Assembly: GCA_947631505.1 (NCBI GenBank) | Contig: CANRLR010000020.1 | Span: 1-50,247, forward strand | Length of the DNA stretch: 50,247 bases | From: an uncultured Lachnospiraceae bacterium | GTDB lineage: Bacteria; Bacillota; Clostridia; Lachnospirales; Lachnospiraceae | Reading direction: 5' to 3' | Shown here: positions 1 to 50,247 of the stretch, one piece after another | Layout: each line of letters begins with the position of its first letter | Position numbering within the stretch: position 1 is the stretch's first letter | Notes under the pieces: model-generated | Told to the model about the DNA's origin: nothing | Databases searched by the model: none | What the model saw: the letters and a program-made list of their open reading frames with translations, nothing else | Translations under genes and position numbers: made by a program

Positions 1-1
1 C

Positions 2-3000
2 AATGTGAAATTTAGTTTTAATACGCAGGTCAGACAAGATACGACGCTCTATGCGTGGTGGATACCGAATAAATATAAAGTACAAACAGGGCTGTATCAG
101 CCCAACGGTAATGTTAATTATGGTGCAAACCACTACACCTACGGGGAGGGATATTCCCTGCCTACGCCTACGACGGAACTAAAAGGGTTTGTATTTGACG
201 GCTGGTATGAGACTCAATGGACAGGGAAGACCTATACCTCCATCGGGAAAACGGAGTATGGGGATAAGTTTTTTTGGGGACGGTTTAAGGATGTGCAGGC
301 ACCGACGGTTGCACTGGAAAGAATATCTGCGGCAGGTGGGAAGGTTGAGGACTGGTGGTCAGGCAACATCAACAGTGTATATATGTATCTGTCCCTGCAT
401 GATAATAAGAAGACGACGGAAATGGAAGCAGACCTGTATATGAAGTGGGATGACGGGGAGTTCAAACACTTAGGGAAATGCTTTCTAACGGATAGTCTCG
501 CGCAGAGAAAAAACGTGCTAATTTATAATTCTGACGAGGTTGGCACCTATCATAGCGTCTGGCCGGAGGGTGAGCATACCGTAACTTTTAAAGCCGTGGA
601 TGCGGCAGGCAACGAAGGGTTTAGTGAACCATCCATTGTCAAATTTGATAATAGTAAACCTGAGATTGGAAAAATTGACTATGGCACGGCGGGTACAGTG
701 ACCGCTGGCGGTACCACATATCTGTGTGGGAACAAAGAAGTTGTTCTTTCTGTTCCGATGTCAGATAGTGTCAGCGGCCTCCATACGATGAGATGGAGAC
801 AGAAAGAAGTGGGCACTGCAACAACAGGACTAAAGGAGATGGCGCTTTCCGGAAAAAAAGAGGAGACGGCGAAGCTCACATTTGGCACGGGCAGTAAGGT
901 GGCGATACAGGATGTTTACTGTCTGGATAAGGCAACGAATAGTCCGTGGACCAGAGATTATGCTACCATTGAGGTCGGCGGGAAGTCATACAATACCTAT
1001 AACCATTGGACAGGTATTATTGTAGAGGATACAGCGCCTGAAATCACCCTGACGGATGGCGACGGAAATCCGCTGTCCGAAGATTGGTATGAGAGTGCGC
1101 CGGCGTCCCTGAAAGCGACTGTGAAGGATGGCGGTGCGGACGGAACTGCCCTGACTTCGGGAATCAAGAGTATTACTTACACCATAAACGGCTATAGACA
1201 TTCGCCGAAAACCTTTAATACCCTGACAAGCGAAAGTGAGGCTGTGCATAGTACCTCTGGCTATACCGGTATCAAATACATTACGGTGACAGCCGAAGAT
1301 CATGCCGGAAATACCGCATCGACGTCTGTTGTGCTGAAAATCAAGGGACGGGAGTCAACACCTGTTGCGAAGCCGGATTATCCTGCGGATGAGCTGTATG
1401 GCCTTGCACCGAACTCGGAGTATAAGATTACGGTTCCCGCTCCCGGTGGAACTGTCCATACGGTAATGTCAGATAAAGACGGAAGAATCCCTTTTGTCCT
1501 TACAGGGGAAGAGGGCGGAACCGGCGATATGTGTGGTAAGGCGGTCTATATTTATAGGAGCGGATTTCGTGAGAATGGCGTAACCTATACACAGACTTCC
1601 AGTCCACAGTCTATTCGTATCGCAGATCGTCCGGCAAAAATAGCGCAAGAGAAGATAGATGTAGAGCCGGAACTTGCGGTGGACGCGGAGAACGCTATCA
1701 TTAATCTTTCAATTCAGGATGTAGAGGGAACGAAGGAGTACAGCATTGATGAAAAGGCGACATGGACAGATGTACCGGATAACAACGCGATTCAGAATGT
1801 AAAGCCGGGGAAAATTACCGTCCGCGTGAAGGCGACAGACACTGCGCCACATGGTTTGAGCAGTGAGCCGAAAACGATTGACGAAGGCTCCCGAAGTATT
1901 CATGCTGCTTTCAATCTGAATTATGAGAATGCTGCCGGTGCACCGGCCACGCTGGAAGGTCTGACGGGTAAATCTACTGTTGAAAAGCCTGCTGACCCTT
2001 CACGGCAGGGCTATGACTTTATCGGCTGGTACATGGAACCGGCCTGCGTGAACGAGTGGCGGTTTGAGGGAGATGAGACGCCCCATCAGGTAAAAGAGTG
2101 GAGAGAGGACGAAACCCAGACGACGTTTAACCCGCCGACTGTGGACGAAGCTCTTACGATAACCCTCTATGCGAAGTGGCGGGAGAATGTTCCTCCGACG
2201 CTTACGCCGAAGCTGACGACGACGGGTGGAAGCGGGACTGTAACAGAGGCGGAAGAGGAGAACTGGTACAGCAATCTCACTCTGACGGCGGATTATTCCG
2301 ATAATGTGGCAGTAACCAGATTGTCTGTCAGTGTAGATGGCGGGGAATATAAAGAGCTGGATATCGGGGAGTTAATACCTGATGCCCCCAGTAATCCGGC
2401 GAAATACCACTATATGTATCCCGTTTTAGAGGGTGTACATACCTATCGTTTTAAAGCATGGGATGCAGCCGGAAACGTGACGGAATCGGATGCTGTTACC
2501 GCAAAACTGGATACGGTGAACCCGGAGCTTGGTGAGGCGGATTTTTCGCAGGGCTGTCACAGCTTCTGGGACTGGATTGTGAAAAACGAGAGCTTGCAGA
2601 TTACGGTGCCGGTGAAGGATAAGTCTGCCGGAAGCGGTATCGAAATGAGCGGGATTGAAAGCGTGAAGTATGCACTTACACCTGCGGATAGTACGGAGCA
2701 GGCGGAACAGAGTGCAGAACTTTCCGACGATAATACGAAGGTGACGATTCAGATTGAACCGGACTTTAAGGGAACGATCCGGATTACTGCTTATGATAAC
2801 GCCGGTAATACGGCACAAAAGACCATCGGTGCGGATGGCAGCGGCATAAACGGCGTGATTGTGGAAAATAATGCACCTGTCGTTACGGTACTGGCAGACC
2901 GCGAGACCGGGGACGATTCCTCCACGAAGGCGGAAGATGCCGGAGTCGGGATTTCGACGGACTACTATAACACTGCGCCGAAACTGTATGTGGAGGTGAC

Positions 3001-6000
3001 GGACGATAAGGCGGCAGATAATAACGCTTTGATTACCTCCGGCTTACAATCTGTGACATGGAATATAAATGGCGGAATATACCGCGACGCTGGGGTGAAT
3101 TTTGAGAGCGGCACTGTCAAGACCGCACACAGCTTTACGATTTCTTCGCTGGAGGGCAGAACAGGAAAGGTAAGTGTGACGGTAAAGGCGGTAGATCAGG
3201 CAGGGAACGAGACGACGGTAACAAAAGCTGTTTATATCAAGACGAAGGAAAAACAGCCTGCGCCGAAGATTGATTACCGGGAGGAAATCCTGACAAATCT
3301 TGTGAAAAACGCGAAATATAAAGTGCTCGGTACGGAAGGAAATGAAGAGGAGATAACGGCGGACGGGGGCGGCCATATTAAGATTGCCGAGGAGTGGTTT
3401 GGCAGAGAGGTACAGATTTGTAAAGCAGGGACCAGCACGACGCTCGACAGTGCTAAGACAGACGTAAAGCCTGCGGCAAGGCCGGCACCGCCGAAAATAG
3501 AGGCGAAAAAGGCCGAGACCGTTAAGAGTCAGGAGGACGGCGTGATCGGTGCGTTAGACGACGCTTCGGACCTTGACTTAACGACATTAGAATACAGCGT
3601 GGATGATGGGAAAAGCTGGAAGCCGGTAACGGATGAAATGCTGACGGACGGAAAGATGCAAAACTGTGCTTCGGGCGCATGGCTCTTCCGCATACCTGTC
3701 TGCGACACCGCGCCCTACGGGGAGACGACGGAGGTCATTATCGGCGCAGGGAAGGCGCTTACCGTTTTGTTTGAGGAAAACGGCGGCAGTGAGGTTGCGG
3801 AGATGACAGGCCTGTGCTGGAATGATAAGCTGGCTAAGCCGCAAGATCCGGTGCGGCAGGGCTATGCCTTCGAGGGCTGGTATCAGGAAGCTGATTTTGA
3901 GAATATCTGGCATTTTAAGGGCGAAAATCCGGAGAATGTGATGGAGAACGACATAACACTCTATGCGAAGTGGCGGGATAATGCGGCTCCTGCGCTCAGT
4001 GCAGTGCTGACGAATCCAAGACGAAACGGCAGTGCGGACGGGGAACAGTGGTATAATAATTTATCCGCTGCCCTCACCTATTCGGATAATGAGAAAGTGG
4101 AGGCTCTCTATGTGGGCGTGGACTTAGACAGCGAGACGGAGAAAAAGGACAGCAGCTATACGCAGCTTTCTCTGGACAGTGCGGCGCAGGCCGGAAAGGG
4201 TGCGGACGGCAGCGTTCAGTACCGGATTTATGATAATGATTTAAAGGAAGGGGAACATACCTATACCTTCAAGGCGGTGGACGCAGCCGGAAATGAAACC
4301 ATGACAAGGCTCAACGCCAGACTGGACACTACTGCGCCCGCTATGGGCACGGCTTCCTATGAAAAAGATGCAGCAAACCTTTGGGACTGGATTATTAAAA
4401 AAGACAGCCTGATTATCACAGTACCCGTTACAGATAAAGGCAAGGATGGAAAGTCGGGAAGCGGCTTGGAGTCCGTGGATTATACTCTGACTACTGAGGA
4501 CGGCGGCACAGGTGATTCAGATGATTCCGGCAGTGGCACAGGCAGTTCGATCAGTGCTGCGTCCGTTGTTACCGGAACTGCCAAGGTGGAGAAGGTTAAG
4601 GACGGCGAATTTACAGCGACAATCACCGTTCCGGCTGATTTCAAAGGAAAGATCAAAGTGACGGCGAAGGACAAGGCCGATAATGCTTCGGCTGAGAAAA
4701 CCCTCGGAGTAGACGGTAACGGAAAGAACGGCGTAATCGTAGAGGGTAACGCGCCGGATATCCACTTCGGCATCGATGACGGTGAAGTGGCCCAGACCTA
4801 TTATGAGACTGCACCGCAGGTGGACGTATCTGTGGATGACACAGGCTGGACAGATCAGGAAGACCAGACAGAGCAGACAGGCAAGACGAAGGCCGTCGTC
4901 CTGACTACCGGAGGCATCGCTTCCGTGATCTGCGCTATTACAAACGGTTCCCAGACGGCATCCTATACTCCGGAGACAGATTATACGGCAGCTATGAAGG
5001 AAAGCGACAGCTTTACTATTCCGGCGGATAAGCTGTTTACCGGAATTAACACCATCACGGTGACGGTCAGGGACCATGCCGGAAATACGGCACAGAAACA
5101 GGTTCAGGTGAAGGTAAAGACGCCGGAGAATACGCCGGAGGCCACAATCAGTTACGTGGCGGAAACCTTAAACGGTCTTGAGCCGGATGCGGAATACCGG
5201 ATTGATGACGTGGGCATGAGAACGGATGCAAAGGGCAGCGTGCCTATAGAAGAGGGCTGGATTGGCAAAACCATTTCCGTGGTACGGATGGGCAGTGAGG
5301 AGAAAATGACGGAGAGTGCGCCCCAGAGCCTGCGCCTTCCGGCAAGGCCGGAGGCTCCCGCTGTTACTGTGGCAGATGAGACCTATCCCGATGCGGATGA
5401 TGGTGTACTGACAATGACAGAGAAGGATAAGGTGTACCAGTTTTCATTTGACGGCATCGCATGGAAGGATGCACAGACAGATGAGAATAAGCAGATAACG
5501 GGCCTTTTGGCGAAGGATTATTATGTGCGGGCAAGGGCAGTAGAGAATCAGAGCTTCCACAGCAAAGAGGTAAAGGTGTCTGTAGGCACCACGCCGCCTG
5601 TCCCTTACGAGAAGCCGGATGTGACGATTGATTACAGCAGGGAGACCCTTTCCGGACTCGTGCCGGATGCGGAGTATATCATAGAATACGACGGCAGTAC
5701 GGGCGAGCCGGACGCCGGTGAGGAGGAGGTTGTGGTCACTGTGATCCTGAAGGCGGATGAAAACGGAAATATCCATGTAGAGAAGGAATGGCTCGGACAG
5801 AAGGTTTCCGTCGTGCAGCATAGCAACGGCAAAGATAAATCAGACAGTGAGCCGCAGACCCTCGACATGCCGGTAAGGCCGGATGCACCGGAGCCTTCCG
5901 TGAAAAATGAGACCGGAATCAATAAAAAGGATGCAAAGCTGACCGGCTTGACGGCGGGTACCTCCTATGACATCTCGAAGGACGGTGGCAAAAGCTGGAC

Positions 6001-7297
6001 GAAGCAGACAGCGGATGCAGACGGTGAAATTAAGAACCTTGATGCGCCTGCGGAGTATGTCGTGCGTGTGGCGGCTACGGACAGCAGTTTCTGTGGATTT
6101 ACCAGCACTCCTGTGAAAGTGGACGGATATCATATTCCGCTAACTTTCATGGTAAACGGTGTGACCTGTACTACCTCATGGGCATACTACGGGAAAGGAC
6201 CGGAGAAGATACCGCCTGTGCCGGAGAAAGCGGATGCCGGAGACAGAATCTATATAGGCGAGTGGTGCATCGATGAGAACGGAACACCCGCAGACCTGAC
6301 AAACATCACAGAAGAAACAACGCTTTACGCCTGCTATACGTTGTGCTATAACATAATCCTGCAGGGCGGCGCGGGCTATACCCTGACGGCGCAGGAGGGA
6401 AGTGCAAGTCCCGTTAAGGAGGGCGGCAGCTTTACCTTTCAATTCACTTTAAGTGACGGTTATGAAAAGACAGGCAGTTTTGCCGTGAAGGTAAACGGTA
6501 AAGCTGTGGCACTGAAGGAGGATGGAACCTATACCATTGAGAACATTAAGCAGGACCATACCGTGACGGTGGAGGGTATCGCTCTGGTTGAGAAACCGTC
6601 AGGACCATCGGATGACCGGGATGATAATCCACCGGGCGCGACAACAGAGCCGGGGACGCCAACACCTGCATCAGGAGAATCCGGTCAGACAGGAAACAAG
6701 ATTGAGAAAAGGAAAGACCTGTCCATCCTGCTGGCAGCCGGAAAGCAGAAGGGCAGCAACGGCATTAAACTAACATGGTCAAAATGGAAAGAGGCGTCAG
6801 GTTATGAGGTGTACTGGTCCTATTGTGACGGCAAGAAGAATTATAAGAAATTAAAGACCGTGAAAGCGAAAGCAAAGCGCACCTATACGCATAACAAACG
6901 GAAAAAGAACCGTGCGTACAAATATTACATTGCCGCTTATAAAATGGTAAATGGGAAAAAGAAATATGTGGCAAAATCCCCGGTTATTCATGTGGCGATG
7001 AAATATGAAAAGCGCACGAATGCAAAGAAAATCACGCTGAATAAGGCAAAGGTGGTATTGTCTCTGACAAATAAGAAATACAAAAAGACATTTAAGATCA
7101 GGGCAAAGGTAAAGAAAGAAAACAGCAAAAAGAAACTCCTGACCCATGCCGCAGAGCTTCGTTATTATACGGATGATAAAAAGGTGGCAAAGGTAAGCAG
7201 GACCGGGAAGATTACCGCCAGAGGCAGGGGAAAATGTACGGTCTATGTCATAGCCATCAACGGCGTATGTAAGAAGATAACAGTAACAGTGAAATAA
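2..7297 (+). CDS. Giant modular surface protein with bacterial Ig-like and InlB B-type repeats (5' end outside the window)
   Basis: The frame is open from the first bases and begins inside an InlB/Listeria-Bacteroides repeat (it ends in TLYAWW), so the true start and any signal peptide lie upstream. About 2,430 residues are visible. Three large related modules occur at about 290-1890, 2190-3760 and 3980-5600. Each has an N-terminal aromatic motif (NWYSNL or QWYNNL type), an Ig-like strand with EGxHTYxFKAxDAAGN, an FWDWI/LWDWI motif in modules 2 and 3, and a closing NGVIVE segment. InlB-type repeats (GYxFxGWY...TLYAKW) sit between modules at about 1890-2180 and 3760-3975, and a divergent one at 6130-6340. 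A Pro/Thr-rich linker (6590-6720) leads to a Lys-rich FN3-like segment and a BIG2-like end. I see no LPXTG or C-terminal membrane anchor. The role is probably an extracellular adhesin or matrix protein. Base composition is richer in G+C than the capsule region. Confidence 0.8.
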   Translation, partial: NVKFSFNTQVRQDTTLYAWWIPNKYKVQTGLYQPNGNVNYGANHYTYGEGYSLPTPTTELKGFVFDGWYETQWTGKTYTSIGKTEYGDKFFWGRFKDVQAPTVALERISAAGGKVEDWWSGNINSVYMYLSLHDNKKTTEMEADLYMKWDDGEFKHLGKCFLTDSLAQRKNVLIYNSDEVGTYHSVWPEGEHTVTFKAVDAAGNEGFSEPSIVKFDNSKPEIGKIDYGTAGTVTAGGTTYLCGNKEVVLSVPMSDSVSGLHTMRWRQKEVGTATTGLKEMALSGKKEETAKLTFGTGSKVAIQDVYCLDKATNSPWTRDYATIEVGGKSYNTYNHWTGIIVEDTAPEITLTDGDGNPLSEDWYESAPASLKATVKDGGADGTALTSGIKSITYTINGYRHSPKTFNTLTSESEAVHSTSGYTGIKYITVTAEDHAGNTASTSVVLKIKGRESTPVAKPDYPADELYGLAPNSEYKITVPAPGGTVHTVMSDKDGRIPFVLTGEEGGTGDMCGKAVYIYRSGFRENGVTYTQTSSPQSIRIADRPAKIAQEKIDVEPELAVDAENAIINLSIQDVEGTKEYSIDEKATWTDVPDNNAIQNVKPGKITVRVKATDTAPHGLSSEPKTIDEGSRSIHAAFNLNYENAAGAPATLEGLTGKSTVEKPADPSRQGYDFIGWYMEPACVNEWRFEGDETPHQVKEWREDETQTTFNPPTVDEALTITLYAKWRENVPPTLTPKLTTTGGSGTVTEAEEENWYSNLTLTADYSDNVAVTRLSVSVDGGEYKELDIGELIPDAPSNPAKYHYMYPVLEGVHTYRFKAWDAAGNVTESDAVTAKLDTVNPELGEADFSQGCHSFWDWIVKNESLQITVPVKDKSAGSGIEMSGIESVKYALTPADSTEQAEQSAELSDDNTKVTIQIEPDFKGTIRITAYDNAGNTAQKTIGADGSGINGVIVENNAPVVTVLADRETGDDSSTKAEDAGVGISTDYYNTAPKLYVEVTDDKAADNNALITSGLQSVTWNINGGIYRDAGVNFESGTVKTAHSFTISSLEGRTGKVSVTVKAVDQAGNETTVTKAVYIKTKEKQPAPKIDYREEILTNLVKNAKYKVLGTEGNEEEITADGGGHIKIAEEWFGREVQICKAGTSTTLDSAKTDVKPAARPAPPKIEAKKAETVKSQEDGVIGALDDASDLDLTTLEYSVDDGKSWKPVTDEMLTDGKMQNCASGAWLFRIPVCDTAPYGETTEVIIGAGKALTVLFEENGGSEVAEMTGLCWNDKLAKPQDPVRQGYAFEGWYQEADFENIWHFKGENPENVMENDITLYAKWRDNAAPALSAVLTNPRRNGSADGEQWYNNLSAALTYSDNEKVEALYVGVDLDSETEKKDSSYTQLSLDSAAQAGKGADGSVQYRIYDNDLKEGEHTYTFKAVDAAGNETMTRLNARLDTTAPAMGTASYEKDAANLWDWIIKKDSLIITVPVTDKGKDGKSGSGLESVDYTLTTEDGGTGDSDDSGSGTGSSISAASVVTGTAKVEKVKDGEFTATITVPADFKGKIKVTAKDKADNASAEKTLGVDGNGKNGVIVEGNAPDIHFGIDDGEVAQTYYETAPQVDVSVDDTGWTDQEDQTEQTGKTKAVVLTTGGIASVICAITNGSQTASYTPETDYTAAMKESDSFTIPADKLFTGINTITVTVRDHAGNTAQKQVQVKVKTPENTPEATISYVAETLNGLEPDAEYRIDDVGMRTDAKGSVPIEEGWIGKTISVVRMGSEEKMTESAPQSLRLPARPEAPAVTVADETYPDADDGVLTMTEKDKVYQFSFDGIAWKDAQTDENKQITGLLAKDYYVRARAVENQSFHSKEVKVSVGTTPPVPYEKPDVTIDYSRETLSGLVPDAEYIIEYDGSTGEPDAGEEEVVVTVILKADENGNIHVEKEWLGQKVSVVQHSNGKDKSDSEPQTLDMPVRPDAPEPSVKNETGINKKDAKLTGLTAGTSYDISKDGGKSWTKQTADADGEIKNLDAPAEYVVRVAATDSSFCGFTSTPVKVDGYHIPLTFMVNGVTCTTSWAYYGKGPEKIPPVPEKADAGDRIYIGEWCIDENGTPADLTNITEETTLYACYTLCYNIILQGGAGYTLTAQEGSASPVKEGGSFTFQFTLSDGYEKTGSFAVKVNGKAVALKEDGTYTIENIKQDHTVTVEGIALVEKPSGPSDDRDDNPPGATTEPGTPTPASGESGQTGNKIEKRKDLSILLAAGKQKGSNGIKLTWSKWKEASGYEVYWSYCDGKKNYKKLKTVKAKAKRTYTHNKRKKNRAYKYYIAAYKMVNGKKKYVAKSPVIHVAMKYEKRTNAKKITLNKAKVVLSLTNKKYKKTFKIRAKVKKENSKKKLLTHAAELRYYTDDKKVAKVSRTGKITARGRGKCTVYVIAINGVCKKITVTVK

Positions 7298-7360
7298 CAA
7301 GCCCGACATTCCCGGAGTTTGTTAACTGTATAGGAAAGAGACGGCAAAGCAAATGGTACG

Positions 7361-7414
7361 AACCGGCCTCCAAAAGTTAGACCTAAAAACTAGCGATTAG
7401 GAGGTCGGTTTTTT
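7361..7414 (+). terminator. Hairpin with T-run downstream of the giant surface protein gene
   Basis: Arms AACCGGCCTCC (7361-7371) and GGAGGTCGGTT (7400-7410) pair over 11 bp with one G-U, and TTTT follows. It lies 63 bases after the stop of the giant gene. It originated in the IS end but would serve as a rho-independent terminator. Confidence 0.5.
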
Positions 7415-7468
7415 ATGGCAAAATATAGTTTTGAATTTAAAAAGAATATGTTCTTAGGCATGAGGTGA
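7415..7468 (+). pseudogene. Truncated IS3-family OrfA (first 17 codons)
   Basis: ATG at 7415 directly follows the IS hairpin. It reads MAKYSFEFKKNMFLGMR and then TGA. The first ten residues match the usual OrfA opening, after which the similarity is lost. The DNA after about 7445 is unrelated to a transposase as far as I can read it. Confidence 0.5.
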
Positions 7469-7526
7469 TTGCCATAGGAATTAAGATGTGGCCGAATAAA
7501 ATTAAACCATAAATAAGTCAAGACAT

Positions 7527-7557
7527 TGTAAAATAGAATTGATATACTGATTTTACA
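7527..7557. promoter_or_regulatory. Inverted repeat around a possible -10 box upstream of the AraC-type regulator
   Basis: TGTAAAAT (7527-7534) and ATTTTACA (7550-7557) form a perfect 8-bp inverted repeat with a 15-base centre. A TATACT (7543-7548) lies in that centre. The position, 25 bases before the regulator's start, suits an operator for autoregulation. No convincing -35 box was found. Confidence 0.35.
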
Positions 7558-7581
7558 TCGCGATGGAAAGAAGGTATAGAA

Positions 7582-9048
7582 ATGGGTTATTCAACTATGG
7601 CACATGCTCTGATTGCTTATGTGGAAGGACATCTTGGAAACCTTGATATGAAAAAAATGGCAGAAAGGTTCGGCTATTCAGAAAGCTATCTCCGGGAGCT
7701 GTTTAAAAAAAATATGGATATGCCGATTATGCAGTATTACAAAAGGAGAAAAATAGTTGTATCGGCATCAGAACTATTACACTCGGATAAAAAGATAATT
7801 GATATTGCTTTGGAAAGCGGGTTTTCGAATCATGAATCATATACAAGGTCTTTTCAGAAAATTTTTAATATGACACCGTCCCAATTTCGTATTGACAGGC
7901 CTTTGCTTGGAAGAAAGCAGTTGGATATGGGTGTGTTTGGTTTGGAGTATCCCACCAGCAAAGAAAAAAGGAGTGATGGTTTGATGATGAAACAGGATGA
8001 AGAAAATACTATATTGTATGATATCCGAAAAATTGAACAGGGAGCATATGGGAGCAATACCATGTTTCCAATTTGCGTGAAAGCAGTATCGGAGTATCTG
8101 GGAGATGATGTTTCTTATGCATATATTATGGCAGCAACCGGAGCAGCATTCCGTTTGGTATGGAATCAAGCAACATGGGATTTGAGCAATATTGATATAT
8201 ACCATGCTTTAAGAGAATCCAATGATATTTATCAATATGGTGCGAGAGCACTGGGAAGAGAGTTTTCATTCTTAGGCAGAAAGGAAGAAACGACGAAGGA
8301 AGAATTTGCAGGCTATATGAAATCGACTATTTCAAAAGGATATCCGGTTATTGCATTGGGGATAATCGGTCCGCCAGAGCCATGTATTGTAGCCGGTTTT
8401 GAATCGGATGGGGATGTTGTTATGGGATGGAATTTCTTTCAGAATGATCCTGAATTTTCTTCCAAGGCCAGTACGATGGATAATGGATATTTCAGGTGCA
8501 GTACATGGTGGGAAAATACGGATACGCAGGCGGCAATGTGCATTGGTGCTTTGTCTGCTGCTCCATCCTATAGTGATAAGGAAATTATAAAAATGGCAAT
8601 AGATATTATGCGGGCAAGGGAAGAAAAAACATATGCAAAGGGAATTCAGGCATATGAAGCATGGAAAAATATGTTGTTGGATGAAAAGTGGTTTGAAAAT
8701 AATGCTGCTTTCAATCATCTGTTTTCAAAAATGCTTGTTCAAAATGATGCAATGACATGTATAGGTGATGGAAGAAAATGGGCTGCAAAGTATTTTGAAG
8801 AACTCTCTGTAAAGTATGCAAAACAAGAGGAAGCTATGTGTTTGAATATAGCAGAACATTTTAACAAGGTAAGTAATATTGCCGGAGAAATGATGTCTAT
8901 CATAGGAGATTGGAGCGATACAGAAAAAATGGTACTGAACTTTGTGAACCGCCCGAACAGAGAACAACTTGCCAATATGATTGTTTCTGCTGCGTCGGAG
9001 GATACTATGGCATTTGAACAGATGAAACTGTTTTATAACTGTATTTAA
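7582..9048 (+). CDS. AraC-family transcriptional regulator with a large C-terminal domain
   Basis: The protein has 488 residues. An AraC/XylS double helix-turn-helix sits at the N-terminus (about residues 8-105): KKMAERFGYSESYLRELFKK is the first recognition helix, and GFSNHESYTRSFQKIF followed by MTPSQFR is the classical second one. The remaining 380 residues contain a region (about 150-320) with alternating strands, GYPVIALG and WNFFQ. It reminds me of the BtrH/C39-like papain-fold domains that often follow a DNA-binding domain in Firmicutes, but I cannot confirm catalytic residues. The ATG follows AAGAAGG with good spacing. An N-terminal DNA-binding domain with a C-terminal sensor is the reverse of the usual AraC order. 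A terminator follows, so the gene is probably monocistronic. Confidence 0.75.
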   Translation: MGYSTMAHALIAYVEGHLGNLDMKKMAERFGYSESYLRELFKKNMDMPIMQYYKRRKIVVSASELLHSDKKIIDIALESGFSNHESYTRSFQKIFNMTPSQFRIDRPLLGRKQLDMGVFGLEYPTSKEKRSDGLMMKQDEENTILYDIRKIEQGAYGSNTMFPICVKAVSEYLGDDVSYAYIMAATGAAFRLVWNQATWDLSNIDIYHALRESNDIYQYGARALGREFSFLGRKEETTKEEFAGYMKSTISKGYPVIALGIIGPPEPCIVAGFESDGDVVMGWNFFQNDPEFSSKASTMDNGYFRCSTWWENTDTQAAMCIGALSAAPSYSDKEIIKMAIDIMRAREEKTYAKGIQAYEAWKNMLLDEKWFENNAAFNHLFSKMLVQNDAMTCIGDGRKWAAKYFEELSVKYAKQEEAMCLNIAEHFNKVSNIAGEMMSIIGDWSDTEKMVLNFVNRPNREQLANMIVSAASEDTMAFEQMKLFYNCI

Positions 9049-9070
9049 GCGGTTGAAGTTTTATTGATGT

Positions 9071-9112
9071 AAAAAATATGAGCTGACATTAATTGCTGGC
9101 TCATATTTTTTT
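9071..9112 (+). terminator. Rho-independent terminator after the AraC-type regulator
   Basis: AAAAAATATGAGC (9071-9083) pairs with GCTCATATTTTTT (9099-9111) over 13 bp, and the 3' arm ends in a T-run. It lies 22 bases after the stop codon. Confidence 0.85.
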
Positions 9113-9206
9113 ATAATAATGTGTGAGGTGGCATGCAATATTTAGATATGTTATACTAGCCCATAAAGAGGTTTGTATACAAGCAAAAGGATAGGAGAAA
9201 AACAGT

Positions 9207-9911
9207 ATGAAAACAAATGAAAAATATTTGCAGGACTTAAAGCAATGGCTTGAGGATACATCGGCTTCTCCCTTGGAGGAGATGTCTGACTTTTTTTCAA
9301 AGCGATTGGATGATTATGAGGAACATATGTCGATTTGGGAAAAATCATATGAGATATTTGCTGAATCATTACCTTCAGAATGTCATAAAATTTTAGATTT
9401 GGGGTGTGGAACTGGTTTGGAACTGGATAAGATTTTGCAAAAAAATCCGGACATAGATGTGACAGGCGTAGATTTATGTCAAAGTATGTTGGATAAACTG
9501 CTGGAAAAGCATTCGGATATTCATCTTACCGCAGTATGTCAGGATTATTTCCAATACGATTTTGGTTATAGTAAGTGGGACGCTGTAATTTCTTTTGAAA
9601 GCCTGCATCATTTCCTGCCGGAGCGTAAAAAAGAACTGTACCAAAAAGTCTGTAATGGTCTGAAAGATGGCGGCGTTTTCATTTTGGGGGATTATATTGC
9701 CTGTTGTCATGAGGAAGAAGAACTTTTGCACAGCGTATACCTGAAGAGGAGGAAGCAGTCTGCAATACCAGATAATTGTTTCGTTCATTTTGATATTCCG
9801 TTGACCTTGGAACATGAAAGGGAACTATTGCAAAACGTCGGGCTTGTAGTTGAAAAAGTATTAGAAAACCCTGACGGTGCAACAATTATTACAGCTAGAA
9901 AAGGAGGCTGA
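9207..9911 (+). CDS. Class I SAM-dependent methyltransferase
   Basis: The protein has 234 residues and is cytosolic, with no signal or membrane segment. Motif I of Rossmann-fold methyltransferases is clear (KILDLGCGTGLELDKIL, about residues 60-76). It is followed by the acidic end of strand 2 (VTGVDLCQSML) and motif IV/post-I (WDAVISFESLHHF, with the H-H-F seen in UbiE/COQ5-type small-molecule methyltransferases). The substrate cannot be deduced. The start has AGGAG about 11 bases upstream. It precedes a GNAT acetyltransferase on the same strand, but that gene has its own promoter, so co-transcription is not required. Confidence 0.8.
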   Translation: MKTNEKYLQDLKQWLEDTSASPLEEMSDFFSKRLDDYEEHMSIWEKSYEIFAESLPSECHKILDLGCGTGLELDKILQKNPDIDVTGVDLCQSMLDKLLEKHSDIHLTAVCQDYFQYDFGYSKWDAVISFESLHHFLPERKKELYQKVCNGLKDGGVFILGDYIACCHEEEELLHSVYLKRRKQSAIPDNCFVHFDIPLTLEHERELLQNVGLVVEKVLENPDGATIITARKGG

Positions 9912-10029
9912 TTTACTATCTCCTACTTGTGCAATAATTTATGTGGGGGATAAAATTAGAAATATACGAAAGAATATGATTGACATAGGCAATAGCAAAG
10001 CATATCGGAACATTTGGGAGAGGGGACAA

Positions 10030-10058
10030 TTGAAAATTTTCATGCTTTTGTGTATAAT
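10030..10058 (+). promoter_or_regulatory. SigA-type promoter for the GNAT gene
   Basis: TTGAAA (10030-10035), a 17-base spacer and TATAAT (10053-10058). It lies 44 bases before the start chosen for the acetyltransferase and supports the short version of that gene. Confidence 0.7.
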
Positions 10059-10101
10059 GAAAAAAAATCAACTTGCAAAATATGTTTTTCGGAGGAATGG
10101 T

Positions 10102-10572
10102 ATGAAATATGTAACAGCAACTTCTGATATGGCAAATGCAATTTGCAATGTTTTACATACAACAATCAAAACGATATATCCAAAGTATTATCCGAAAGAG
10201 GTAGTAGATTTCTTTTGCCAACATCATAGTAAAGAACACATTTTAGATGGTATAGCGTCTGGAAATATGGGCGTATTGGTGGATGGCTATGTGATTGTCG
10301 GAACGGGTTGTTTCGATAGCAGCCATATTACAGGGGTATACGTGCTGCCCTCTTATCAAAAACGAGGCTGCGGTACGCAGATTATGAATTGTTTGGAAAC
10401 CGAAATCTCAAAAAAGCATGATATAGCTATCCTAGATGCTTCACTTCCCGCAGCCTGCTTATATGAGCATAGGGGTTATAAAACTGTAGGTCATGGAATT
10501 TATGAATTAGAAAATGATGTGAAGCTGGTTTATGAAATCATGGAGAAAAAGATAAGAACGGATCAAATTTGA
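10102..10572 (+). CDS. GNAT-family N-acetyltransferase
   Basis: The protein has 156 residues. The frame is open further upstream, to 9877 inside the methyltransferase gene, but ATG at 10102 has GGAGG six bases upstream and a consensus promoter just before it. The GNAT acetyl-CoA motif A is visible as VLPSYQKRGCGTQIM (about residues 78-92, pattern Q/R-x-x-G-x-G). A C-terminal ASLPAACLYEHRGYK fits motif B with the usual F/LYexxGY element. The substrate is unknown; these proteins often acetylate amines or antibiotics. The gene for a spermidine-synthase-like protein follows after 47 bases, so the two are probably co-transcribed. A polyamine-related role is possible but unsupported. Confidence 0.8.
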   Translation: MKYVTATSDMANAICNVLHTTIKTIYPKYYPKEVVDFFCQHHSKEHILDGIASGNMGVLVDGYVIVGTGCFDSSHITGVYVLPSYQKRGCGTQIMNCLETEISKKHDIAILDASLPAACLYEHRGYKTVGHGIYELENDVKLVYEIMEKKIRTDQI

Positions 10573-10619
10573 ATCTTAATATTGTGGTGCAGGAATGAGA
10601 AAGGGAGAAAAGAACCGGT

Positions 10620-12233
10620 ATGCAGCTAAATCGAAATATATTAAAGAATAAGGTTTATTTATATCTTACCGAATTTTTTGCCGGAATGTCTGTGATGGCA
10701 GTAGAATTAGGGGCAAGTCGTCTTCTTGCGCCCTATTTCAGTTCTTCACAGATTGTATGGACAATTATTATAGGTACGATTATGATAGCGATGGCATTGG
10801 GAAATATTTACGGCGGACGCTCAGCAGACAAAAACCCAAATCCAGACAGGCTGTATACCCGTATCATAATTGCTGCTATTTGGATTGCAGCAATTCCCGT
10901 AGTGGGCAAATATATTATTTTGGGGATATCGGCTCTGCTGATATTTACGGTCGATCATAATTTTCTGATTGTTGCCGGTTTTGCTGCCTGTATGGCAGTT
11001 TTCGTATTCCCGTTATTTTTATTGGGAACAGTGACACCTTCGCTGGTAAAATACACGGTAGACAGTTTAGAAGATAATGGCAAAACGGTAGGGATGTTAA
11101 ATGCGTCGAATACCATTGGCAGTATTATTGGAACCTTTGTACCAACCTTTATTAGTATTCCGGCAGTGGGAACTTCCATTACCTTTTTGATTTTTGCCGG
11201 TATTTTGCTGCTGCTTGCCATCCTTTATTTTACCTGTTCCAAGATATTTATGAAAAATACAAAAAAGGTAGTTGTAAGCATTCTTTTGTTTCTATTATGC
11301 TGTGTATTTGGACATGACAATAGTTTTGCTTTTTGGCAAAGTGATTTGACCTACGAAGGTGAGTCCATTTACAACTATCTTCAGGTTTATGAAACGGAAG
11401 ATAAGGTAGTTCTTTCGACAAACGTCCTTTTTGGGGTGCAGTCCATCTATAAAAAGCAAAAGGGATTGACCGGTATGTACTATGATTATGCCATGGCAGC
11501 CCCCTATATGGCGGGAGTCCATGAAAAGGAAACATTAAATGTTCTGATTTTGGGGATGGGAACCGGAACCTATGCTGTGCAATGCAGACGATATTTTGAT
11601 AATATGAATATAGAGGGAGTGGAAATTGATGAAAAAATTACGGATCTGTCAGCTACTTATTTTGACCTGCCAGAGGATGTAAAGGTGACGACCTATGACG
11701 GACGTGCTTACTTAAATGCGGTATCAGAAAAGTATGATGTTATTATGGTAGATGCATATCAGGATATTACCATTCCTTTTCAGATGTCGTCAGTGGAATT
11801 TTTTACATTAGTAAAGGAGCATCTGACGAAAGATGGTGTAATGGTTGTGAATATGAACATGCGGAGCAAAAAAGAGGGAAACATCAACCAATATCTTGCC
11901 GATACGATTTCTTCCGTTTTTCAGGAGGTGTATACGGTCGATGTAGAGAGGTCTACGAACAGAGAGCTATTTGCGTCCAATCATGATAATATGGTGGCAA
12001 GGTTTTCAGAAAATGTAAAAAAGGAAAGGGAGATAGAGCTTTTAAGCAGGATGAATCAAGTCGGGGAAAATCTGATAAAATATGAGGCGGGGAATTACCG
12101 GATGACAGATGATAAAGCACCGGTTGAGCTGCTTGGAATTCAGGTCATTGATGAACTGATTCGTGATGAGGTGAGCTATTATAAGAAAATATACAAAGAA
12201 AAAGGGATAAAAGGATTGTTAGAATCATTATAA
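10620..12233 (+). CDS. Membrane-fused spermidine synthase-like protein
   Basis: The protein has 537 residues. The N-terminal half (about 10-225) holds six to eight hydrophobic segments. The second half starts with a globular domain whose SAM/decarboxylated-SAM-binding fold is visible: VLILGMGTGTYAVQC (about 306-320), the acidic loop GVEIDEKI, and YDVIMVDAYQ as the spermidine synthase-like D-x-x-x-D region. This is the known fused MFS/spermidine synthase architecture, in which a membrane transporter-like part precedes an aminopropyltransferase-like domain. Whether it makes polyamines is not established for the family. A GGGAG site precedes the start. A strong bidirectional terminator follows the stop immediately. 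Confidence 0.8.
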   Translation: MQLNRNILKNKVYLYLTEFFAGMSVMAVELGASRLLAPYFSSSQIVWTIIIGTIMIAMALGNIYGGRSADKNPNPDRLYTRIIIAAIWIAAIPVVGKYIILGISALLIFTVDHNFLIVAGFAACMAVFVFPLFLLGTVTPSLVKYTVDSLEDNGKTVGMLNASNTIGSIIGTFVPTFISIPAVGTSITFLIFAGILLLLAILYFTCSKIFMKNTKKVVVSILLFLLCCVFGHDNSFAFWQSDLTYEGESIYNYLQVYETEDKVVLSTNVLFGVQSIYKKQKGLTGMYYDYAMAAPYMAGVHEKETLNVLILGMGTGTYAVQCRRYFDNMNIEGVEIDEKITDLSATYFDLPEDVKVTTYDGRAYLNAVSEKYDVIMVDAYQDITIPFQMSSVEFFTLVKEHLTKDGVMVVNMNMRSKKEGNINQYLADTISSVFQEVYTVDVERSTNRELFASNHDNMVARFSENVKKEREIELLSRMNQVGENLIKYEAGNYRMTDDKAPVELLGIQVIDELIRDEVSYYKKIYKEKGIKGLLESL

Positions 12234-12265
12234 AGAGGGCATGCTTCTGAAGCTGCCCTCTTTTT
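12234..12265. terminator. Terminator between convergent spermidine-synthase-like and lysozyme genes
   Basis: AGAGGGCA (12234-12241) pairs with TGCCCTCT (12254-12261), with an additional inner GCTTC/GAAGC stem and a T-run (12261-12265). It begins directly after the stop codon of the plus-strand gene. On the minus strand it could also end the lysozyme transcript. Confidence 0.85.
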
Positions 12266-12271
12266 CCTTTT

Positions 12272-12898
12272 TTATTCGCAGTGTCGGACTTTTGAGTCAA
12301 TGAGGATATCCCGGCGAAAATAATCCCGGTCAACATAGCCGGAAATCCCGCGTACTCTGCCCCGGTCTGTATACTGCCAGCCGCTCCAGCGATGCCATGG
12401 ATTTTCCATGTTGGGACGTGTGACTCCATATTCGGCAATCCAAAGTGGATATTCGCGGAAACGGTCATCGGCAAAACGACTGGAAGCGTTGGAAGAATCG
12501 CTGTAAATGACAGGCTTATGTTTGGTTTTCTCTTCCAAGGTCGTTAAAAAATGCTGGGATATTTCTCGAATCTCTGCTGTCGTAAGTTCACCGAATACTT
12601 CAAAATCCATCGCGGGCTTCACGTGTTGGACTTTTTCCCGGATATGAGATGCAAAAAAGCGTGCTTCCTCCCGTGCTTCATTGATACTGCGGGCCGTTAC
12701 ATAGTGATAAAAACCAATGGCAAGTCCCTCTTTATGGGCATCCCGGTAGTTTCGTTCAAAGTCCGGGTCCACATAATCGGTTCCCTGCGTTGCTTTTATA
12801 TAGACAATGCGAATTCCGTTTTTTCTTACCCGTTCAAAATCAATCCGCCCTTCCCAGCGGCTTATATCAATTCCATGTAAAGAAGAGTTTCGGTTCAT
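12272..12898 (-). CDS. Glycoside hydrolase family 25 lysozyme (1,4-beta-N-acetylmuramidase)
   Basis: The protein has 208 residues and is a single GH25 domain. The family signature HGIDISRWEG is at residues 8-17 with Asp11. The catalytic D-x-E pair is Asp98/Glu100 in PAMDFE. IKATQGTDYVDP and IGFYHYV match the conserved strands, and PLWIAEYG and WSGWQY belong to the C-terminal part. It cleaves the MurNAc-GlcNAc bond of peptidoglycan. No signal peptide or wall-binding domain is present. Either it acts inside or after lysis, or it uses a non-classical exit. The ATG has GAGGAG upstream. It lies 38 bases after the XRE regulator on the same strand and is probably co-transcribed with it, divergent from the capsule operon. 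Confidence 0.88.
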   Translation of the reverse strand: MNRNSSLHGIDISRWEGRIDFERVRKNGIRIVYIKATQGTDYVDPDFERNYRDAHKEGLAIGFYHYVTARSINEAREEARFFASHIREKVQHVKPAMDFEVFGELTTAEIREISQHFLTTLEEKTKHKPVIYSDSSNASSRFADDRFREYPLWIAEYGVTRPNMENPWHRWSGWQYTDRGRVRGISGYVDRDYFRRDILIDSKVRHCE

Positions 12899-12936
12899 AC
12901 GGTTCTCCTCTTTTTTTCTTTTATAAATAGAATATG

Positions 12937-13266
12937 TTAGGTTTTATTTGATGTTACAGCAAGTTCTTCCAGTAAAGCTCCCAAATGCTGTTTGATTTCC
13001 GGTGAAAGTGTGCGGTAAAGAAGCAGCATATGAATTTCATCTGGGGTTAATTGTTGTTCTGATAGTGTATTGTCACTGGAAGAATAGTCAATGAGATAAT
13101 CAACAGTAGTGTGAAAAAAGGAAGCAAGACTTTTTAAAGTTTGAATATCTGGTTCTGCTAAATTGTTTTCATATTTATAAATGGACTGCTGACTTAATCG
13201 GAATTCATCGGCTAGTTTCTGCTGGCTGAGATGTCGTGCTATCCTTAATTTTTTTAGGTTTTTCAA
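12937..13266 (-). CDS. XRE-family helix-turn-helix regulator
   Basis: The protein has 109 residues with a TTG start at 13266, chosen because TAGGAGGA (minus strand) lies eight bases upstream. The open frame reaches 13326 but has no ribosome site there. The Cro/CI helix-turn-helix spans residues 5-60: LRIARHLSQQKLADEF, then LSQQSIYKYENNLAEPDIQTL, and VDYLIDYS as the usual end. The last 45 residues (LTPDEIHMLLLYRTLSPEIKQHLGALLEEL) are a helical tail typical of clostridial XRE repressors. It is transcribed away from the capsule operon, and the shared intergenic region contains a 15-bp palindrome, so control of both directions is a reasonable inference. Confidence 0.85.
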   Translation of the reverse strand: MKNLKKLRIARHLSQQKLADEFRLSQQSIYKYENNLAEPDIQTLKSLASFFHTTVDYLIDYSSSDNTLSEQQLTPDEIHMLLLYRTLSPEIKQHLGALLEELAVTSNKT

Positions 13267-13303
13267 GGGTTTTCCTCCTATTCTGTATATCGTCAATAAT
13301 TTA

Positions 13304-13332
13304 ATTGTAGCAATCTGATACAACAATAACTA
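13304..13332 (-). promoter_or_regulatory. Probable promoter of the XRE-lysozyme operon
   Basis: Read on the minus strand: TAGTTA (13332-13327), 17 bases, TACAAT (13309-13304). The predicted start of transcription is about 30 bases before the TTG start codon. The -35 match is weak. Confidence 0.4.
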
Positions 13333-13349
13333 AAACCTATAAGTTATTA

Positions 13350-13378
13350 TTGACAACAACTTAAAGTTGTAATATAAT
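13350..13378 (+). promoter_or_regulatory. Consensus promoter of the capsule/exopolysaccharide operon
   Basis: TTGACA (13350-13355), exactly 17 bases, TATAAT (13373-13378): both hexamers match the SigA consensus. The first gene start is 108 bases downstream, which leaves a leader of about 100 bases. Confidence 0.85.
13356..13370. promoter_or_regulatory. Palindromic operator inside the capsule promoter spacer
   Basis: ACAACTTAAAGTTGT is a perfect 15-bp palindrome (7-bp arms around one A) that occupies the spacer between -35 and -10. A bound protein would block RNA polymerase. An extra AAGTTA half-site lies at 13341-13346. The adjacent XRE regulator is the obvious candidate ligand, by inference. 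Confidence 0.6.
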
Positions 13379-13411
13379 AATCGCAACCGGACACGAGTAC
13401 CTTTTCCAACA

Positions 13412-13436
13412 CAGAACGTTTGTTCTGGGGGGGGGG
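13412..13436 (+). promoter_or_regulatory. Leader hairpin followed by a run of ten G
   Basis: CAGAAC (13412-13417), loop GTTT, GTTCTG (13422-13427), and then an uninterrupted G tract 13427-13436 in the 5' leader of the capsule operon. G runs of this length are prone to slippage. Here it is untranslated, so a length change would alter RNA structure or transcription rather than a reading frame. Confidence 0.55.
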
Positions 13437-13485
13437 TGCTTGTTTGCATTAAAACATTCAGTTGACACTTTGGAATGGAGGCAGT

Positions 13486-14202
13486 GTGAAGAGAATGATT
13501 GATTTTCATACCCATATATTACCCGGAATTGATGATGGAAGCCACGATGTAAGAGAATCCTTGTTCCTGTTGGAAAGGGAGCGTGAACAGGGAGTGAAAA
13601 AGATAGTGGCGACTCCTCATTTTTATGCGCAGAAGGATACCGTTGCCCATTTTTTGGAGTGCCGGCAGAATGCTTATCAGGAACTTGCTGGGCATTTGCA
13701 GGGGCAGGACAAAGAGGTTCCTATTCTTGCAGGGGCAGAGGTGTACTATTTCCCGGGAATCGGGGAGGCAAAGCAGCTTGTGGACTTGTGCGTGGAAGAG
13801 TCTTCCGTTCTTTTGTTAGAGCTTCCCTTTGTTCCGTGGACAGAGGGGATTTACAATGATGTGAAAAAAATAATAGAAAAGCAGAAAATAACAGTTTTAC
13901 TTGCCCATGTGGAACGGTATTATGAATTTCAGAAAGATAAGAAAATTTGGAATCGTATTTTTGAACTGCCGTTGTATGCACAGATAAATACTGGTGGAAT
14001 GGGGCGAAGAAAGAAGAGACGCTTTGTGGAACAGTTTATGAAAACAAATGTACCGGTTGTTCTAGGAAGTGACTGCCATAACAGGAAAGACCGTTTACCC
14101 AATATGCAGGAGGGAAGAGCTTGTATAAAGGCACTCTGTGGTGAGAAAGCAGTTGAGGAAATTGATAGAACAGGAGAAAGGTTGTTTCAGCAGCATGAGT
14201 AA
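13486..14202 (+). CDS. PHP-type protein-tyrosine phosphatase of the capsule system (CpsB/YwqE family)
   Basis: The protein has 238 residues from a GTG start with GGAGG four bases upstream; ATG at 13495 is the alternative. PHP metal-site motifs are all present: FHTHILPGIDDG near the N-terminus, ATPHFY, the GAE of AGAEVYYF, LAHVERY, and GSDCHNRKDR close to the end. This Mn-dependent family removes phosphate from the tyrosine cluster of the cognate BY-kinase, encoded three genes downstream (16022-16756). It is the first gene of the capsule operon. Its last eight bases overlap the LCP gene, which suggests translational coupling. Confidence 0.88.
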   Translation: MKRMIDFHTHILPGIDDGSHDVRESLFLLEREREQGVKKIVATPHFYAQKDTVAHFLECRQNAYQELAGHLQGQDKEVPILAGAEVYYFPGIGEAKQLVDLCVEESSVLLLELPFVPWTEGIYNDVKKIIEKQKITVLLAHVERYYEFQKDKKIWNRIFELPLYAQINTGGMGRRKKRRFVEQFMKTNVPVVLGSDCHNRKDRLPNMQEGRACIKALCGEKAVEEIDRTGERLFQQHE

Positions 14203-15232
14203 AAAAGAGAAAAGAAAAGTGCTTCTTCTCCTTGCTGCTATGCTGGCAATTATAGTGGTATTTGGCATTGTTATGACATTGCTGGAAAAGCATATGCCGG
14301 AGGCAGCTGTTACGGATGCCGGATTTTTGGCAGAAGATGTGCTGGTGCAGCAAGAAGAAGCCAAGGGAAGTGTTTTGCTGGGAGGTAAACACTATGATTA
14401 TACGCACGAATATGAAACCTATCTTTTTATCGGAACCGATGATACAGGAACATCGGAGAATGAAAATTATCAGGGAAGTATGAGCGATTTTTTGCTTCTT
14501 GTTGTTTTAGATCAGACAGCAGATACCTATTCGTTTCTGCCGATAAACCGCGATACGATGACAGATATAACGCTTTTGCAAAAGGATGGGACTGGCAAGG
14601 CATCCGCAGAACTTCAGATTTGTACGGCACACTGGTACGGAGGAAGTGAAGAGCAGAGCTGTGAAAATACAGTAGAGGCTGTCTCACATCTATTGGGTAA
14701 TATTCCGATTAACGGATATTATTGTCTTTCAATGAATGCGATTCCTGAGCTGAATCATGCGATTGGAGGAGTTGAAGTTACACTGCTGGAGGATTTCACA
14801 AAAGTGGATAAGCAAATGACAAAAGGAAGGAGCATGACCTTGACAGACTCACAGGCATATCATTATATACATGACCGGTATGGTATCGGGGATGAAGAAA
14901 ACATTTCCCGTATGCGAAGGCAGCAGCAATATATACAGGCAATGTTTAAAAAGGCGAGGAGACAGCTGAAGGAGAACAAGACATTTCTCTATACACTGTA
15001 TCAGGAAATGGAAGAGAATGCTATTACAAATATAAAAGGGAAAAAGGTATCCCGCTTAGCTAAAGAGATGCCGCAGGCGGAAGAAAAAGGATTCTACGAA
15101 TTAGAAGGCCGTTTTGAACTCGGACAGGCACTGGGGGATGGCATCAATCATGTGGAATTTTATGTGGATAAAAATTCATTAATTCAGGTAATGACAGAAT
15201 TATATGGATTGAAAAAGAGAAATGGAGATTAG
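14195..15232 (+). CDS. LytR-CpsA-Psr (LCP) family glycopolymer ligase
   Basis: The protein has 345 residues. ATG at 14195 overlaps the end of the phosphatase gene (ATGAGTAA). One membrane segment lies at about residues 9-30, so the catalytic domain is outside. LCP landmarks are YLFIGTDD, SDFLLLVVLD, INRDTM (conserved Arg that contacts the pyrophosphate lipid), the LNHAIGGVEVTL region, and HDRYGIGDEENISRMRRQQQ (the second arginine cluster). LCP enzymes transfer lipid-linked glycopolymers to peptidoglycan. Its place between the phosphatase and the Wzz gene suggests that the polysaccharide made here is attached to the wall. Confidence 0.88.
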   Translation: MSKKEKRKVLLLLAAMLAIIVVFGIVMTLLEKHMPEAAVTDAGFLAEDVLVQQEEAKGSVLLGGKHYDYTHEYETYLFIGTDDTGTSENENYQGSMSDFLLLVVLDQTADTYSFLPINRDTMTDITLLQKDGTGKASAELQICTAHWYGGSEEQSCENTVEAVSHLLGNIPINGYYCLSMNAIPELNHAIGGVEVTLLEDFTKVDKQMTKGRSMTLTDSQAYHYIHDRYGIGDEENISRMRRQQQYIQAMFKKARRQLKENKTFLYTLYQEMEENAITNIKGKKVSRLAKEMPQAEEKGFYELEGRFELGQALGDGINHVEFYVDKNSLIQVMTELYGLKKRNGD

Positions 15233-15237
15233 TTAAA

Positions 15238-16041
15238 ATGAATCAAAAGACGGAAATTGTGCAGATGAAAGAAAAAGATGAGGATATCGAGATTAATCTT
15301 TTTGAGCTGGTATCCTACTATTGGACGAAAATCGGCATTATTCTGGCAGGCTTTCTGTTTGGTGCTGTTATTGCGGCGATTATTACTTTTTACTTTATTA
15401 CTCCACGATATACAGCAACATCCAAATTATACATGGTATCTGCTTCCAGTGATTCAATTGTGGATTTAACGGACTTAAACATTGGAACGTCGCTTTCAAC
15501 GGATTATGAGCAGTTACTTCAGGTAAGGCCGATTTTTGAAGAAGTAATTGAAAAAGAAAAGCTTTCTTATACGTATGAGCAGTTATTGGATATGGTTAAA
15601 ATTTCTACTGTGACAGATACCCGTATTCTCTCGATTTCTGTAGAAAGCACGAAGCCGGAGGAGGCGATGAAAATTGCAAACCGGCTGGCAGATATGGCAG
15701 TTTCTGAATTGCCAAGACTGATGGATACTTCCAAACCGAATATTGCCGAGAATGCAATATTGCCAAAGGATAAGAGTTCGCCAAGTCTCTTTCGGAATGT
15801 TGTAATTGGTGCTCTGGCAGGAATGGCAATGGTGCTCGCTGTATTAACCTTTTTCTATGTGACAGATGATACGATGAAATCTGCAGAGGATATTGAAAAG
15901 GAATTTGGTATCATGCCTCTTACCGTAATTCCGGAAGGAGACGTGGAAGCGATTTCCGATGAGCGGGAAAAAGAGATTCAAAAGAAAAAAAAGAAAAGAC
16001 GAGGAAAGGAAAAGCGAAAGAATGAAAACCGTAAACGTTAA
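15238..16041 (+). CDS. Wzz/CpsC-type chain-length regulator and BY-kinase adaptor
   Basis: The protein has 267 residues. A Wzz-type N-terminus (INLFELVSYYWTKIGIILAG) and the first membrane helix at about 30-55 are followed by the extracytoplasmic Wzz domain (PRYTATSKLYM...). Residues about 165-178 include a Pro motif (AENAILPKDKSSPS) before the second helix (about 182-205). The tail is highly basic (about 20 Lys/Arg at the end). In Gram-positive bacteria this protein activates a separately encoded kinase, and here that kinase follows with a 20-base overlap. It sets polymer length together with Wzy. Confidence 0.88.
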   Translation: MNQKTEIVQMKEKDEDIEINLFELVSYYWTKIGIILAGFLFGAVIAAIITFYFITPRYTATSKLYMVSASSDSIVDLTDLNIGTSLSTDYEQLLQVRPIFEEVIEKEKLSYTYEQLLDMVKISTVTDTRILSISVESTKPEEAMKIANRLADMAVSELPRLMDTSKPNIAENAILPKDKSSPSLFRNVVIGALAGMAMVLAVLTFFYVTDDTMKSAEDIEKEFGIMPLTVIPEGDVEAISDEREKEIQKKKKKRRGKEKRKNENRKR

Positions 16042-16756
16042 AAATATGCCGGAGCTTCCTTATGCGATGGAAGAAGCCATCAACAGGCTTCGCATCAATA
16101 TTAGTTTTTTGGGAACGGATATACGAAAAATAATGGTTATCAGTACAATGCCAAACGAGGGGAAAAGTTTTGTGGCAATGCAGCTGTGGCATCAGATCGC
16201 AGTGGCAGGAACATCGACACTCCTATTGGATGCCGATTTAAGAAAATCAGTAATGACTGATAAATATGACATTGTATCAGAGCAGGGCACCATACAAGGA
16301 ACTTCCCATTACCTTGCCAATGACTATTCAATTCAAGATGCGATTCTTCACACCCAGTGGGAGAATGGTGACATTCTTCCCAATGTGGATAACGTCGTAA
16401 ATCCGTCCATGCTTTTGGAGAGTGAGCGGTTTGAAGAAATGCTTCATTATGTGGAAGAAAAGTACCGTTATATCTTTGTGGATTCGCCGCCGCTTAATTT
16501 GGTTTCTGACGGAGAGCGGATCGGTAATCTTTGTGACGGGGCGATTTTGGTAGTAAGGGGCGGTGTGACCTCAAAGCATATCGTAAAAAATTCGATTCGC
16601 CAGTTAGAGCGGGCGGGCTGCCCACTGTTAGGAATTGTATTGAACCGTGTCGAGGGAGCTAAGGCAGGATATTATTACAAACGCTATGGGGGTAAATATT
16701 ATGGCAGCAGATATTATAGTGGGAAGTATTACAGTGATACTTACTATGGCAAATAA
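16022..16756 (+). CDS. Bacterial tyrosine kinase (BY-kinase, CpsD/CapB family)
   Basis: The protein has 244 residues. ATG at 16022 was chosen because AAAGGA lies upstream and the protein then starts at the expected distance before the kinase fold; the open frame extends to 15959. Walker A is STMPNEGKS (41-49), with Asn where many relatives have Gly. Walker A' is LLLDADLRKS (67-76), and Walker B is YIFVDSPPLN. The last 30 residues hold a dense tyrosine cluster (YYYKRYGGKYYGSRYYSGKY and beyond), the autophosphorylation site. It works with the Wzz-like adaptor just upstream and is reversed by the PHP phosphatase at the head of the operon. Confidence 0.88.
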   Translation: MKTVNVKNMPELPYAMEEAINRLRINISFLGTDIRKIMVISTMPNEGKSFVAMQLWHQIAVAGTSTLLLDADLRKSVMTDKYDIVSEQGTIQGTSHYLANDYSIQDAILHTQWENGDILPNVDNVVNPSMLLESERFEEMLHYVEEKYRYIFVDSPPLNLVSDGERIGNLCDGAILVVRGGVTSKHIVKNSIRQLERAGCPLLGIVLNRVEGAKAGYYYKRYGGKYYGSRYYSGKYYSDTYYGK

Positions 16757-16768
16757 TTGGTGAGTTAT

Positions 16769-16800
16769 CCAAAATGGGGATTTGTTACCCTTTTGGTTTT
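16769..16800 (+). terminator. Weak terminator or attenuator after the BY-kinase gene
   Basis: CCAAAATGGG (16769-16778) pairs with CCCTTTTGG (16788-16796) with one bulged T, followed by TTTTCT. It lies 12 bases after the kinase stop codon and could lower expression of the downstream operon part. Confidence 0.5.
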
Positions 16801-16836
16801 CTCTATAAATATTTTTTAGGAAAGGAGGAAAGAAGA

Positions 16837-17388
16837 GTGGTTAAGGCAATGAAAAAAGTGCTTGTATGTGCAATGGCAGCAGTACTTACTCTGGGAACAG
16901 CTGCAAATGCTTCTGCGGCTACTGCTAGTCCTACAACATCTGTGAAACCGGTAACAAAAAAGAATGTTAAGGCAGCAAATGGGAACAAAGTAAATACAAA
17001 TAAAAATGGAACCGCTTCTTTAAGTGCTGTTAAGAAAACAAACAAGAAGAGCGTGTCTGTTGCTGGTACGGTCAAGGTAAATGGTGTCAAGTATACAGTA
17101 ACAACGATTAATGCCAAAGCATTTGCAAAGGCAAAGAAAGCAACCAAGATTACACTTCCTGCTACGATTAAAAAAATCAACAAGAGTGCATTCACGGGTG
17201 CGAAAAAGGTAAAGACAATTGTTCTGAAGGGAAAGAAGTCAATTACCGTAAAGAAGGGCGCCTTCAAGGGCTTGAACACAAAGAAAATTACAATCAAAGT
17301 AAATAAAAAAATGTCCAAGAAAGAGTTCGCTAAATTGAAAAAAGCTTTGAAAAAAGCCGGATTCAAGGGCAAAATCAAAAAAGCCTAA
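16837..17388 (+). CDS. Small secreted lysine-rich protein with an LRR_5/BspA-like C-terminus
   Basis: The protein has 183 residues from a GTG start eight bases after AGGAGG; an in-frame ATG lies four codons later. A Sec signal peptide is clear (MKKVLVCAMAAVLTLGTA, with ANASAA cleavage at about residue 28). The mature part is extremely Lys/Ala/Thr-rich. It contains a short leucine-rich segment of the LRR_5 type (VNGVKYTVTTINAKAFAKAK, KITLPATIKKINKSAF, KTIVLKGKK). The ending MSKKEFAKLKKALKKAGFKG is common in secreted Lachnospiraceae repeat proteins. Its place in the capsule operon suggests an extracellular or wall-bound partner of the polymer, perhaps by charge, but the function is unknown. Confidence 0.75.
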   Translation: MVKAMKKVLVCAMAAVLTLGTAANASAATASPTTSVKPVTKKNVKAANGNKVNTNKNGTASLSAVKKTNKKSVSVAGTVKVNGVKYTVTTINAKAFAKAKKATKITLPATIKKINKSAFTGAKKVKTIVLKGKKSITVKKGAFKGLNTKKITIKVNKKMSKKEFAKLKKALKKAGFKGKIKKA

Positions 17389-17405
17389 GAAGAGCCTGAG
17401 AAAAG

Positions 17406-17445
17406 CACAACGGCATCAGATTCGGTTTCCGATGATGTCGTTGTG
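17406..17445 (+). other. Long stable hairpin between the small secreted protein and the sugar-phosphate transferase genes
   Basis: CACAACGGCATCA (17406-17418) pairs with TGATGTCGTTGTG (17433-17445) over 13 bp with one G-U. An inner TCGG/CCGA stem adds to it. No T-run follows, so it is not a standard terminator. An mRNA-processing or stabilising element is possible. Confidence 0.55.
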
Positions 17446-17481
17446 TAAATAACGGGAATGTAACAGACAGGAGGACTGACG

Positions 17482-18945
17482 ATGTACCACAGAAGAGTTC
17501 AGAGCTGGATGAAACATATGGATTTTTTAGTTCAGGAATTGATTTGTTTTCAGCTGGCATTCTGTATCGCCTGTATAATGCGTCATGGATGGATCAATCC
17601 ATATTATAGTGTGCTCTATCGCAATACTGCTATTGTCGCAGCTATGATACAGATTTTTATTATCGTTGGTTTTAATGTCTTTAATGATATTTTGTGGCGT
17701 GGCTACTATAAGGAATTTATAAATTCCGTGAAGACCGTAGTCATGGTAATGTTATTGATGGTATTTTATTTGTTCCTGATTCAGCAGGGAGTAACGTTCT
17801 CCCGGTTCGTGCTGATTGCAACGACAGGATACTACTGGGCCTTCTGTTATTTATTTCGTGGCTTGAGAAAGTATTATCTGCGATTGAAGAGTTCAGAAAA
17901 TCAGGGAGAAAAGTCCCTGATTGTAGTAACTACCAAAAAAAGAGCCGAAAAGACAGTGTGTAAGCTTCGGGAGAAAAATATCAATGAGTTCGTGCTTACC
18001 GGAATTATATTATTGGATTGCGAGGTATTGCCGGAGGGCGGGAACTCAACTTTTGGTGAGCTGAAAGGAATCCCTGTGGTGGCCGGATACAATAATGCAG
18101 CAGAATACTTATGCCGGGACTGGGTCGATGAAGTGTTTCTTGATGTGAAAGAAATGGATACTTATTGTAGAACTCTCATACATACGATGGCAGACATGAA
18201 TATGGTAATTCATTTGAGGATTGGTGACAGCGAGGATTTCCCGATTCAGAAAAAAGCGATACAGCAAATCGGGGACAGCACGGTGGTTACCATGAGCTCT
18301 CAGATTCGGAATATGAGAGAGGCCTTTGTCAAAAGGCTTATGGACATTGCGGGAGGGCTGGTTGGCTGCCTGTTGACAGGAATCCTGTTTCTGTTTTTAG
18401 CTCCGGCTATTTATATACAGTCACCGGGACCGGTTCTTTTTTCTCAAATGAGAGTCGGCCGTAACGGAAAGCTTTTTCGGATCTATAAGTTTCGCAGTAT
18501 GTATATGGATGCAGAGGAACGGAAGAAAGAATTACTGGCACGGAATGAATTAGAAGACGGGCGGATGTTCAAAATGGAAAACGACCCCCGCATTATCGGA
18601 AGTGAAAAAGGACCGGGCCGGGGAATCGGTAGTTTTATCCGTCGGACTTCACTGGATGAATTTCCCCAGTTTTTCAATGTACTCAAAGGAGAAATGAGTC
18701 TGGTAGGAACAAGGCCGCCTACCTTGGATGAATGGGAATTATATAATCCCCATCACAGGAGCCGGCTGTCAATTAAGCCGGGACTTACAGGTATGTGGCA
18801 GGTCAGTGGACGCAGTGATGTCCAAAATTTTGAAGAGGTGGTTGCACTGGACCGCCGGTACATTGCTGAGTGGTCATTGGGACTGGATATAAGGATTCTG
18901 CTAAAAACGATAGTGACAGTGATAAGAGGAGAGGGAGCAAAGTAG
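17482..18945 (+). CDS. Polyprenyl glycosylphosphotransferase (initiating sugar-1-phosphate transferase)
   Basis: The protein has 487 residues. It has an N-terminal membrane region (four or five helices up to about residue 125), a central nucleotide-binding-like domain (about 145-260, starting KSLIVVTTKKRAEK), one more membrane helix (about 290-315), and the catalytic bacterial sugar-transferase domain. The catalytic motifs are KRLMDIAGG, SPGPVLFSQMRVGRNGK, IYKFRSMYMDAE, the DE of RRTSLDEFPQ, FNVLKGEMSLVGTRP and PGLTGMWQVSGR. It transfers a sugar phosphate from a UDP-sugar to undecaprenyl phosphate, the first step of repeat-unit synthesis. The donor sugar cannot be read from the sequence. Confidence 0.9.
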   Translation: MYHRRVQSWMKHMDFLVQELICFQLAFCIACIMRHGWINPYYSVLYRNTAIVAAMIQIFIIVGFNVFNDILWRGYYKEFINSVKTVVMVMLLMVFYLFLIQQGVTFSRFVLIATTGYYWAFCYLFRGLRKYYLRLKSSENQGEKSLIVVTTKKRAEKTVCKLREKNINEFVLTGIILLDCEVLPEGGNSTFGELKGIPVVAGYNNAAEYLCRDWVDEVFLDVKEMDTYCRTLIHTMADMNMVIHLRIGDSEDFPIQKKAIQQIGDSTVVTMSSQIRNMREAFVKRLMDIAGGLVGCLLTGILFLFLAPAIYIQSPGPVLFSQMRVGRNGKLFRIYKFRSMYMDAEERKKELLARNELEDGRMFKMENDPRIIGSEKGPGRGIGSFIRRTSLDEFPQFFNVLKGEMSLVGTRPPTLDEWELYNPHHRSRLSIKPGLTGMWQVSGRSDVQNFEEVVALDRRYIAEWSLGLDIRILLKTIVTVIRGEGAK

Positions 18946-18963
18946 AGACTAAATGGGGAACCG

Positions 18964-18993
18964 ACCTCTGTATTTTATACAGGATGAGGTTTT
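18964..18993 (+). terminator. Hairpin with short T-run after the initiating transferase gene
   Basis: ACCT...AGGT outer arms (18964-18967 and 18987-18990) enclose CTGTAT-TTT-ATACAG (18968-18982), followed by TTTT. It is a weak intrinsic terminator or attenuator in the gap before the AT-rich synthesis genes. Confidence 0.45.
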
Positions 18994-19053
18994 GATATAG
19001 ATTGGGAGATTTTTATAGCATCGTCCTCCAATCAAACGAGTTTTGCTGATAAA

Positions 19054-19074
19054 CCTCCGCACAAAGGGCGGAGG
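19054..19074 (+). other. GC-rich leader hairpin at the entry to the polysaccharide synthesis genes
   Basis: CCTCCGC (19054-19060), loop ACAAAGG, GCGGAGG (19068-19074), then GGGCGGGACTCGGAGG. It stands out from the AT-rich surroundings. No T-run follows. Its position just after a weak terminator and before a long biosynthetic stretch fits an antitermination element of the LoaP/RfaH kind, but no such factor is encoded in the window. Confidence 0.4.
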
Positions 19075-19134
19075 GGGCGGGACTCGGAGGTAATAGGCAG
19101 GCTGTTATAAGTAATTTTAGAAAGGATTCTTCGT

Positions 19135-19869
19135 ATGAAAATGGAAATGCATATACATACAAGATATTCAAAGGATAGTTTACTTTGCTTTTGGCCGTTA
19201 TATTTAAAATGCCGACTGTTGAATATAGATGCTCTTGCAATAACAGAACATAACAATATTGATGGTGCAAAAAAATTTAAAAATTTTTGTGAGAAACATG
19301 GTAAACGTATTTTTGTAATTGTAGGTGAGGAAATCTTTACATCAGAGGGGGAGGTAATAGGTCTATATCTTTCGGAACCTATAGCTCCGGGAATGACAGC
19401 TGAAAAAACAATGGATGAAATAAAAAAGCAAAATGGGGTAATATGTGTCCCACATCCTTATGATGAAAAAAGAAATAAAACAGTTCTAAAGGAATCTGTA
19501 ATAGCAAAAAATGCGAAAAGAATTGACTGTATAGAAGTATATAATGGGCGAAATATTTCTTCTGTTTATGAGGAAAAGCAGTTGGAAATTGCAAAAAAAA
19601 ATGCTGTGCCCTATATCATAGGTTCAGATGCACATACATGGCTTGAAATAGGTAGAAATTATATAGAGATTGAAAATGTACCAGTGAATCCGATTGAATT
19701 TAGAGAGAACATAAAAACTGCGGTTTTTCACAAGAGAGATTGTATTTGGATCGCACACCAGATAACAAAAATTGTGAAAATACTAAAACTTATAATGAAG
19801 GGTGATTATAATGCAATATTTGAGGCTGTCAATAGAAGAATTAAAAACACAATGCAAGGATTGGGCTGA
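19135..19869 (+). CDS. PHP-domain metal-dependent phosphoesterase
   Basis: The protein has 244 residues. PHP motifs are MEMHIHTRYSKDS at the N-terminus (H-x-H), DALAITEHNNIDG, GEEIFTSEGEVIG, VPHPYD and IGSDAHTWLEIG. These are the metal ligands of the COG0613-type phosphoesterases and histidinol-phosphatase relatives, distinct from the CpsB-type protein earlier in the operon. The substrate is unknown; a sugar phosphate is the natural guess. It has an AAAGGA site upstream. It overlaps the phosphoribosyltransferase gene by 59 bases, a close coupling that suggests the two act in the same step. From here to about 28.5 kb the DNA is clearly richer in A+T than before. Confidence 0.82.
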   Translation: MKMEMHIHTRYSKDSLLCFWPLYLKCRLLNIDALAITEHNNIDGAKKFKNFCEKHGKRIFVIVGEEIFTSEGEVIGLYLSEPIAPGMTAEKTMDEIKKQNGVICVPHPYDEKRNKTVLKESVIAKNAKRIDCIEVYNGRNISSVYEEKQLEIAKKNAVPYIIGSDAHTWLEIGRNYIEIENVPVNPIEFRENIKTAVFHKRDCIWIAHQITKIVKILKLIMKGDYNAIFEAVNRRIKNTMQGLG

Positions 19870-20419
19870 TGCCATTCAGAATACATATTATCCGGATTTG
19901 ATTATTTATGTTGCAAAGGGAGGATTTTTAATTGGTTATGAACTTTCTAAAAATATGAAAGTTCCGATGTTAGGAATAGAAACAGTTAGGGAAAAAGGAA
20001 ATGGCATTAAAGATTTTGCAGCACCAGTTTTACGTATAATGCCAGACTTTATTAGAAACTTTCTGATTACAGTAGAACTAAAAAACGGAATACATGAAAG
20101 AAATAACAGGCGAGAAGTAAGATTTATTGACGATTGCCATAGTGAACAATATAAATCGGGACAGAAGATTTTAATTGTGGATGATTCTGTTGATACTGGG
20201 GCGTCAATTGCTGCTGTAAAAAAATATATAATAAAAAAATTTCCTTCTTCAGATATTAAGGTTGCAGGATTTAATGTATGGGATAAAAGCAGGAGATTAG
20301 TTGCTACGGATTTTGCTTATTACCACAATACGGTAATAAGAGCACCGATGTCAAAAGACAGCCGGGAGTACAAAATATTTCTGAAAGAATTTAACGATTA
20401 TCAAAGGAAAAGGATATAA
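19811..20419 (+). CDS. Phosphoribosyltransferase-fold protein in the polysaccharide cluster
   Basis: The protein has 202 residues. ATG at 19811 has GAAGGG about nine bases upstream and lies inside the 3' end of the PHP gene. The PRPP-binding loop ILIVDDSVDTGAS (about residues 119-131) is that of type I phosphoribosyltransferases. The hydrophobic strand PDLIIYVAKGGFLIGYEL also fits the PRTase fold (the K-G-G pyrophosphate loop). No purine- or pyrimidine-specific hood is obvious. Its place between a PHP phosphatase and a DUF115 protein in a capsule operon is unusual. It may use PRPP to supply a ribosyl group, but salvage of a nucleobase cannot be excluded. Confidence 0.78.
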   Translation: MQYLRLSIEELKTQCKDWADAIQNTYYPDLIIYVAKGGFLIGYELSKNMKVPMLGIETVREKGNGIKDFAAPVLRIMPDFIRNFLITVELKNGIHERNNRREVRFIDDCHSEQYKSGQKILIVDDSVDTGASIAAVKKYIIKKFPSSDIKVAGFNVWDKSRRLVATDFAYYHNTVIRAPMSKDSREYKIFLKEFNDYQRKRI

Positions 20420-20422
20420 ATT

Positions 20423-21244
20423 ATGCATCAGTGTATATTTCATCTCAAACATAATAGATTCATACGATTTTTTTTAAAACCATTCATGGAATTGAAATCT
20501 TTATATAAAGAAAAATCTTTTCAGGTTTCGGTCTATCCTGAGATAATTAGAAAATATAAGAACAAGTACAGCGGGAAAAGATGTTTTATTATCGGTAATG
20601 GACCAAGTTTAAATCCAAACGATTTAGAACAAATTAAAAATGAGTTCAGCTTTGCTGCAAATCGGATATATAATATCTTTGATAAAACGAACTGGCGTCC
20701 GACATTTTATGTAAGTACGGATATGGATATAATACGTCAGGAATTCAATACAATAAAGAAGATTCATCAGCCGGTTAAGTTTATTAATTATGATGCACAT
20801 AAATATTTTAAAGACGAAGTTGATAAAACAATATATCTGTTCCTAAAAGGAAGGTTTGAACTTGTGAGAAATAAATTTGTTCAAAACGGAGTCAGCAAAG
20901 ATGTGGCGATGTATTCTACGAAAACGCAGACAGTTACCTGTGTAAGTATGGAATTGGCAATGTATATGGGTTTTAATGAAATTTTTTTATTAGGGGTCGA
21001 TCATAAGTTTTCCAGGTATGTTGACGCAGATGGTAAATTGAAAGAAGATAAAACGGTACAAAATTATTTTCCGGGTATGAAAGGTGGTGAACAGCAGGCA
21101 ATATTGTATGTTGATGATACAACAGCCTGCTACAAGACAGTGAAGCAATATGCAGAACAAAGAAATATTAAAATATTCAATTTGACAAGAGGAGGAAAAT
21201 TGGACGTATTTGAAAGGAGAAAATTAGAAGATGTTCTCGGATGA
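20423..21244 (+). CDS. DUF115/MptE-like Rossmann-fold protein, possible glycosyltransferase
   Basis: The protein has 273 residues. The core motif RCFIIGNGPSLNPNDL (about 53-68), then FAANRIY, WRPTFYVSTD, and later CVSMELAMYMGFNEIFLLGVD follow the pattern of the DUF115 (6-hydroxymethylpterin pyrophosphokinase MptE-like) superfamily. This superfamily includes the Maf proteins that glycosylate flagellin with CMP-activated nonulosonic acids, and relatives are common in capsule clusters. The context with a CMP-sugar synthetase in the same operon makes sugar transfer the better guess than pterin metabolism. It starts three bases after the PRTase stop and overlaps the GT2 gene by 14 bases. Confidence 0.75.
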   Translation: MHQCIFHLKHNRFIRFFLKPFMELKSLYKEKSFQVSVYPEIIRKYKNKYSGKRCFIIGNGPSLNPNDLEQIKNEFSFAANRIYNIFDKTNWRPTFYVSTDMDIIRQEFNTIKKIHQPVKFINYDAHKYFKDEVDKTIYLFLKGRFELVRNKFVQNGVSKDVAMYSTKTQTVTCVSMELAMYMGFNEIFLLGVDHKFSRYVDADGKLKEDKTVQNYFPGMKGGEQQAILYVDDTTACYKTVKQYAEQRNIKIFNLTRGGKLDVFERRKLEDVLG

Positions 21245-22277
21245 TTGTGATAAGCCTCTTGTTAGTATAATTTTGCCACTGTTTAACGCAAAAAAATATA
21301 TTTATCAAACGCTTCGATCCATACAGAATCAAACTTATCAAAACATAGAAGTGATAGTTATAGATGATGGCTCCACCGATGGAAGTAAGGAAATCTGTGA
21401 AAAATTTGTTGATTCAGACACAAGATTTAAACTCTATTCAAAGAAAAATACAGGTATATCCAATACAAGAAATGTGGCTATTCATAAAGCTGTGGGCAGG
21501 TATATAGCCTTTTGCGATCATGATGATTGTATGGATATCAATCTGATACAGGAACTCTTAAATATAATTGTAAAGAATGACGCCGATATTGCGTTTGCCA
21601 ACTATTCTATTCAATATATTGACCAAAGTGGGCAATATATAAAAAAAATAAATGCCGGACTAGAAACAGGTATATATACAAAACAGGAAATATTAGAAAA
21701 AATACCTTTTATGAGAAAAAGTTTTCAGTCTGTATGGAACGGATTATATAAAAAGGAATTATTTCTTGAAAATAATATATTCTTTGATGAAACAATGAAA
21801 TCTGGTGGTGAGGATATTACACTAAATTATCAATTATTGCAATTTGCAAATAAAATTGTTACAACAGATAAGATACTTTATTATCACTTCAAACGAATTG
21901 GTCAAAGTGCATCTACTTTCTTGAATGAAAACCGAATTGATGCAATTATAAAATTTTCAGAGATGGAAGAAAAAATTATTTGGGATAATGTTGAGGATAA
22001 TAAATGGAAAAAAATTGCTATAGCATGTGAGCGGATGGCAAATTTATCTCTAATATTGACTGTGTTAGTGCAGTCAGGCGCAGATGAAAAGACACAGATC
22101 CAAGAATTAAAAAGGATTCGAAAAAATTCAAAAATAGATTTTTGTATAAAAAACGGGGAAAGTAATGCTTGTTTTTTTATGATACACAATTTTCCTAAGA
22201 GATGGATGGCGTCGATTTTGTTTCGGTTTAAACTTTACAAAATATTGCTTAAACTAAGCAGGAAACGAGCGAATTAG
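21231..22277 (+). CDS. GT2-family glycosyltransferase
   Basis: The protein has 348 residues. The GT-A fold N-terminus is typical: VSIILPLFNAKKYIYQTLRS, QTYQNIEVIVIDDGSTDGS (first Asp pair) and AFCDHDDCMD (the D-x-D metal site as DHDD). KSGGEDITLNYQLLQ provides the acceptor-side ED motif. The C-terminal 120 residues are basic and hydrophobic and probably touch the membrane. It adds one sugar to the lipid-linked repeat unit. It is the only conventional glycosyltransferase in this operon, which implies either a very short repeat unit or additional non-classical transferases. AAAGGAG lies about 11 bases before the ATG. Confidence 0.88.
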   Translation: MFSDDCDKPLVSIILPLFNAKKYIYQTLRSIQNQTYQNIEVIVIDDGSTDGSKEICEKFVDSDTRFKLYSKKNTGISNTRNVAIHKAVGRYIAFCDHDDCMDINLIQELLNIIVKNDADIAFANYSIQYIDQSGQYIKKINAGLETGIYTKQEILEKIPFMRKSFQSVWNGLYKKELFLENNIFFDETMKSGGEDITLNYQLLQFANKIVTTDKILYYHFKRIGQSASTFLNENRIDAIIKFSEMEEKIIWDNVEDNKWKKIAIACERMANLSLILTVLVQSGADEKTQIQELKRIRKNSKIDFCIKNGESNACFFMIHNFPKRWMASILFRFKLYKILLKLSRKRAN

Positions 22278-22296
22278 TGTAAGAAAGGAGTTTAAC

Positions 22297-22308
22297 ATGA
22301 AGCGATGA
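22297..22308 (+). other. Three-codon mini-ORF (MKR-stop) coupled to wzy
   Basis: AAAGGAG (22284-22290) is six bases before an ATG at 22297 that reads ATG-AAG-CGA-TGA. The stop overlaps the wzy start as ATGA (22305-22308). The best-placed start therefore belongs to the mini-ORF, and wzy would be reached by re-initiation. It may be chance or a point mutation. Confidence 0.4.
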
Positions 22309-23567
22309 AAATCACAATGAAAAAATTATATAGTATGATACTTTTGCTAATAATATTCATAGCAATTTTAGTTTTAAGAATTTTTGATTATAGAATACAG
22401 ACCTATGTACTATGCGGATTGCTCATGTTATTCTATCTTTTTTTGAATCAACAGTACATATTTTTCTGCATATCCAAATATGGATTAAAAATTTGTGCAA
22501 TTTTTGTTTTTCTTGTGTTAATGACTTTAATATCTGTAATAGAATCGAAAACAAGAATTTCGTTCTTTTATCAAATAATGTTATTTTTCTTGTTTTATAT
22601 TTTCTTTTCTACTTTTTATATAAAAAATGGAGAAAATAGTTATCATTGGTTATTTTTGTCCTTATATAAAGCTAGTATTTTTTTATCGCTCGCTGGAATA
22701 TATGAAGGATTGATAAGAGAAAATCTATTTCGTGATTTAATCTATTCAAATTATTTTGCGTATGCCGAACATACAGATTTATATCGTGTCAGTCTTATGT
22801 TTATTCATCCGATTGTATACGCACATTTTGTGATGCTTATGCTGATTTATGGATTCTATTTTGATAAAAGCAAGTATAAGATAATCAACTGCACAATTTT
22901 ATTAGTAAATATATATCTGACAAAAGCGAGATCTATTTGGATTTCTATTGCAGTTGTAGCAGTTATTTACCTTATCAAAAAAAATATTTTATGCAGAAAT
23001 AAAATAAAAAAAAGGACGCTGATTTGTTTATTTGCTATGCCTGTTGTTCTATTGTTGGGATATTATTATTTTTTAGATGAGTTTATTGTACAAAAGATCT
23101 GGGGGAGATTTATTGAAGCTTTTTCATCCAATTCGTATTTCCTTAGAATTAGTGCGATAAATAATTTGCTGGAATACTTTCTTCATGATAATTCGTTCCT
23201 TAGAATTTTATTTGGAAATGGGAATGGTGCGGCAACAGTTATGATGGAAAATGTGGTTAGTGTACGTGGCATTGGACAGTATTCAATGACAACAACGGAT
23301 AATTTTTATTTAAGTTTTTTGTATAATTTCGGTATATTTACAATTTTTATCTTGTTTTTATTTCTAATCGGAGTATTTAAGAGAACATTAACTACGAATC
23401 ATAGATTGCTGGAGTATATTGGATTGTCCTTAATAAGCAGCATAATTGCAATTGTTTTTTATGATGTATTTAGTTGGGAAATTATAATTTTTCTAATAAT
23501 GTCCCAAGTTGCCTTATACAATATGATAACTTTAAACAATATATCTGATAAGGAGATAAATAAGTGA
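22305..23567 (+). CDS. Wzy-type polysaccharide polymerase / O-antigen ligase-like membrane protein
   Basis: The protein has 420 residues with about ten to twelve hydrophobic segments, poor sequence conservation and very AT-rich codons, as usual for Wzy proteins. A larger outside loop lies at about 275-330 and contains the LFGNGNGAA-like element seen in many O-antigen polymerases. [14 protein letters not shown] is reminiscent of the Wzy_C T-x-S-R motif. In the Wzx/Wzy pathway this protein joins repeat units outside the membrane. The neighbours Wzx (24198-25637) and the Wzz-like protein agree. The start is inside an ATGA overlap with the mini-ORF. Confidence 0.82.
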
Positions 23568-24220
23568 TGTATCTACTGAAACAAATAAGACACAACATAA
23601 AATATTTCTTTGCCCAGAGACAGTGGAGAAACCAGAATAAACATAATTTTACGGTTTTATCTCAAGAATCATCCTTAGATATAGCAAGAGTAACTATTGG
23701 AAAAGGTACCTATGGAAAAATTGATTTTGAAATTTTTCATGATATGAATTCTTGTTTAATAATTGGAAATTATTGTTCGATTGGACCTAAGGTGAAATTT
23801 TTATTGGCTGGGGAACACGATTACAAAAGATTGTCGACATATCCATTCAAATTCCGTTATCTACATGACAGTTGTGAAACTTTTAGCAGGGGAGATATTA
23901 AGATCGAAGATGATGTATGGATAGGATATGGGGCGATGCTCCTTTCCGGTGTAACGATAGGGCAAGGTGCTGTAATTGGTGCAGGAAGCATTGTTCGTGA
24001 GGATGTCCCTCCCTATTCTATCTATTGCAATGACAATATAAAAAAATATAGATTTGATAGTCATACAATTGATATGCTTATGCGGTTTGATTATTCGTCT
24101 CTTGAGCCAAAGGATATAAAAGATGATATAGAAAAATTATACTTGAATATCAAGGAATTCTGTAAAACAGACTTCTATCATGAAAGGTCAAAAGAAGATG
24201 GAGACAATGGAAACGCTTAA
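23567..24220 (+). CDS. CatB-type O-acetyltransferase (left-handed beta-helix)
   Basis: The protein has 217 residues. ATG at 23567 overlaps the wzy stop as TGATG and has AGGAG upstream. Hexapeptide repeats are visible: [20 protein letters not shown], then the catalytic-histidine loop [12 protein letters not shown], and [33 protein letters not shown]. This is the arrangement of CatB/WbbJ-type sugar O-acetyltransferases using acetyl-CoA. It probably decorates a sugar of the repeat unit. The ending [18 protein letters not shown] is a helical tail. It overlaps the flippase gene by 23 bases if that starts at 24198. Confidence 0.87.
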
Positions 24221-25637
24221 AAAAAGAACCTTATTAAATTTAAAGGCTGCATTTGTATCACAGTTATTTTCCTTTTTAGTCAGCATGATAATGTCAATTG
24301 TAGTTCCCAAAGTAATTGATGTAGAACAATTTTCATATTGGCAGCTGTTTCTTTTTTATGCAAATTATGTTGGACTATTTTTATTTGGTCTGAATGATGG
24401 AATTTATTTACGTATCGGCGGCAAGACCTATAGTGAAATCAATAAATCTCTTTTGGGAACACAATTCAAATTGTCTGTGATTATGCAAAGTGTAGTAATG
24501 TTGCTGATTATGCTTTATGCAAAATGTTTTGAAACGGATATAATTCGGGCTTTAGTTCTAGTAAGAGTAGCGGTATATCTCATTATATTTAATCTGCATG
24601 GTTTTCTTGGATATATAATGCAGGCAGTTAATTTGGTAAATAAATATTCTAAGTCAATCATTATTGAAAAAGCCATATTTTGTATCATAATAATTGGTTT
24701 GATATGGAAGAGAACCGAAGCTTTTACTTTGTATGTTGATGCTTACATTATGTGTAAGGCAGTATCATTCGTATATCTGATGATAGTATCAAGAGAACTG
24801 CTTTTTTCGAAAATGTACTCTTTGAAGACCGCTTTTTTTGAGATAAAAACGAATATTTCGATTGGTATTCATTTGATGATTGCAAATATATCGAATAGTA
24901 TGATACTAGGGATTGGCCGTTTTTTGATTGATAAGAGATGGGATGTCATTACATTTGGAAAGGTTTCATTAGCTTTATCACTTGTGAATTTTTTTCTCAT
25001 ATTTATCAGCCAGACCAGTATCGTTTTATTTCCGGCACTACGGTGCGTAACACAAAAGCAGCTTGTTAATTTGTATCATAAGATGAGACTTGTTTTAGGT
25101 GTGACACTTTCTTCTGTTTTTTTTCTATATATTCCAATTAAAATATTAGTGAGTTGGTGGCTGCCGCAATATGAGAAAAGCATTTACTATTTAATTTTTC
25201 TTTTGCCAATCTGTACTTATGATGGAAAAATGAACATAATGTGCAGTACATTTTTTAAAGTATTAAGACGTGAGAAGATTCTTTTGGCTGTAAATGTCAG
25301 CAGCATGTTTGTGAGCCTTATGACGGTTTATACATCAGCGGTCATCAATCATAATTTGAATTATGTGCTTATCGGTATGACTTTTAGTGTAGCTTTCCGA
25401 TGTATCTTGTCAGAAATAGTTTTGTCAAAGGTCTTGCATGTCAATGTCATCAAGGAAATAATGGAAGAGAGCATTCTAGTTATAATATTCATTTTGTCAT
25501 CATTAACTTGTAATAATTTGTCCGCATTTTTAGTAAATGGAATTATGTATATCATTTATATATGGATGAATCGTAATAGAATGAAACAATATTTACCGGA
25601 GCGTTTCATAAAGCACAATCAGCATTGTAGAAGATAG
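24198..25637 (+). CDS. Wzx-type polysaccharide flippase (MOP/PST family)
   Basis: The protein has 479 residues with about twelve to fourteen membrane segments. The start is uncertain: 24198 has AAGG about ten bases upstream, and 24180 and 24207 are alternatives in the same frame. The N-terminus ([20 protein letters not shown], then [20 protein letters not shown]) is typical of polysaccharide-specific transporters of the MOP family. Wzx moves the finished lipid-linked repeat unit across the membrane for Wzy. No other flippase is present in the operon. Confidence 0.85.
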
Positions 25638-25649
25638 GAGAAAAAACTT

Positions 25650-26384
25650 ATGAAAGTTGTAGGAATTATTCCGGCCCGTTATGGCTCAACAAGACTTCCA
25701 GGTAAACCTTTAAAAGATATTTTAGGTCATCCAATGATCTGGTGGGTTTATAAAAGAGTTTGTACAGTACATAAAATTGATGAAGTTTATGTTGCTGCTG
25801 ATGACGACAGAATTAAGACTGTATGCGAGGAAAATAATATTCCTGTTGTGATGACGGCAAATACTCATAGGGCTGCAGCATACAGACTTCAGGAAGTTTC
25901 AGAGGTCATAAAGGCGGATTTTTATGTCCAGCTGAATGGTGATGAGCCTCTGATAAATACGGAAGCAATTGCAGCATCAATTCCTGATTATGTTCCACAG
26001 GATGTTGAATTCGGTACGAATATCATTACTGAGATGAACGATCCAGCACAGGTAATGGATTCATCAAATATAAAGATGGTGTTTGATAATGATATGAATG
26101 CATTGTATATGTCCAGAGCACCAATTCCATATCCATTTAAAGCGATTGATTTTAAGTTTTATAAACATGTGGGCATTATCGGATATAACAAAAAGATGCT
26201 TGATTTTTATAAAAAAACAGTTCCCGGTAGATTTGAATTGATTGAAGGAATCGATACACTTAGATTTTTAGATTATGGAAAGCAATTAAAGCTTTCACTC
26301 GTATCCAGTTGTCACAGCTTATCTGTTGACACAGATAAAGATCTTGAGATGGTACTCAAGATGATGAAGGAAGGTAATAATTAA
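25650..26384 (+). CDS. kdsB: KdsB-like CMP-ulosonate cytidylyltransferase
   Basis: The protein has 244 residues, the usual length for KdsB. The CTP-binding signature GIIPARYGSTRLPGKPL (about 4-20) is complete, and QLNGDEPLI carries the metal-binding Asp. The segment that in KdsB reads SGTDR is here HRAAAYRL, a change near the sugar pocket that suggests a substrate other than Kdo. HVGIIGYNKKML and RFELIEGIDTLRFLDYG match the family's C-terminal half. It activates a 2-keto-3-deoxy sugar acid as the CMP derivative. Kdo itself is not expected in a Gram-positive cell. The stop overlaps the next start as TAATG. A GGAG site precedes its own start. Confidence 0.85.
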   Translation: MKVVGIIPARYGSTRLPGKPLKDILGHPMIWWVYKRVCTVHKIDEVYVAADDDRIKTVCEENNIPVVMTANTHRAAAYRLQEVSEVIKADFYVQLNGDEPLINTEAIAASIPDYVPQDVEFGTNIITEMNDPAQVMDSSNIKMVFDNDMNALYMSRAPIPYPFKAIDFKFYKHVGIIGYNKKMLDFYKKTVPGRFELIEGIDTLRFLDYGKQLKLSLVSSCHSLSVDTDKDLEMVLKMMKEGNN

Positions 26385-27943
26385 TGGCAGTTTATGATTT
26401 AAAATTACTTGACTGTACGCTGCGTGATGGAGGATATGTAAACGACTGGAAATTTGGATTTGATGGGGCAAGGGATATTATAAAACAGCTTACCAAAGCA
26501 AATATTGATGTTGTAGAAGTAGGCTTTTTACGCAATGTTGAAGACTATGATCCGAATATCACAGTATGTAATTATATTGAAGAACTTAATCGACTTCTTC
26601 CTGAGAATACGGAAAATACTATTTATTCTGCAATGGCAATGCGTAGTAATTATGACATTAATAAGCTATCTCCATATTCTGGCAGGGGCATTGAGATGAT
26701 TCGTATTACTGCACATGATTATGATATTGAAGATGGTATGGATTTTGCCAGAGAAGTTAAGGCCAAGGGGTATAAATTAAGTATAAATCCGATTAATATA
26801 ATGGGATACTCAGATGAAAGAATTCTTTGGATAATTAATCAGGTAAATCAGATTCAGCCATATCAGTTTTCTATTGTGGATACATTTGGCAGTATGAAGA
26901 GAAGAGATTTGGATAGAATAGTAAGCTTAGTTGATAATAACTTAGACAGGAATATTCGGGTGGCTCTTCATTTACATGAAAATATGTCGCTCAGCTGTTG
27001 TCTGGCACAAAATTTTATTGATAAGCATCTAAAGAGAGCGGTTGCTGTTGATGGAAGTCTGATGGGCATGGGAAGAATACCAGGTAATTTGCCAATTGAA
27101 CTTATTGCCGATTACGCAAATGATTATGCAGGAAAGGCATATGATATTGATTTTTTGATGGATGCGATTAATGAATATATTGCTCCAATAAAGGGTACAT
27201 CTGAGTGGGGATATGCACCGGCATATTTCCTTTCTGCCAGATATAATCTTCATCGTAATTATTCTGAGCATTATTTAACAAAAGGTGATCTGACAAACCG
27301 GGAGATAAATCATATTTTATCTCAATTTACTTATTCCAAAAAGGCCGTATTTGATGTAGAATACGCTGATAGCCTTTATGAAGCATATAAAAACAACCAA
27401 ATTGATGATAGTGAAGCATGGGAAAAATTAAAGAAAGAACTTTTCGGAAAGAATATCCTTGTTTTGGCACCTGGTTCAACCATCAGAACGCACAAGGAAA
27501 TTATAGAACAATTTATTATTCAAAATAGACCAATTGTTATTGGAACAAATTTTATTCCCCAAGATTATAAAGTGGATTTCGCTTTCTTTAGTAATAATAA
27601 AAGATTTAGCAAAGTTGAACTGCCTGCTTGTAAAGTAATTGTAACTTCTAACTTGACAAGTGGATGCCCTGACTTTAAGATTAATTATAATAGTGTTTCC
27701 GGTGCGTTTGTTCAAGGGTGCAATAGTTTAATAATGTTATTAAAATTGCTCAAGAACATAGGTGTTACACAAATTAATCTAGCAGGTGCAGACGGATATA
27801 AAGTGGATGCGGGCAACTATTATAGCAATACTATAAAGAGTTCTACAGTACATGATAATAAATTTAACTTAGCAGTGAAAGAAGCAATACATAATTTAAG
27901 AGTTACTGTGGATTTTATAACTCCTTCTGAATACAATAAATGA
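26384..27943 (+). CDS. HMGL-like (DRE-TIM) aldolase fused to a C-terminal DUF115-like domain
   Basis: The protein has 519 residues. The N-terminal 300 residues form a DRE-TIM metallolyase: LLDCTLRDGGYVNDWKF (8-24) with the divalent-metal Asp and catalytic Arg, VDVVEVGFL, IVDTFGSM, the metal HLHEN pair, and GMGRIPGNLPIEL near the end. Relatives include 4-hydroxy-2-oxovalerate aldolase and HMG-CoA lyase, which handle pyruvate or acyl units. From about residue 356 a second domain starts (NILVLAPGSTIRTHKEII, VIGTNFI, VDFAFFSNN, SLIMLLKLLKNIGVTQINLAGADGYKV). Its layout parallels the separate DUF115 protein at 20423-21244. Between KdsB-like and KdsC-like genes, the enzyme probably makes or modifies a 2-keto-3-deoxy acid. 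Confidence 0.8.
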   Translation: MAVYDLKLLDCTLRDGGYVNDWKFGFDGARDIIKQLTKANIDVVEVGFLRNVEDYDPNITVCNYIEELNRLLPENTENTIYSAMAMRSNYDINKLSPYSGRGIEMIRITAHDYDIEDGMDFAREVKAKGYKLSINPINIMGYSDERILWIINQVNQIQPYQFSIVDTFGSMKRRDLDRIVSLVDNNLDRNIRVALHLHENMSLSCCLAQNFIDKHLKRAVAVDGSLMGMGRIPGNLPIELIADYANDYAGKAYDIDFLMDAINEYIAPIKGTSEWGYAPAYFLSARYNLHRNYSEHYLTKGDLTNREINHILSQFTYSKKAVFDVEYADSLYEAYKNNQIDDSEAWEKLKKELFGKNILVLAPGSTIRTHKEIIEQFIIQNRPIVIGTNFIPQDYKVDFAFFSNNKRFSKVELPACKVIVTSNLTSGCPDFKINYNSVSGAFVQGCNSLIMLLKLLKNIGVTQINLAGADGYKVDAGNYYSNTIKSSTVHDNKFNLAVKEAIHNLRVTVDFITPSEYNK

Positions 27944-27958
27944 TTAGGAGTATACAGT

Positions 27959-27988
27959 ATGCGAATCCATTTTTTTGAAAGAAGATGA
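27959..27988 (+). other. Nine-codon mini-ORF overlapping the KdsC-like gene region
   Basis: TTAGGAG (27944-27950) lies eight bases before ATG at 27959, which reads MRIHFFERR and stops in ATGA (27985-27988), an alternative in-frame start of the phosphatase. It contains a run of seven T. It could be a coupling leader or the scar of a lost start. Confidence 0.35.
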
Positions 27989-27996
27989 GGAAACGG

Positions 27997-28509
27997 ATGA
28001 ATACAATAAAACTTTTAGTTGTAGATGTCGATGGTACTATGACAGATGCTGGTATCTATTATGACCAAAACGGCAATGAATTAAAAAAATTCTGTACGAA
28101 AGATGCAGCGGGTTTTTTTGCAGCTCGCCGAGTCGGTATGAAAATAATGGTGCTCACTGGTAGGGAAAGTGAGGCAACAACACGAAGAATGACAGAAATG
28201 AAAGTGGATTATCTATACCAGAACGTGAAAAATAAGGTTAAGTTTTTAATGAAATTCATGGAAGAGAATGATATAAAAAAGGAAGAGCTTGGCTATATTG
28301 GGGATGATCTGAATGATTTACCATCGATGTTATTAGCGGGCTATGTTGGATGTCCGGCTGACAGCTGTTCTGAAATTAAAGAAATTGCTAACTACGTAAG
28401 TCCGGTAAAAGGTGGATATGGAGCAGTGCGGGATGTAATTGAACATATACTTCGTGAAACGAATCAATGGAGTGATGCTGTTGCCAGCATATACGGAATA
28501 GGTATCTAA
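27997..28509 (+). CDS. kdsC: KdsC-like HAD phosphatase
   Basis: The protein has 170 residues, the family length. ATG at 27997 has GAGG six bases upstream; 27985 is a possible in-frame earlier start. HAD motifs: I LLVVDVDGTMTDAG (nucleophile Asp and acid/base Asp), II VLTGRESE, III the conserved Lys in VKNKVKFL, IV YIGDDLNDLPSM. The set is that of the C0-type KdsC/CMP-sialate-cluster phosphatases, which hydrolyse the phosphate of a 2-keto-3-deoxy-sugar acid after condensation. It completes the three-gene set with the KdsB-like and aldolase genes. The transcript has no obvious terminator before the vanZ scar. Confidence 0.85.
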   Translation: MNTIKLLVVDVDGTMTDAGIYYDQNGNELKKFCTKDAAGFFAARRVGMKIMVLTGRESEATTRRMTEMKVDYLYQNVKNKVKFLMKFMEENDIKKEELGYIGDDLNDLPSMLLAGYVGCPADSCSEIKEIANYVSPVKGGYGAVRDVIEHILRETNQWSDAVASIYGIGI

Positions 28510-28592
28510 TATGATATACTAATGTTATACAGATTATGATGGATGTCATTGAAGCAAGACAAAATGAGATTGAAAAACTTAGATTAAAGAAG

Positions 28593-28655
28593 TATTTCTT
28601 TTTTCTGCTCAGCCGGCAGATCAATCAACGGCTGCCAGTCATAGGGCGGGAGAAC
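28593..28655 (+). pseudogene. 63-bp fragment of a vanZ gene (duplicate of 29964-30026)
   Basis: This stretch matches vanZ positions 29964-30026 at 61 of 63 bases. Both differences are silent in the vanZ frame (ACG/ACA Thr, CAT/CAC His), so the copy came from a functional relative. Similarity ends abruptly on both sides. The rest of the 352-base gap (28510-28861) holds the Rpn-gene promoter and leader and no other gene I can support; a 43-codon frame (28536-28667) runs across the junction out of the vanZ frame. Confidence 0.8.
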
Positions 28656-28675
28656 AGTATATCATAATATAGTTC

Positions 28676-28704
28676 TTGACAACCAAACGCAAACGGTATA
28701 TTAT
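28676..28704 (+). promoter_or_regulatory. Promoter of the Rpn-family gene
   Basis: TTGACA (28676-28681), 17 bases, TATTAT (28699-28704). It leaves a leader of about 150 bases before the TTG start at 28862. It begins 21 bases after the vanZ fragment. Confidence 0.65.
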
Positions 28705-28833
28705 GAAGCCATAAGCATAAATTATCTAAAGTCTTATATCAAATGTCTATTGTGCACTGCACATATCTGGAAATCTATGCTTTCAAAAATCAATGAAAAG
28801 AGCAGGATTTTCAGAAGATGAGATTTTTGGAGA

Positions 28834-28853
28834 CTCCTGCTGCAGAACAGGAG
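28834..28853 (+). promoter_or_regulatory. Hairpin that would cover the ribosome site of the Rpn-family gene
   Basis: CTCCTG (28834-28839) pairs with CAGGAG (28848-28853). The 3' arm is most of the AGGAGG ribosome site (28849-28854) seven bases before the TTG start. Pairing would hide it and lower translation. Confidence 0.45.
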
Positions 28854-28861
28854 GATGCCTA

Positions 28862-29722
28862 TTGACAAAAGTAAAACGAACGTACAAAGATACACTGTTC
28901 CGTTGCCTTTTTGACAACCGGAAGAATCTGTTGTCTTTGTATAATGCAGTAAACCACACCACCTACGAAAATGAGGAAGATTTGGAGATTAATACGCTAG
29001 AAAATGTGATATATCTAAAGATAAAAAATGATGTATCTTTTGTCTTCAATTTATATCTCAATCTATATGAACATCAGGCAAGTCTGAACCCTAACATGCC
29101 GTTGCGAAACCTCTTTTATGTAAGTGATTTGTTGCAGGCAATCATAGCAGACGAGAACATATACAGTGATAGTCTGATTTCCATTCCAACGCCGCGTTTT
29201 GTTGTATTTTACAACGGAGAGACTAAGATGCCGGAGCGAATGCTGTTACGACTTTCGGATTCATTTTCACAACCGGAAGAATCTCCGGAATTAGAACTAA
29301 AAGTTACAGTGTACAACATAAACAAAGGTATGAATACAGAATTGCTGGAAGCCTGTCATACGTTAAAAGAATATATGGAATTTGTGCAGATGTTTCGTGA
29401 AAATCTGCAATGCTATGATAAGGCAACAGCAGCCAAGAAAACAATAGATACGTGTATAGAAGAAAATGTATTGTCGGATTTTTTGAAAAAGCACCGAGCG
29501 GAGGCGATAGCAATGTGCCTATACGAGTATGACGAAGAAAAGCATATGGAAATGGAACGAAGAGAACATTATGAACGTGGGAAACAGGAAGAAAAACGTC
29601 GAGGTATACAAATTTTGATTAAACAATGCCGAAAACTAAATCAGTCGGATGAAGTGATTGTTCAGGTTATCATGGATGAATATGAGATGACGGAACAGGA
29701 GGCAAAGGAACTTTTGGGGTAA
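28862..29722 (+). CDS. Rpn-family recombination-promoting nuclease / PD-(D/E)XK transposase-like protein
   Basis: The protein has 286 residues from a TTG start at 28862, chosen because AGGAGG lies seven bases upstream and the family begins with the KVKRTYKDTLFRCLF segment. ATG at 28793 in the same frame has no ribosome site. Family landmarks are NRKNLLSLYNAVNHTTY, LENVIYLKIKNDVSF, NLYEHQASLNPNMPLRNLFYV (nuclease core), IPTPRFVVFYNG, and a long Glu/Arg-rich helical tail. The acidic position before NLYEHQ reads FNLYL, so one catalytic Asp may be missing. It has its own promoter and a strong terminator and looks like a self-contained inserted cassette between two pieces of vanZ. Confidence 0.85.
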   Translation: MTKVKRTYKDTLFRCLFDNRKNLLSLYNAVNHTTYENEEDLEINTLENVIYLKIKNDVSFVFNLYLNLYEHQASLNPNMPLRNLFYVSDLLQAIIADENIYSDSLISIPTPRFVVFYNGETKMPERMLLRLSDSFSQPEESPELELKVTVYNINKGMNTELLEACHTLKEYMEFVQMFRENLQCYDKATAAKKTIDTCIEENVLSDFLKKHRAEAIAMCLYEYDEEKHMEMERREHYERGKQEEKRRGIQILIKQCRKLNQSDEVIVQVIMDEYEMTEQEAKELLG

Positions 29723-29746
29723 TAGCCCCACATTTTACCGGCACTG

Positions 29747-29793
29747 AAAAATCCTCTTCTGCACCGTAATGTCGGTGCGGGAGGGGATTTTTT
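29747..29793 (+). terminator. Strong intrinsic terminator after the Rpn-family gene
   Basis: AAAATCCTCTTCTGCACCG (29747-29765) and its partner CGGTGCGGGAGGGGATTTT form a stem of nearly 20 bp with several G-U pairs and a TAATGT-type loop, ending in a T-run. Confidence 0.88.
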
Positions 29794-29870
29794 GTGAAAC
29801 GAAACATTATAATGGCATTATTGAAGGATTTTCAAAGCTCGCAGATGATGATAACAAGAAAGAGGTATAA

Positions 29871-29879
29871 ATGTCATGA
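29871..29879 (+). other. Two-codon mini-ORF (MS-stop) overlapping the vanZ start
   Basis: AGAGG lies five bases before ATG-TCA-TGA, and the stop overlaps the vanZ ATG as ATGA. It is the third such arrangement within 8 kb, but this one is short enough to be chance. Confidence 0.25.
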
Positions 29880-30403
29880 AAATACATGAATTAAACAAAA
29901 GGAATCGTAACGTTATCTGTTCGGTCCTTTTTTCTACAGCAGCGATTCTCTGGATGATAGTAATATTTCTTTTTTCTGCTCAGCCGGCAGATCAATCAAC
30001 AGCTGCCAGTCACAGGGCGGGAGAACTTGTGGGCAGAATTTTTGTGTCTGGTTTTGAACAGTGGGAGTTGGACAGGCAGCAGGATTTTGCATCTCAGATT
30101 GATTTTGGAATCCGTAAAACGGCACATGCGATGGAATATGCACTTTTATGTATTCTTATCTCGCTGGCACTATATTTTTATGGAGTACCCGTAAGCAAGT
30201 GTTTTTGGCTGTCACTGCTTTTGACAGTCGCATATGCGGGGACAGATGAGGTGCATCAGTTGTTTGTGGCAGGTAGAAGCGGGCAAATCAAGGATGTGCT
30301 GATTGATAGTATAGGTGCCGTAACAGGGTGCGGCATTATTCTAGGTATTATAAACTTATGTAACAACTGGCGGAACAAGAGAGCACAGCATATGATATTA
30401 TAG
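29876..30403 (+). CDS. VanZ-family membrane protein
   Basis: The protein has 175 residues and four membrane segments (about 12-32, 85-105, 110-130, 140-160). VanZ motifs: IFLFSAQPADQST after helix 1, IRKTAHAMEYALL (the conserved K-x-A-H-x-x-E-Y/F), and YAGTDEVHQLFVAGRSGQIKDVLIDSIGA. The family is linked to low-level teicoplanin resistance and often lies beside polysaccharide genes; its biochemical role is not settled. Part of its 5' region (29964-30026) is duplicated upstream of the Rpn gene. The LRR reading frame follows after five bases. Confidence 0.88.
   Translation: MKIHELNKRNRNVICSVLFSTAAILWMIVIFLFSAQPADQSTAASHRAGELVGRIFVSGFEQWELDRQQDFASQIDFGIRKTAHAMEYALLCILISLALYFYGVPVSKCFWLSLLLTVAYAGTDEVHQLFVAGRSGQIKDVLIDSIGAVTGCGIILGIINLCNNWRNKRAQHMIL
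29964..30026 (+). repeat. Direct repeat copy inside vanZ
   Basis: It matches 28593-28655 at 61/63 bases in the same orientation, 1,371 bases apart. The two copies bracket the Rpn-family gene. Recombination between them would delete that gene and join the upstream fragment to vanZ. Confidence 0.85.
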
Positions 30404-30408
30404 CATTC

Positions 30409-31566
30409 TTGACAAATATTGATGTCAGTAAGAATAAATCGTTGAAAATTTTAGTATGTACAGGGAATAAATTAAAAAAATTAGATATTTCCAAAAATAC
30501 GAAATTAACGAATTTAGTATGTCAGAAAAATCAAATAAGAAATCTTGATTTGAAATCAAATACGAAATTAGAGGCTCTTACCTGCTTTAATAATAAACTG
30601 ATTTCTCTTTCTCTTGGAAAAAATTCAAATCTGTCAGAGATTCTTTGCGGCATTAACCAAATATCATCTTTGGATGTGAGCAAGTGTGGGAAATTACAGA
30701 CAATAAATTGTTCCAACAATAATATCAAGGTATTGGACGTGAGCCAAAATGTGGACTTGGAAGAATTAGTCTGCAATAATAACAATATCACCTCATTGGA
30801 ACTCAGTAAAAATACAAAACTGGAACAGCTGACTTGCGGAAAGAATTTGACATCTCTTGATGTTTCTGCAAATAAGAAGCTGAAAAAATTAGTTGTATCG
30901 AAAAGTAATATAACAGAATTAAACATTAGCAATCATCCGAGCATTTCTGCCATTGAACTGCAGGAAAATGCAAAGCTGCGTTCCGTTTCACTGATGGGAA
31001 GTGAAAAACTGGAGAAGGTAGAATTGCAAAAAAATACTCAATTGACTAGTTTGGATATCAGTGGGCTGCCTCTTTTGAAGAGCATCACTTGTGCTAAGGG
31101 CATTTTGACATCTTTGAAAATAGCGGGAGACGATTCTTTAGAGTCTATTGATTGCAGTGATAACAAGTTGACGGAGCTTGATTTGACTGGCTTGAAAAAT
31201 CTGGTCAGTCTAAGCTGTGAAAATAATGCGATTCAGGAATTAGACTTGTCAAATACACCAAAGATGACATGGTTTACTTGTACGAATAATAAATTACGGA
31301 CTTTAGATTTCAGAAACTGTCCTCTGTTGCAGTGGATTTATTGTCAGGAAAATCAACTGACTACACTTTTGCTTGGAAATCATCCCGAACTCTATTCTTT
31401 TTGGTGTTCATCGAATCAGTTGACGGAACTGAACTTGCTGCAGTGCCCTAAGTTATATACTTTAATGTGTGCCTTAAACAACATAAAGAAATTAGACATA
31501 AGTCGCTGCCCAAGGCTGCAGGGATTGAACTTAAATACTGACTGGGGAGTTGAGATAAAACGCTAA
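30409..31566 (+). CDS. Leucine-rich-repeat protein, 5' end missing
   Basis: The frame gives about 385 residues made almost entirely of 20-23-residue repeats of the internalin-like type: LDISKNTKLTNLVCQKNQI, LDLKSNTKLEALTCFNNKL and about a dozen more, with a recurring Cys. There is no signal peptide, no N-cap and no ribosome site. The first possible start is a TTG five bases after the vanZ stop, and the open frame continues upstream into vanZ DNA for about 15 more codons. The N-terminal part was probably lost when this junction formed. A working product is doubtful. It could be expressed by read-through from vanZ as an internal protein. The end appears intact. Confidence 0.6.
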   Translation: MTNIDVSKNKSLKILVCTGNKLKKLDISKNTKLTNLVCQKNQIRNLDLKSNTKLEALTCFNNKLISLSLGKNSNLSEILCGINQISSLDVSKCGKLQTINCSNNNIKVLDVSQNVDLEELVCNNNNITSLELSKNTKLEQLTCGKNLTSLDVSANKKLKKLVVSKSNITELNISNHPSISAIELQENAKLRSVSLMGSEKLEKVELQKNTQLTSLDISGLPLLKSITCAKGILTSLKIAGDDSLESIDCSDNKLTELDLTGLKNLVSLSCENNAIQELDLSNTPKMTWFTCTNNKLRTLDFRNCPLLQWIYCQENQLTTLLLGNHPELYSFWCSSNQLTELNLLQCPKLYTLMCALNNIKKLDISRCPRLQGLNLNTDWGVEIKR

Positions 31567-31588
31567 TACCGGTTTTCCGAAATACCCC

Positions 31589-31617
31589 TTGACAATAAAC
31601 TGTACTACATGTATAAT
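31589..31617 (+). promoter_or_regulatory. Consensus promoter of the GntR/ABC operon
   Basis: TTGACA (31589-31594), 17 bases, TATAAT (31612-31617). Both hexamers are consensus. About 100 bases precede the chosen GntR start. Confidence 0.85.
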
Positions 31618-31652
31618 ACGGTTATAAACTGTGTTATATGTGTAGTACAGTT
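31598..31652. promoter_or_regulatory. Operator-like inverted repeat over the GntR/ABC promoter
   Basis: AACTGTACTACATGTATAA (31598-31616) and TTATATGTGTAGTACAGTT (31634-31652) are inverted copies with 17 of 19 matches. The left arm covers the spacer and the -10 box. The GTACTA core is like operators of YtrA-type GntR regulators, so autorepression is expected. Confidence 0.65.
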
Positions 31653-31717
31653 TTGCTATGTGGAAATTTAAGAGATTTCTGTATATTCCGTGGTACAGTT
31701 TTGAAATGGAGAATAAC

Positions 31718-32101
31718 ATGATATCATTTGAAGCGTTTATCAAAAATGACCGGATTCCTATTTATCAGCAAATTCTTCTTTATGTAAAAAGGGGCATTTT
31801 AAGCGGAGGAATTCAAAAGGGGGATTCCCTTCCATCCCGGCGGATGTTATCGTCGATGCTGGGAGTGAATCCCAATACAGTGCAGAAGGCGTATCGCATG
31901 CTCGAAGAGGATGGTCTGGTCTGCTCTCATTCCGGTGCTAAAAGTACGATTGAGTATAATGAGCAGAGTGTCAGAAATATCCGCCGGGAACTTTTGGAAG
32001 AGGAAATGAGGCATATTATTTCTGATTGGAAACAAATGGGGTTGAGGAAGGAGGATGCGGTTCAGATGATGAGTAAATTATGGGAGGAGGATGAGGGATG
32101 A
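31718..32101 (+). CDS. YtrA-subfamily GntR transcriptional regulator
   Basis: The protein has 127 residues, the short length typical of the YtrA subfamily, which lacks a large effector domain. ATG at 31718 has GGAG six bases upstream; the frame is open from 31658 without a ribosome site. The winged helix is classical: IPIYQQILLYVKRGILSGGI, KGDSLPSRRMLSSMLGVNPNTVQKAYRMLEEDGLV, then the wing. A helical tail (RRELLEEEMRHIISDWKQM) mediates dimerisation. It is first in an operon with ABC-transporter genes and overlaps the next gene by four bases (ATGA). Such regulators usually repress their own operon until cell-wall stress. Confidence 0.9.
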   Translation: MISFEAFIKNDRIPIYQQILLYVKRGILSGGIQKGDSLPSRRMLSSMLGVNPNTVQKAYRMLEEDGLVCSHSGAKSTIEYNEQSVRNIRRELLEEEMRHIISDWKQMGLRKEDAVQMMSKLWEEDEG

Positions 32102-32799
32102 AAAAGTATGCATCTGTTATTGTGTTGTATAACCAGATGATATTTTACCGTGTTCTACTGGTTTTTGCGGGAATGGGCATTTTGGAAGTGCTGCTTCTTG
32201 CTAATGCCTGCCGGACGCAAGAAAAATATTATTCTGCAGTAAAAGAAAGTGGGGTAGAAAATGTTTTTTTATTGTTTTTATTGCTCCTTACGGTGATGTT
32301 CTGTACTCTTGGCTGTAAGGGGCGGGGAAAGCAGCTCTATAGTTTTTGGAGGTTACGGATATCGGAGTGGGGAATGTTTTGGTGCCGGATCTTGGTTTCT
32401 TTGTTGTATTATTTCTTGTTTTGGTCATTTCAGGTCGGAATATGTTATGGCATGGGGGCGTATTTTACGCATATCAAAGGAATGGAGAGTCCGCAGAGCA
32501 CATTAATTGCATTTTATACAGATGATTTTTTACATCGTCTGTTTCCAATGGAGGCATACCATATTTGGGAGTGGAATTTTGTGCTGATTTTGGGACTATT
32601 GATTGTCAGTGCTGCCTTTTGTTTTTTTGGGCAGAGGAGAAAATTCTACTATCCCATTCTTGTATTTTTCTTTCTCGCTTTTTTACTATGGGATTGTGAC
32701 AGTATTCAGGCTGGTATAGCAGGTACAATTATTATGCTGGTTCTATATGTGCTGACACTTCGTTCTGTTTGGAAAAGGAGTGATGTCCGTGAAGATTAA
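32098..32799 (+). CDS. ABC transporter membrane protein (first permease-like subunit)
   Basis: The protein has 233 residues with six hydrophobic segments (about 15-35, 58-72, 95-125, 160-178, 185-202, 205-222). I recognise no catalytic motif. The order GntR, membrane protein, membrane protein, ATPase, large extracellular protein is that of YtrABCDEF-type systems, which suggests a permease half. It overlaps the second membrane protein gene by 11 bases. Confidence 0.65.
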   Translation: MKKYASVIVLYNQMIFYRVLLVFAGMGILEVLLLANACRTQEKYYSAVKESGVENVFLLFLLLLTVMFCTLGCKGRGKQLYSFWRLRISEWGMFWCRILVSLLYYFLFWSFQVGICYGMGAYFTHIKGMESPQSTLIAFYTDDFLHRLFPMEAYHIWEWNFVLILGLLIVSAAFCFFGQRRKFYYPILVFFFLAFLLWDCDSIQAGIAGTIIMLVLYVLTLRSVWKRSDVRED

Positions 32800-33241
32800 T
32801 TGGGAGAGGTATTTACCGCCGGGAATGTCTTTTAAAGTGCAGGGTATGACGTTGCTAATCGGAGTTACGCTATCTTTTGGCTACAGTCTACGATTTTTGA
32901 ATACCTATTTTGAACAATATAGGATTCTTGTTTCCGAAGCGGAGAATGCACCGAACAATGCAGCTATCGAAGCATTTCTGCCTATGCTCGGTCCGGCTCT
33001 GAATGGCTTTTATATGCTTGCTGCTGTGATGCTGCTGTTTTCGCTCTGGAATTGGAGATATTTCTATCAGGAAAGTAAAAGTATTTATTTGATGAAAAGA
33101 ATCTGTAAAAAGGAAGCGTATATCCGAATTTTGACACTTCCCGTTCTTACAGCGGCAGCTGTTCTTGGCTTGACAGGTATTATTTTTCTTATATACCGGG
33201 GAATTTATTATGGTCTGACACCGGAAATTTATATTCGATGA
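32789..33241 (+). CDS. Small membrane protein of the GntR/ABC operon
   Basis: The protein has 150 residues. GTG at 32789 was chosen because AAGGAG (32775-32780) is eight bases upstream; ATG at 32783 is too close to that site. Three membrane segments are seen (about 20-38, 65-85, 110-133). It probably pairs with the preceding 233-residue protein to form the channel for the ATPase encoded next. No specific family was recognised. Confidence 0.65.
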   Translation: MKINWERYLPPGMSFKVQGMTLLIGVTLSFGYSLRFLNTYFEQYRILVSEAENAPNNAAIEAFLPMLGPALNGFYMLAAVMLLFSLWNWRYFYQESKSIYLMKRICKKEAYIRILTLPVLTAAAVLGLTGIIFLIYRGIYYGLTPEIYIR

Positions 33242-33267
33242 CAGGGTAGAAAGAGAGGAGAAGTGTT

Positions 33268-34014
33268 ATGATAGAGATTACAGGATTAAGCAAAAAATAT
33301 TGGAACAGAACGGGAGCACAAAATGCTCTGAAGGATGTTTCCCTGAAAATTCCGCAAGGGGAAATCATCGGACTATTTGGAGAAAATGGTGCAGGCAAAA
33401 CAACACTGATGAAGTGTATTCTGAATTTACTTCATTATGAGGGAAGTATACAATTAGATGGGGAGAATATCGGAAAGAACAATATTCACAGACTTTCCTT
33501 TGCTACTTGTGAACATTCTTTTTTCCCGAATCTGAATGCCCTTGCACACAGAGATTTTTATAAAATGCACTTTCCCCAATTTTTAGAAAAACGGTTTGCG
33601 GGGTTAATGGAGTTTTTTGAATTATCCTTGAGAAAACCGCTGCGGAGCTTTTCGATAGGGCAGCAGAATCAGTTCGAGGTAATTATGGCACTCTGCCAAG
33701 GGGCGGATTATATTATTATGGATGAACCTTTTGCAGGAAATGACGTATTTAACAGAGAGGACTTTTACCGTTTGCTGTTGGGAATTTTAGAACCCCATGA
33801 AACAATTTTACTGTCTACGCATTTGATTGAGGAGGTCGCTTCTTTTGTAGGACGGGCGGTATTGATGCAACGGGGAGAAATCGTGGGGGATGTGGATGTG
33901 ATAGGACTGGAGGAAGAGGGAATGAGCTTGTTAGATTATGTAAAGGATTCTTATCATTATCAGGGGGACAGGGTAAGTAAATCCCTAAAACAATTAACGG
34001 GAGAAGAGGAGTGA
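33268..34014 (+). CDS. ABC transporter ATP-binding protein
   Basis: The protein has 248 residues. Walker A is GENGAGKTTLMKC (about 39-51). The signature is degenerate, SFSIGQQNQFE in place of LSGGQ (about 127-137). Walker B is DYIIMDEPFAGND, and the switch His is in LLSTHLIEE. The degenerate signature is frequent in YtrB/EcsA-like ATPases of bacitracin- or wall-stress-related operons. It has GAGAGGAG upstream and overlaps or abuts the next gene. It energises the two small membrane proteins encoded upstream; whether it exports or imports is not known. Confidence 0.9.
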   Translation: MIEITGLSKKYWNRTGAQNALKDVSLKIPQGEIIGLFGENGAGKTTLMKCILNLLHYEGSIQLDGENIGKNNIHRLSFATCEHSFFPNLNALAHRDFYKMHFPQFLEKRFAGLMEFFELSLRKPLRSFSIGQQNQFEVIMALCQGADYIIMDEPFAGNDVFNREDFYRLLLGILEPHETILLSTHLIEEVASFVGRAVLMQRGEIVGDVDVIGLEEEGMSLLDYVKDSYHYQGDRVSKSLKQLTGEEE

Positions 34015-34019
34015 TTCCA

Positions 34020-35387
34020 GTGAAAAAAGGCTTTGTGGTTCTAATCATGTTATGTTTTGGTGCATTCGGAGGAATTTTCTTTGTCTGGTCGTCACTCAAT
34101 CAGAACAAGACAGATATACGAATGAAAGAAAGAGTGTTATATGGGGATTCCAAGGAGGCAGAGGAGCTTGTGTTTACTTCACAGGCGAATTTATCGAATC
34201 AGTTATTTTGGAGAACAGAACATATTTTGGGAGGTCAGGACCTGTGTAAAACGGAGTTCACTACTGATTTTTCTCAGGATATATTGGATGTATCGGAGGA
34301 GGCACATCGTAAGGCGGAAGATTATTTTCATTTGGACTGGGGATATCAAGGCAGATATTGGTCCGATGGGGAATTTATTGAGCAGCTCGTTCAGGAGAAT
34401 GATATTTCCGGTTGGTATACGAAAACTTTTCGACTGCAGGATGAGTATCCGTACTATCCGGTGGAAATACAATTGTCACTGGGCAGTCTGCAGGCAGATT
34501 TTGGCTCTGAAGTATCGGAAAATCACAAGAAAATGCTGCGGCAATTAGAACAGGAACTGGCAGCTTATTTTCATGTGCCAATTTATGAGGATACCTTACG
34601 CCTTGTGATAAAGGCAGATGAAGAGGGGGATTTTTCGGTTTATGTGTCAGACGCAACTTGTGGAATGAGTGAAAAGGTTTCTTCGCAGTGTATTGTAGCA
34701 GATCAAGCCATCTGGTTTACCTTTTCCAGTATAGATGGTGTGTCGGATAGTATGACAAAAAAGTATCTGGACGGTCTTCCAGAAGGGGCGGGTGTATATC
34801 GGCTTCCTTATCGGACAGAGGAGGGAATTCCTCATTTTGAGACAGATAAACTGGAACAGGTCTATTCCATTTCAGCGGACACTGTTTTTTATGATTCTGT
34901 TGTGGATGAAAATGCCCACCGCATTTTGATTCATACTCAAAAAAGCGGAAAACAATTTCTTTCGGTTCTTTCCAGTGACACCGGAGCATGCGTACAGGAA
35001 ATTCCAATGGAATCGATAGCAGAGGATGAGACGGTGACATTGCGCTGCAAGGACGGAGCAGTGCTGATTTATTCTTACAACCAGCTGATTGTACTGGACG
35101 GAGCAGACGGAAAATACAGCATATCCTTAGATGTGGATGCCACCAACAAACTTGAGGATGTCGTTACAGACAATTGGGACTTTGCATGGAAAGAGGGGAA
35201 ACTAGCAATATTGACAACAGATAACAGTGGGGTGTATTATGTGTTTGTCTATAATAGCAATGGGTTATCTTATCAGGGAAAATATATGGATAGCCTGACA
35301 TTAAGAAAAACATGGAAAAAACGAGAAAGTTCAGTGATATTATACGATAACGAAAAAATGAGTATTCAGTGGTCTTCTCGGAAATGA
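34020..35387 (+). CDS. Membrane-anchored extracellular protein of the GntR/ABC operon
   Basis: The protein has 455 residues. GTG at 34020 has GAGGAG eight bases upstream. A single N-terminal hydrophobic segment (about 3-25, no lipobox) anchors it with the bulk outside. The C-terminal half contains repeated short beta strands (KQFLSVLSSDTGACVQEI, DGAVLIYSYNQLIVLDGADG, GKLAILTTDNSGVYYVFVYN), consistent with a beta-propeller-like fold. The N-terminal part is Glu/Asp-rich and helical. I recognise no enzyme motif. As last gene of the operon it may sense or bind the ligand for the transporter. Confidence 0.6.
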   Translation: MKKGFVVLIMLCFGAFGGIFFVWSSLNQNKTDIRMKERVLYGDSKEAEELVFTSQANLSNQLFWRTEHILGGQDLCKTEFTTDFSQDILDVSEEAHRKAEDYFHLDWGYQGRYWSDGEFIEQLVQENDISGWYTKTFRLQDEYPYYPVEIQLSLGSLQADFGSEVSENHKKMLRQLEQELAAYFHVPIYEDTLRLVIKADEEGDFSVYVSDATCGMSEKVSSQCIVADQAIWFTFSSIDGVSDSMTKKYLDGLPEGAGVYRLPYRTEEGIPHFETDKLEQVYSISADTVFYDSVVDENAHRILIHTQKSGKQFLSVLSSDTGACVQEIPMESIAEDETVTLRCKDGAVLIYSYNQLIVLDGADGKYSISLDVDATNKLEDVVTDNWDFAWKEGKLAILTTDNSGVYYVFVYNSNGLSYQGKYMDSLTLRKTWKKRESSVILYDNEKMSIQWSSRK

Positions 35388-35391
35388 GATA

Positions 35392-35541
35392 GTGTGAAAA
35401 ATCTGCTTGATAGCATATTTTTCACACGTGAATTTATTCACGTTGGCTATTTGTTTCTGAGCGAAAACAAATAGCTTTGATCCGACACGAGAAACTCTTC
35501 GAGATTTCTCGTGCGGTTCTTCGCGATTAATCGCTCAGAAA
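35392..35541 (+). repeat. Array of four consecutive hairpins with an overlapping alternative pairing
   Basis: Stem 1: GTGTGAAAAAT (35392-35402) with ATTTTTCACAC (35417-35427), which can act as terminator of the ABC operon. Stem 2: CACGTGAA region with TTCACGT (35426-35443). Stem 3: GCTATTTGTTT (35446-35456) with AAACAAATAGC (35465-35475). Stem 4: CACGAGAAACTC (35486-35497) with GAGATTTCTCGTG (35501-35513). An alternative stem joins TTTCTGAGCGA (35454-35464) to TCGCTCAGAAA (35531-35541), competes with stem 3, and ends two bases before the GAGG ribosome site of the esterase gene. It could be a regulatory leader or a small interspersed repeat element. Confidence 0.6.
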
Positions 35542-35553
35542 TGAGGAATTAGA

Positions 35554-36414
35554 ATGAAAAAAATAGCCGTTAATTCAAAATTGACCGGAATGTCCCGCGT
35601 GATTCCGGACATTCCTTATATTGTAAGAGATGGCAGAGAGTATTATATGCAGATTATCCAGCCGTGGGCAGCAGATTTTGGAGAAAAATTTCCCACAGTA
35701 TTGTTCGTTCAGGGATGTGCATGGACGACACCGGATGTATACGGTGAGATTCCGCAGCTGAGCCGGCTGGCAGAGCGGGGATATGTGGTGGCAACGATTA
35801 CCCATCGGGATTGTATGGAAGGGCACCCGTATCCTGCTTATTTACAGGATGTGAAATCGGCACTGCGTTATTTGAGAAAACATGCGGGAGAATATGGGAT
35901 TGATGCGGACCGGATTGGACTTTGGGGAACCTCTTCGGGAGCTAATGCTTCTATGCTGGTGGCAATGACACAGGGAGAAGCGTTACTTACAACAGAAGAT
36001 AATGCGGAGCAGTCAGAAAAGGTCAATTTTGTTGTGGACTGTTTTGGACCGATTGATATGAAAATGACGATGGAATACAGTCCGGATGCGGAATTTGATG
36101 ATATATTAGAACATGCGGTAGCCCCGGATGAAACATTCACAAGAGAGGAAAAAATTAAGAAAATGAGTCCGTTACAGATAGCAGAGGCAGGAAAAGATTA
36201 TCCGCCTATGCTTTTGTTGCACGGAGATAAAGATATGCTGATTTCTTATGAGCAGTCCAAAAGATTGTACGAGAGATTAAAGGAACTTGGTTATGAACCG
36301 GAGCTGGTAACAGTAGAGGGGGCAGACCACGAAAGTAATTTTTGGAGCAGAGAGGTGTTGGAACTGATTTTTACATTTATAGACCAGCACATCGCCCCCC
36401 TGTCTAACGGTTAA
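35554..36414 (+). CDS. Alpha/beta hydrolase (esterase/lipase-like)
   Basis: The protein has 286 residues and is cytosolic. The nucleophile elbow is GTSSGA (Ser at about residue 129). The acid is in LLHGDKDMLISYEQS (Asp), and the catalytic His is in EGADHESNFW. The oxyanion segment reads VQGCAW where the hormone-sensitive-lipase group has HGGG. The layout fits the BD-FAE/carboxylesterase group, which removes acyl groups from sugars or small esters. GAGG lies six bases before the ATG, right after the hairpin array. The stop codon overlaps that of the convergent FliK-like gene by four bases. The physiological substrate is unknown. Confidence 0.82.
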   Translation: MKKIAVNSKLTGMSRVIPDIPYIVRDGREYYMQIIQPWAADFGEKFPTVLFVQGCAWTTPDVYGEIPQLSRLAERGYVVATITHRDCMEGHPYPAYLQDVKSALRYLRKHAGEYGIDADRIGLWGTSSGANASMLVAMTQGEALLTTEDNAEQSEKVNFVVDCFGPIDMKMTMEYSPDAEFDDILEHAVAPDETFTREEKIKKMSPLQIAEAGKDYPPMLLLHGDKDMLISYEQSKRLYERLKELGYEPELVTVEGADHESNFWSREVLELIFTFIDQHIAPLSNG

Positions 36415-38201
36415 GCACGAAGGTCAAAATTATAGCGTTTGATATCTCCGACAGGTGCGTCAGCGGACATGAAATCCTTTATAATATCCAGTTGTTTTTC
36501 TTTTAGCGATAATTCGGAAGTAAAGGCATATCCTTGTTCGTTGATCGCATCGGAGAGGAGATTCATATTCCGTTCTAATAACTTCATAATATTTTTTTCT
36601 TCGACAAAAAAATTCGCTGAAACAGCGGTATTTTCTTTTGCGATCTGAATATCTAATGTACCAAGATTTTCCATATCAAGATGAAGAAGAACTTTCAGGT
36701 GATCGGGGTTTTTCTTTATGGATTCTTTTCGTGTCATAACATATAAGTCCCCGTGTGCATTCTGTCCCTGCATTTTTAAAGGCAGCTGAATATACTGGAA
36801 GGTCTGATTTAGCAGTTTCATAAAGTCCAGATTATCATTCATAGATTTTGCCTGATTCGTTACGTCAGTAAAAATATTTTTCCCCAAGACCTGTTCACTG
36901 AATTTGGAAAGTACATCCCATTGTTTGGACATTTTTCCATACAGTTCATCTAATCCGGTTTCCTCCTTTAACTGCTCTGGCGAAATGGTCCAGTTGGAGG
37001 TAAACTGTCCTTTTACAATTGCATGAAAGGATTTGGAGGCAAGAAGTTTTCCTGCCTGTTCCTCTGTCATTTCGGGAAAGGCTTTCAAAATAGTCTCAAG
37101 AAAATTCCGTGCGGTCATTGTGCCGTCAATAAGCTCCTGTTTCACGACATCGGCTATCGGATAATCTTTTAAAAAGGCTGCGAAACTTTCCCGCTCCTGC
37201 GGTGTCAGAATAAAGCCAGTCTGTTCGTGAATAAAAGTTTCGCGGCTGTTTGAATTTTGGACAGAATCCGTTTCTGATTTTCCGACAGCATTTTCTGTAA
37301 GAGTAGTCAGCAGCTGACGCATTTTGGCAAAAGGGCTGGCAACTTCCTTGGCAGATTCCGAAACGTTCCCCTCTGGCAAGGTTTCGTTCAGAACCATATT
37401 TTCTTCCTGCTCTATCTGCTGATTTTCTGGCTTCGTTTCGGCAGCTTCGACATTCTGTCCGGTTACAGACTGCTCTTGCTGCCCGGTAAGGTTCCTTTCC
37501 TCCAGAGAAGGATTTCCCTCAAGAGCAAGCTGTAACAATTGGGTGCCCACTTCTTTTGCCAGCCGTGGTACTTGAGTACCAATGGAAGCCAGCATATGGC
37601 CAATCGAGTCACCCAGTGTGTTCATTTGTTGTAATAACTGGTGTGTCTCATTCTGATAATTTTCAAATTGTTGTACGGATGCCTGAGTCATTGGCATATT
37701 TAACCGTCTCATAGTAATGACGGCATGTACATCTGCCTCTGGGAACTGGGCACAAAAGCGGATGGAGGAAAGAATGTTTTCCCGGCTGATGGACTGCTGG
37801 TTCTGTAATAAACTCCGCACTACTTCCAGATTCCGTTCTGATTTTGGCAGATTTGCTTCTTCCAGTGCCTGTTCAATGGTATCTTCCATATCAAGAAGAT
37901 AGGCACTTCCCGTTGCTTTCATGTAAATGGTATTCTGGTCAAGACTGGTTATCTGAAAGGCAGCTTTCTGTCCGATGGAATACTGGCTGGCTTCCGGCAG
38001 TTTTCCGGTAAAGGAAGAACCATCCTCCATAGACAGTGTAATTTCATTTCCATGAACATCACTGACAACACCTTTTAATGTCTGGCCTTCCTGTAATTGT
38101 ATGGTGGTATTACCAGAACGGAAAGTCCGAGTACGGGAAGAAGGAACCGTGGCGGATGAATTTCCTGTATTATTTTGTATGGAACTGCTCATAAGTGCCA
38201 T
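36411..38201 (-). CDS. fliK: Flagellar hook-length control protein FliK-like
   Basis: The protein has 596 residues with AAGGAGG seven bases before its ATG. The N-terminal 30 residues are Ser/Thr-rich and disordered, followed by a small beta domain (LQEGQTLKGVVSDVHGNEITLSM). The middle (about 110-470) is Gln/Glu-rich and helical. The C-terminal FliK domain is recognisable (about 478-570): GDLYVMTRKE, LKVLLHLDMENLGTLDIQIA, VSANFFVEEKNIMKLLERNM. FliK monitors hook length and switches export specificity. It is away from the flagellar genes at 45-47 kb, on the opposite strand, and convergent with the esterase gene. Divergent FliK-like proteins of other function exist, so the name is probable, not certain. 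Confidence 0.72.
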   Translation of the reverse strand: MALMSSSIQNNTGNSSATVPSSRTRTFRSGNTTIQLQEGQTLKGVVSDVHGNEITLSMEDGSSFTGKLPEASQYSIGQKAAFQITSLDQNTIYMKATGSAYLLDMEDTIEQALEEANLPKSERNLEVVRSLLQNQQSISRENILSSIRFCAQFPEADVHAVITMRRLNMPMTQASVQQFENYQNETHQLLQQMNTLGDSIGHMLASIGTQVPRLAKEVGTQLLQLALEGNPSLEERNLTGQQEQSVTGQNVEAAETKPENQQIEQEENMVLNETLPEGNVSESAKEVASPFAKMRQLLTTLTENAVGKSETDSVQNSNSRETFIHEQTGFILTPQERESFAAFLKDYPIADVVKQELIDGTMTARNFLETILKAFPEMTEEQAGKLLASKSFHAIVKGQFTSNWTISPEQLKEETGLDELYGKMSKQWDVLSKFSEQVLGKNIFTDVTNQAKSMNDNLDFMKLLNQTFQYIQLPLKMQGQNAHGDLYVMTRKESIKKNPDHLKVLLHLDMENLGTLDIQIAKENTAVSANFFVEEKNIMKLLERNMNLLSDAINEQGYAFTSELSLKEKQLDIIKDFMSADAPVGDIKRYNFDLRA

Positions 38202-38354
38202 TCGTCTGCCTCCTTTTGAATCAAATCTATTGAAACGTAAATACTAAAAATCAATGGTAACTTCCATTATTATATGCTAAAATATCACACGGTGCAATCT
38301 GTGCACTATATTATATATCGGTAAAAATTTATAAAAAGAAAGGACTTGAAGGAA

Positions 38355-38714
38355 ATGAAATGGCTGAAAGAGTTTTTCATTATTTTGGTTGTGACTCTTT
38401 TGGGAGAGCTGCTCCGTTTTGTGATTCCGTTGGCAATTCCAGCTGGAATCTATGGATTATTGCTGTTGTTTGCGGGATTGTGCACGAAGATCATACCTCT
38501 TGAAAAAGTAGAGCATGCAGCAGATTTTCTAATTGAAGTAATGCCGGTATTTCTCATTCCGGCGGGTGTTGCCCTTATGACCAAATGGCCGGAGCTGAAA
38601 AGTGTGCTGATTCCGGTTCTTCTGTCCGTATTTGTAATAACGGCCATGGTTCTTGCTGTAACAGGTGTAGTCACACAAAAATTAATACAGGGAAAGGAGA
38701 AAGAACATGAATGA
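38355..38714 (+). CDS. lrgA: CidA/LrgA-family holin-like membrane protein
   Basis: The protein has 119 residues. ATG at 38355 with AAAGGA ten bases upstream is preferred over an in-frame TTG at 38346. Four membrane segments and the conserved opening FFIILVVTLLGELL, the IPAGIYGLLLL motif, and PVFLIPAGVALM are those of LrgA/CidA. In staphylococci LrgAB modulates murein hydrolase activity, and in other bacteria the pair transports pyruvate or is required for its uptake. It overlaps lrgB by eight bases. I see no LytSR two-component system beside it, although a hybrid kinase is convergent. Confidence 0.88.
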   Translation: MKWLKEFFIILVVTLLGELLRFVIPLAIPAGIYGLLLLFAGLCTKIIPLEKVEHAADFLIEVMPVFLIPAGVALMTKWPELKSVLIPVLLSVFVITAMVLAVTGVVTQKLIQGKEKEHE

Positions 38715-39399
38715 GTTTTTACTGACTTCTACATTTTTTGCATTGGTTTTAAGTCTTGCGGGATATGAACTGGGTCAATTTTTGAAAAAGAAGACAGGAC
38801 TCGCCCTGTTTAATCCCTTGCTTATTGCAATTGTGGTGGTAATTGTCCTGTTGCTTCTCTTTCATGTTGACTATGACACCTATGAAGAGGGAAGCTCGGT
38901 CTTGTCCTATCTGCTGACACCGGCCACCGTAGCGCTTGCCATTCCTCTTTACCGTCAGGTGGATTTACTGAAAAAATATAGTATTTCTATTTTCCTAGGT
39001 ATTTTGTCTGGTGTGGTGACCAGTCTTGTGACAACACTTATTATGGCAGTAATATTAAAACTGAATCATATTGAGTACGTGACATTTTTACCACAGTCCA
39101 TCACTACACCGATTGGAATGGCCATGAGTGAAGAACTGGGCGGGCTGGTCACAATAACCGTGGCAACTATTGTCATTACGGGAATTGTAGGAAATGTGCT
39201 GGGCGAGTTTATTTGTAACGTTTTTCATGTCAGAGATAAAATTGCTGTCGGGCTTGCATTGGGGACTTCTTCTCACGTGCTGGGGACAGCAAAAGCCATG
39301 GAGCTCGGCGACGTAGAAGGAGCCATGAGCAGCCTGTCAATTGTAGTATCTGGTGTTCTTACGGTGGTGGGAGCAAATATTTTTGCAATGCTGTATTAA
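38707..39399 (+). CDS. lrgB: LrgB/CidB-family membrane protein
   Basis: The protein has 230 residues with six or seven membrane segments. LrgB signatures include FNPLLIAIVVVI, YLLTPATVALAIPLYRQ, SITTPIGMAMSEELGG and GLALGTSSHVLGTAKAMELG (the last is the classical LrgB motif). It works with LrgA, whose gene overlaps it. The stop lies five bases from the stop of the convergent histidine kinase gene, without a terminator between them. Confidence 0.92.
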   Translation: MNEFLLTSTFFALVLSLAGYELGQFLKKKTGLALFNPLLIAIVVVIVLLLLFHVDYDTYEEGSSVLSYLLTPATVALAIPLYRQVDLLKKYSISIFLGILSGVVTSLVTTLIMAVILKLNHIEYVTFLPQSITTPIGMAMSEELGGLVTITVATIVITGIVGNVLGEFICNVFHVRDKIAVGLALGTSSHVLGTAKAMELGDVEGAMSSLSIVVSGVLTVVGANIFAMLY

Positions 39400-39404
39400 A
39401 GCTG

Positions 39405-41960
39405 CTAATCCCGTTTATCAAAGCATTTGGTCAGAATACGGGAAATTTCTTTCATATCAATCGGCTTTGCTACATGTGCATCCATGCCATAATTCAGACA
39501 TTTCTGAATGTCTTCATAAAAGGCATCTGCTGTCATAGCAATAATGGGAAGAGAAGCATCCGGACGTTCCATGCTGCGAATGATGTCTGTAGCTTCATAG
39601 CCGTCTTTGACAGGCATACGAATATCCATCAAAATAGCATCATAAAAACCGATGGATGACTGCTCGAACATATCTACGCAATTTTGTCCATTTTTTGCCC
39701 AATCCAGCTTCAGTCCCAGTTCCTGCAAAAGTTCACTGGCAATTTCCCAATTCAGGTCATTATCTTCTGCCAACAAGATTCGCTTGCCGGAAAAGTCTAT
39801 GTCGATTTTTTCCTCTACAGATGTTTCCGTTGAAGAATTCGTATAAGGCTTCAGTCCATAATATAAAGTAGAGCGGAAGAGCGGCTTGGACAAAAATCCA
39901 TTGACTCCTGCCTCTCTGGCTTCGTCTTCAATTTCACTGCAGTCATAAGCTGAAATCAACAGGATCGGCACATCATTGCCCAGTTGTTTTCTCAGCTCTC
40001 TTGCCGTTCGGATTCCATCCATTCCCGGCAGTTTCCAGTCCAAAAGAATAATATGGTAATCGTTGTGTGCAGCATGGTGCTGTTTCACCATTTCAACAGC
40101 ACTCTCACCATCCAGTGCCCACTCTGCCCGGATACCAATGGATTTCAGGGAAGCGGATGTACTCTCGCAGAGCTGTTTGTCATCATCGACTACCAGCATT
40201 GTAAAATCAGGAAGAATCATCTCTATTTCCTGCTCATCTGCCTTTTTAAAATCCAGAGTAACACAAAATTCGCTGCCGGCGCCCTGACTGCTGTTTACTT
40301 CAATTTCACCGCCCATGGCCTCTACAATATATTTCGTGATGGCCATTCCTAAACCGGTTCCTTCAATTTTATGAACCCGCTTGTTATCATCACGGGTAAA
40401 GGAATCAAAAATATGTTCTTGGAACTCATCCGACATACCAATTCCATTGTCCTTCACCTGTAACAATATACGGATATAATCATCTCCCTTTGGAGAGCTC
40501 TGCTCGTGCAGGGTAACCTCAATAGAACCGCATTCCGGTGTATACTTTATTGCATTCGACAACAAATTCAACAGTATCTGATTCAGACGTACGCCATCGC
40601 ACAGTACATTTTCCGATACGATATCATATATAAAGACATTGAAATTCTGCTGTTTTTCTTTAATTTGGGGCTGTACAATCGTAACAATACTGTCCATGAC
40701 CTCCCGAAGGGAAACCAGTTCTATGTTCAGGTTCATTTTGCCGCTCTCAATTTTGGACATGTCCAGTACGTCATTGATTAATCCTAACAGATGTTTGCTG
40801 GAAAGAACAATTTTTTTCAGGCAGTCTTTCACCCGTTCTGTGTTATTAATATTGGTTAAAGCAATGGATGTCATGCCTACAATGGCATTCATCGGTGTAC
40901 GGATATCATGGCTCATATTGGAGAGAAATTCGCTTTTTGACCGACTGGCCTTTTCTGCCAGTTGTCTGACTTCATCCAATTCCTTGATCTGTGCCCGGTT
41001 TATACTGAAGTATTTCAGAAATATGATAAGTATCAGCAGTAAAATAGCCGTACAGGTTCCTATACACGTCCAAAGTAAGTGTTTTCCCTGAGCTTCTACT
41101 GTCTCATTCAGCGTTCCGTAAGGCATAATGGTCAGCAGATACCACTCCGATGAGGGCAGGCTGGAGCAGTACATCTGGTGTCGTTTTCCATTCATTTCGA
41201 ACATGGCAGAGTAGTCCGTTCTGTTCGCTATTGCCTGTTTTAATTCCGCAACATACTCCTCTATTTCCATTCCTTCCACTTCGTCATAGATAGCCTCGGC
41301 ACGACTAAAATAATTGTCCCGGTAGGCACCGGCACTGCGAACAACAAAACTTCCATCTTTTCGTATGACAAAGGAATAGACCAGTGCCCTCTCATCGTTC
41401 AGTGAAAGTGTCTCGCTTATGTAATCAAAGGACATTTTTCCTACTATAGCAAGAGTTTTCTTGCCATCTTTCATTTCTATCTCAAAGGGAGCTCCTATTA
41501 CAGCAGACCGTTGCCCTTGTGAATTTACACCTACGGAGATCTTTTTCTCTCCGTTTTTCATAGACTGCATAAATACATCGGGATCGACCGCCTCTACCTG
41601 CTCGCCAAAGAGCACTTCATAGCTTCCATCATCAAAGTAATACGCAAGCGATTCAAATCCCCGGATCTTGGCACTATACTCCAGCCATTCCCGCAACTCC
41701 TTACTGTCCTTGCTGCGGCTGAACGGAATGGTATCTATCAAGGTATTAAGCTGGGACAGCCTTAAATCAACCATGGCTGAAAAGTGTTTGGATATTCGGT
41801 CATTCATACTGGCCATGTAAATACTTCCTACATGGTTAATCGTTCTTTCATTATGTTTGGTCGTGTAAATTGCCAGAAAGGAAAAAATACCAATGCAAAA
41901 AATACTGATAGCTATCAAGCTGACCATTAAAAAGTGTGTAGTCTTATTCTGCTTCTGCAT
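39405..41960 (-). CDS. Hybrid sensor histidine kinase with two receiver domains
   Basis: The protein has 851 residues. Membrane helices at about 10-30 and 295-318 enclose an extracytoplasmic dCACHE-like sensor (YYFDDGSYEVL, SFVIRKDGSFVV). HisKA contains the phospho-His in SNMSHDIRTPMNA (about 350). HATPase_c has NQILLNLLSNAIKY, VKDNGIGMS and EGTGLGMAI. Receiver 1 (about 585-700) has VVDDDK and LLDWKLPGMDG; receiver 2 (about 725-845) has LAEDND and LMDIRMPVKDG. No DNA-binding output is present, so the phosphate must pass to another protein. The gene stands alone on the minus strand, convergent with lrgAB. Confidence 0.92.
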   Translation of the reverse strand: MQKQNKTTHFLMVSLIAISIFCIGIFSFLAIYTTKHNERTINHVGSIYMASMNDRISKHFSAMVDLRLSQLNTLIDTIPFSRSKDSKELREWLEYSAKIRGFESLAYYFDDGSYEVLFGEQVEAVDPDVFMQSMKNGEKKISVGVNSQGQRSAVIGAPFEIEMKDGKKTLAIVGKMSFDYISETLSLNDERALVYSFVIRKDGSFVVRSAGAYRDNYFSRAEAIYDEVEGMEIEEYVAELKQAIANRTDYSAMFEMNGKRHQMYCSSLPSSEWYLLTIMPYGTLNETVEAQGKHLLWTCIGTCTAILLLILIIFLKYFSINRAQIKELDEVRQLAEKASRSKSEFLSNMSHDIRTPMNAIVGMTSIALTNINNTERVKDCLKKIVLSSKHLLGLINDVLDMSKIESGKMNLNIELVSLREVMDSIVTIVQPQIKEKQQNFNVFIYDIVSENVLCDGVRLNQILLNLLSNAIKYTPECGSIEVTLHEQSSPKGDDYIRILLQVKDNGIGMSDEFQEHIFDSFTRDDNKRVHKIEGTGLGMAITKYIVEAMGGEIEVNSSQGAGSEFCVTLDFKKADEQEIEMILPDFTMLVVDDDKQLCESTSASLKSIGIRAEWALDGESAVEMVKQHHAAHNDYHIILLDWKLPGMDGIRTARELRKQLGNDVPILLISAYDCSEIEDEAREAGVNGFLSKPLFRSTLYYGLKPYTNSSTETSVEEKIDIDFSGKRILLAEDNDLNWEIASELLQELGLKLDWAKNGQNCVDMFEQSSIGFYDAILMDIRMPVKDGYEATDIIRSMERPDASLPIIAMTADAFYEDIQKCLNYGMDAHVAKPIDMKEISRILTKCFDKRD

Positions 41961-42138
41961 ACTTTAGTCCTCCTTATACATTTCAAAATTTATCCAAAGT
42001 ATTCCTAATAATTGGATTGTCCACACATTTTTTCACAGTATTAGGACATTATACCACACATATTCAGTCGAAGTCATTCATAATTTCAAAAAAAATTGTA
42101 AATTTTTTTACAAAAATAAGGAATCAAATTATTTTGCA

Positions 42139-42167
42139 TTGAAAAATAGTAAAACCTGTGCTATGAT
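42139..42167 (+). promoter_or_regulatory. Promoter of scfA
   Basis: TTGAAA (42139-42144), 17 bases, TATGAT (42162-42167). The scfA ATG is at 42200 with GGAGG upstream. The short leader agrees with strong expression of the peptide. Confidence 0.7.
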
Positions 42168-42199
42168 GTAGATACTATTTGGAAAATGGAGGCAATATA

Positions 42200-42340
42200 A
42201 TGAAAAGAATTAAGACTTTGACCACAAAGAATCTGAAAGAATCTATGAAAAAAGGTGGATGCGGCGAGTGTCAGACCTCTTGTCAGTCTGCTTGTAAGAC
42301 TTCCTGTACAGTAGGAAATCAGAGCTGCGAGCACAAATAA
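42200..42340 (+). CDS. scfA: SCIFF ribosomally made peptide precursor (six cysteines in forty-five)
   Basis: The peptide has 46 residues and is too short for most gene callers. It opens with MKRIKTLTTKNLKESMKKGG and has Cys at 21, 24, 28, 32, 36 and 43, the hallmark of SCIFF precursors found across Clostridia. Residues CKTSCTV place a Cys at 32 and a Thr at 37, the same pair that I recall as thioether-linked in the characterised CteA peptide (a ranthipeptide). GGAGG lies eight bases before the start. Its maturase gene follows 103 bases downstream. The family has been proposed to act in signalling, for instance quorum sensing; no function can be read here. Confidence 0.93.
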   Translation: MKRIKTLTTKNLKESMKKGGCGECQTSCQSACKTSCTVGNQSCEHK

Positions 42341-42363
42341 GAAAAACATAATTTTGGTGAGCA

Positions 42364-42413
42364 ATGGAGGGCTGATTAGAAGTTAGTTTGCTTCTGATTA
42401 AGTCCTCATTCCA
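42364..42413 (+). other. Hairpin between scfA and scfB
   Basis: TGATTAGAAG (42373-42382) pairs with CTTCTGATTA (42391-42400) with G-U pairs and an outer GGAGG/CCTC. There is no T-run. It may protect the scfA message or reduce read-through into scfB, so that precursor exceeds enzyme. Confidence 0.5.
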
Positions 42414-42443
42414 TGTTTAAGAGATATAAGGAGCAGGGTTCGT

Positions 42444-43844
42444 ATGGTACATTTATATAAAAATAACGGATATAATATTGTTCTGGATGTAAACAGCGGC
42501 TCCATTCATGTAGTGGATGACGTAGTATATGATACATTGGAACTTATGACAGAAAGAGAAGAGAATCGATATGAAGAGGAAACCTTGTCATACATCACAG
42601 GGAAGATGACCGGGAAGTACAAAAACCAGTCTGTTACAGAACAGGACATGAAAGAAGTATATGAGGATATTAAAGAATTAGAAGAAAATGGAACACTTTT
42701 TTCTAAGGATGTCTATAAAGAAGGTGTCATTGATTTTAAAAAGCGTCAGACCGTAGTAAAAGCCCTTTGCTTACATATAGCCCATGACTGCAATCTTGCC
42801 TGTCAGTATTGCTTTGCCGGTGAGGGCGAATACAAGGGAGACCGTTCCCTTATGAGTTTTGAAGTGGGGAAAAAGGCACTGGATTTTCTCGTGGCAAACT
42901 CCGGAAGCCGACGGAATCTAGAAGTAGATTTCTTTGGTGGAGAGCCGTTGCTTAATTTTGAAGTAGTAAAACAATTAGTAGCATATGGACGGGAGATAGA
43001 AAAGGAAAAAGACAAGCATTTTCGTTTTACCTTAACGACAAACGGAGTGCTGTTAAACGATGATGTGATTGAATTTGCCAACCGGGAGATGGACAATATT
43101 GTTCTCAGTATTGATGGGCGAAAAGAGATTCATGACCGGATGCGTCCCTTCAAAAATGGAACGGGAAGTTACGATTTTATTCTTGATAAGTTCAAAAAAG
43201 TGGCAGAATCCAGAAATCAGTCCAAATACTATGTAAGGGGAACTTTTACCCATTATAATTTGGACTTTGTGAAAGACGTACTGAGTCTTGCTGAGGAAGG
43301 GTTTGAGCAGATTTCCGTGGAGCCTGTTGTGGCAGGGCCGGAAGAACCGTATGCCATCCGGGAGGAAGATATTCCGGTTATTTGCGAGGGATATGATACG
43401 CTGGCAAAGGAAATGTTAAGGAGAAAAAAAGCGGGAAAAGGGTTTCACTTTTTCCATTATATGATTGATTTAAGTGGTGGTCCATGTGTTTACAAAAGAT
43501 TGTCCGGCTGTGGCTCCGGAACGGAGTATCTGGCAGTGACACCATGGGGAGATTTATATCCGTGCCATCAGTTCGTCGGAGAAGAAGAATTCTGTCTTGG
43601 CAATGTGGACGAGGGCATTCAGAATACAGAGCTGAGAGATACTTTTAAACTCTGCAATGTGTATGCCAAAGAAGAGTGCCGGAATTGCTTCGCAAAATTT
43701 TATTGCAGTGGCGGCTGTGCAGCGAACGCCTATCATTGTCATAATAATATTAACAGACCATATGAAATTGGCTGTGAATTACAAAGGAAAAGAGTAGAAT
43801 GTGCGATTATGTTACAGGCTGCCTATGCGGAGGAAATGAATTGA
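42444..43844 (+). CDS. scfB: SCIFF radical SAM maturase (thioether-forming)
   Basis: The protein has 466 residues. An N-terminal RiPP recognition domain (about 1-95) comes first, including the IHVVDDVVYD strand. The radical SAM cluster motif is CNLACQYC (Cys116, 120, 123). FFGGEPLLN and LTTNG follow. The C-terminal SPASM region has CGSGTEYLAVTPWGDLYPC, FCLGN, then CRNCFAKFYCSGGC and a late Cys, the ligands of auxiliary iron-sulfur clusters. Related enzymes join a Cys sulfur to an acceptor residue of the SCIFF peptide. The context with scfA leaves little doubt. AAGGAG precedes the ATG. Confidence 0.95.
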   Translation: MVHLYKNNGYNIVLDVNSGSIHVVDDVVYDTLELMTEREENRYEEETLSYITGKMTGKYKNQSVTEQDMKEVYEDIKELEENGTLFSKDVYKEGVIDFKKRQTVVKALCLHIAHDCNLACQYCFAGEGEYKGDRSLMSFEVGKKALDFLVANSGSRRNLEVDFFGGEPLLNFEVVKQLVAYGREIEKEKDKHFRFTLTTNGVLLNDDVIEFANREMDNIVLSIDGRKEIHDRMRPFKNGTGSYDFILDKFKKVAESRNQSKYYVRGTFTHYNLDFVKDVLSLAEEGFEQISVEPVVAGPEEPYAIREEDIPVICEGYDTLAKEMLRRKKAGKGFHFFHYMIDLSGGPCVYKRLSGCGSGTEYLAVTPWGDLYPCHQFVGEEEFCLGNVDEGIQNTELRDTFKLCNVYAKEECRNCFAKFYCSGGCAANAYHCHNNINRPYEIGCELQRKRVECAIMLQAAYAEEMN

Positions 43845-43900
43845 AAAATGGTATTGAGAGAGAAGGCTAAAGGGAAAAACAAAAAAAATAAAAAAACACT

Positions 43901-43928
43901 TTGAATTATTTAGAAATGCGTTTATAAT
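43901..43928 (+). promoter_or_regulatory. Probable promoter of the mbl-flagellar operon
   Basis: TTGAAT (43901-43906), 16 bases, TATAAT (43923-43928), 62 bases before the GTG start of mbl. It looks like a vegetative promoter, not the flagellar sigma-D type. Confidence 0.55.
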
Positions 43929-43989
43929 AAGATTATCTACATAAAAAATGGGAATAATATACAGGAGATAGTGAAAGGAGAGTTTAATC

Positions 43990-44982
43990 GTGGCTTTTGA
44001 TATTGGAATAGATTTAGGGACTGCCAGTATTCTGGTATATGTAAAAGGAAAAGGGGTTGTGTTAAAAGAGCCAAGTGTGGTTGCTTTTGACCGTGATACA
44101 AATCGAATTAAAGCCATTGGTGAAGAAGCGCGTCTTATGCTTGGACGTACGCCGGGAAATATTGTTGCGGTTCGTCCTCTCCGTCAGGGAGTTATTTCGG
44201 ACTATACCGTTACCGAGAAAATGTTAAAATACTTTATTCAGAAAGCAGTTGGCAAACAGAGATTCCGCAAGCCGCTTATTAGTATCTGTGTACCGAGTCA
44301 GGTAACGGAAGTTGAGCGTAAAGCAGTAGAAGATGCTGCTTTTCAGGCGGGAGCAAGAGATGTGAAAATTATTGAGGAGCCGATTGCTGCTGCAATTGGT
44401 GCCGGAATTGATATTGCGAGACCATGTGGTAATATGATCGTAGATATCGGCGGAGGTACATCCGATATCGCTGTTATTTCATTGGGCGGTACGGTAGTAA
44501 GTACATCCATTAAAATTGCCGGAGATGATTTTGATGATGCGATTGTAAGGTTTATGCGTAAGAAACATAATCTGCTGATCGGAGAGAGGACAGCAGAGGA
44601 TATCAAAATCCGTATTGGTACGGCATATCCACGGCCGGAAAGCGTGTCGGTCGATGTAAGAGGCCGTAACCTTGTTACCGGACTTCCAAAGACAATTACC
44701 GTAACTTCGGAAGAAACAGAAGAAGCGTTGAAAGATACAACAGCACAGATCGTAGAAGCTGTTCACAGTGTGCTGGAGAAGACACCGCCAGAACTGGCAG
44801 CAGATATTGCAGACCGCGGTATTGTGCTGACCGGAGGGGGAAGTCTTTTGTACGGTCTGGAAGAATTGATTGAATCCAAGACCGGAATTACAACGATGAC
44901 AGCAGAAGAACCAATGACAGCAGTTGCCATCGGAACAGGTAAATATGTTGAATTCTTAAGTGGCGAGAGCGGCGAAGAATAA
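43990..44982 (+). CDS. mbl: MreB/Mbl-family actin-like cell-shape protein
   Basis: The protein has 330 residues from a GTG start with AAAGGAG upstream. The actin-fold motifs are IGIDLGTASILVYVKGKG (phosphate 1), SICVPSQVTEVERKAV, IIEEPIAAAIGAGI, MIVDIGGGTSDIAVISLGG (phosphate 2), GDDFDDAI and GIVLTGGGSLLYGL (adenosine). These proteins form membrane filaments that guide the lateral wall synthesis machinery. It lies directly before two flagellar rod genes, the order of mbl-flhO-flhP in Bacillus, so mbl is a better guess than mreB (which normally precedes mreCD). Confidence 0.93.
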   Translation: MAFDIGIDLGTASILVYVKGKGVVLKEPSVVAFDRDTNRIKAIGEEARLMLGRTPGNIVAVRPLRQGVISDYTVTEKMLKYFIQKAVGKQRFRKPLISICVPSQVTEVERKAVEDAAFQAGARDVKIIEEPIAAAIGAGIDIARPCGNMIVDIGGGTSDIAVISLGGTVVSTSIKIAGDDFDDAIVRFMRKKHNLLIGERTAEDIKIRIGTAYPRPESVSVDVRGRNLVTGLPKTITVTSEETEEALKDTTAQIVEAVHSVLEKTPPELAADIADRGIVLTGGGSLLYGLEELIESKTGITTMTAEEPMTAVAIGTGKYVEFLSGESGEE

Positions 44983-45007
44983 TAGAAATGCGATAAGGAG
45001 GTATTAT

Positions 45008-45787
45008 ATGCTGAGAGGTCTTTACACTGCTTGGACAGGGATGGAAAATGAGCAGAAGAGGCTGGATGTTATTTCAAATAACATGGCCAATTCCGATACC
45101 GTCGGATACAAAGACGAACGTGTAACAAGTCAGGCATTTGATCAGGTATTGGCGATTAAAGTAAGAGATGGATCTCAAGCGTATCACAATCAGGCGATTG
45201 GACATTTAAGTCTAGGAGTGAAAATCGGTGAGGTATATACCGATTACACACAGGGTTCAATTCGGCAGACCGGTGGTACATATGATCTTGCACTTAGCGG
45301 GAACGGTTTTTTCACGGTAAATGTCACAGATAAGAACGGGGACGTACATACCCGTTATACCCGCAACGGTCAGTTTATGCTGACAAAGGAAGGCCTGCTT
45401 GTTGATGCTGACGGAAATCCGGTACAGGGAGAAGGTGGAGAGATTCGGATCAATCCTTCTGCCAAAAGTGTCAGCATATCAAGAACCGGTGTTGTAACGG
45501 CAGACGGAGAAACGATTGATACATTAAAGATAGTAGACTTTGAAGACTATGATTATTTAAGAAAATATGGAGATACGATGTACGAACCAGTGGACGGAGC
45601 CACAGAAAAAGATGCTACTGCCGAAATTTTACAGGGTTATACAGAACAATCCAATGTAAAGGTTGTAAAGGAAATGGTCGATATGATTACTATAACGAGA
45701 GCATATGAAGCAAATCAGAAAGTGATTCGTTCTTATGACAGCATGTTGGACCGTGCGGTAAATCAGGTCGGCAGATTACAGGGATAA
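45008..45787 (+). CDS. flgF: Flagellar basal-body rod/hook protein, FlgF/FlhO-type
   Basis: The protein has 259 residues. ATG at 45008 with AAGGAGG upstream is the right start; the frame is open to 44960 within mbl. The N-terminal rod motif is LRGLYTAWTGMENEQKRLDVISNNMANSDTVGYK. The middle has LALSGNGFFTV and YTRNGQFMLTKEGLLVDADG. The C-terminus is EQSNVKVVKEMVDMITITRAYEANQKVIRSYDSML, the FlgBC/E/G family ending. It forms part of the rod. The first of two paralogs in tandem, it is the more divergent. Confidence 0.9.
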   Translation: MLRGLYTAWTGMENEQKRLDVISNNMANSDTVGYKDERVTSQAFDQVLAIKVRDGSQAYHNQAIGHLSLGVKIGEVYTDYTQGSIRQTGGTYDLALSGNGFFTVNVTDKNGDVHTRYTRNGQFMLTKEGLLVDADGNPVQGEGGEIRINPSAKSVSISRTGVVTADGETIDTLKIVDFEDYDYLRKYGDTMYEPVDGATEKDATAEILQGYTEQSNVKVVKEMVDMITITRAYEANQKVIRSYDSMLDRAVNQVGRLQG

Positions 45788-45806
45788 TTTTTGGAGGTGA
45801 CTCATT

Positions 45807-46616
45807 ATGATGCGTTCATTGTGGACGGCAGCAAGTGGAATGATAGGACAGCAGAGCAATTTAGATGTAATTGCGAATAACCTGTCAAACATTAGTACAA
45901 CGGGATATAAGACACAGGCTGCGAATTTTAAGAGTCTGATTTATCAGACGATGCAGAAGAAGACAACAACAACGACAGGAGAGCCAAAGCCGGTAGGAGC
46001 TCAGGTTGGATTGGGAACAAGAATCGGTTCTATTTCTTCCGATTTTACCCAAGGAGCGATGAATGCTTCCAATGGAGCATTTGATTATGCGATTCAGGGC
46101 GAGGGATTTTTCATGGTACAGCTGGAGGATGGTACAACAGCGTACACGAGGAACGGCCATTTTAATATGTCGGTTACGACTACGGGAATTGCCCTTACTG
46201 ACAGTAACGGTCGTCCGGTACTGGATACCAATGGACAGCCGATTAATTTGACAGGTGATTATATTACAAGCAAGATCGGTGTGGATCAGAGAGGAAATCT
46301 GACTTATCCGGATGCTACCGGTAATCAGCGGACGATTGGAGTACAGATCGCACTTGCATATTTTCCAAATGCCGGCGGACTGACAAAGGGTTCCGAATCG
46401 AATTATTTGGAATCGGATGCTTCAGGGGTTCCGACGACCTATACAGCAGATCAGTTAGGCTCTATTATTAAATCAGGATATCTGGAAGCATCTAATGTAC
46501 AGGCGGCGGATGAAATGGTCAATATGATCATTGCACAGCGTGCCTATGAAATGAATTCCAAAGCGATTATCGCATCGGATGAAATGTTACAGCAGGCGAA
46601 CAATTTACGTTCTTAA
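45807..46616 (+). CDS. flgG: Flagellar distal rod protein FlgG (FlhP-type)
   Basis: The protein has 269 residues. The start MMRSLWTAASGMIGQQSNLDVIANNLSNISTTGYK is the FlgG consensus, and GGAGGTGA is upstream. Further marks are FDYAIQGEGFFMV, AYTRNGHFNMS, and the end NVQAADEMVNMIIAQRAYEMNSKAI. The distal rod assembles after FlgF. It is co-transcribed with its paralog 19 bases upstream and with the rod-binding protein gene. Confidence 0.95.
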   Translation: MMRSLWTAASGMIGQQSNLDVIANNLSNISTTGYKTQAANFKSLIYQTMQKKTTTTTGEPKPVGAQVGLGTRIGSISSDFTQGAMNASNGAFDYAIQGEGFFMVQLEDGTTAYTRNGHFNMSVTTTGIALTDSNGRPVLDTNGQPINLTGDYITSKIGVDQRGNLTYPDATGNQRTIGVQIALAYFPNAGGLTKGSESNYLESDASGVPTTYTADQLGSIIKSGYLEASNVQAADEMVNMIIAQRAYEMNSKAIIASDEMLQQANNLRS

Positions 46617-46640
46617 TGTGTGAAGTGAGGTGACTATGTT

Positions 46641-47054
46641 ATGTCAATGTCAATTGAAAATACATATTTGACGAATTACAGTGTAGATGCCAATACATCC
46701 GCAGCGGATAAATTGAGCAATCAGATTCAAAGTGCTGATACTGATGAGGAAACCTTAGAGGCCTGTAAACAATTTGAAGCTTATATGATTGAGCAGATGT
46801 ACAAAAATATGCAGGAGGCTGCCAAGATTCTTACAGATGATGGTGATGAAGACAGCAGCAATGAGTATGTGGATATGTTTCAGGACAACTATTTGCAGAG
46901 TATTGCGGAAAGCATGGTAAATAGTGGACAGGGACTTGGTATTGCGGAGCAGTTATATGAATCCATACAGAAAAATTCCGGAGCAGCGACCGCAGCAGAT
47001 ACTTCTGCGATGGCTGCTGAGACGGGGGTAACCAGTACAGAAGCTGAGGGTTAA
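46641..47054 (+). CDS. flgJ: FlgJ-like rod-binding protein without muramidase domain
   Basis: The protein has 137 residues. The rod-binding domain is visible: ETLEACKQFEAYMIEQMYKNMQEAAKIL and MFQDNYLQSIAESMVNSGQGLGIAEQLYESI. Proteobacterial FlgJ has a second, peptidoglycan-hydrolysing domain that is absent here, as in other Firmicutes. The Ala/Thr-rich tail is disordered. It caps rod assembly. A terminator follows and ends the operon. Confidence 0.88.
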   Translation: MSMSIENTYLTNYSVDANTSAADKLSNQIQSADTDEETLEACKQFEAYMIEQMYKNMQEAAKILTDDGDEDSSNEYVDMFQDNYLQSIAESMVNSGQGLGIAEQLYESIQKNSGAATAADTSAMAAETGVTSTEAEG

Positions 47055-47085
47055 GTGCTGAGTGCGTCGAATATAGACAGGATAG

Positions 47086-47116
47086 AATGTTCCCGGTGTA
47101 ATACTGGGAACATTTT
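47086..47116 (+). terminator. Terminator after the flagellar rod operon
   Basis: AATGTTCCC (47086-47094) pairs with GGGAACATT (47106-47114), followed by a short T-run (TTTT from 47113). Confidence 0.8.
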
Positions 47117-47148
47117 CATATTTAAGAAATTTTAGAAAGGAGATTTCC

Positions 47149-49398
47149 ATGGAGGAGAGAACGGGCTATGTTTCCCATATTATTTTTCGGAATGTAGAAA
47201 ATGGATATACGGTTTTTGAACTGGAAAATACAGATGGAGACACAGAGACCTGTGTGGGCAGTTTCCCTTTCATTAATGAGGGAGAGTATGTTTTTCTGCA
47301 AGGACAGATGGTTCATCACCCTGTTTATATGGAACAGTTGAAGGTAAGTCATTATGAAGTAAAGGATCCGGAAGATGAAATCGCCATGCTGCGGTATTTG
47401 GGTTCAGGAGCTATTGCAGGTGTTCGCGGTGGGCTGGCAAAACGGATTGTCGATAAATTTGGAGCAAGGACGTTTGAGATTATTGAAAAGGAGCCGGAAC
47501 GGCTGGCAGAAGTGAAAGGAATCAGCGAAAAAAAAGCAATTCAGATCGCAACGCAATTTGAAGAAAAGAGAGAAATGCGCAGTGCCATGATTTTTTTGCA
47601 GCAGTATGGAATTTCAAACCAGCTGGCCGTGAAAATTTATAAAGTATATGGTGGGGAATTGTATAGCATTGTGAAGGAGAATCCCTATCGGTTAGCAGAG
47701 GATATCAGTGGTGTTGGTTTTAAGGTGGCAGATGAAATTGCAAGAAAAAGTGGATTTTCATTAGATTCAGCGGAACGTATCCGGGCAGGAATTTTATATG
47801 TTTTAGGGCTTGGAACGGGAGAGGGATATGTGTATATGCCGGAACAGATGCTTTTGAAAGAGTCTGTATACCGTTTGGAAGTATCATGGGAGCAGGTAAT
47901 GGATGTTCTGGCTCAGATGGAAATGGAAAAGTCAATTATCATTACGCAGGAGAGGAATGTCTATCTGCCTTCTTTGTTTTATGCTGAGTTAAACTGTGCC
48001 AGAATGCTGCTGGATCTGAATGTGCCTATGGGCAGAAAAGATGAGTCCTTTGATGGTGTTATCTGCAGCTTGGAACAGGAAGAAAATCTTGAATTGGATG
48101 AACAACAGCGAATAGCAGTGAGGGAATCTATGAGTAATGGTCTGCTCGTTATAACGGGGGGGCCGGGAACAGGAAAAACCACGACAATAAATATGATTAT
48201 CCGCTGTTTTCGGGAAGAGGGAATGGAAATTCTTTTGGCAGCACCAACGGGCAGGGCGGCGAAAAGAATGTCAGAAGCTACCGGATATGAGGCACAGACA
48301 ATTCACCGTATGCTTGAGTACAATGGTTCGCTGATGGATGAGCATAAAGGGGAGGAACAAAATCAGTCAGAGCTTTTTGGGCGGAATGAGTGGAATCCGC
48401 TGGAGACAGATGTCATTATTATTGATGAGATGTCAATGGTAGATATTTTTTTATTTCATAATTTACTGAAAGCGGTTGCTGTGGGAACGCGGCTGATTCT
48501 GGTAGGAGATGTGAATCAGCTGCCTAGTGTGGGACCGGGAAATGTATTGAAAGATATTATCCGATCACATTGTTTTAATGTTGTAAAATTATCAAGGATT
48601 TTCCGTCAGGCAGCAGAGAGTGATATTATAGTAAATGCTCATCGGATCAACGATGGAGAAGAAATCTCTCTTGATAATCAGAGTAAAGATTTTTTTTGCC
48701 TGAAAAGAGAAGATAGTCATGGTGTACTGGAAGTGATGCTATGGCTGGTCCGGGATAAAATGCCCAAATATACAGATTGTACCCCCTTTGATGTGCAGGT
48801 GCTGACACCGATGAAAAAAGGAGAACTGGGAGTATATCGCTGTAATGAGATTTTGCAGAAATATTTGAATCCGGAAAGTTCTTCTAAAAATCAAATGGAG
48901 AGCCACGGTGTCTTGTTCCGGGAGGGGGACAAAGTTATGCAGATGAAAAACAATTATCAGATCAAGTGGGAACTCCGTGGTTACAATCAGATGGTGATTG
49001 AAGAGGGGACAGGAGTATTTAATGGGGATTGTGGGATTATTACCGATATTGATGTTTTTAATAAGGAGATGACGGTACGTTTTGAGGATGAGAAGTACGT
49101 GACTTATCCACAGGGAAATTTTGACGAGCTGGATCTGGCATATGCGATTACGATTCATAAATCGCAGGGAAGCGAGTATCCGGCCGTGGTACTTCCTCTT
49201 CTTGCCGGGCCAAGACCATTGATGAACCGTAACATTCTCTATACGGCGGTAACCAGAGGCAAAAAGTGCGTAACAATCGTGGGAAGCAAAGAAACGGTGC
49301 AGAATATGATACAGAATAAATCAGAACAATTAAGATATTCTTCTCTGGCAGAACAAATTATTGAAATAGAGGAAAAAAACAGGATGCAAAATCTTTAA
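47149..49398 (+). CDS. recD2: RecD2 (YrrC-type) ATP-dependent DNA helicase
   Basis: The protein has 749 residues. An N-terminal OB-like region (GYVSHIIFRNVENGYTVFEL) comes first, then helix-hairpin-helix repeats (GSGAIAGVRGGLAKRIVDKF, LAEVKGISEKKAIQIATQF, ISGVGFKVADEIA). Next are superfamily 1B helicase motifs: Walker A TGGPGTGKTTT (about 338-348), APTGRAAKRMSEATG, Walker B IIDEMSMVD, LVGDVNQLPSVGPG, SRIFRQAAESDIIVNAHRIN, and DLAYAITIHKSQGSEYPAVV near the end. RecD2 works in DNA repair without RecBC and moves 5' to 3'. AGAAAGGAG precedes the start. The recD2-comF order is frequent in Clostridia. Confidence 0.95.
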   Translation: MEERTGYVSHIIFRNVENGYTVFELENTDGDTETCVGSFPFINEGEYVFLQGQMVHHPVYMEQLKVSHYEVKDPEDEIAMLRYLGSGAIAGVRGGLAKRIVDKFGARTFEIIEKEPERLAEVKGISEKKAIQIATQFEEKREMRSAMIFLQQYGISNQLAVKIYKVYGGELYSIVKENPYRLAEDISGVGFKVADEIARKSGFSLDSAERIRAGILYVLGLGTGEGYVYMPEQMLLKESVYRLEVSWEQVMDVLAQMEMEKSIIITQERNVYLPSLFYAELNCARMLLDLNVPMGRKDESFDGVICSLEQEENLELDEQQRIAVRESMSNGLLVITGGPGTGKTTTINMIIRCFREEGMEILLAAPTGRAAKRMSEATGYEAQTIHRMLEYNGSLMDEHKGEEQNQSELFGRNEWNPLETDVIIIDEMSMVDIFLFHNLLKAVAVGTRLILVGDVNQLPSVGPGNVLKDIIRSHCFNVVKLSRIFRQAAESDIIVNAHRINDGEEISLDNQSKDFFCLKREDSHGVLEVMLWLVRDKMPKYTDCTPFDVQVLTPMKKGELGVYRCNEILQKYLNPESSSKNQMESHGVLFREGDKVMQMKNNYQIKWELRGYNQMVIEEGTGVFNGDCGIITDIDVFNKEMTVRFEDEKYVTYPQGNFDELDLAYAITIHKSQGSEYPAVVLPLLAGPRPLMNRNILYTAVTRGKKCVTIVGSKETVQNMIQNKSEQLRYSSLAEQIIEIEEKNRMQNL

Positions 49399-49458
49399 AA
49401 ATCTGATATGATATAATTATAGTATTGTAATAGTGTTATGCGTAAAAAGGGGGAGTAC

Positions 49459-50175
49459 ATGAATCTCTTTGATTTACTCTTTCCATCCAGATGCCCGCTG
49501 TGTGGGAAAATACATAGTATAAAGGGAGAGAAGGGGATTTGTAAGGTATGTTACCGCAAGCTTCCGGTTGTGATGGAGCCTTGCTGCAAACATTGTGGTA
49601 AACCGATTGCGGATGTGAAAGCAGAGTATTGTTATGACTGCGAAGAGCGGGACAGTAGTCTGTCGGAAGGTACGGCTTTATTTGTGTATACAGACCAGAT
49701 CAAAAAAGCCATGGCGGCATTTAAGTATGGAGGCTGTCAGGTGGATGGTGCGGTCTATGGCGGTGAGTTATTAAAACATCGTGGCACAAAGCTTGCCGGC
49801 TGGGAAATTGATTCTATCATCCCGGTGCCGCTTCATCGAAGGAGACGATGGTTTCGCGGATATAATCAGGCTGAGGTTATAGCAGAAGTAATCGGAGAAG
49901 GACTGAATATTCCGCTTCTTACAGATTGTTTGGAACGGAAGCGGTATACCAGACCGCAGAATGGGTTAGATAACAAGAAACGAATGCAAAATGTACAGGG
50001 GGCTTTTAAAATTCACAAAGGGTTTAAAAGAGAGCAATTAGTGGGGCGCAATATTCTGCTGGTAGATGATATTTATACAACAGGAGCAACATTGGAAGCC
50101 TGTGCAAAATTGCTGTGCCGGCAGGGAGTAAGGAATGTATATTTTGCCTGTCTGTGTATTGGACAGGATTATTGA
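49459..50175 (+). CDS. ComF-family phosphoribosyltransferase-like protein
   Basis: The protein has 238 residues. ATG at 49459 with GGGGGAG upstream is preferred over 49438. A zinc-finger-like N-terminus (CPLCGK, CKVCYR, CCKHCGK, CYDCEER) precedes the PRTase domain with IIPVPLHRRRRWFRGYNQAEVIAE and the PRPP loop ILLVDDIYTTGATLEAC. ComF proteins support DNA uptake in competent bacteria, where they connect helicase and single-strand-binding steps, but many non-competent Clostridia carry them. The last 72 bases of the window hold no recognisable gene. Confidence 0.9.
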   Translation: MNLFDLLFPSRCPLCGKIHSIKGEKGICKVCYRKLPVVMEPCCKHCGKPIADVKAEYCYDCEERDSSLSEGTALFVYTDQIKKAMAAFKYGGCQVDGAVYGGELLKHRGTKLAGWEIDSIIPVPLHRRRRWFRGYNQAEVIAEVIGEGLNIPLLTDCLERKRYTRPQNGLDNKKRMQNVQGAFKIHKGFKREQLVGRNILLVDDIYTTGATLEACAKLLCRQGVRNVYFACLCIGQDY

Positions 50176-50247
50176 AAGTCTGCAAATAAAAAGTCAAGAA
50201 GAAATTTGTGAACTTTGAAAATTTTATACAGGTTGAATAAAAAGCAC

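Follow-up and report, generated by a model that had tools for sequence, protein, structure and literature searches.

Textbook routes to CMP-activated ulosonic acids (Kdo, sialic acids) begin with a PEP-dependent synthase. The stretch of DNA analysed here (hereafter, the window) comprises 50,247 nucleotides of contig CANRLR010000020.1 from an uncultured Lachnospiraceae bacterium (GenBank assembly GCA_947631505.1), and contains adjacent genes for a KdsB-like protein, an aldolase and a KdsC-like protein. The Kdo pathway (KdsD-KdsA-KdsC-KdsB) shares KdsB-like activation and KdsC-like dephosphorylation with the window; unlike that pathway, the window genome has neither KdsA, the PEP-dependent synthase, nor a KdsD above cut-off, and an aldolase is present instead. 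Similar to the sialic acid pathways (NeuB-NeuA, or KDN-9-P synthase, phosphatase and CMP-transferase), the window has a CMP-transferase and a sialyltransferase-like candidate, but its genome is without NeuB.

The aldolase resembles the 4-hydroxy-2-oxovalerate aldolases (DmpG/BphI/MhpE; PDB 1nvm) in belonging to the TIM-barrel HOA family and in its R/D/H/H metal-enolate site, whereas it differs from DmpG-type enzymes in having Tyr18 at the position of a His, an extra C-terminal domain, a polysaccharide context, and scores far under the family-model cut-offs. Unlike the window aldolase, the solved protein 3dxi is a 320-residue chain in which no second domain was matched. Relatives of the aldolase, including a second copy in the window genome (locus L030), are also found in clusters similar to the YerE/ErwE branched-sugar pathways (RfbF-G-H plus a ThDP enzyme), but the window module consists of the aldolase with a CMP-transferase and a phosphatase, and is without a ThDP enzyme.

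Organization of the module and the capsule operon

The three-gene module closes a capsule operon of Gram-positive type (Table 1). The cytidylyltransferase and aldolase genes overlap at TAATG (26382-26386), and a gap of 41 bp separates the aldolase gene from that of the phosphatase; the coordinates, strand and spacing given in the first-pass annotation were all reproduced. The same gene order was observed in loci L001, L002 (first gene cut), L003 and L004, which points to more than a chance arrangement.

Table 1. Positions of predicted features of the capsule operon and the three-gene module in the window.
Feature	Position	Strand	Basis
CpsB/CapC	13462-14202	+	Pfam
LytR-CpsA-Psr	14138-15232	+	Pfam
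Wzz	15238-16041	+	Pfam
CpsD-like ATPase	15959-16756	+	AAA_31 match; CpsD assigned by inference from this and its position
Priming sugar transferase	17482-18945	+	Pfam
MptE-like / GT42-like protein, candidate CMP-ulosonic acid transferase	20423-21244	+	PF01973, 6e-19
GT2	21231-22277	+	Family match
Wzy_C-like polymerase	22305-23567	+	Match just below cut-off
Hexapeptide acetyltransferase	23564-24220	+	Family match
Hydrophobic 485-aa protein, putative flippase	24180-25637	+	Inferred; no family match
KdsB-like CMP-(ulosonic acid) cytidylyltransferase, predicted	25650-26384	+	244 aa; CTP_transf_3, kdsB TIGR00466
Two-domain HOA-type (DRE-TIM) pyruvate aldolase, predicted	26384-27943	+	519 aa; HMGL-like, 3dxi
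Aldolase C-terminal domain (residues 345-519), alternating alpha/beta	27416-27940	+	AlphaFold2 model, conserved motifs
KdsC-like HAD phosphatase, predicted	27985-28509	+	174 aa; TIGR01670 above cut-off

The candidate transferase, when used as a profile together with four relatives, matches sialyltransferase 2x63 (E-value, 5.4e-5), with which it has GNGPSL and EIYL.G.D in common, and every locus in which its relatives were detected also has a CMP-transferase. The protein is related in sequence to CstII-type GT42 enzymes, GNGPSL motif included.

The window genome is 99.7% complete. A genome-wide search with the NeuB model PF03102, which was positive in nine of 14 control genomes, gave no matches, and neither did KdsA TIGR01362; the absence of both enzymes, which the first-pass annotation had assumed and on which its proposal chiefly depended, was therefore borne out. 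The sole DAHP_synth_1 protein (351 aa) is read as AroFGH-type. No KdsD was detected above cut-off (best score, 22.6 bits vs 203.7), and the lipid A marker LpxC had no match in this genome.

Sequence features of the three enzymes

The predicted cytidylyltransferase matches CTP_transf_3 (1.6e-43) and, narrowly, kdsB TIGR00466 (155.6 bits; cut-off 155.2), other KdsB models scoring on either side of their cut-offs; its top PDB match is 1gq9 (1.6e-42). In the alignment, the CTP-site residues P8, R10, T14, R15, K19 and R79, as well as the metal-binding Asp98 and Asp227, are kept, the roles of these residues being taken from PMC3149649. The replacement of SGTDR by AAAYRL had been put forward as a sign of a non-Kdo sugar. 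The segment is indeed changed, but SGTDR aligns with AAAYR, so its Arg is kept, as it is in 35/35 aldolase-linked KdsB-like proteins. Since, according to PMC3149649, this segment lies in the half of KdsB that binds the nucleotide and flanks the Arg in contact with cytidine, the AAAYRL argument was rejected. The Gln of LEQLR, a motif placed in the Kdo-binding half by the same paper, is present in 5/5 solved KdsB chains compared and in 0/35 aldolase-linked KdsB-like proteins, and its loss appears to indicate a changed sugar pocket better than AAAYRL does.

The phosphatase scores above the cut-off of the KdsC-phosphatas model TIGR01670 (127.9 bits; cut-off 106.95), and below those of the KDN-9-P phosphatase model NF058599 (145.6 bits; cut-off 180) and the KdsC equivalog PRK09484 (138.1 bits; cut-off 208). 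Its top PDB match is 3e81 (4.3e-34).

Residues 6-242 of the aldolase match HMGL-like PF00682 (1.2e-17), in agreement with the earlier description of an HMGL-type lyase in the place of KdsA; however, that description missed the second domain, and the nearest named relatives, as judged from sequence comparison, are the 4-hydroxy-2-oxovalerate aldolases and 3dxi, not HMG-CoA lyase. Two 4-hydroxy-2-oxovalerate aldolase models gave E-values of 3.9e-19 and 8.4e-17, both under cut-off, and the DmpG-type model TIGR03217 scored 61.3 bits (cut-off 286). Among solved structures, the one nearest to the catalytic domain is 3dxi (1.9e-22; 3.1e-49 by profile), a "putative aldolase" presumably of Bacteroides origin. 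Identity as an HMG-CoA lyase or a Claisen-type condensing enzyme (IPMS, homocitrate synthase) was considered and is not favoured because the matches to HOA aldolases are stronger.

Residues R14, D15, H196 and H198 align with the site residues of 1nvm, of which we take D, H and H to be the metal ligands of DmpG-type aldolases and Arg the enolate residue. R14, H196 and H198 are present in 135/135 family rows and D15 in 134/135; by alignment, the metal site of the 4-hydroxy-2-oxovalerate aldolases is kept in the window aldolase. Tyr18 aligns with the DmpG-type His that is presumably catalytic, and position 18 varies across the 135 rows (Y 110, R 7, C 7, H 5, F 5). The AlphaFold2 model of the aldolase has a mean pLDDT of 88.1.

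No Pfam match above cut-off was obtained for the C-terminal domain (about residues 345-519), which has the conserved motifs APG, SN and AG.DG and matches the SteA-like 9hmz weakly (E=0.0015). When the domain was considered as a possible copy of the GT42-like fold, profile comparison gave a probability of 4.1 (P = 0.01) over 28 columns. This domain is found in both the CMP and the ThDP contexts described below, and is thus not specific to CMP-sugars.

Genomic contexts of the aldolase family

In total, 136 loci were scanned, yielding 137 aldolase ORFs: in L005 the contig stops within the aldolase gene, leaving no ORF >300 aa, whereas two ORFs were counted for each of L135 and L176. CMP or ThDP context was assigned when a labelled gene was encoded on the strand of the aldolase at a distance of up to 7 kb, "ThDP" including transketolase. 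Labels were given by phmmer at 1e-7 with seeds from the same loci, and are loose for the RfbG/RfbH-, SDR- and HAD-type families; the names RfbF and RfbG were assigned by eye, and for RfbH the name has the support of an annotated rfbH in L100. The divergent 346-aa HOA-like ORF L135_3128, adjacent to L135_7455, was counted as CMP, and fragment L094_4451 as ThDP; both were left out of the 135-row alignment, and the fragment also out of the independent-pair tree. L027 and L031 of the window genome and single-domain relatives from 10 genomes (six neighbourhoods, L034-L039) were excluded from the counts; on visual inspection, none of them belongs to a polysaccharide cluster.

The 137 ORFs comprise 74 in CMP context, 57 in ThDP/transketolase context, four in both and two in neither. 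In 65/74 CMP ORFs the CMP-transferase gene lies ≤200 bp from that of the aldolase (63 upstream, two downstream), and in the other nine 0.7-6.6 kb away. The nearest CMP-transferase is NeuA/PseF-like rather than KdsB-like in 30/74; that of L070 matches PseF below cut-off. Genes for GT38/GT42-like (sialyltransferase-like) proteins, so named from matches to Pfam PF07388 and to 2x63, respectively, accompany 37/74 CMP, 0/57 ThDP and 2/4 "both" ORFs in the same orientation and no more than 9 kb away, the other 37 CMP ORFs having none at this distance. For the first 38 loci the counts were 14/23 vs 0/15 (Fisher p about 1e-4, ignoring relatedness). A KdsC-like gene accompanies 32/74 CMP vs 1/57 ThDP ORFs, and RfbF/G/H-like genes are found in 39/57 ThDP/transketolase loci.

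No recognised phosphatase or kinase gene was found within 2.6 kb of 24/74 CMP ORFs. In three CMP loci of relatives, the phosphatase slot is occupied by a KDG/KDGal-kinase-like gene, the products of which match the kinase portion of NF041633, a model of a longer fusion, with 522-555 bits, and score below the curated cut-offs of every model matched; by similarity, these kinases hint at a C6 product. The class of G012, considered as a source of further kinase loci, consists of one genome. A Leisingera plasmid carries the same three kinds of gene with the aldolase first; in the tree, this aldolase sits on a long branch and is not part of the main clade, and no NCBIfam model matched the HAD protein at 1e-10.

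Of the 397 genomes sampled from the family to which the window belongs, 91 (its own included) have the aldolase, in one or other context. The check proposed by the first-pass annotation, for conservation of the gene set in the absence of kdsA, was positive for many genomes, and KdsA above cut-off is missing from 67/69 listed genomes (the window's included) and present in two.

Residue 109 is small in 69/73 CMP rows and I/V/M in 55/56 ThDP rows, so the substrates may differ between contexts. Only six phylogenetically independent CMP/ThDP pairs were obtained on supported branches, not enough for a sign test to reach significance. Among these, association with CMP context averaged 2.5 pairs and none against for GT38/GT42-like genes (median p 0.5) and 1.1 pairs for KdsC-like genes, with one against in a few random pairings (median p 1). 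RfbF/G/H-like genes went with ThDP context in 3.7 pairs (median p 0.125). The values for context were two pairs with and none against for residue 109 (p 0.5), and 1.5 with and none against for His111 (median p 1).

Proposed pathway and alternative products

The module probably supplies the capsule with a CMP-activated 3-deoxy-2-ulosonic acid by a route independent of KdsA and NeuB. The lack of KdsA and NeuB and the conserved gene set support, on genomic evidence, the initial suggestion of an aldol route to a CMP-activated 2-keto-3-deoxy acid other than Kdo. In the proposed pathway, D15, H196 and H198 would bind a divalent metal and R14 would help to form the enolate of pyruvate, which would react with an aldehyde phosphate, glyceraldehyde 3-phosphate being the likeliest candidate, giving a 2-keto-3-deoxy-4-hydroxy sugar acid phosphate. 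The KdsC-like phosphatase would then remove the phosphate, the KdsB-like enzyme would move CMP from CTP to O2 of the ulosonic acid, and the GT42-like protein may pass the acid to the repeat unit, which would be polymerised by the Wzx/Wzy-type operon. Several observations weigh against this reading: Tyr18 at the place of the DmpG-type His and the variability of that position, the 24 CMP ORFs without a recognised phosphatase or kinase and the 37 without a nearby GT38/GT42-like gene, the origin of the kinase clue in three relatives (with scores below cut-off) instead of the window, the small number of independent pairs, the two genomes with a KdsA, and, for the Leisingera plasmid, the outlying aldolase and the HAD protein without an NCBIfam match.

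In the other main context, with RfbF/G/H-like proteins and a YerE/ErwE-like ThDP enzyme, the aldolase product, a 4-hydroxy-2-oxo acid, would lose its carboxyl group and be joined to a CDP-4-keto-dideoxysugar. The occurrence of the family in both contexts suggests one C-C-forming module with two outputs. ErwE is a ThDP enzyme that, in PMC12247030, is reported to prefer 4-hydroxy-2-oxo acids; such acids are the expected products of the aldolase. More tentatively, this family of metal-dependent pyruvate aldolases may be a general supplier of 4-hydroxy-2-oxo sugar acids to the surface polysaccharides of bacteria, either for short CMP-activated ulosonic acids (C6, KDG-like) handed on by sialyltransferase-like enzymes or for branched sugars formed with ErwE-like ThDP enzymes, the window possibly yielding CMP-KDG or an isomer for a Gram-positive capsule. 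CMP-KDG or an isomer was not found as a sugar nucleotide in the open-access literature, and no paper on the gene set was recognised among the titles and abstract openings of the open-access papers listed. No assay of a family member was found either.

The same route could instead lead to a C9, KDN-like acid from pyruvate and mannose 6-phosphate or a similar hexose phosphate, a reading that fits the best NCBIfam and PDB matches of the phosphatase (NF058599 and 3e81), the frequent NeuA/PseF-like transferases of the CMP ORFs and the resemblance of the window candidate to sialyltransferases. However, NF058599 stays under its cut-off, the KDG-type kinases point to C6, and HOA-type aldolases normally use short aldehydes, which makes a C9 product unlikely. 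Kdo itself, obtained either by joining pyruvate to arabinose 5-phosphate, with Kdo 8-phosphate as the product, or directly from arabinose, would account for the KdsB- and KdsC-like enzymes on either side of the aldolase, but it is highly improbable given the lack of a KdsD above cut-off as the source of arabinose 5-phosphate, the loss of the LEQLR Gln in all 35 linked KdsB-like proteins, the PRK09484 score below cut-off, and the missing LpxC.

It is also rather improbable that the aldolase serves some other polysaccharide decoration, by producing a small 4-hydroxy-2-oxo acid or by retro-aldol cleavage, the adjacent CMP-transferase reflecting operon packing. The 57 ORFs found with ThDP enzymes or transketolases and without CMP-transferases, as well as the context difference at residue 109, are in keeping with such a role; the close spacing to a CMP-transferase in 65/74 CMP ORFs argues against it, as does the lack of NeuB and KdsA as another source of substrate for the window cytidylyltransferase.

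If the proposed KdsA/NeuB-independent route is correct, the start with an aldolase would represent a separate invention of the first step, and would explain why a Gram-positive bacterium that lacks an LPS marker has KdsB- and KdsC-like genes. It would also provide a source of the hydroxy-oxo acid donors required by ErwE-type enzymes, and would predict unknown acidic surface sugars on many clostridial bacteria.

Trio and surrounding capsule operon

Bioinformatics analysis upheld the coordinates and layout proposed in the first-pass annotation. Three adjacent ORFs encode a KdsB-like CMP-transferase, a two-domain HOA-type aldolase (519 aa) and a KdsC-like phosphatase, the first two joined by a TAATG junction and the third following after a 41 bp gap. 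The trio forms the end of a Gram-positive capsule operon with family matches to CpsB/CapC, LytR-CpsA-Psr, Wzz, a CpsD-like ATPase and a priming sugar transferase, and further genes for an MptE-like protein, GT2, a Wzy_C-like protein, an acetyltransferase and a hydrophobic protein, which we infer to be a flippase. The G–C content is 0.29-0.34 across 20-28 kb of the window, compared with 0.38-0.40 on both flanks; such a drop is known from variable capsule regions. Genes for a PHP-domain and a phosphoribosyltransferase-like protein lie within the operon, ahead of the MptE-like gene. The capsule genes are followed by a member of a repeated protein family (309-314 aa; the window copy has no Pfam match), which, judged by eye, recurs at least twice on contig C26 of the same genome. 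The reading frame of 2431 aa, open at its 5' end, contains Listeria-Bacteroides repeats and Ig-like domains.

Features of the window and of neighbourhoods of aldolase relatives (L-numbered)
Feature	Location	Strand	Match
KdsB-like ORF	25650-26384	+	TIGR00466, 1gq9
Aldolase ORF	26384-27943	+	HOA-type TIM barrel
Aldolase C-terminal domain	27416-27940		
KdsC-type HAD phosphatase ORF	27985-28509	+	TIGR01670
PHP-domain and phosphoribosyltransferase-like genes	19135-20419		
Repeated-family gene	28793-29722		
Repeated family, contig C26	L030 17553-18497, 19745-19992		
2431-aa reading frame	2-7297		
Second aldolase cluster, contig C26	L030 3247-10926		
Single-domain aldolase and neighbours	L096 6882-11907		
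Aldolase match with internal TAG	L062 (G696:C12:165256-166266)		
DAHP-synthase-like gene	L002 2936-3985		

Enzymes of the trio

The KdsB-like protein scores 155.6 bits against a TIGR00466 cut-off of 155.2, its closest PDB entry is 1gq9, and the CTP- and metal-binding residues described for the Aquifex enzyme (PMC3149649) are conserved. AAAYRL, earlier described as replacing SGTDR, indeed aligns with SGTDRL, but the Arg is retained. Among 35 KdsB-like proteins whose genes lie ≤200 bp from one for an aldolase of the window's family, this Arg and both metal Asp are invariant (35/35), while the LEQLR Gln is found in none (0/35), compared with all five solved chains examined. The phosphatase scores above the TIGR01670 cut-off and below those of both the KdsC and KDN-9-P equivalog models.

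HOA-type aldolases make 4-hydroxy-2-oxo acids. In the window enzyme (AlphaFold2 model, mean pLDDT 88.1), the barrel spans residues 5-292, with R14, H196 and H198 present in 135/135 aligned relatives and D15 in 134/135. All four align with the DmpG structure 1nvm. In DmpG-type aldolases, the Asp and the two His are metal ligands and the Arg assists the enolate; the catalytic His of these enzymes is replaced by Tyr18 in the window aldolase. A second alpha/beta domain, which gave no Pfam match above cut-off, starts at about residue 345 and is common to aldolases with a CMP-transferase nearby (CMP context) and those with a ThDP enzyme or transketolase (ThDP context; same strand, within 7 kb). Residue 109, on the barrel strand following R107, is small in 69/73 CMP rows, whereas it is I/V/M in 55/56 ThDP rows. 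This difference suggests, and with few independent switches does not prove, that the acceptors differ between contexts.

Recurrence and genomic contexts

Among the genomes sampled, the aldolase was found in 91 of 397 from the window's family (E ≤ 1e-60), 29 of 391 from the class (1e-50) and 13 of 398 from the phylum (1e-20; 10 of the 13 with single-domain relatives only), each tally including the window genome. The 137 aldolase ORFs (135 loci) comprise 74 in CMP context, 57 in ThDP/transketolase context, four in both and two in neither, statistics limited by the relatedness of the loci; neighbouring genes were labelled by phmmer with seeds drawn from the same loci. The aldolase tree contains seven context switches, six of them forced by supported branches.

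Within the 7 kb context limit, the CMP-transferase lies ≤200 bp from the aldolase in 65/74 CMP ORFs, the nearest being KdsB-like in 44 and NeuA-like in 30. At least one RfbF/G/H-like gene accompanies 39 of the 57 ThDP ORFs, and two or more kinds accompany 30. Within 2.6 kb, KdsC-like genes occur in 32/74 CMP and 1/57 ThDP ORFs, PGP-like genes in 15/74 and 25/57, and KDG-kinase-like genes in 3/74 and 0/57; none of these was recognised in 24/74 and 31/57, respectively. In three loci (L032, L069, L166), a 2-keto-3-deoxy-sugar-kinase-like gene directly 3' of the aldolase occupies the phosphatase slot. Against the KHG/KDPG aldolase/sugar kinase fusion model (whole-fusion cut-off, 700), these kinases score 522-555 bits, matching its kinase half, and they also fall below the cut-offs of the KDG/KDGal kinase models. 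A Leisingera plasmid carries consecutive aldolase, KdsB-like and HAD genes, its aldolase being on a long branch outside the main clade; a Desulfobaculum plasmid carries RfbH, two transketolase parts and an aldolase.

Another two-domain member of the aldolase family (34% identity) is encoded elsewhere in the window genome, in a cluster with the order RfbF-RfbG-RfbH-aldolase-ThDP-SDR, which is the family's other context. At L096, a single-domain aldolase lies between PEP-mutase/cytidylyltransferase-fusion-like and phosphonopyruvate-decarboxylase-like ThDP genes (by eye), and a phosphonate link is therefore possible. The L062 match contains one internal TAG. The DAHP-synthase-like gene (by eye) right after the L002 trio, on the opposite strand, is probably incidental.

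Proposed route and product

The premise that the usual condensing enzyme is missing was borne out: neither KdsA nor NeuB, the latter searched for in this genome, is encoded in the window genome (2.74 Mb, 49 contigs, completeness 99.74%), and LpxC was not found there. Its single DAHP_synth_1 protein is read as AroFGH type from length and sequence, and its one CTP_transf_3 protein is encoded in the window. Across 69 genomes from CMP-context loci (window genome included, L087's genome and named records left aside), KdsA exceeds the cut-off in two; 41 more give weaker matches (≤136.6 bits vs a cut-off of 314), read as DAHP synthases.

Most of the observations would be accounted for by a route in which the aldolase joins pyruvate and an aldose phosphate into a 2-keto-3-deoxy acid phosphate, the phosphatase releases the free acid, the KdsB-like enzyme converts it to the CMP-acid, and a GT42-like protein transfers it to the capsule. 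The profile of the window MptE-like protein and four relatives matches CstII-type sialyltransferases (2x63, 5.4e-5), and 7 of 10 scanned candidates in other loci match polysialyltransferase-like proteins (PF07388), six above cut-off. GT42- or GT38-like genes, which a CMP-ulosonic acid would need, lie within 9 kb of the aldolase in 37/74 CMP, 0/57 ThDP and 2/4 dual-context ORFs; in half of the CMP loci no sialyltransferase-like gene was recognised over that distance.

As to the product, the KDG-type kinases in loci of the family would speak for a C6 acid. A C9 acid is possible, given that the window phosphatase resembles the KDN-9-P enzyme, whereas Kdo is opposed by the search for KdsD, which gave nothing above cut-off in the window genome.

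Genomic evidence thus supports the aldolase-based route to a CMP-activated acid put forward in the first-pass annotation, and widens that idea, the trio in the window being one example of an aldolase module that is widespread. The pathway is of the same kind as known CMP-ulosonic acid synthesis, but would differ from it in the first step.
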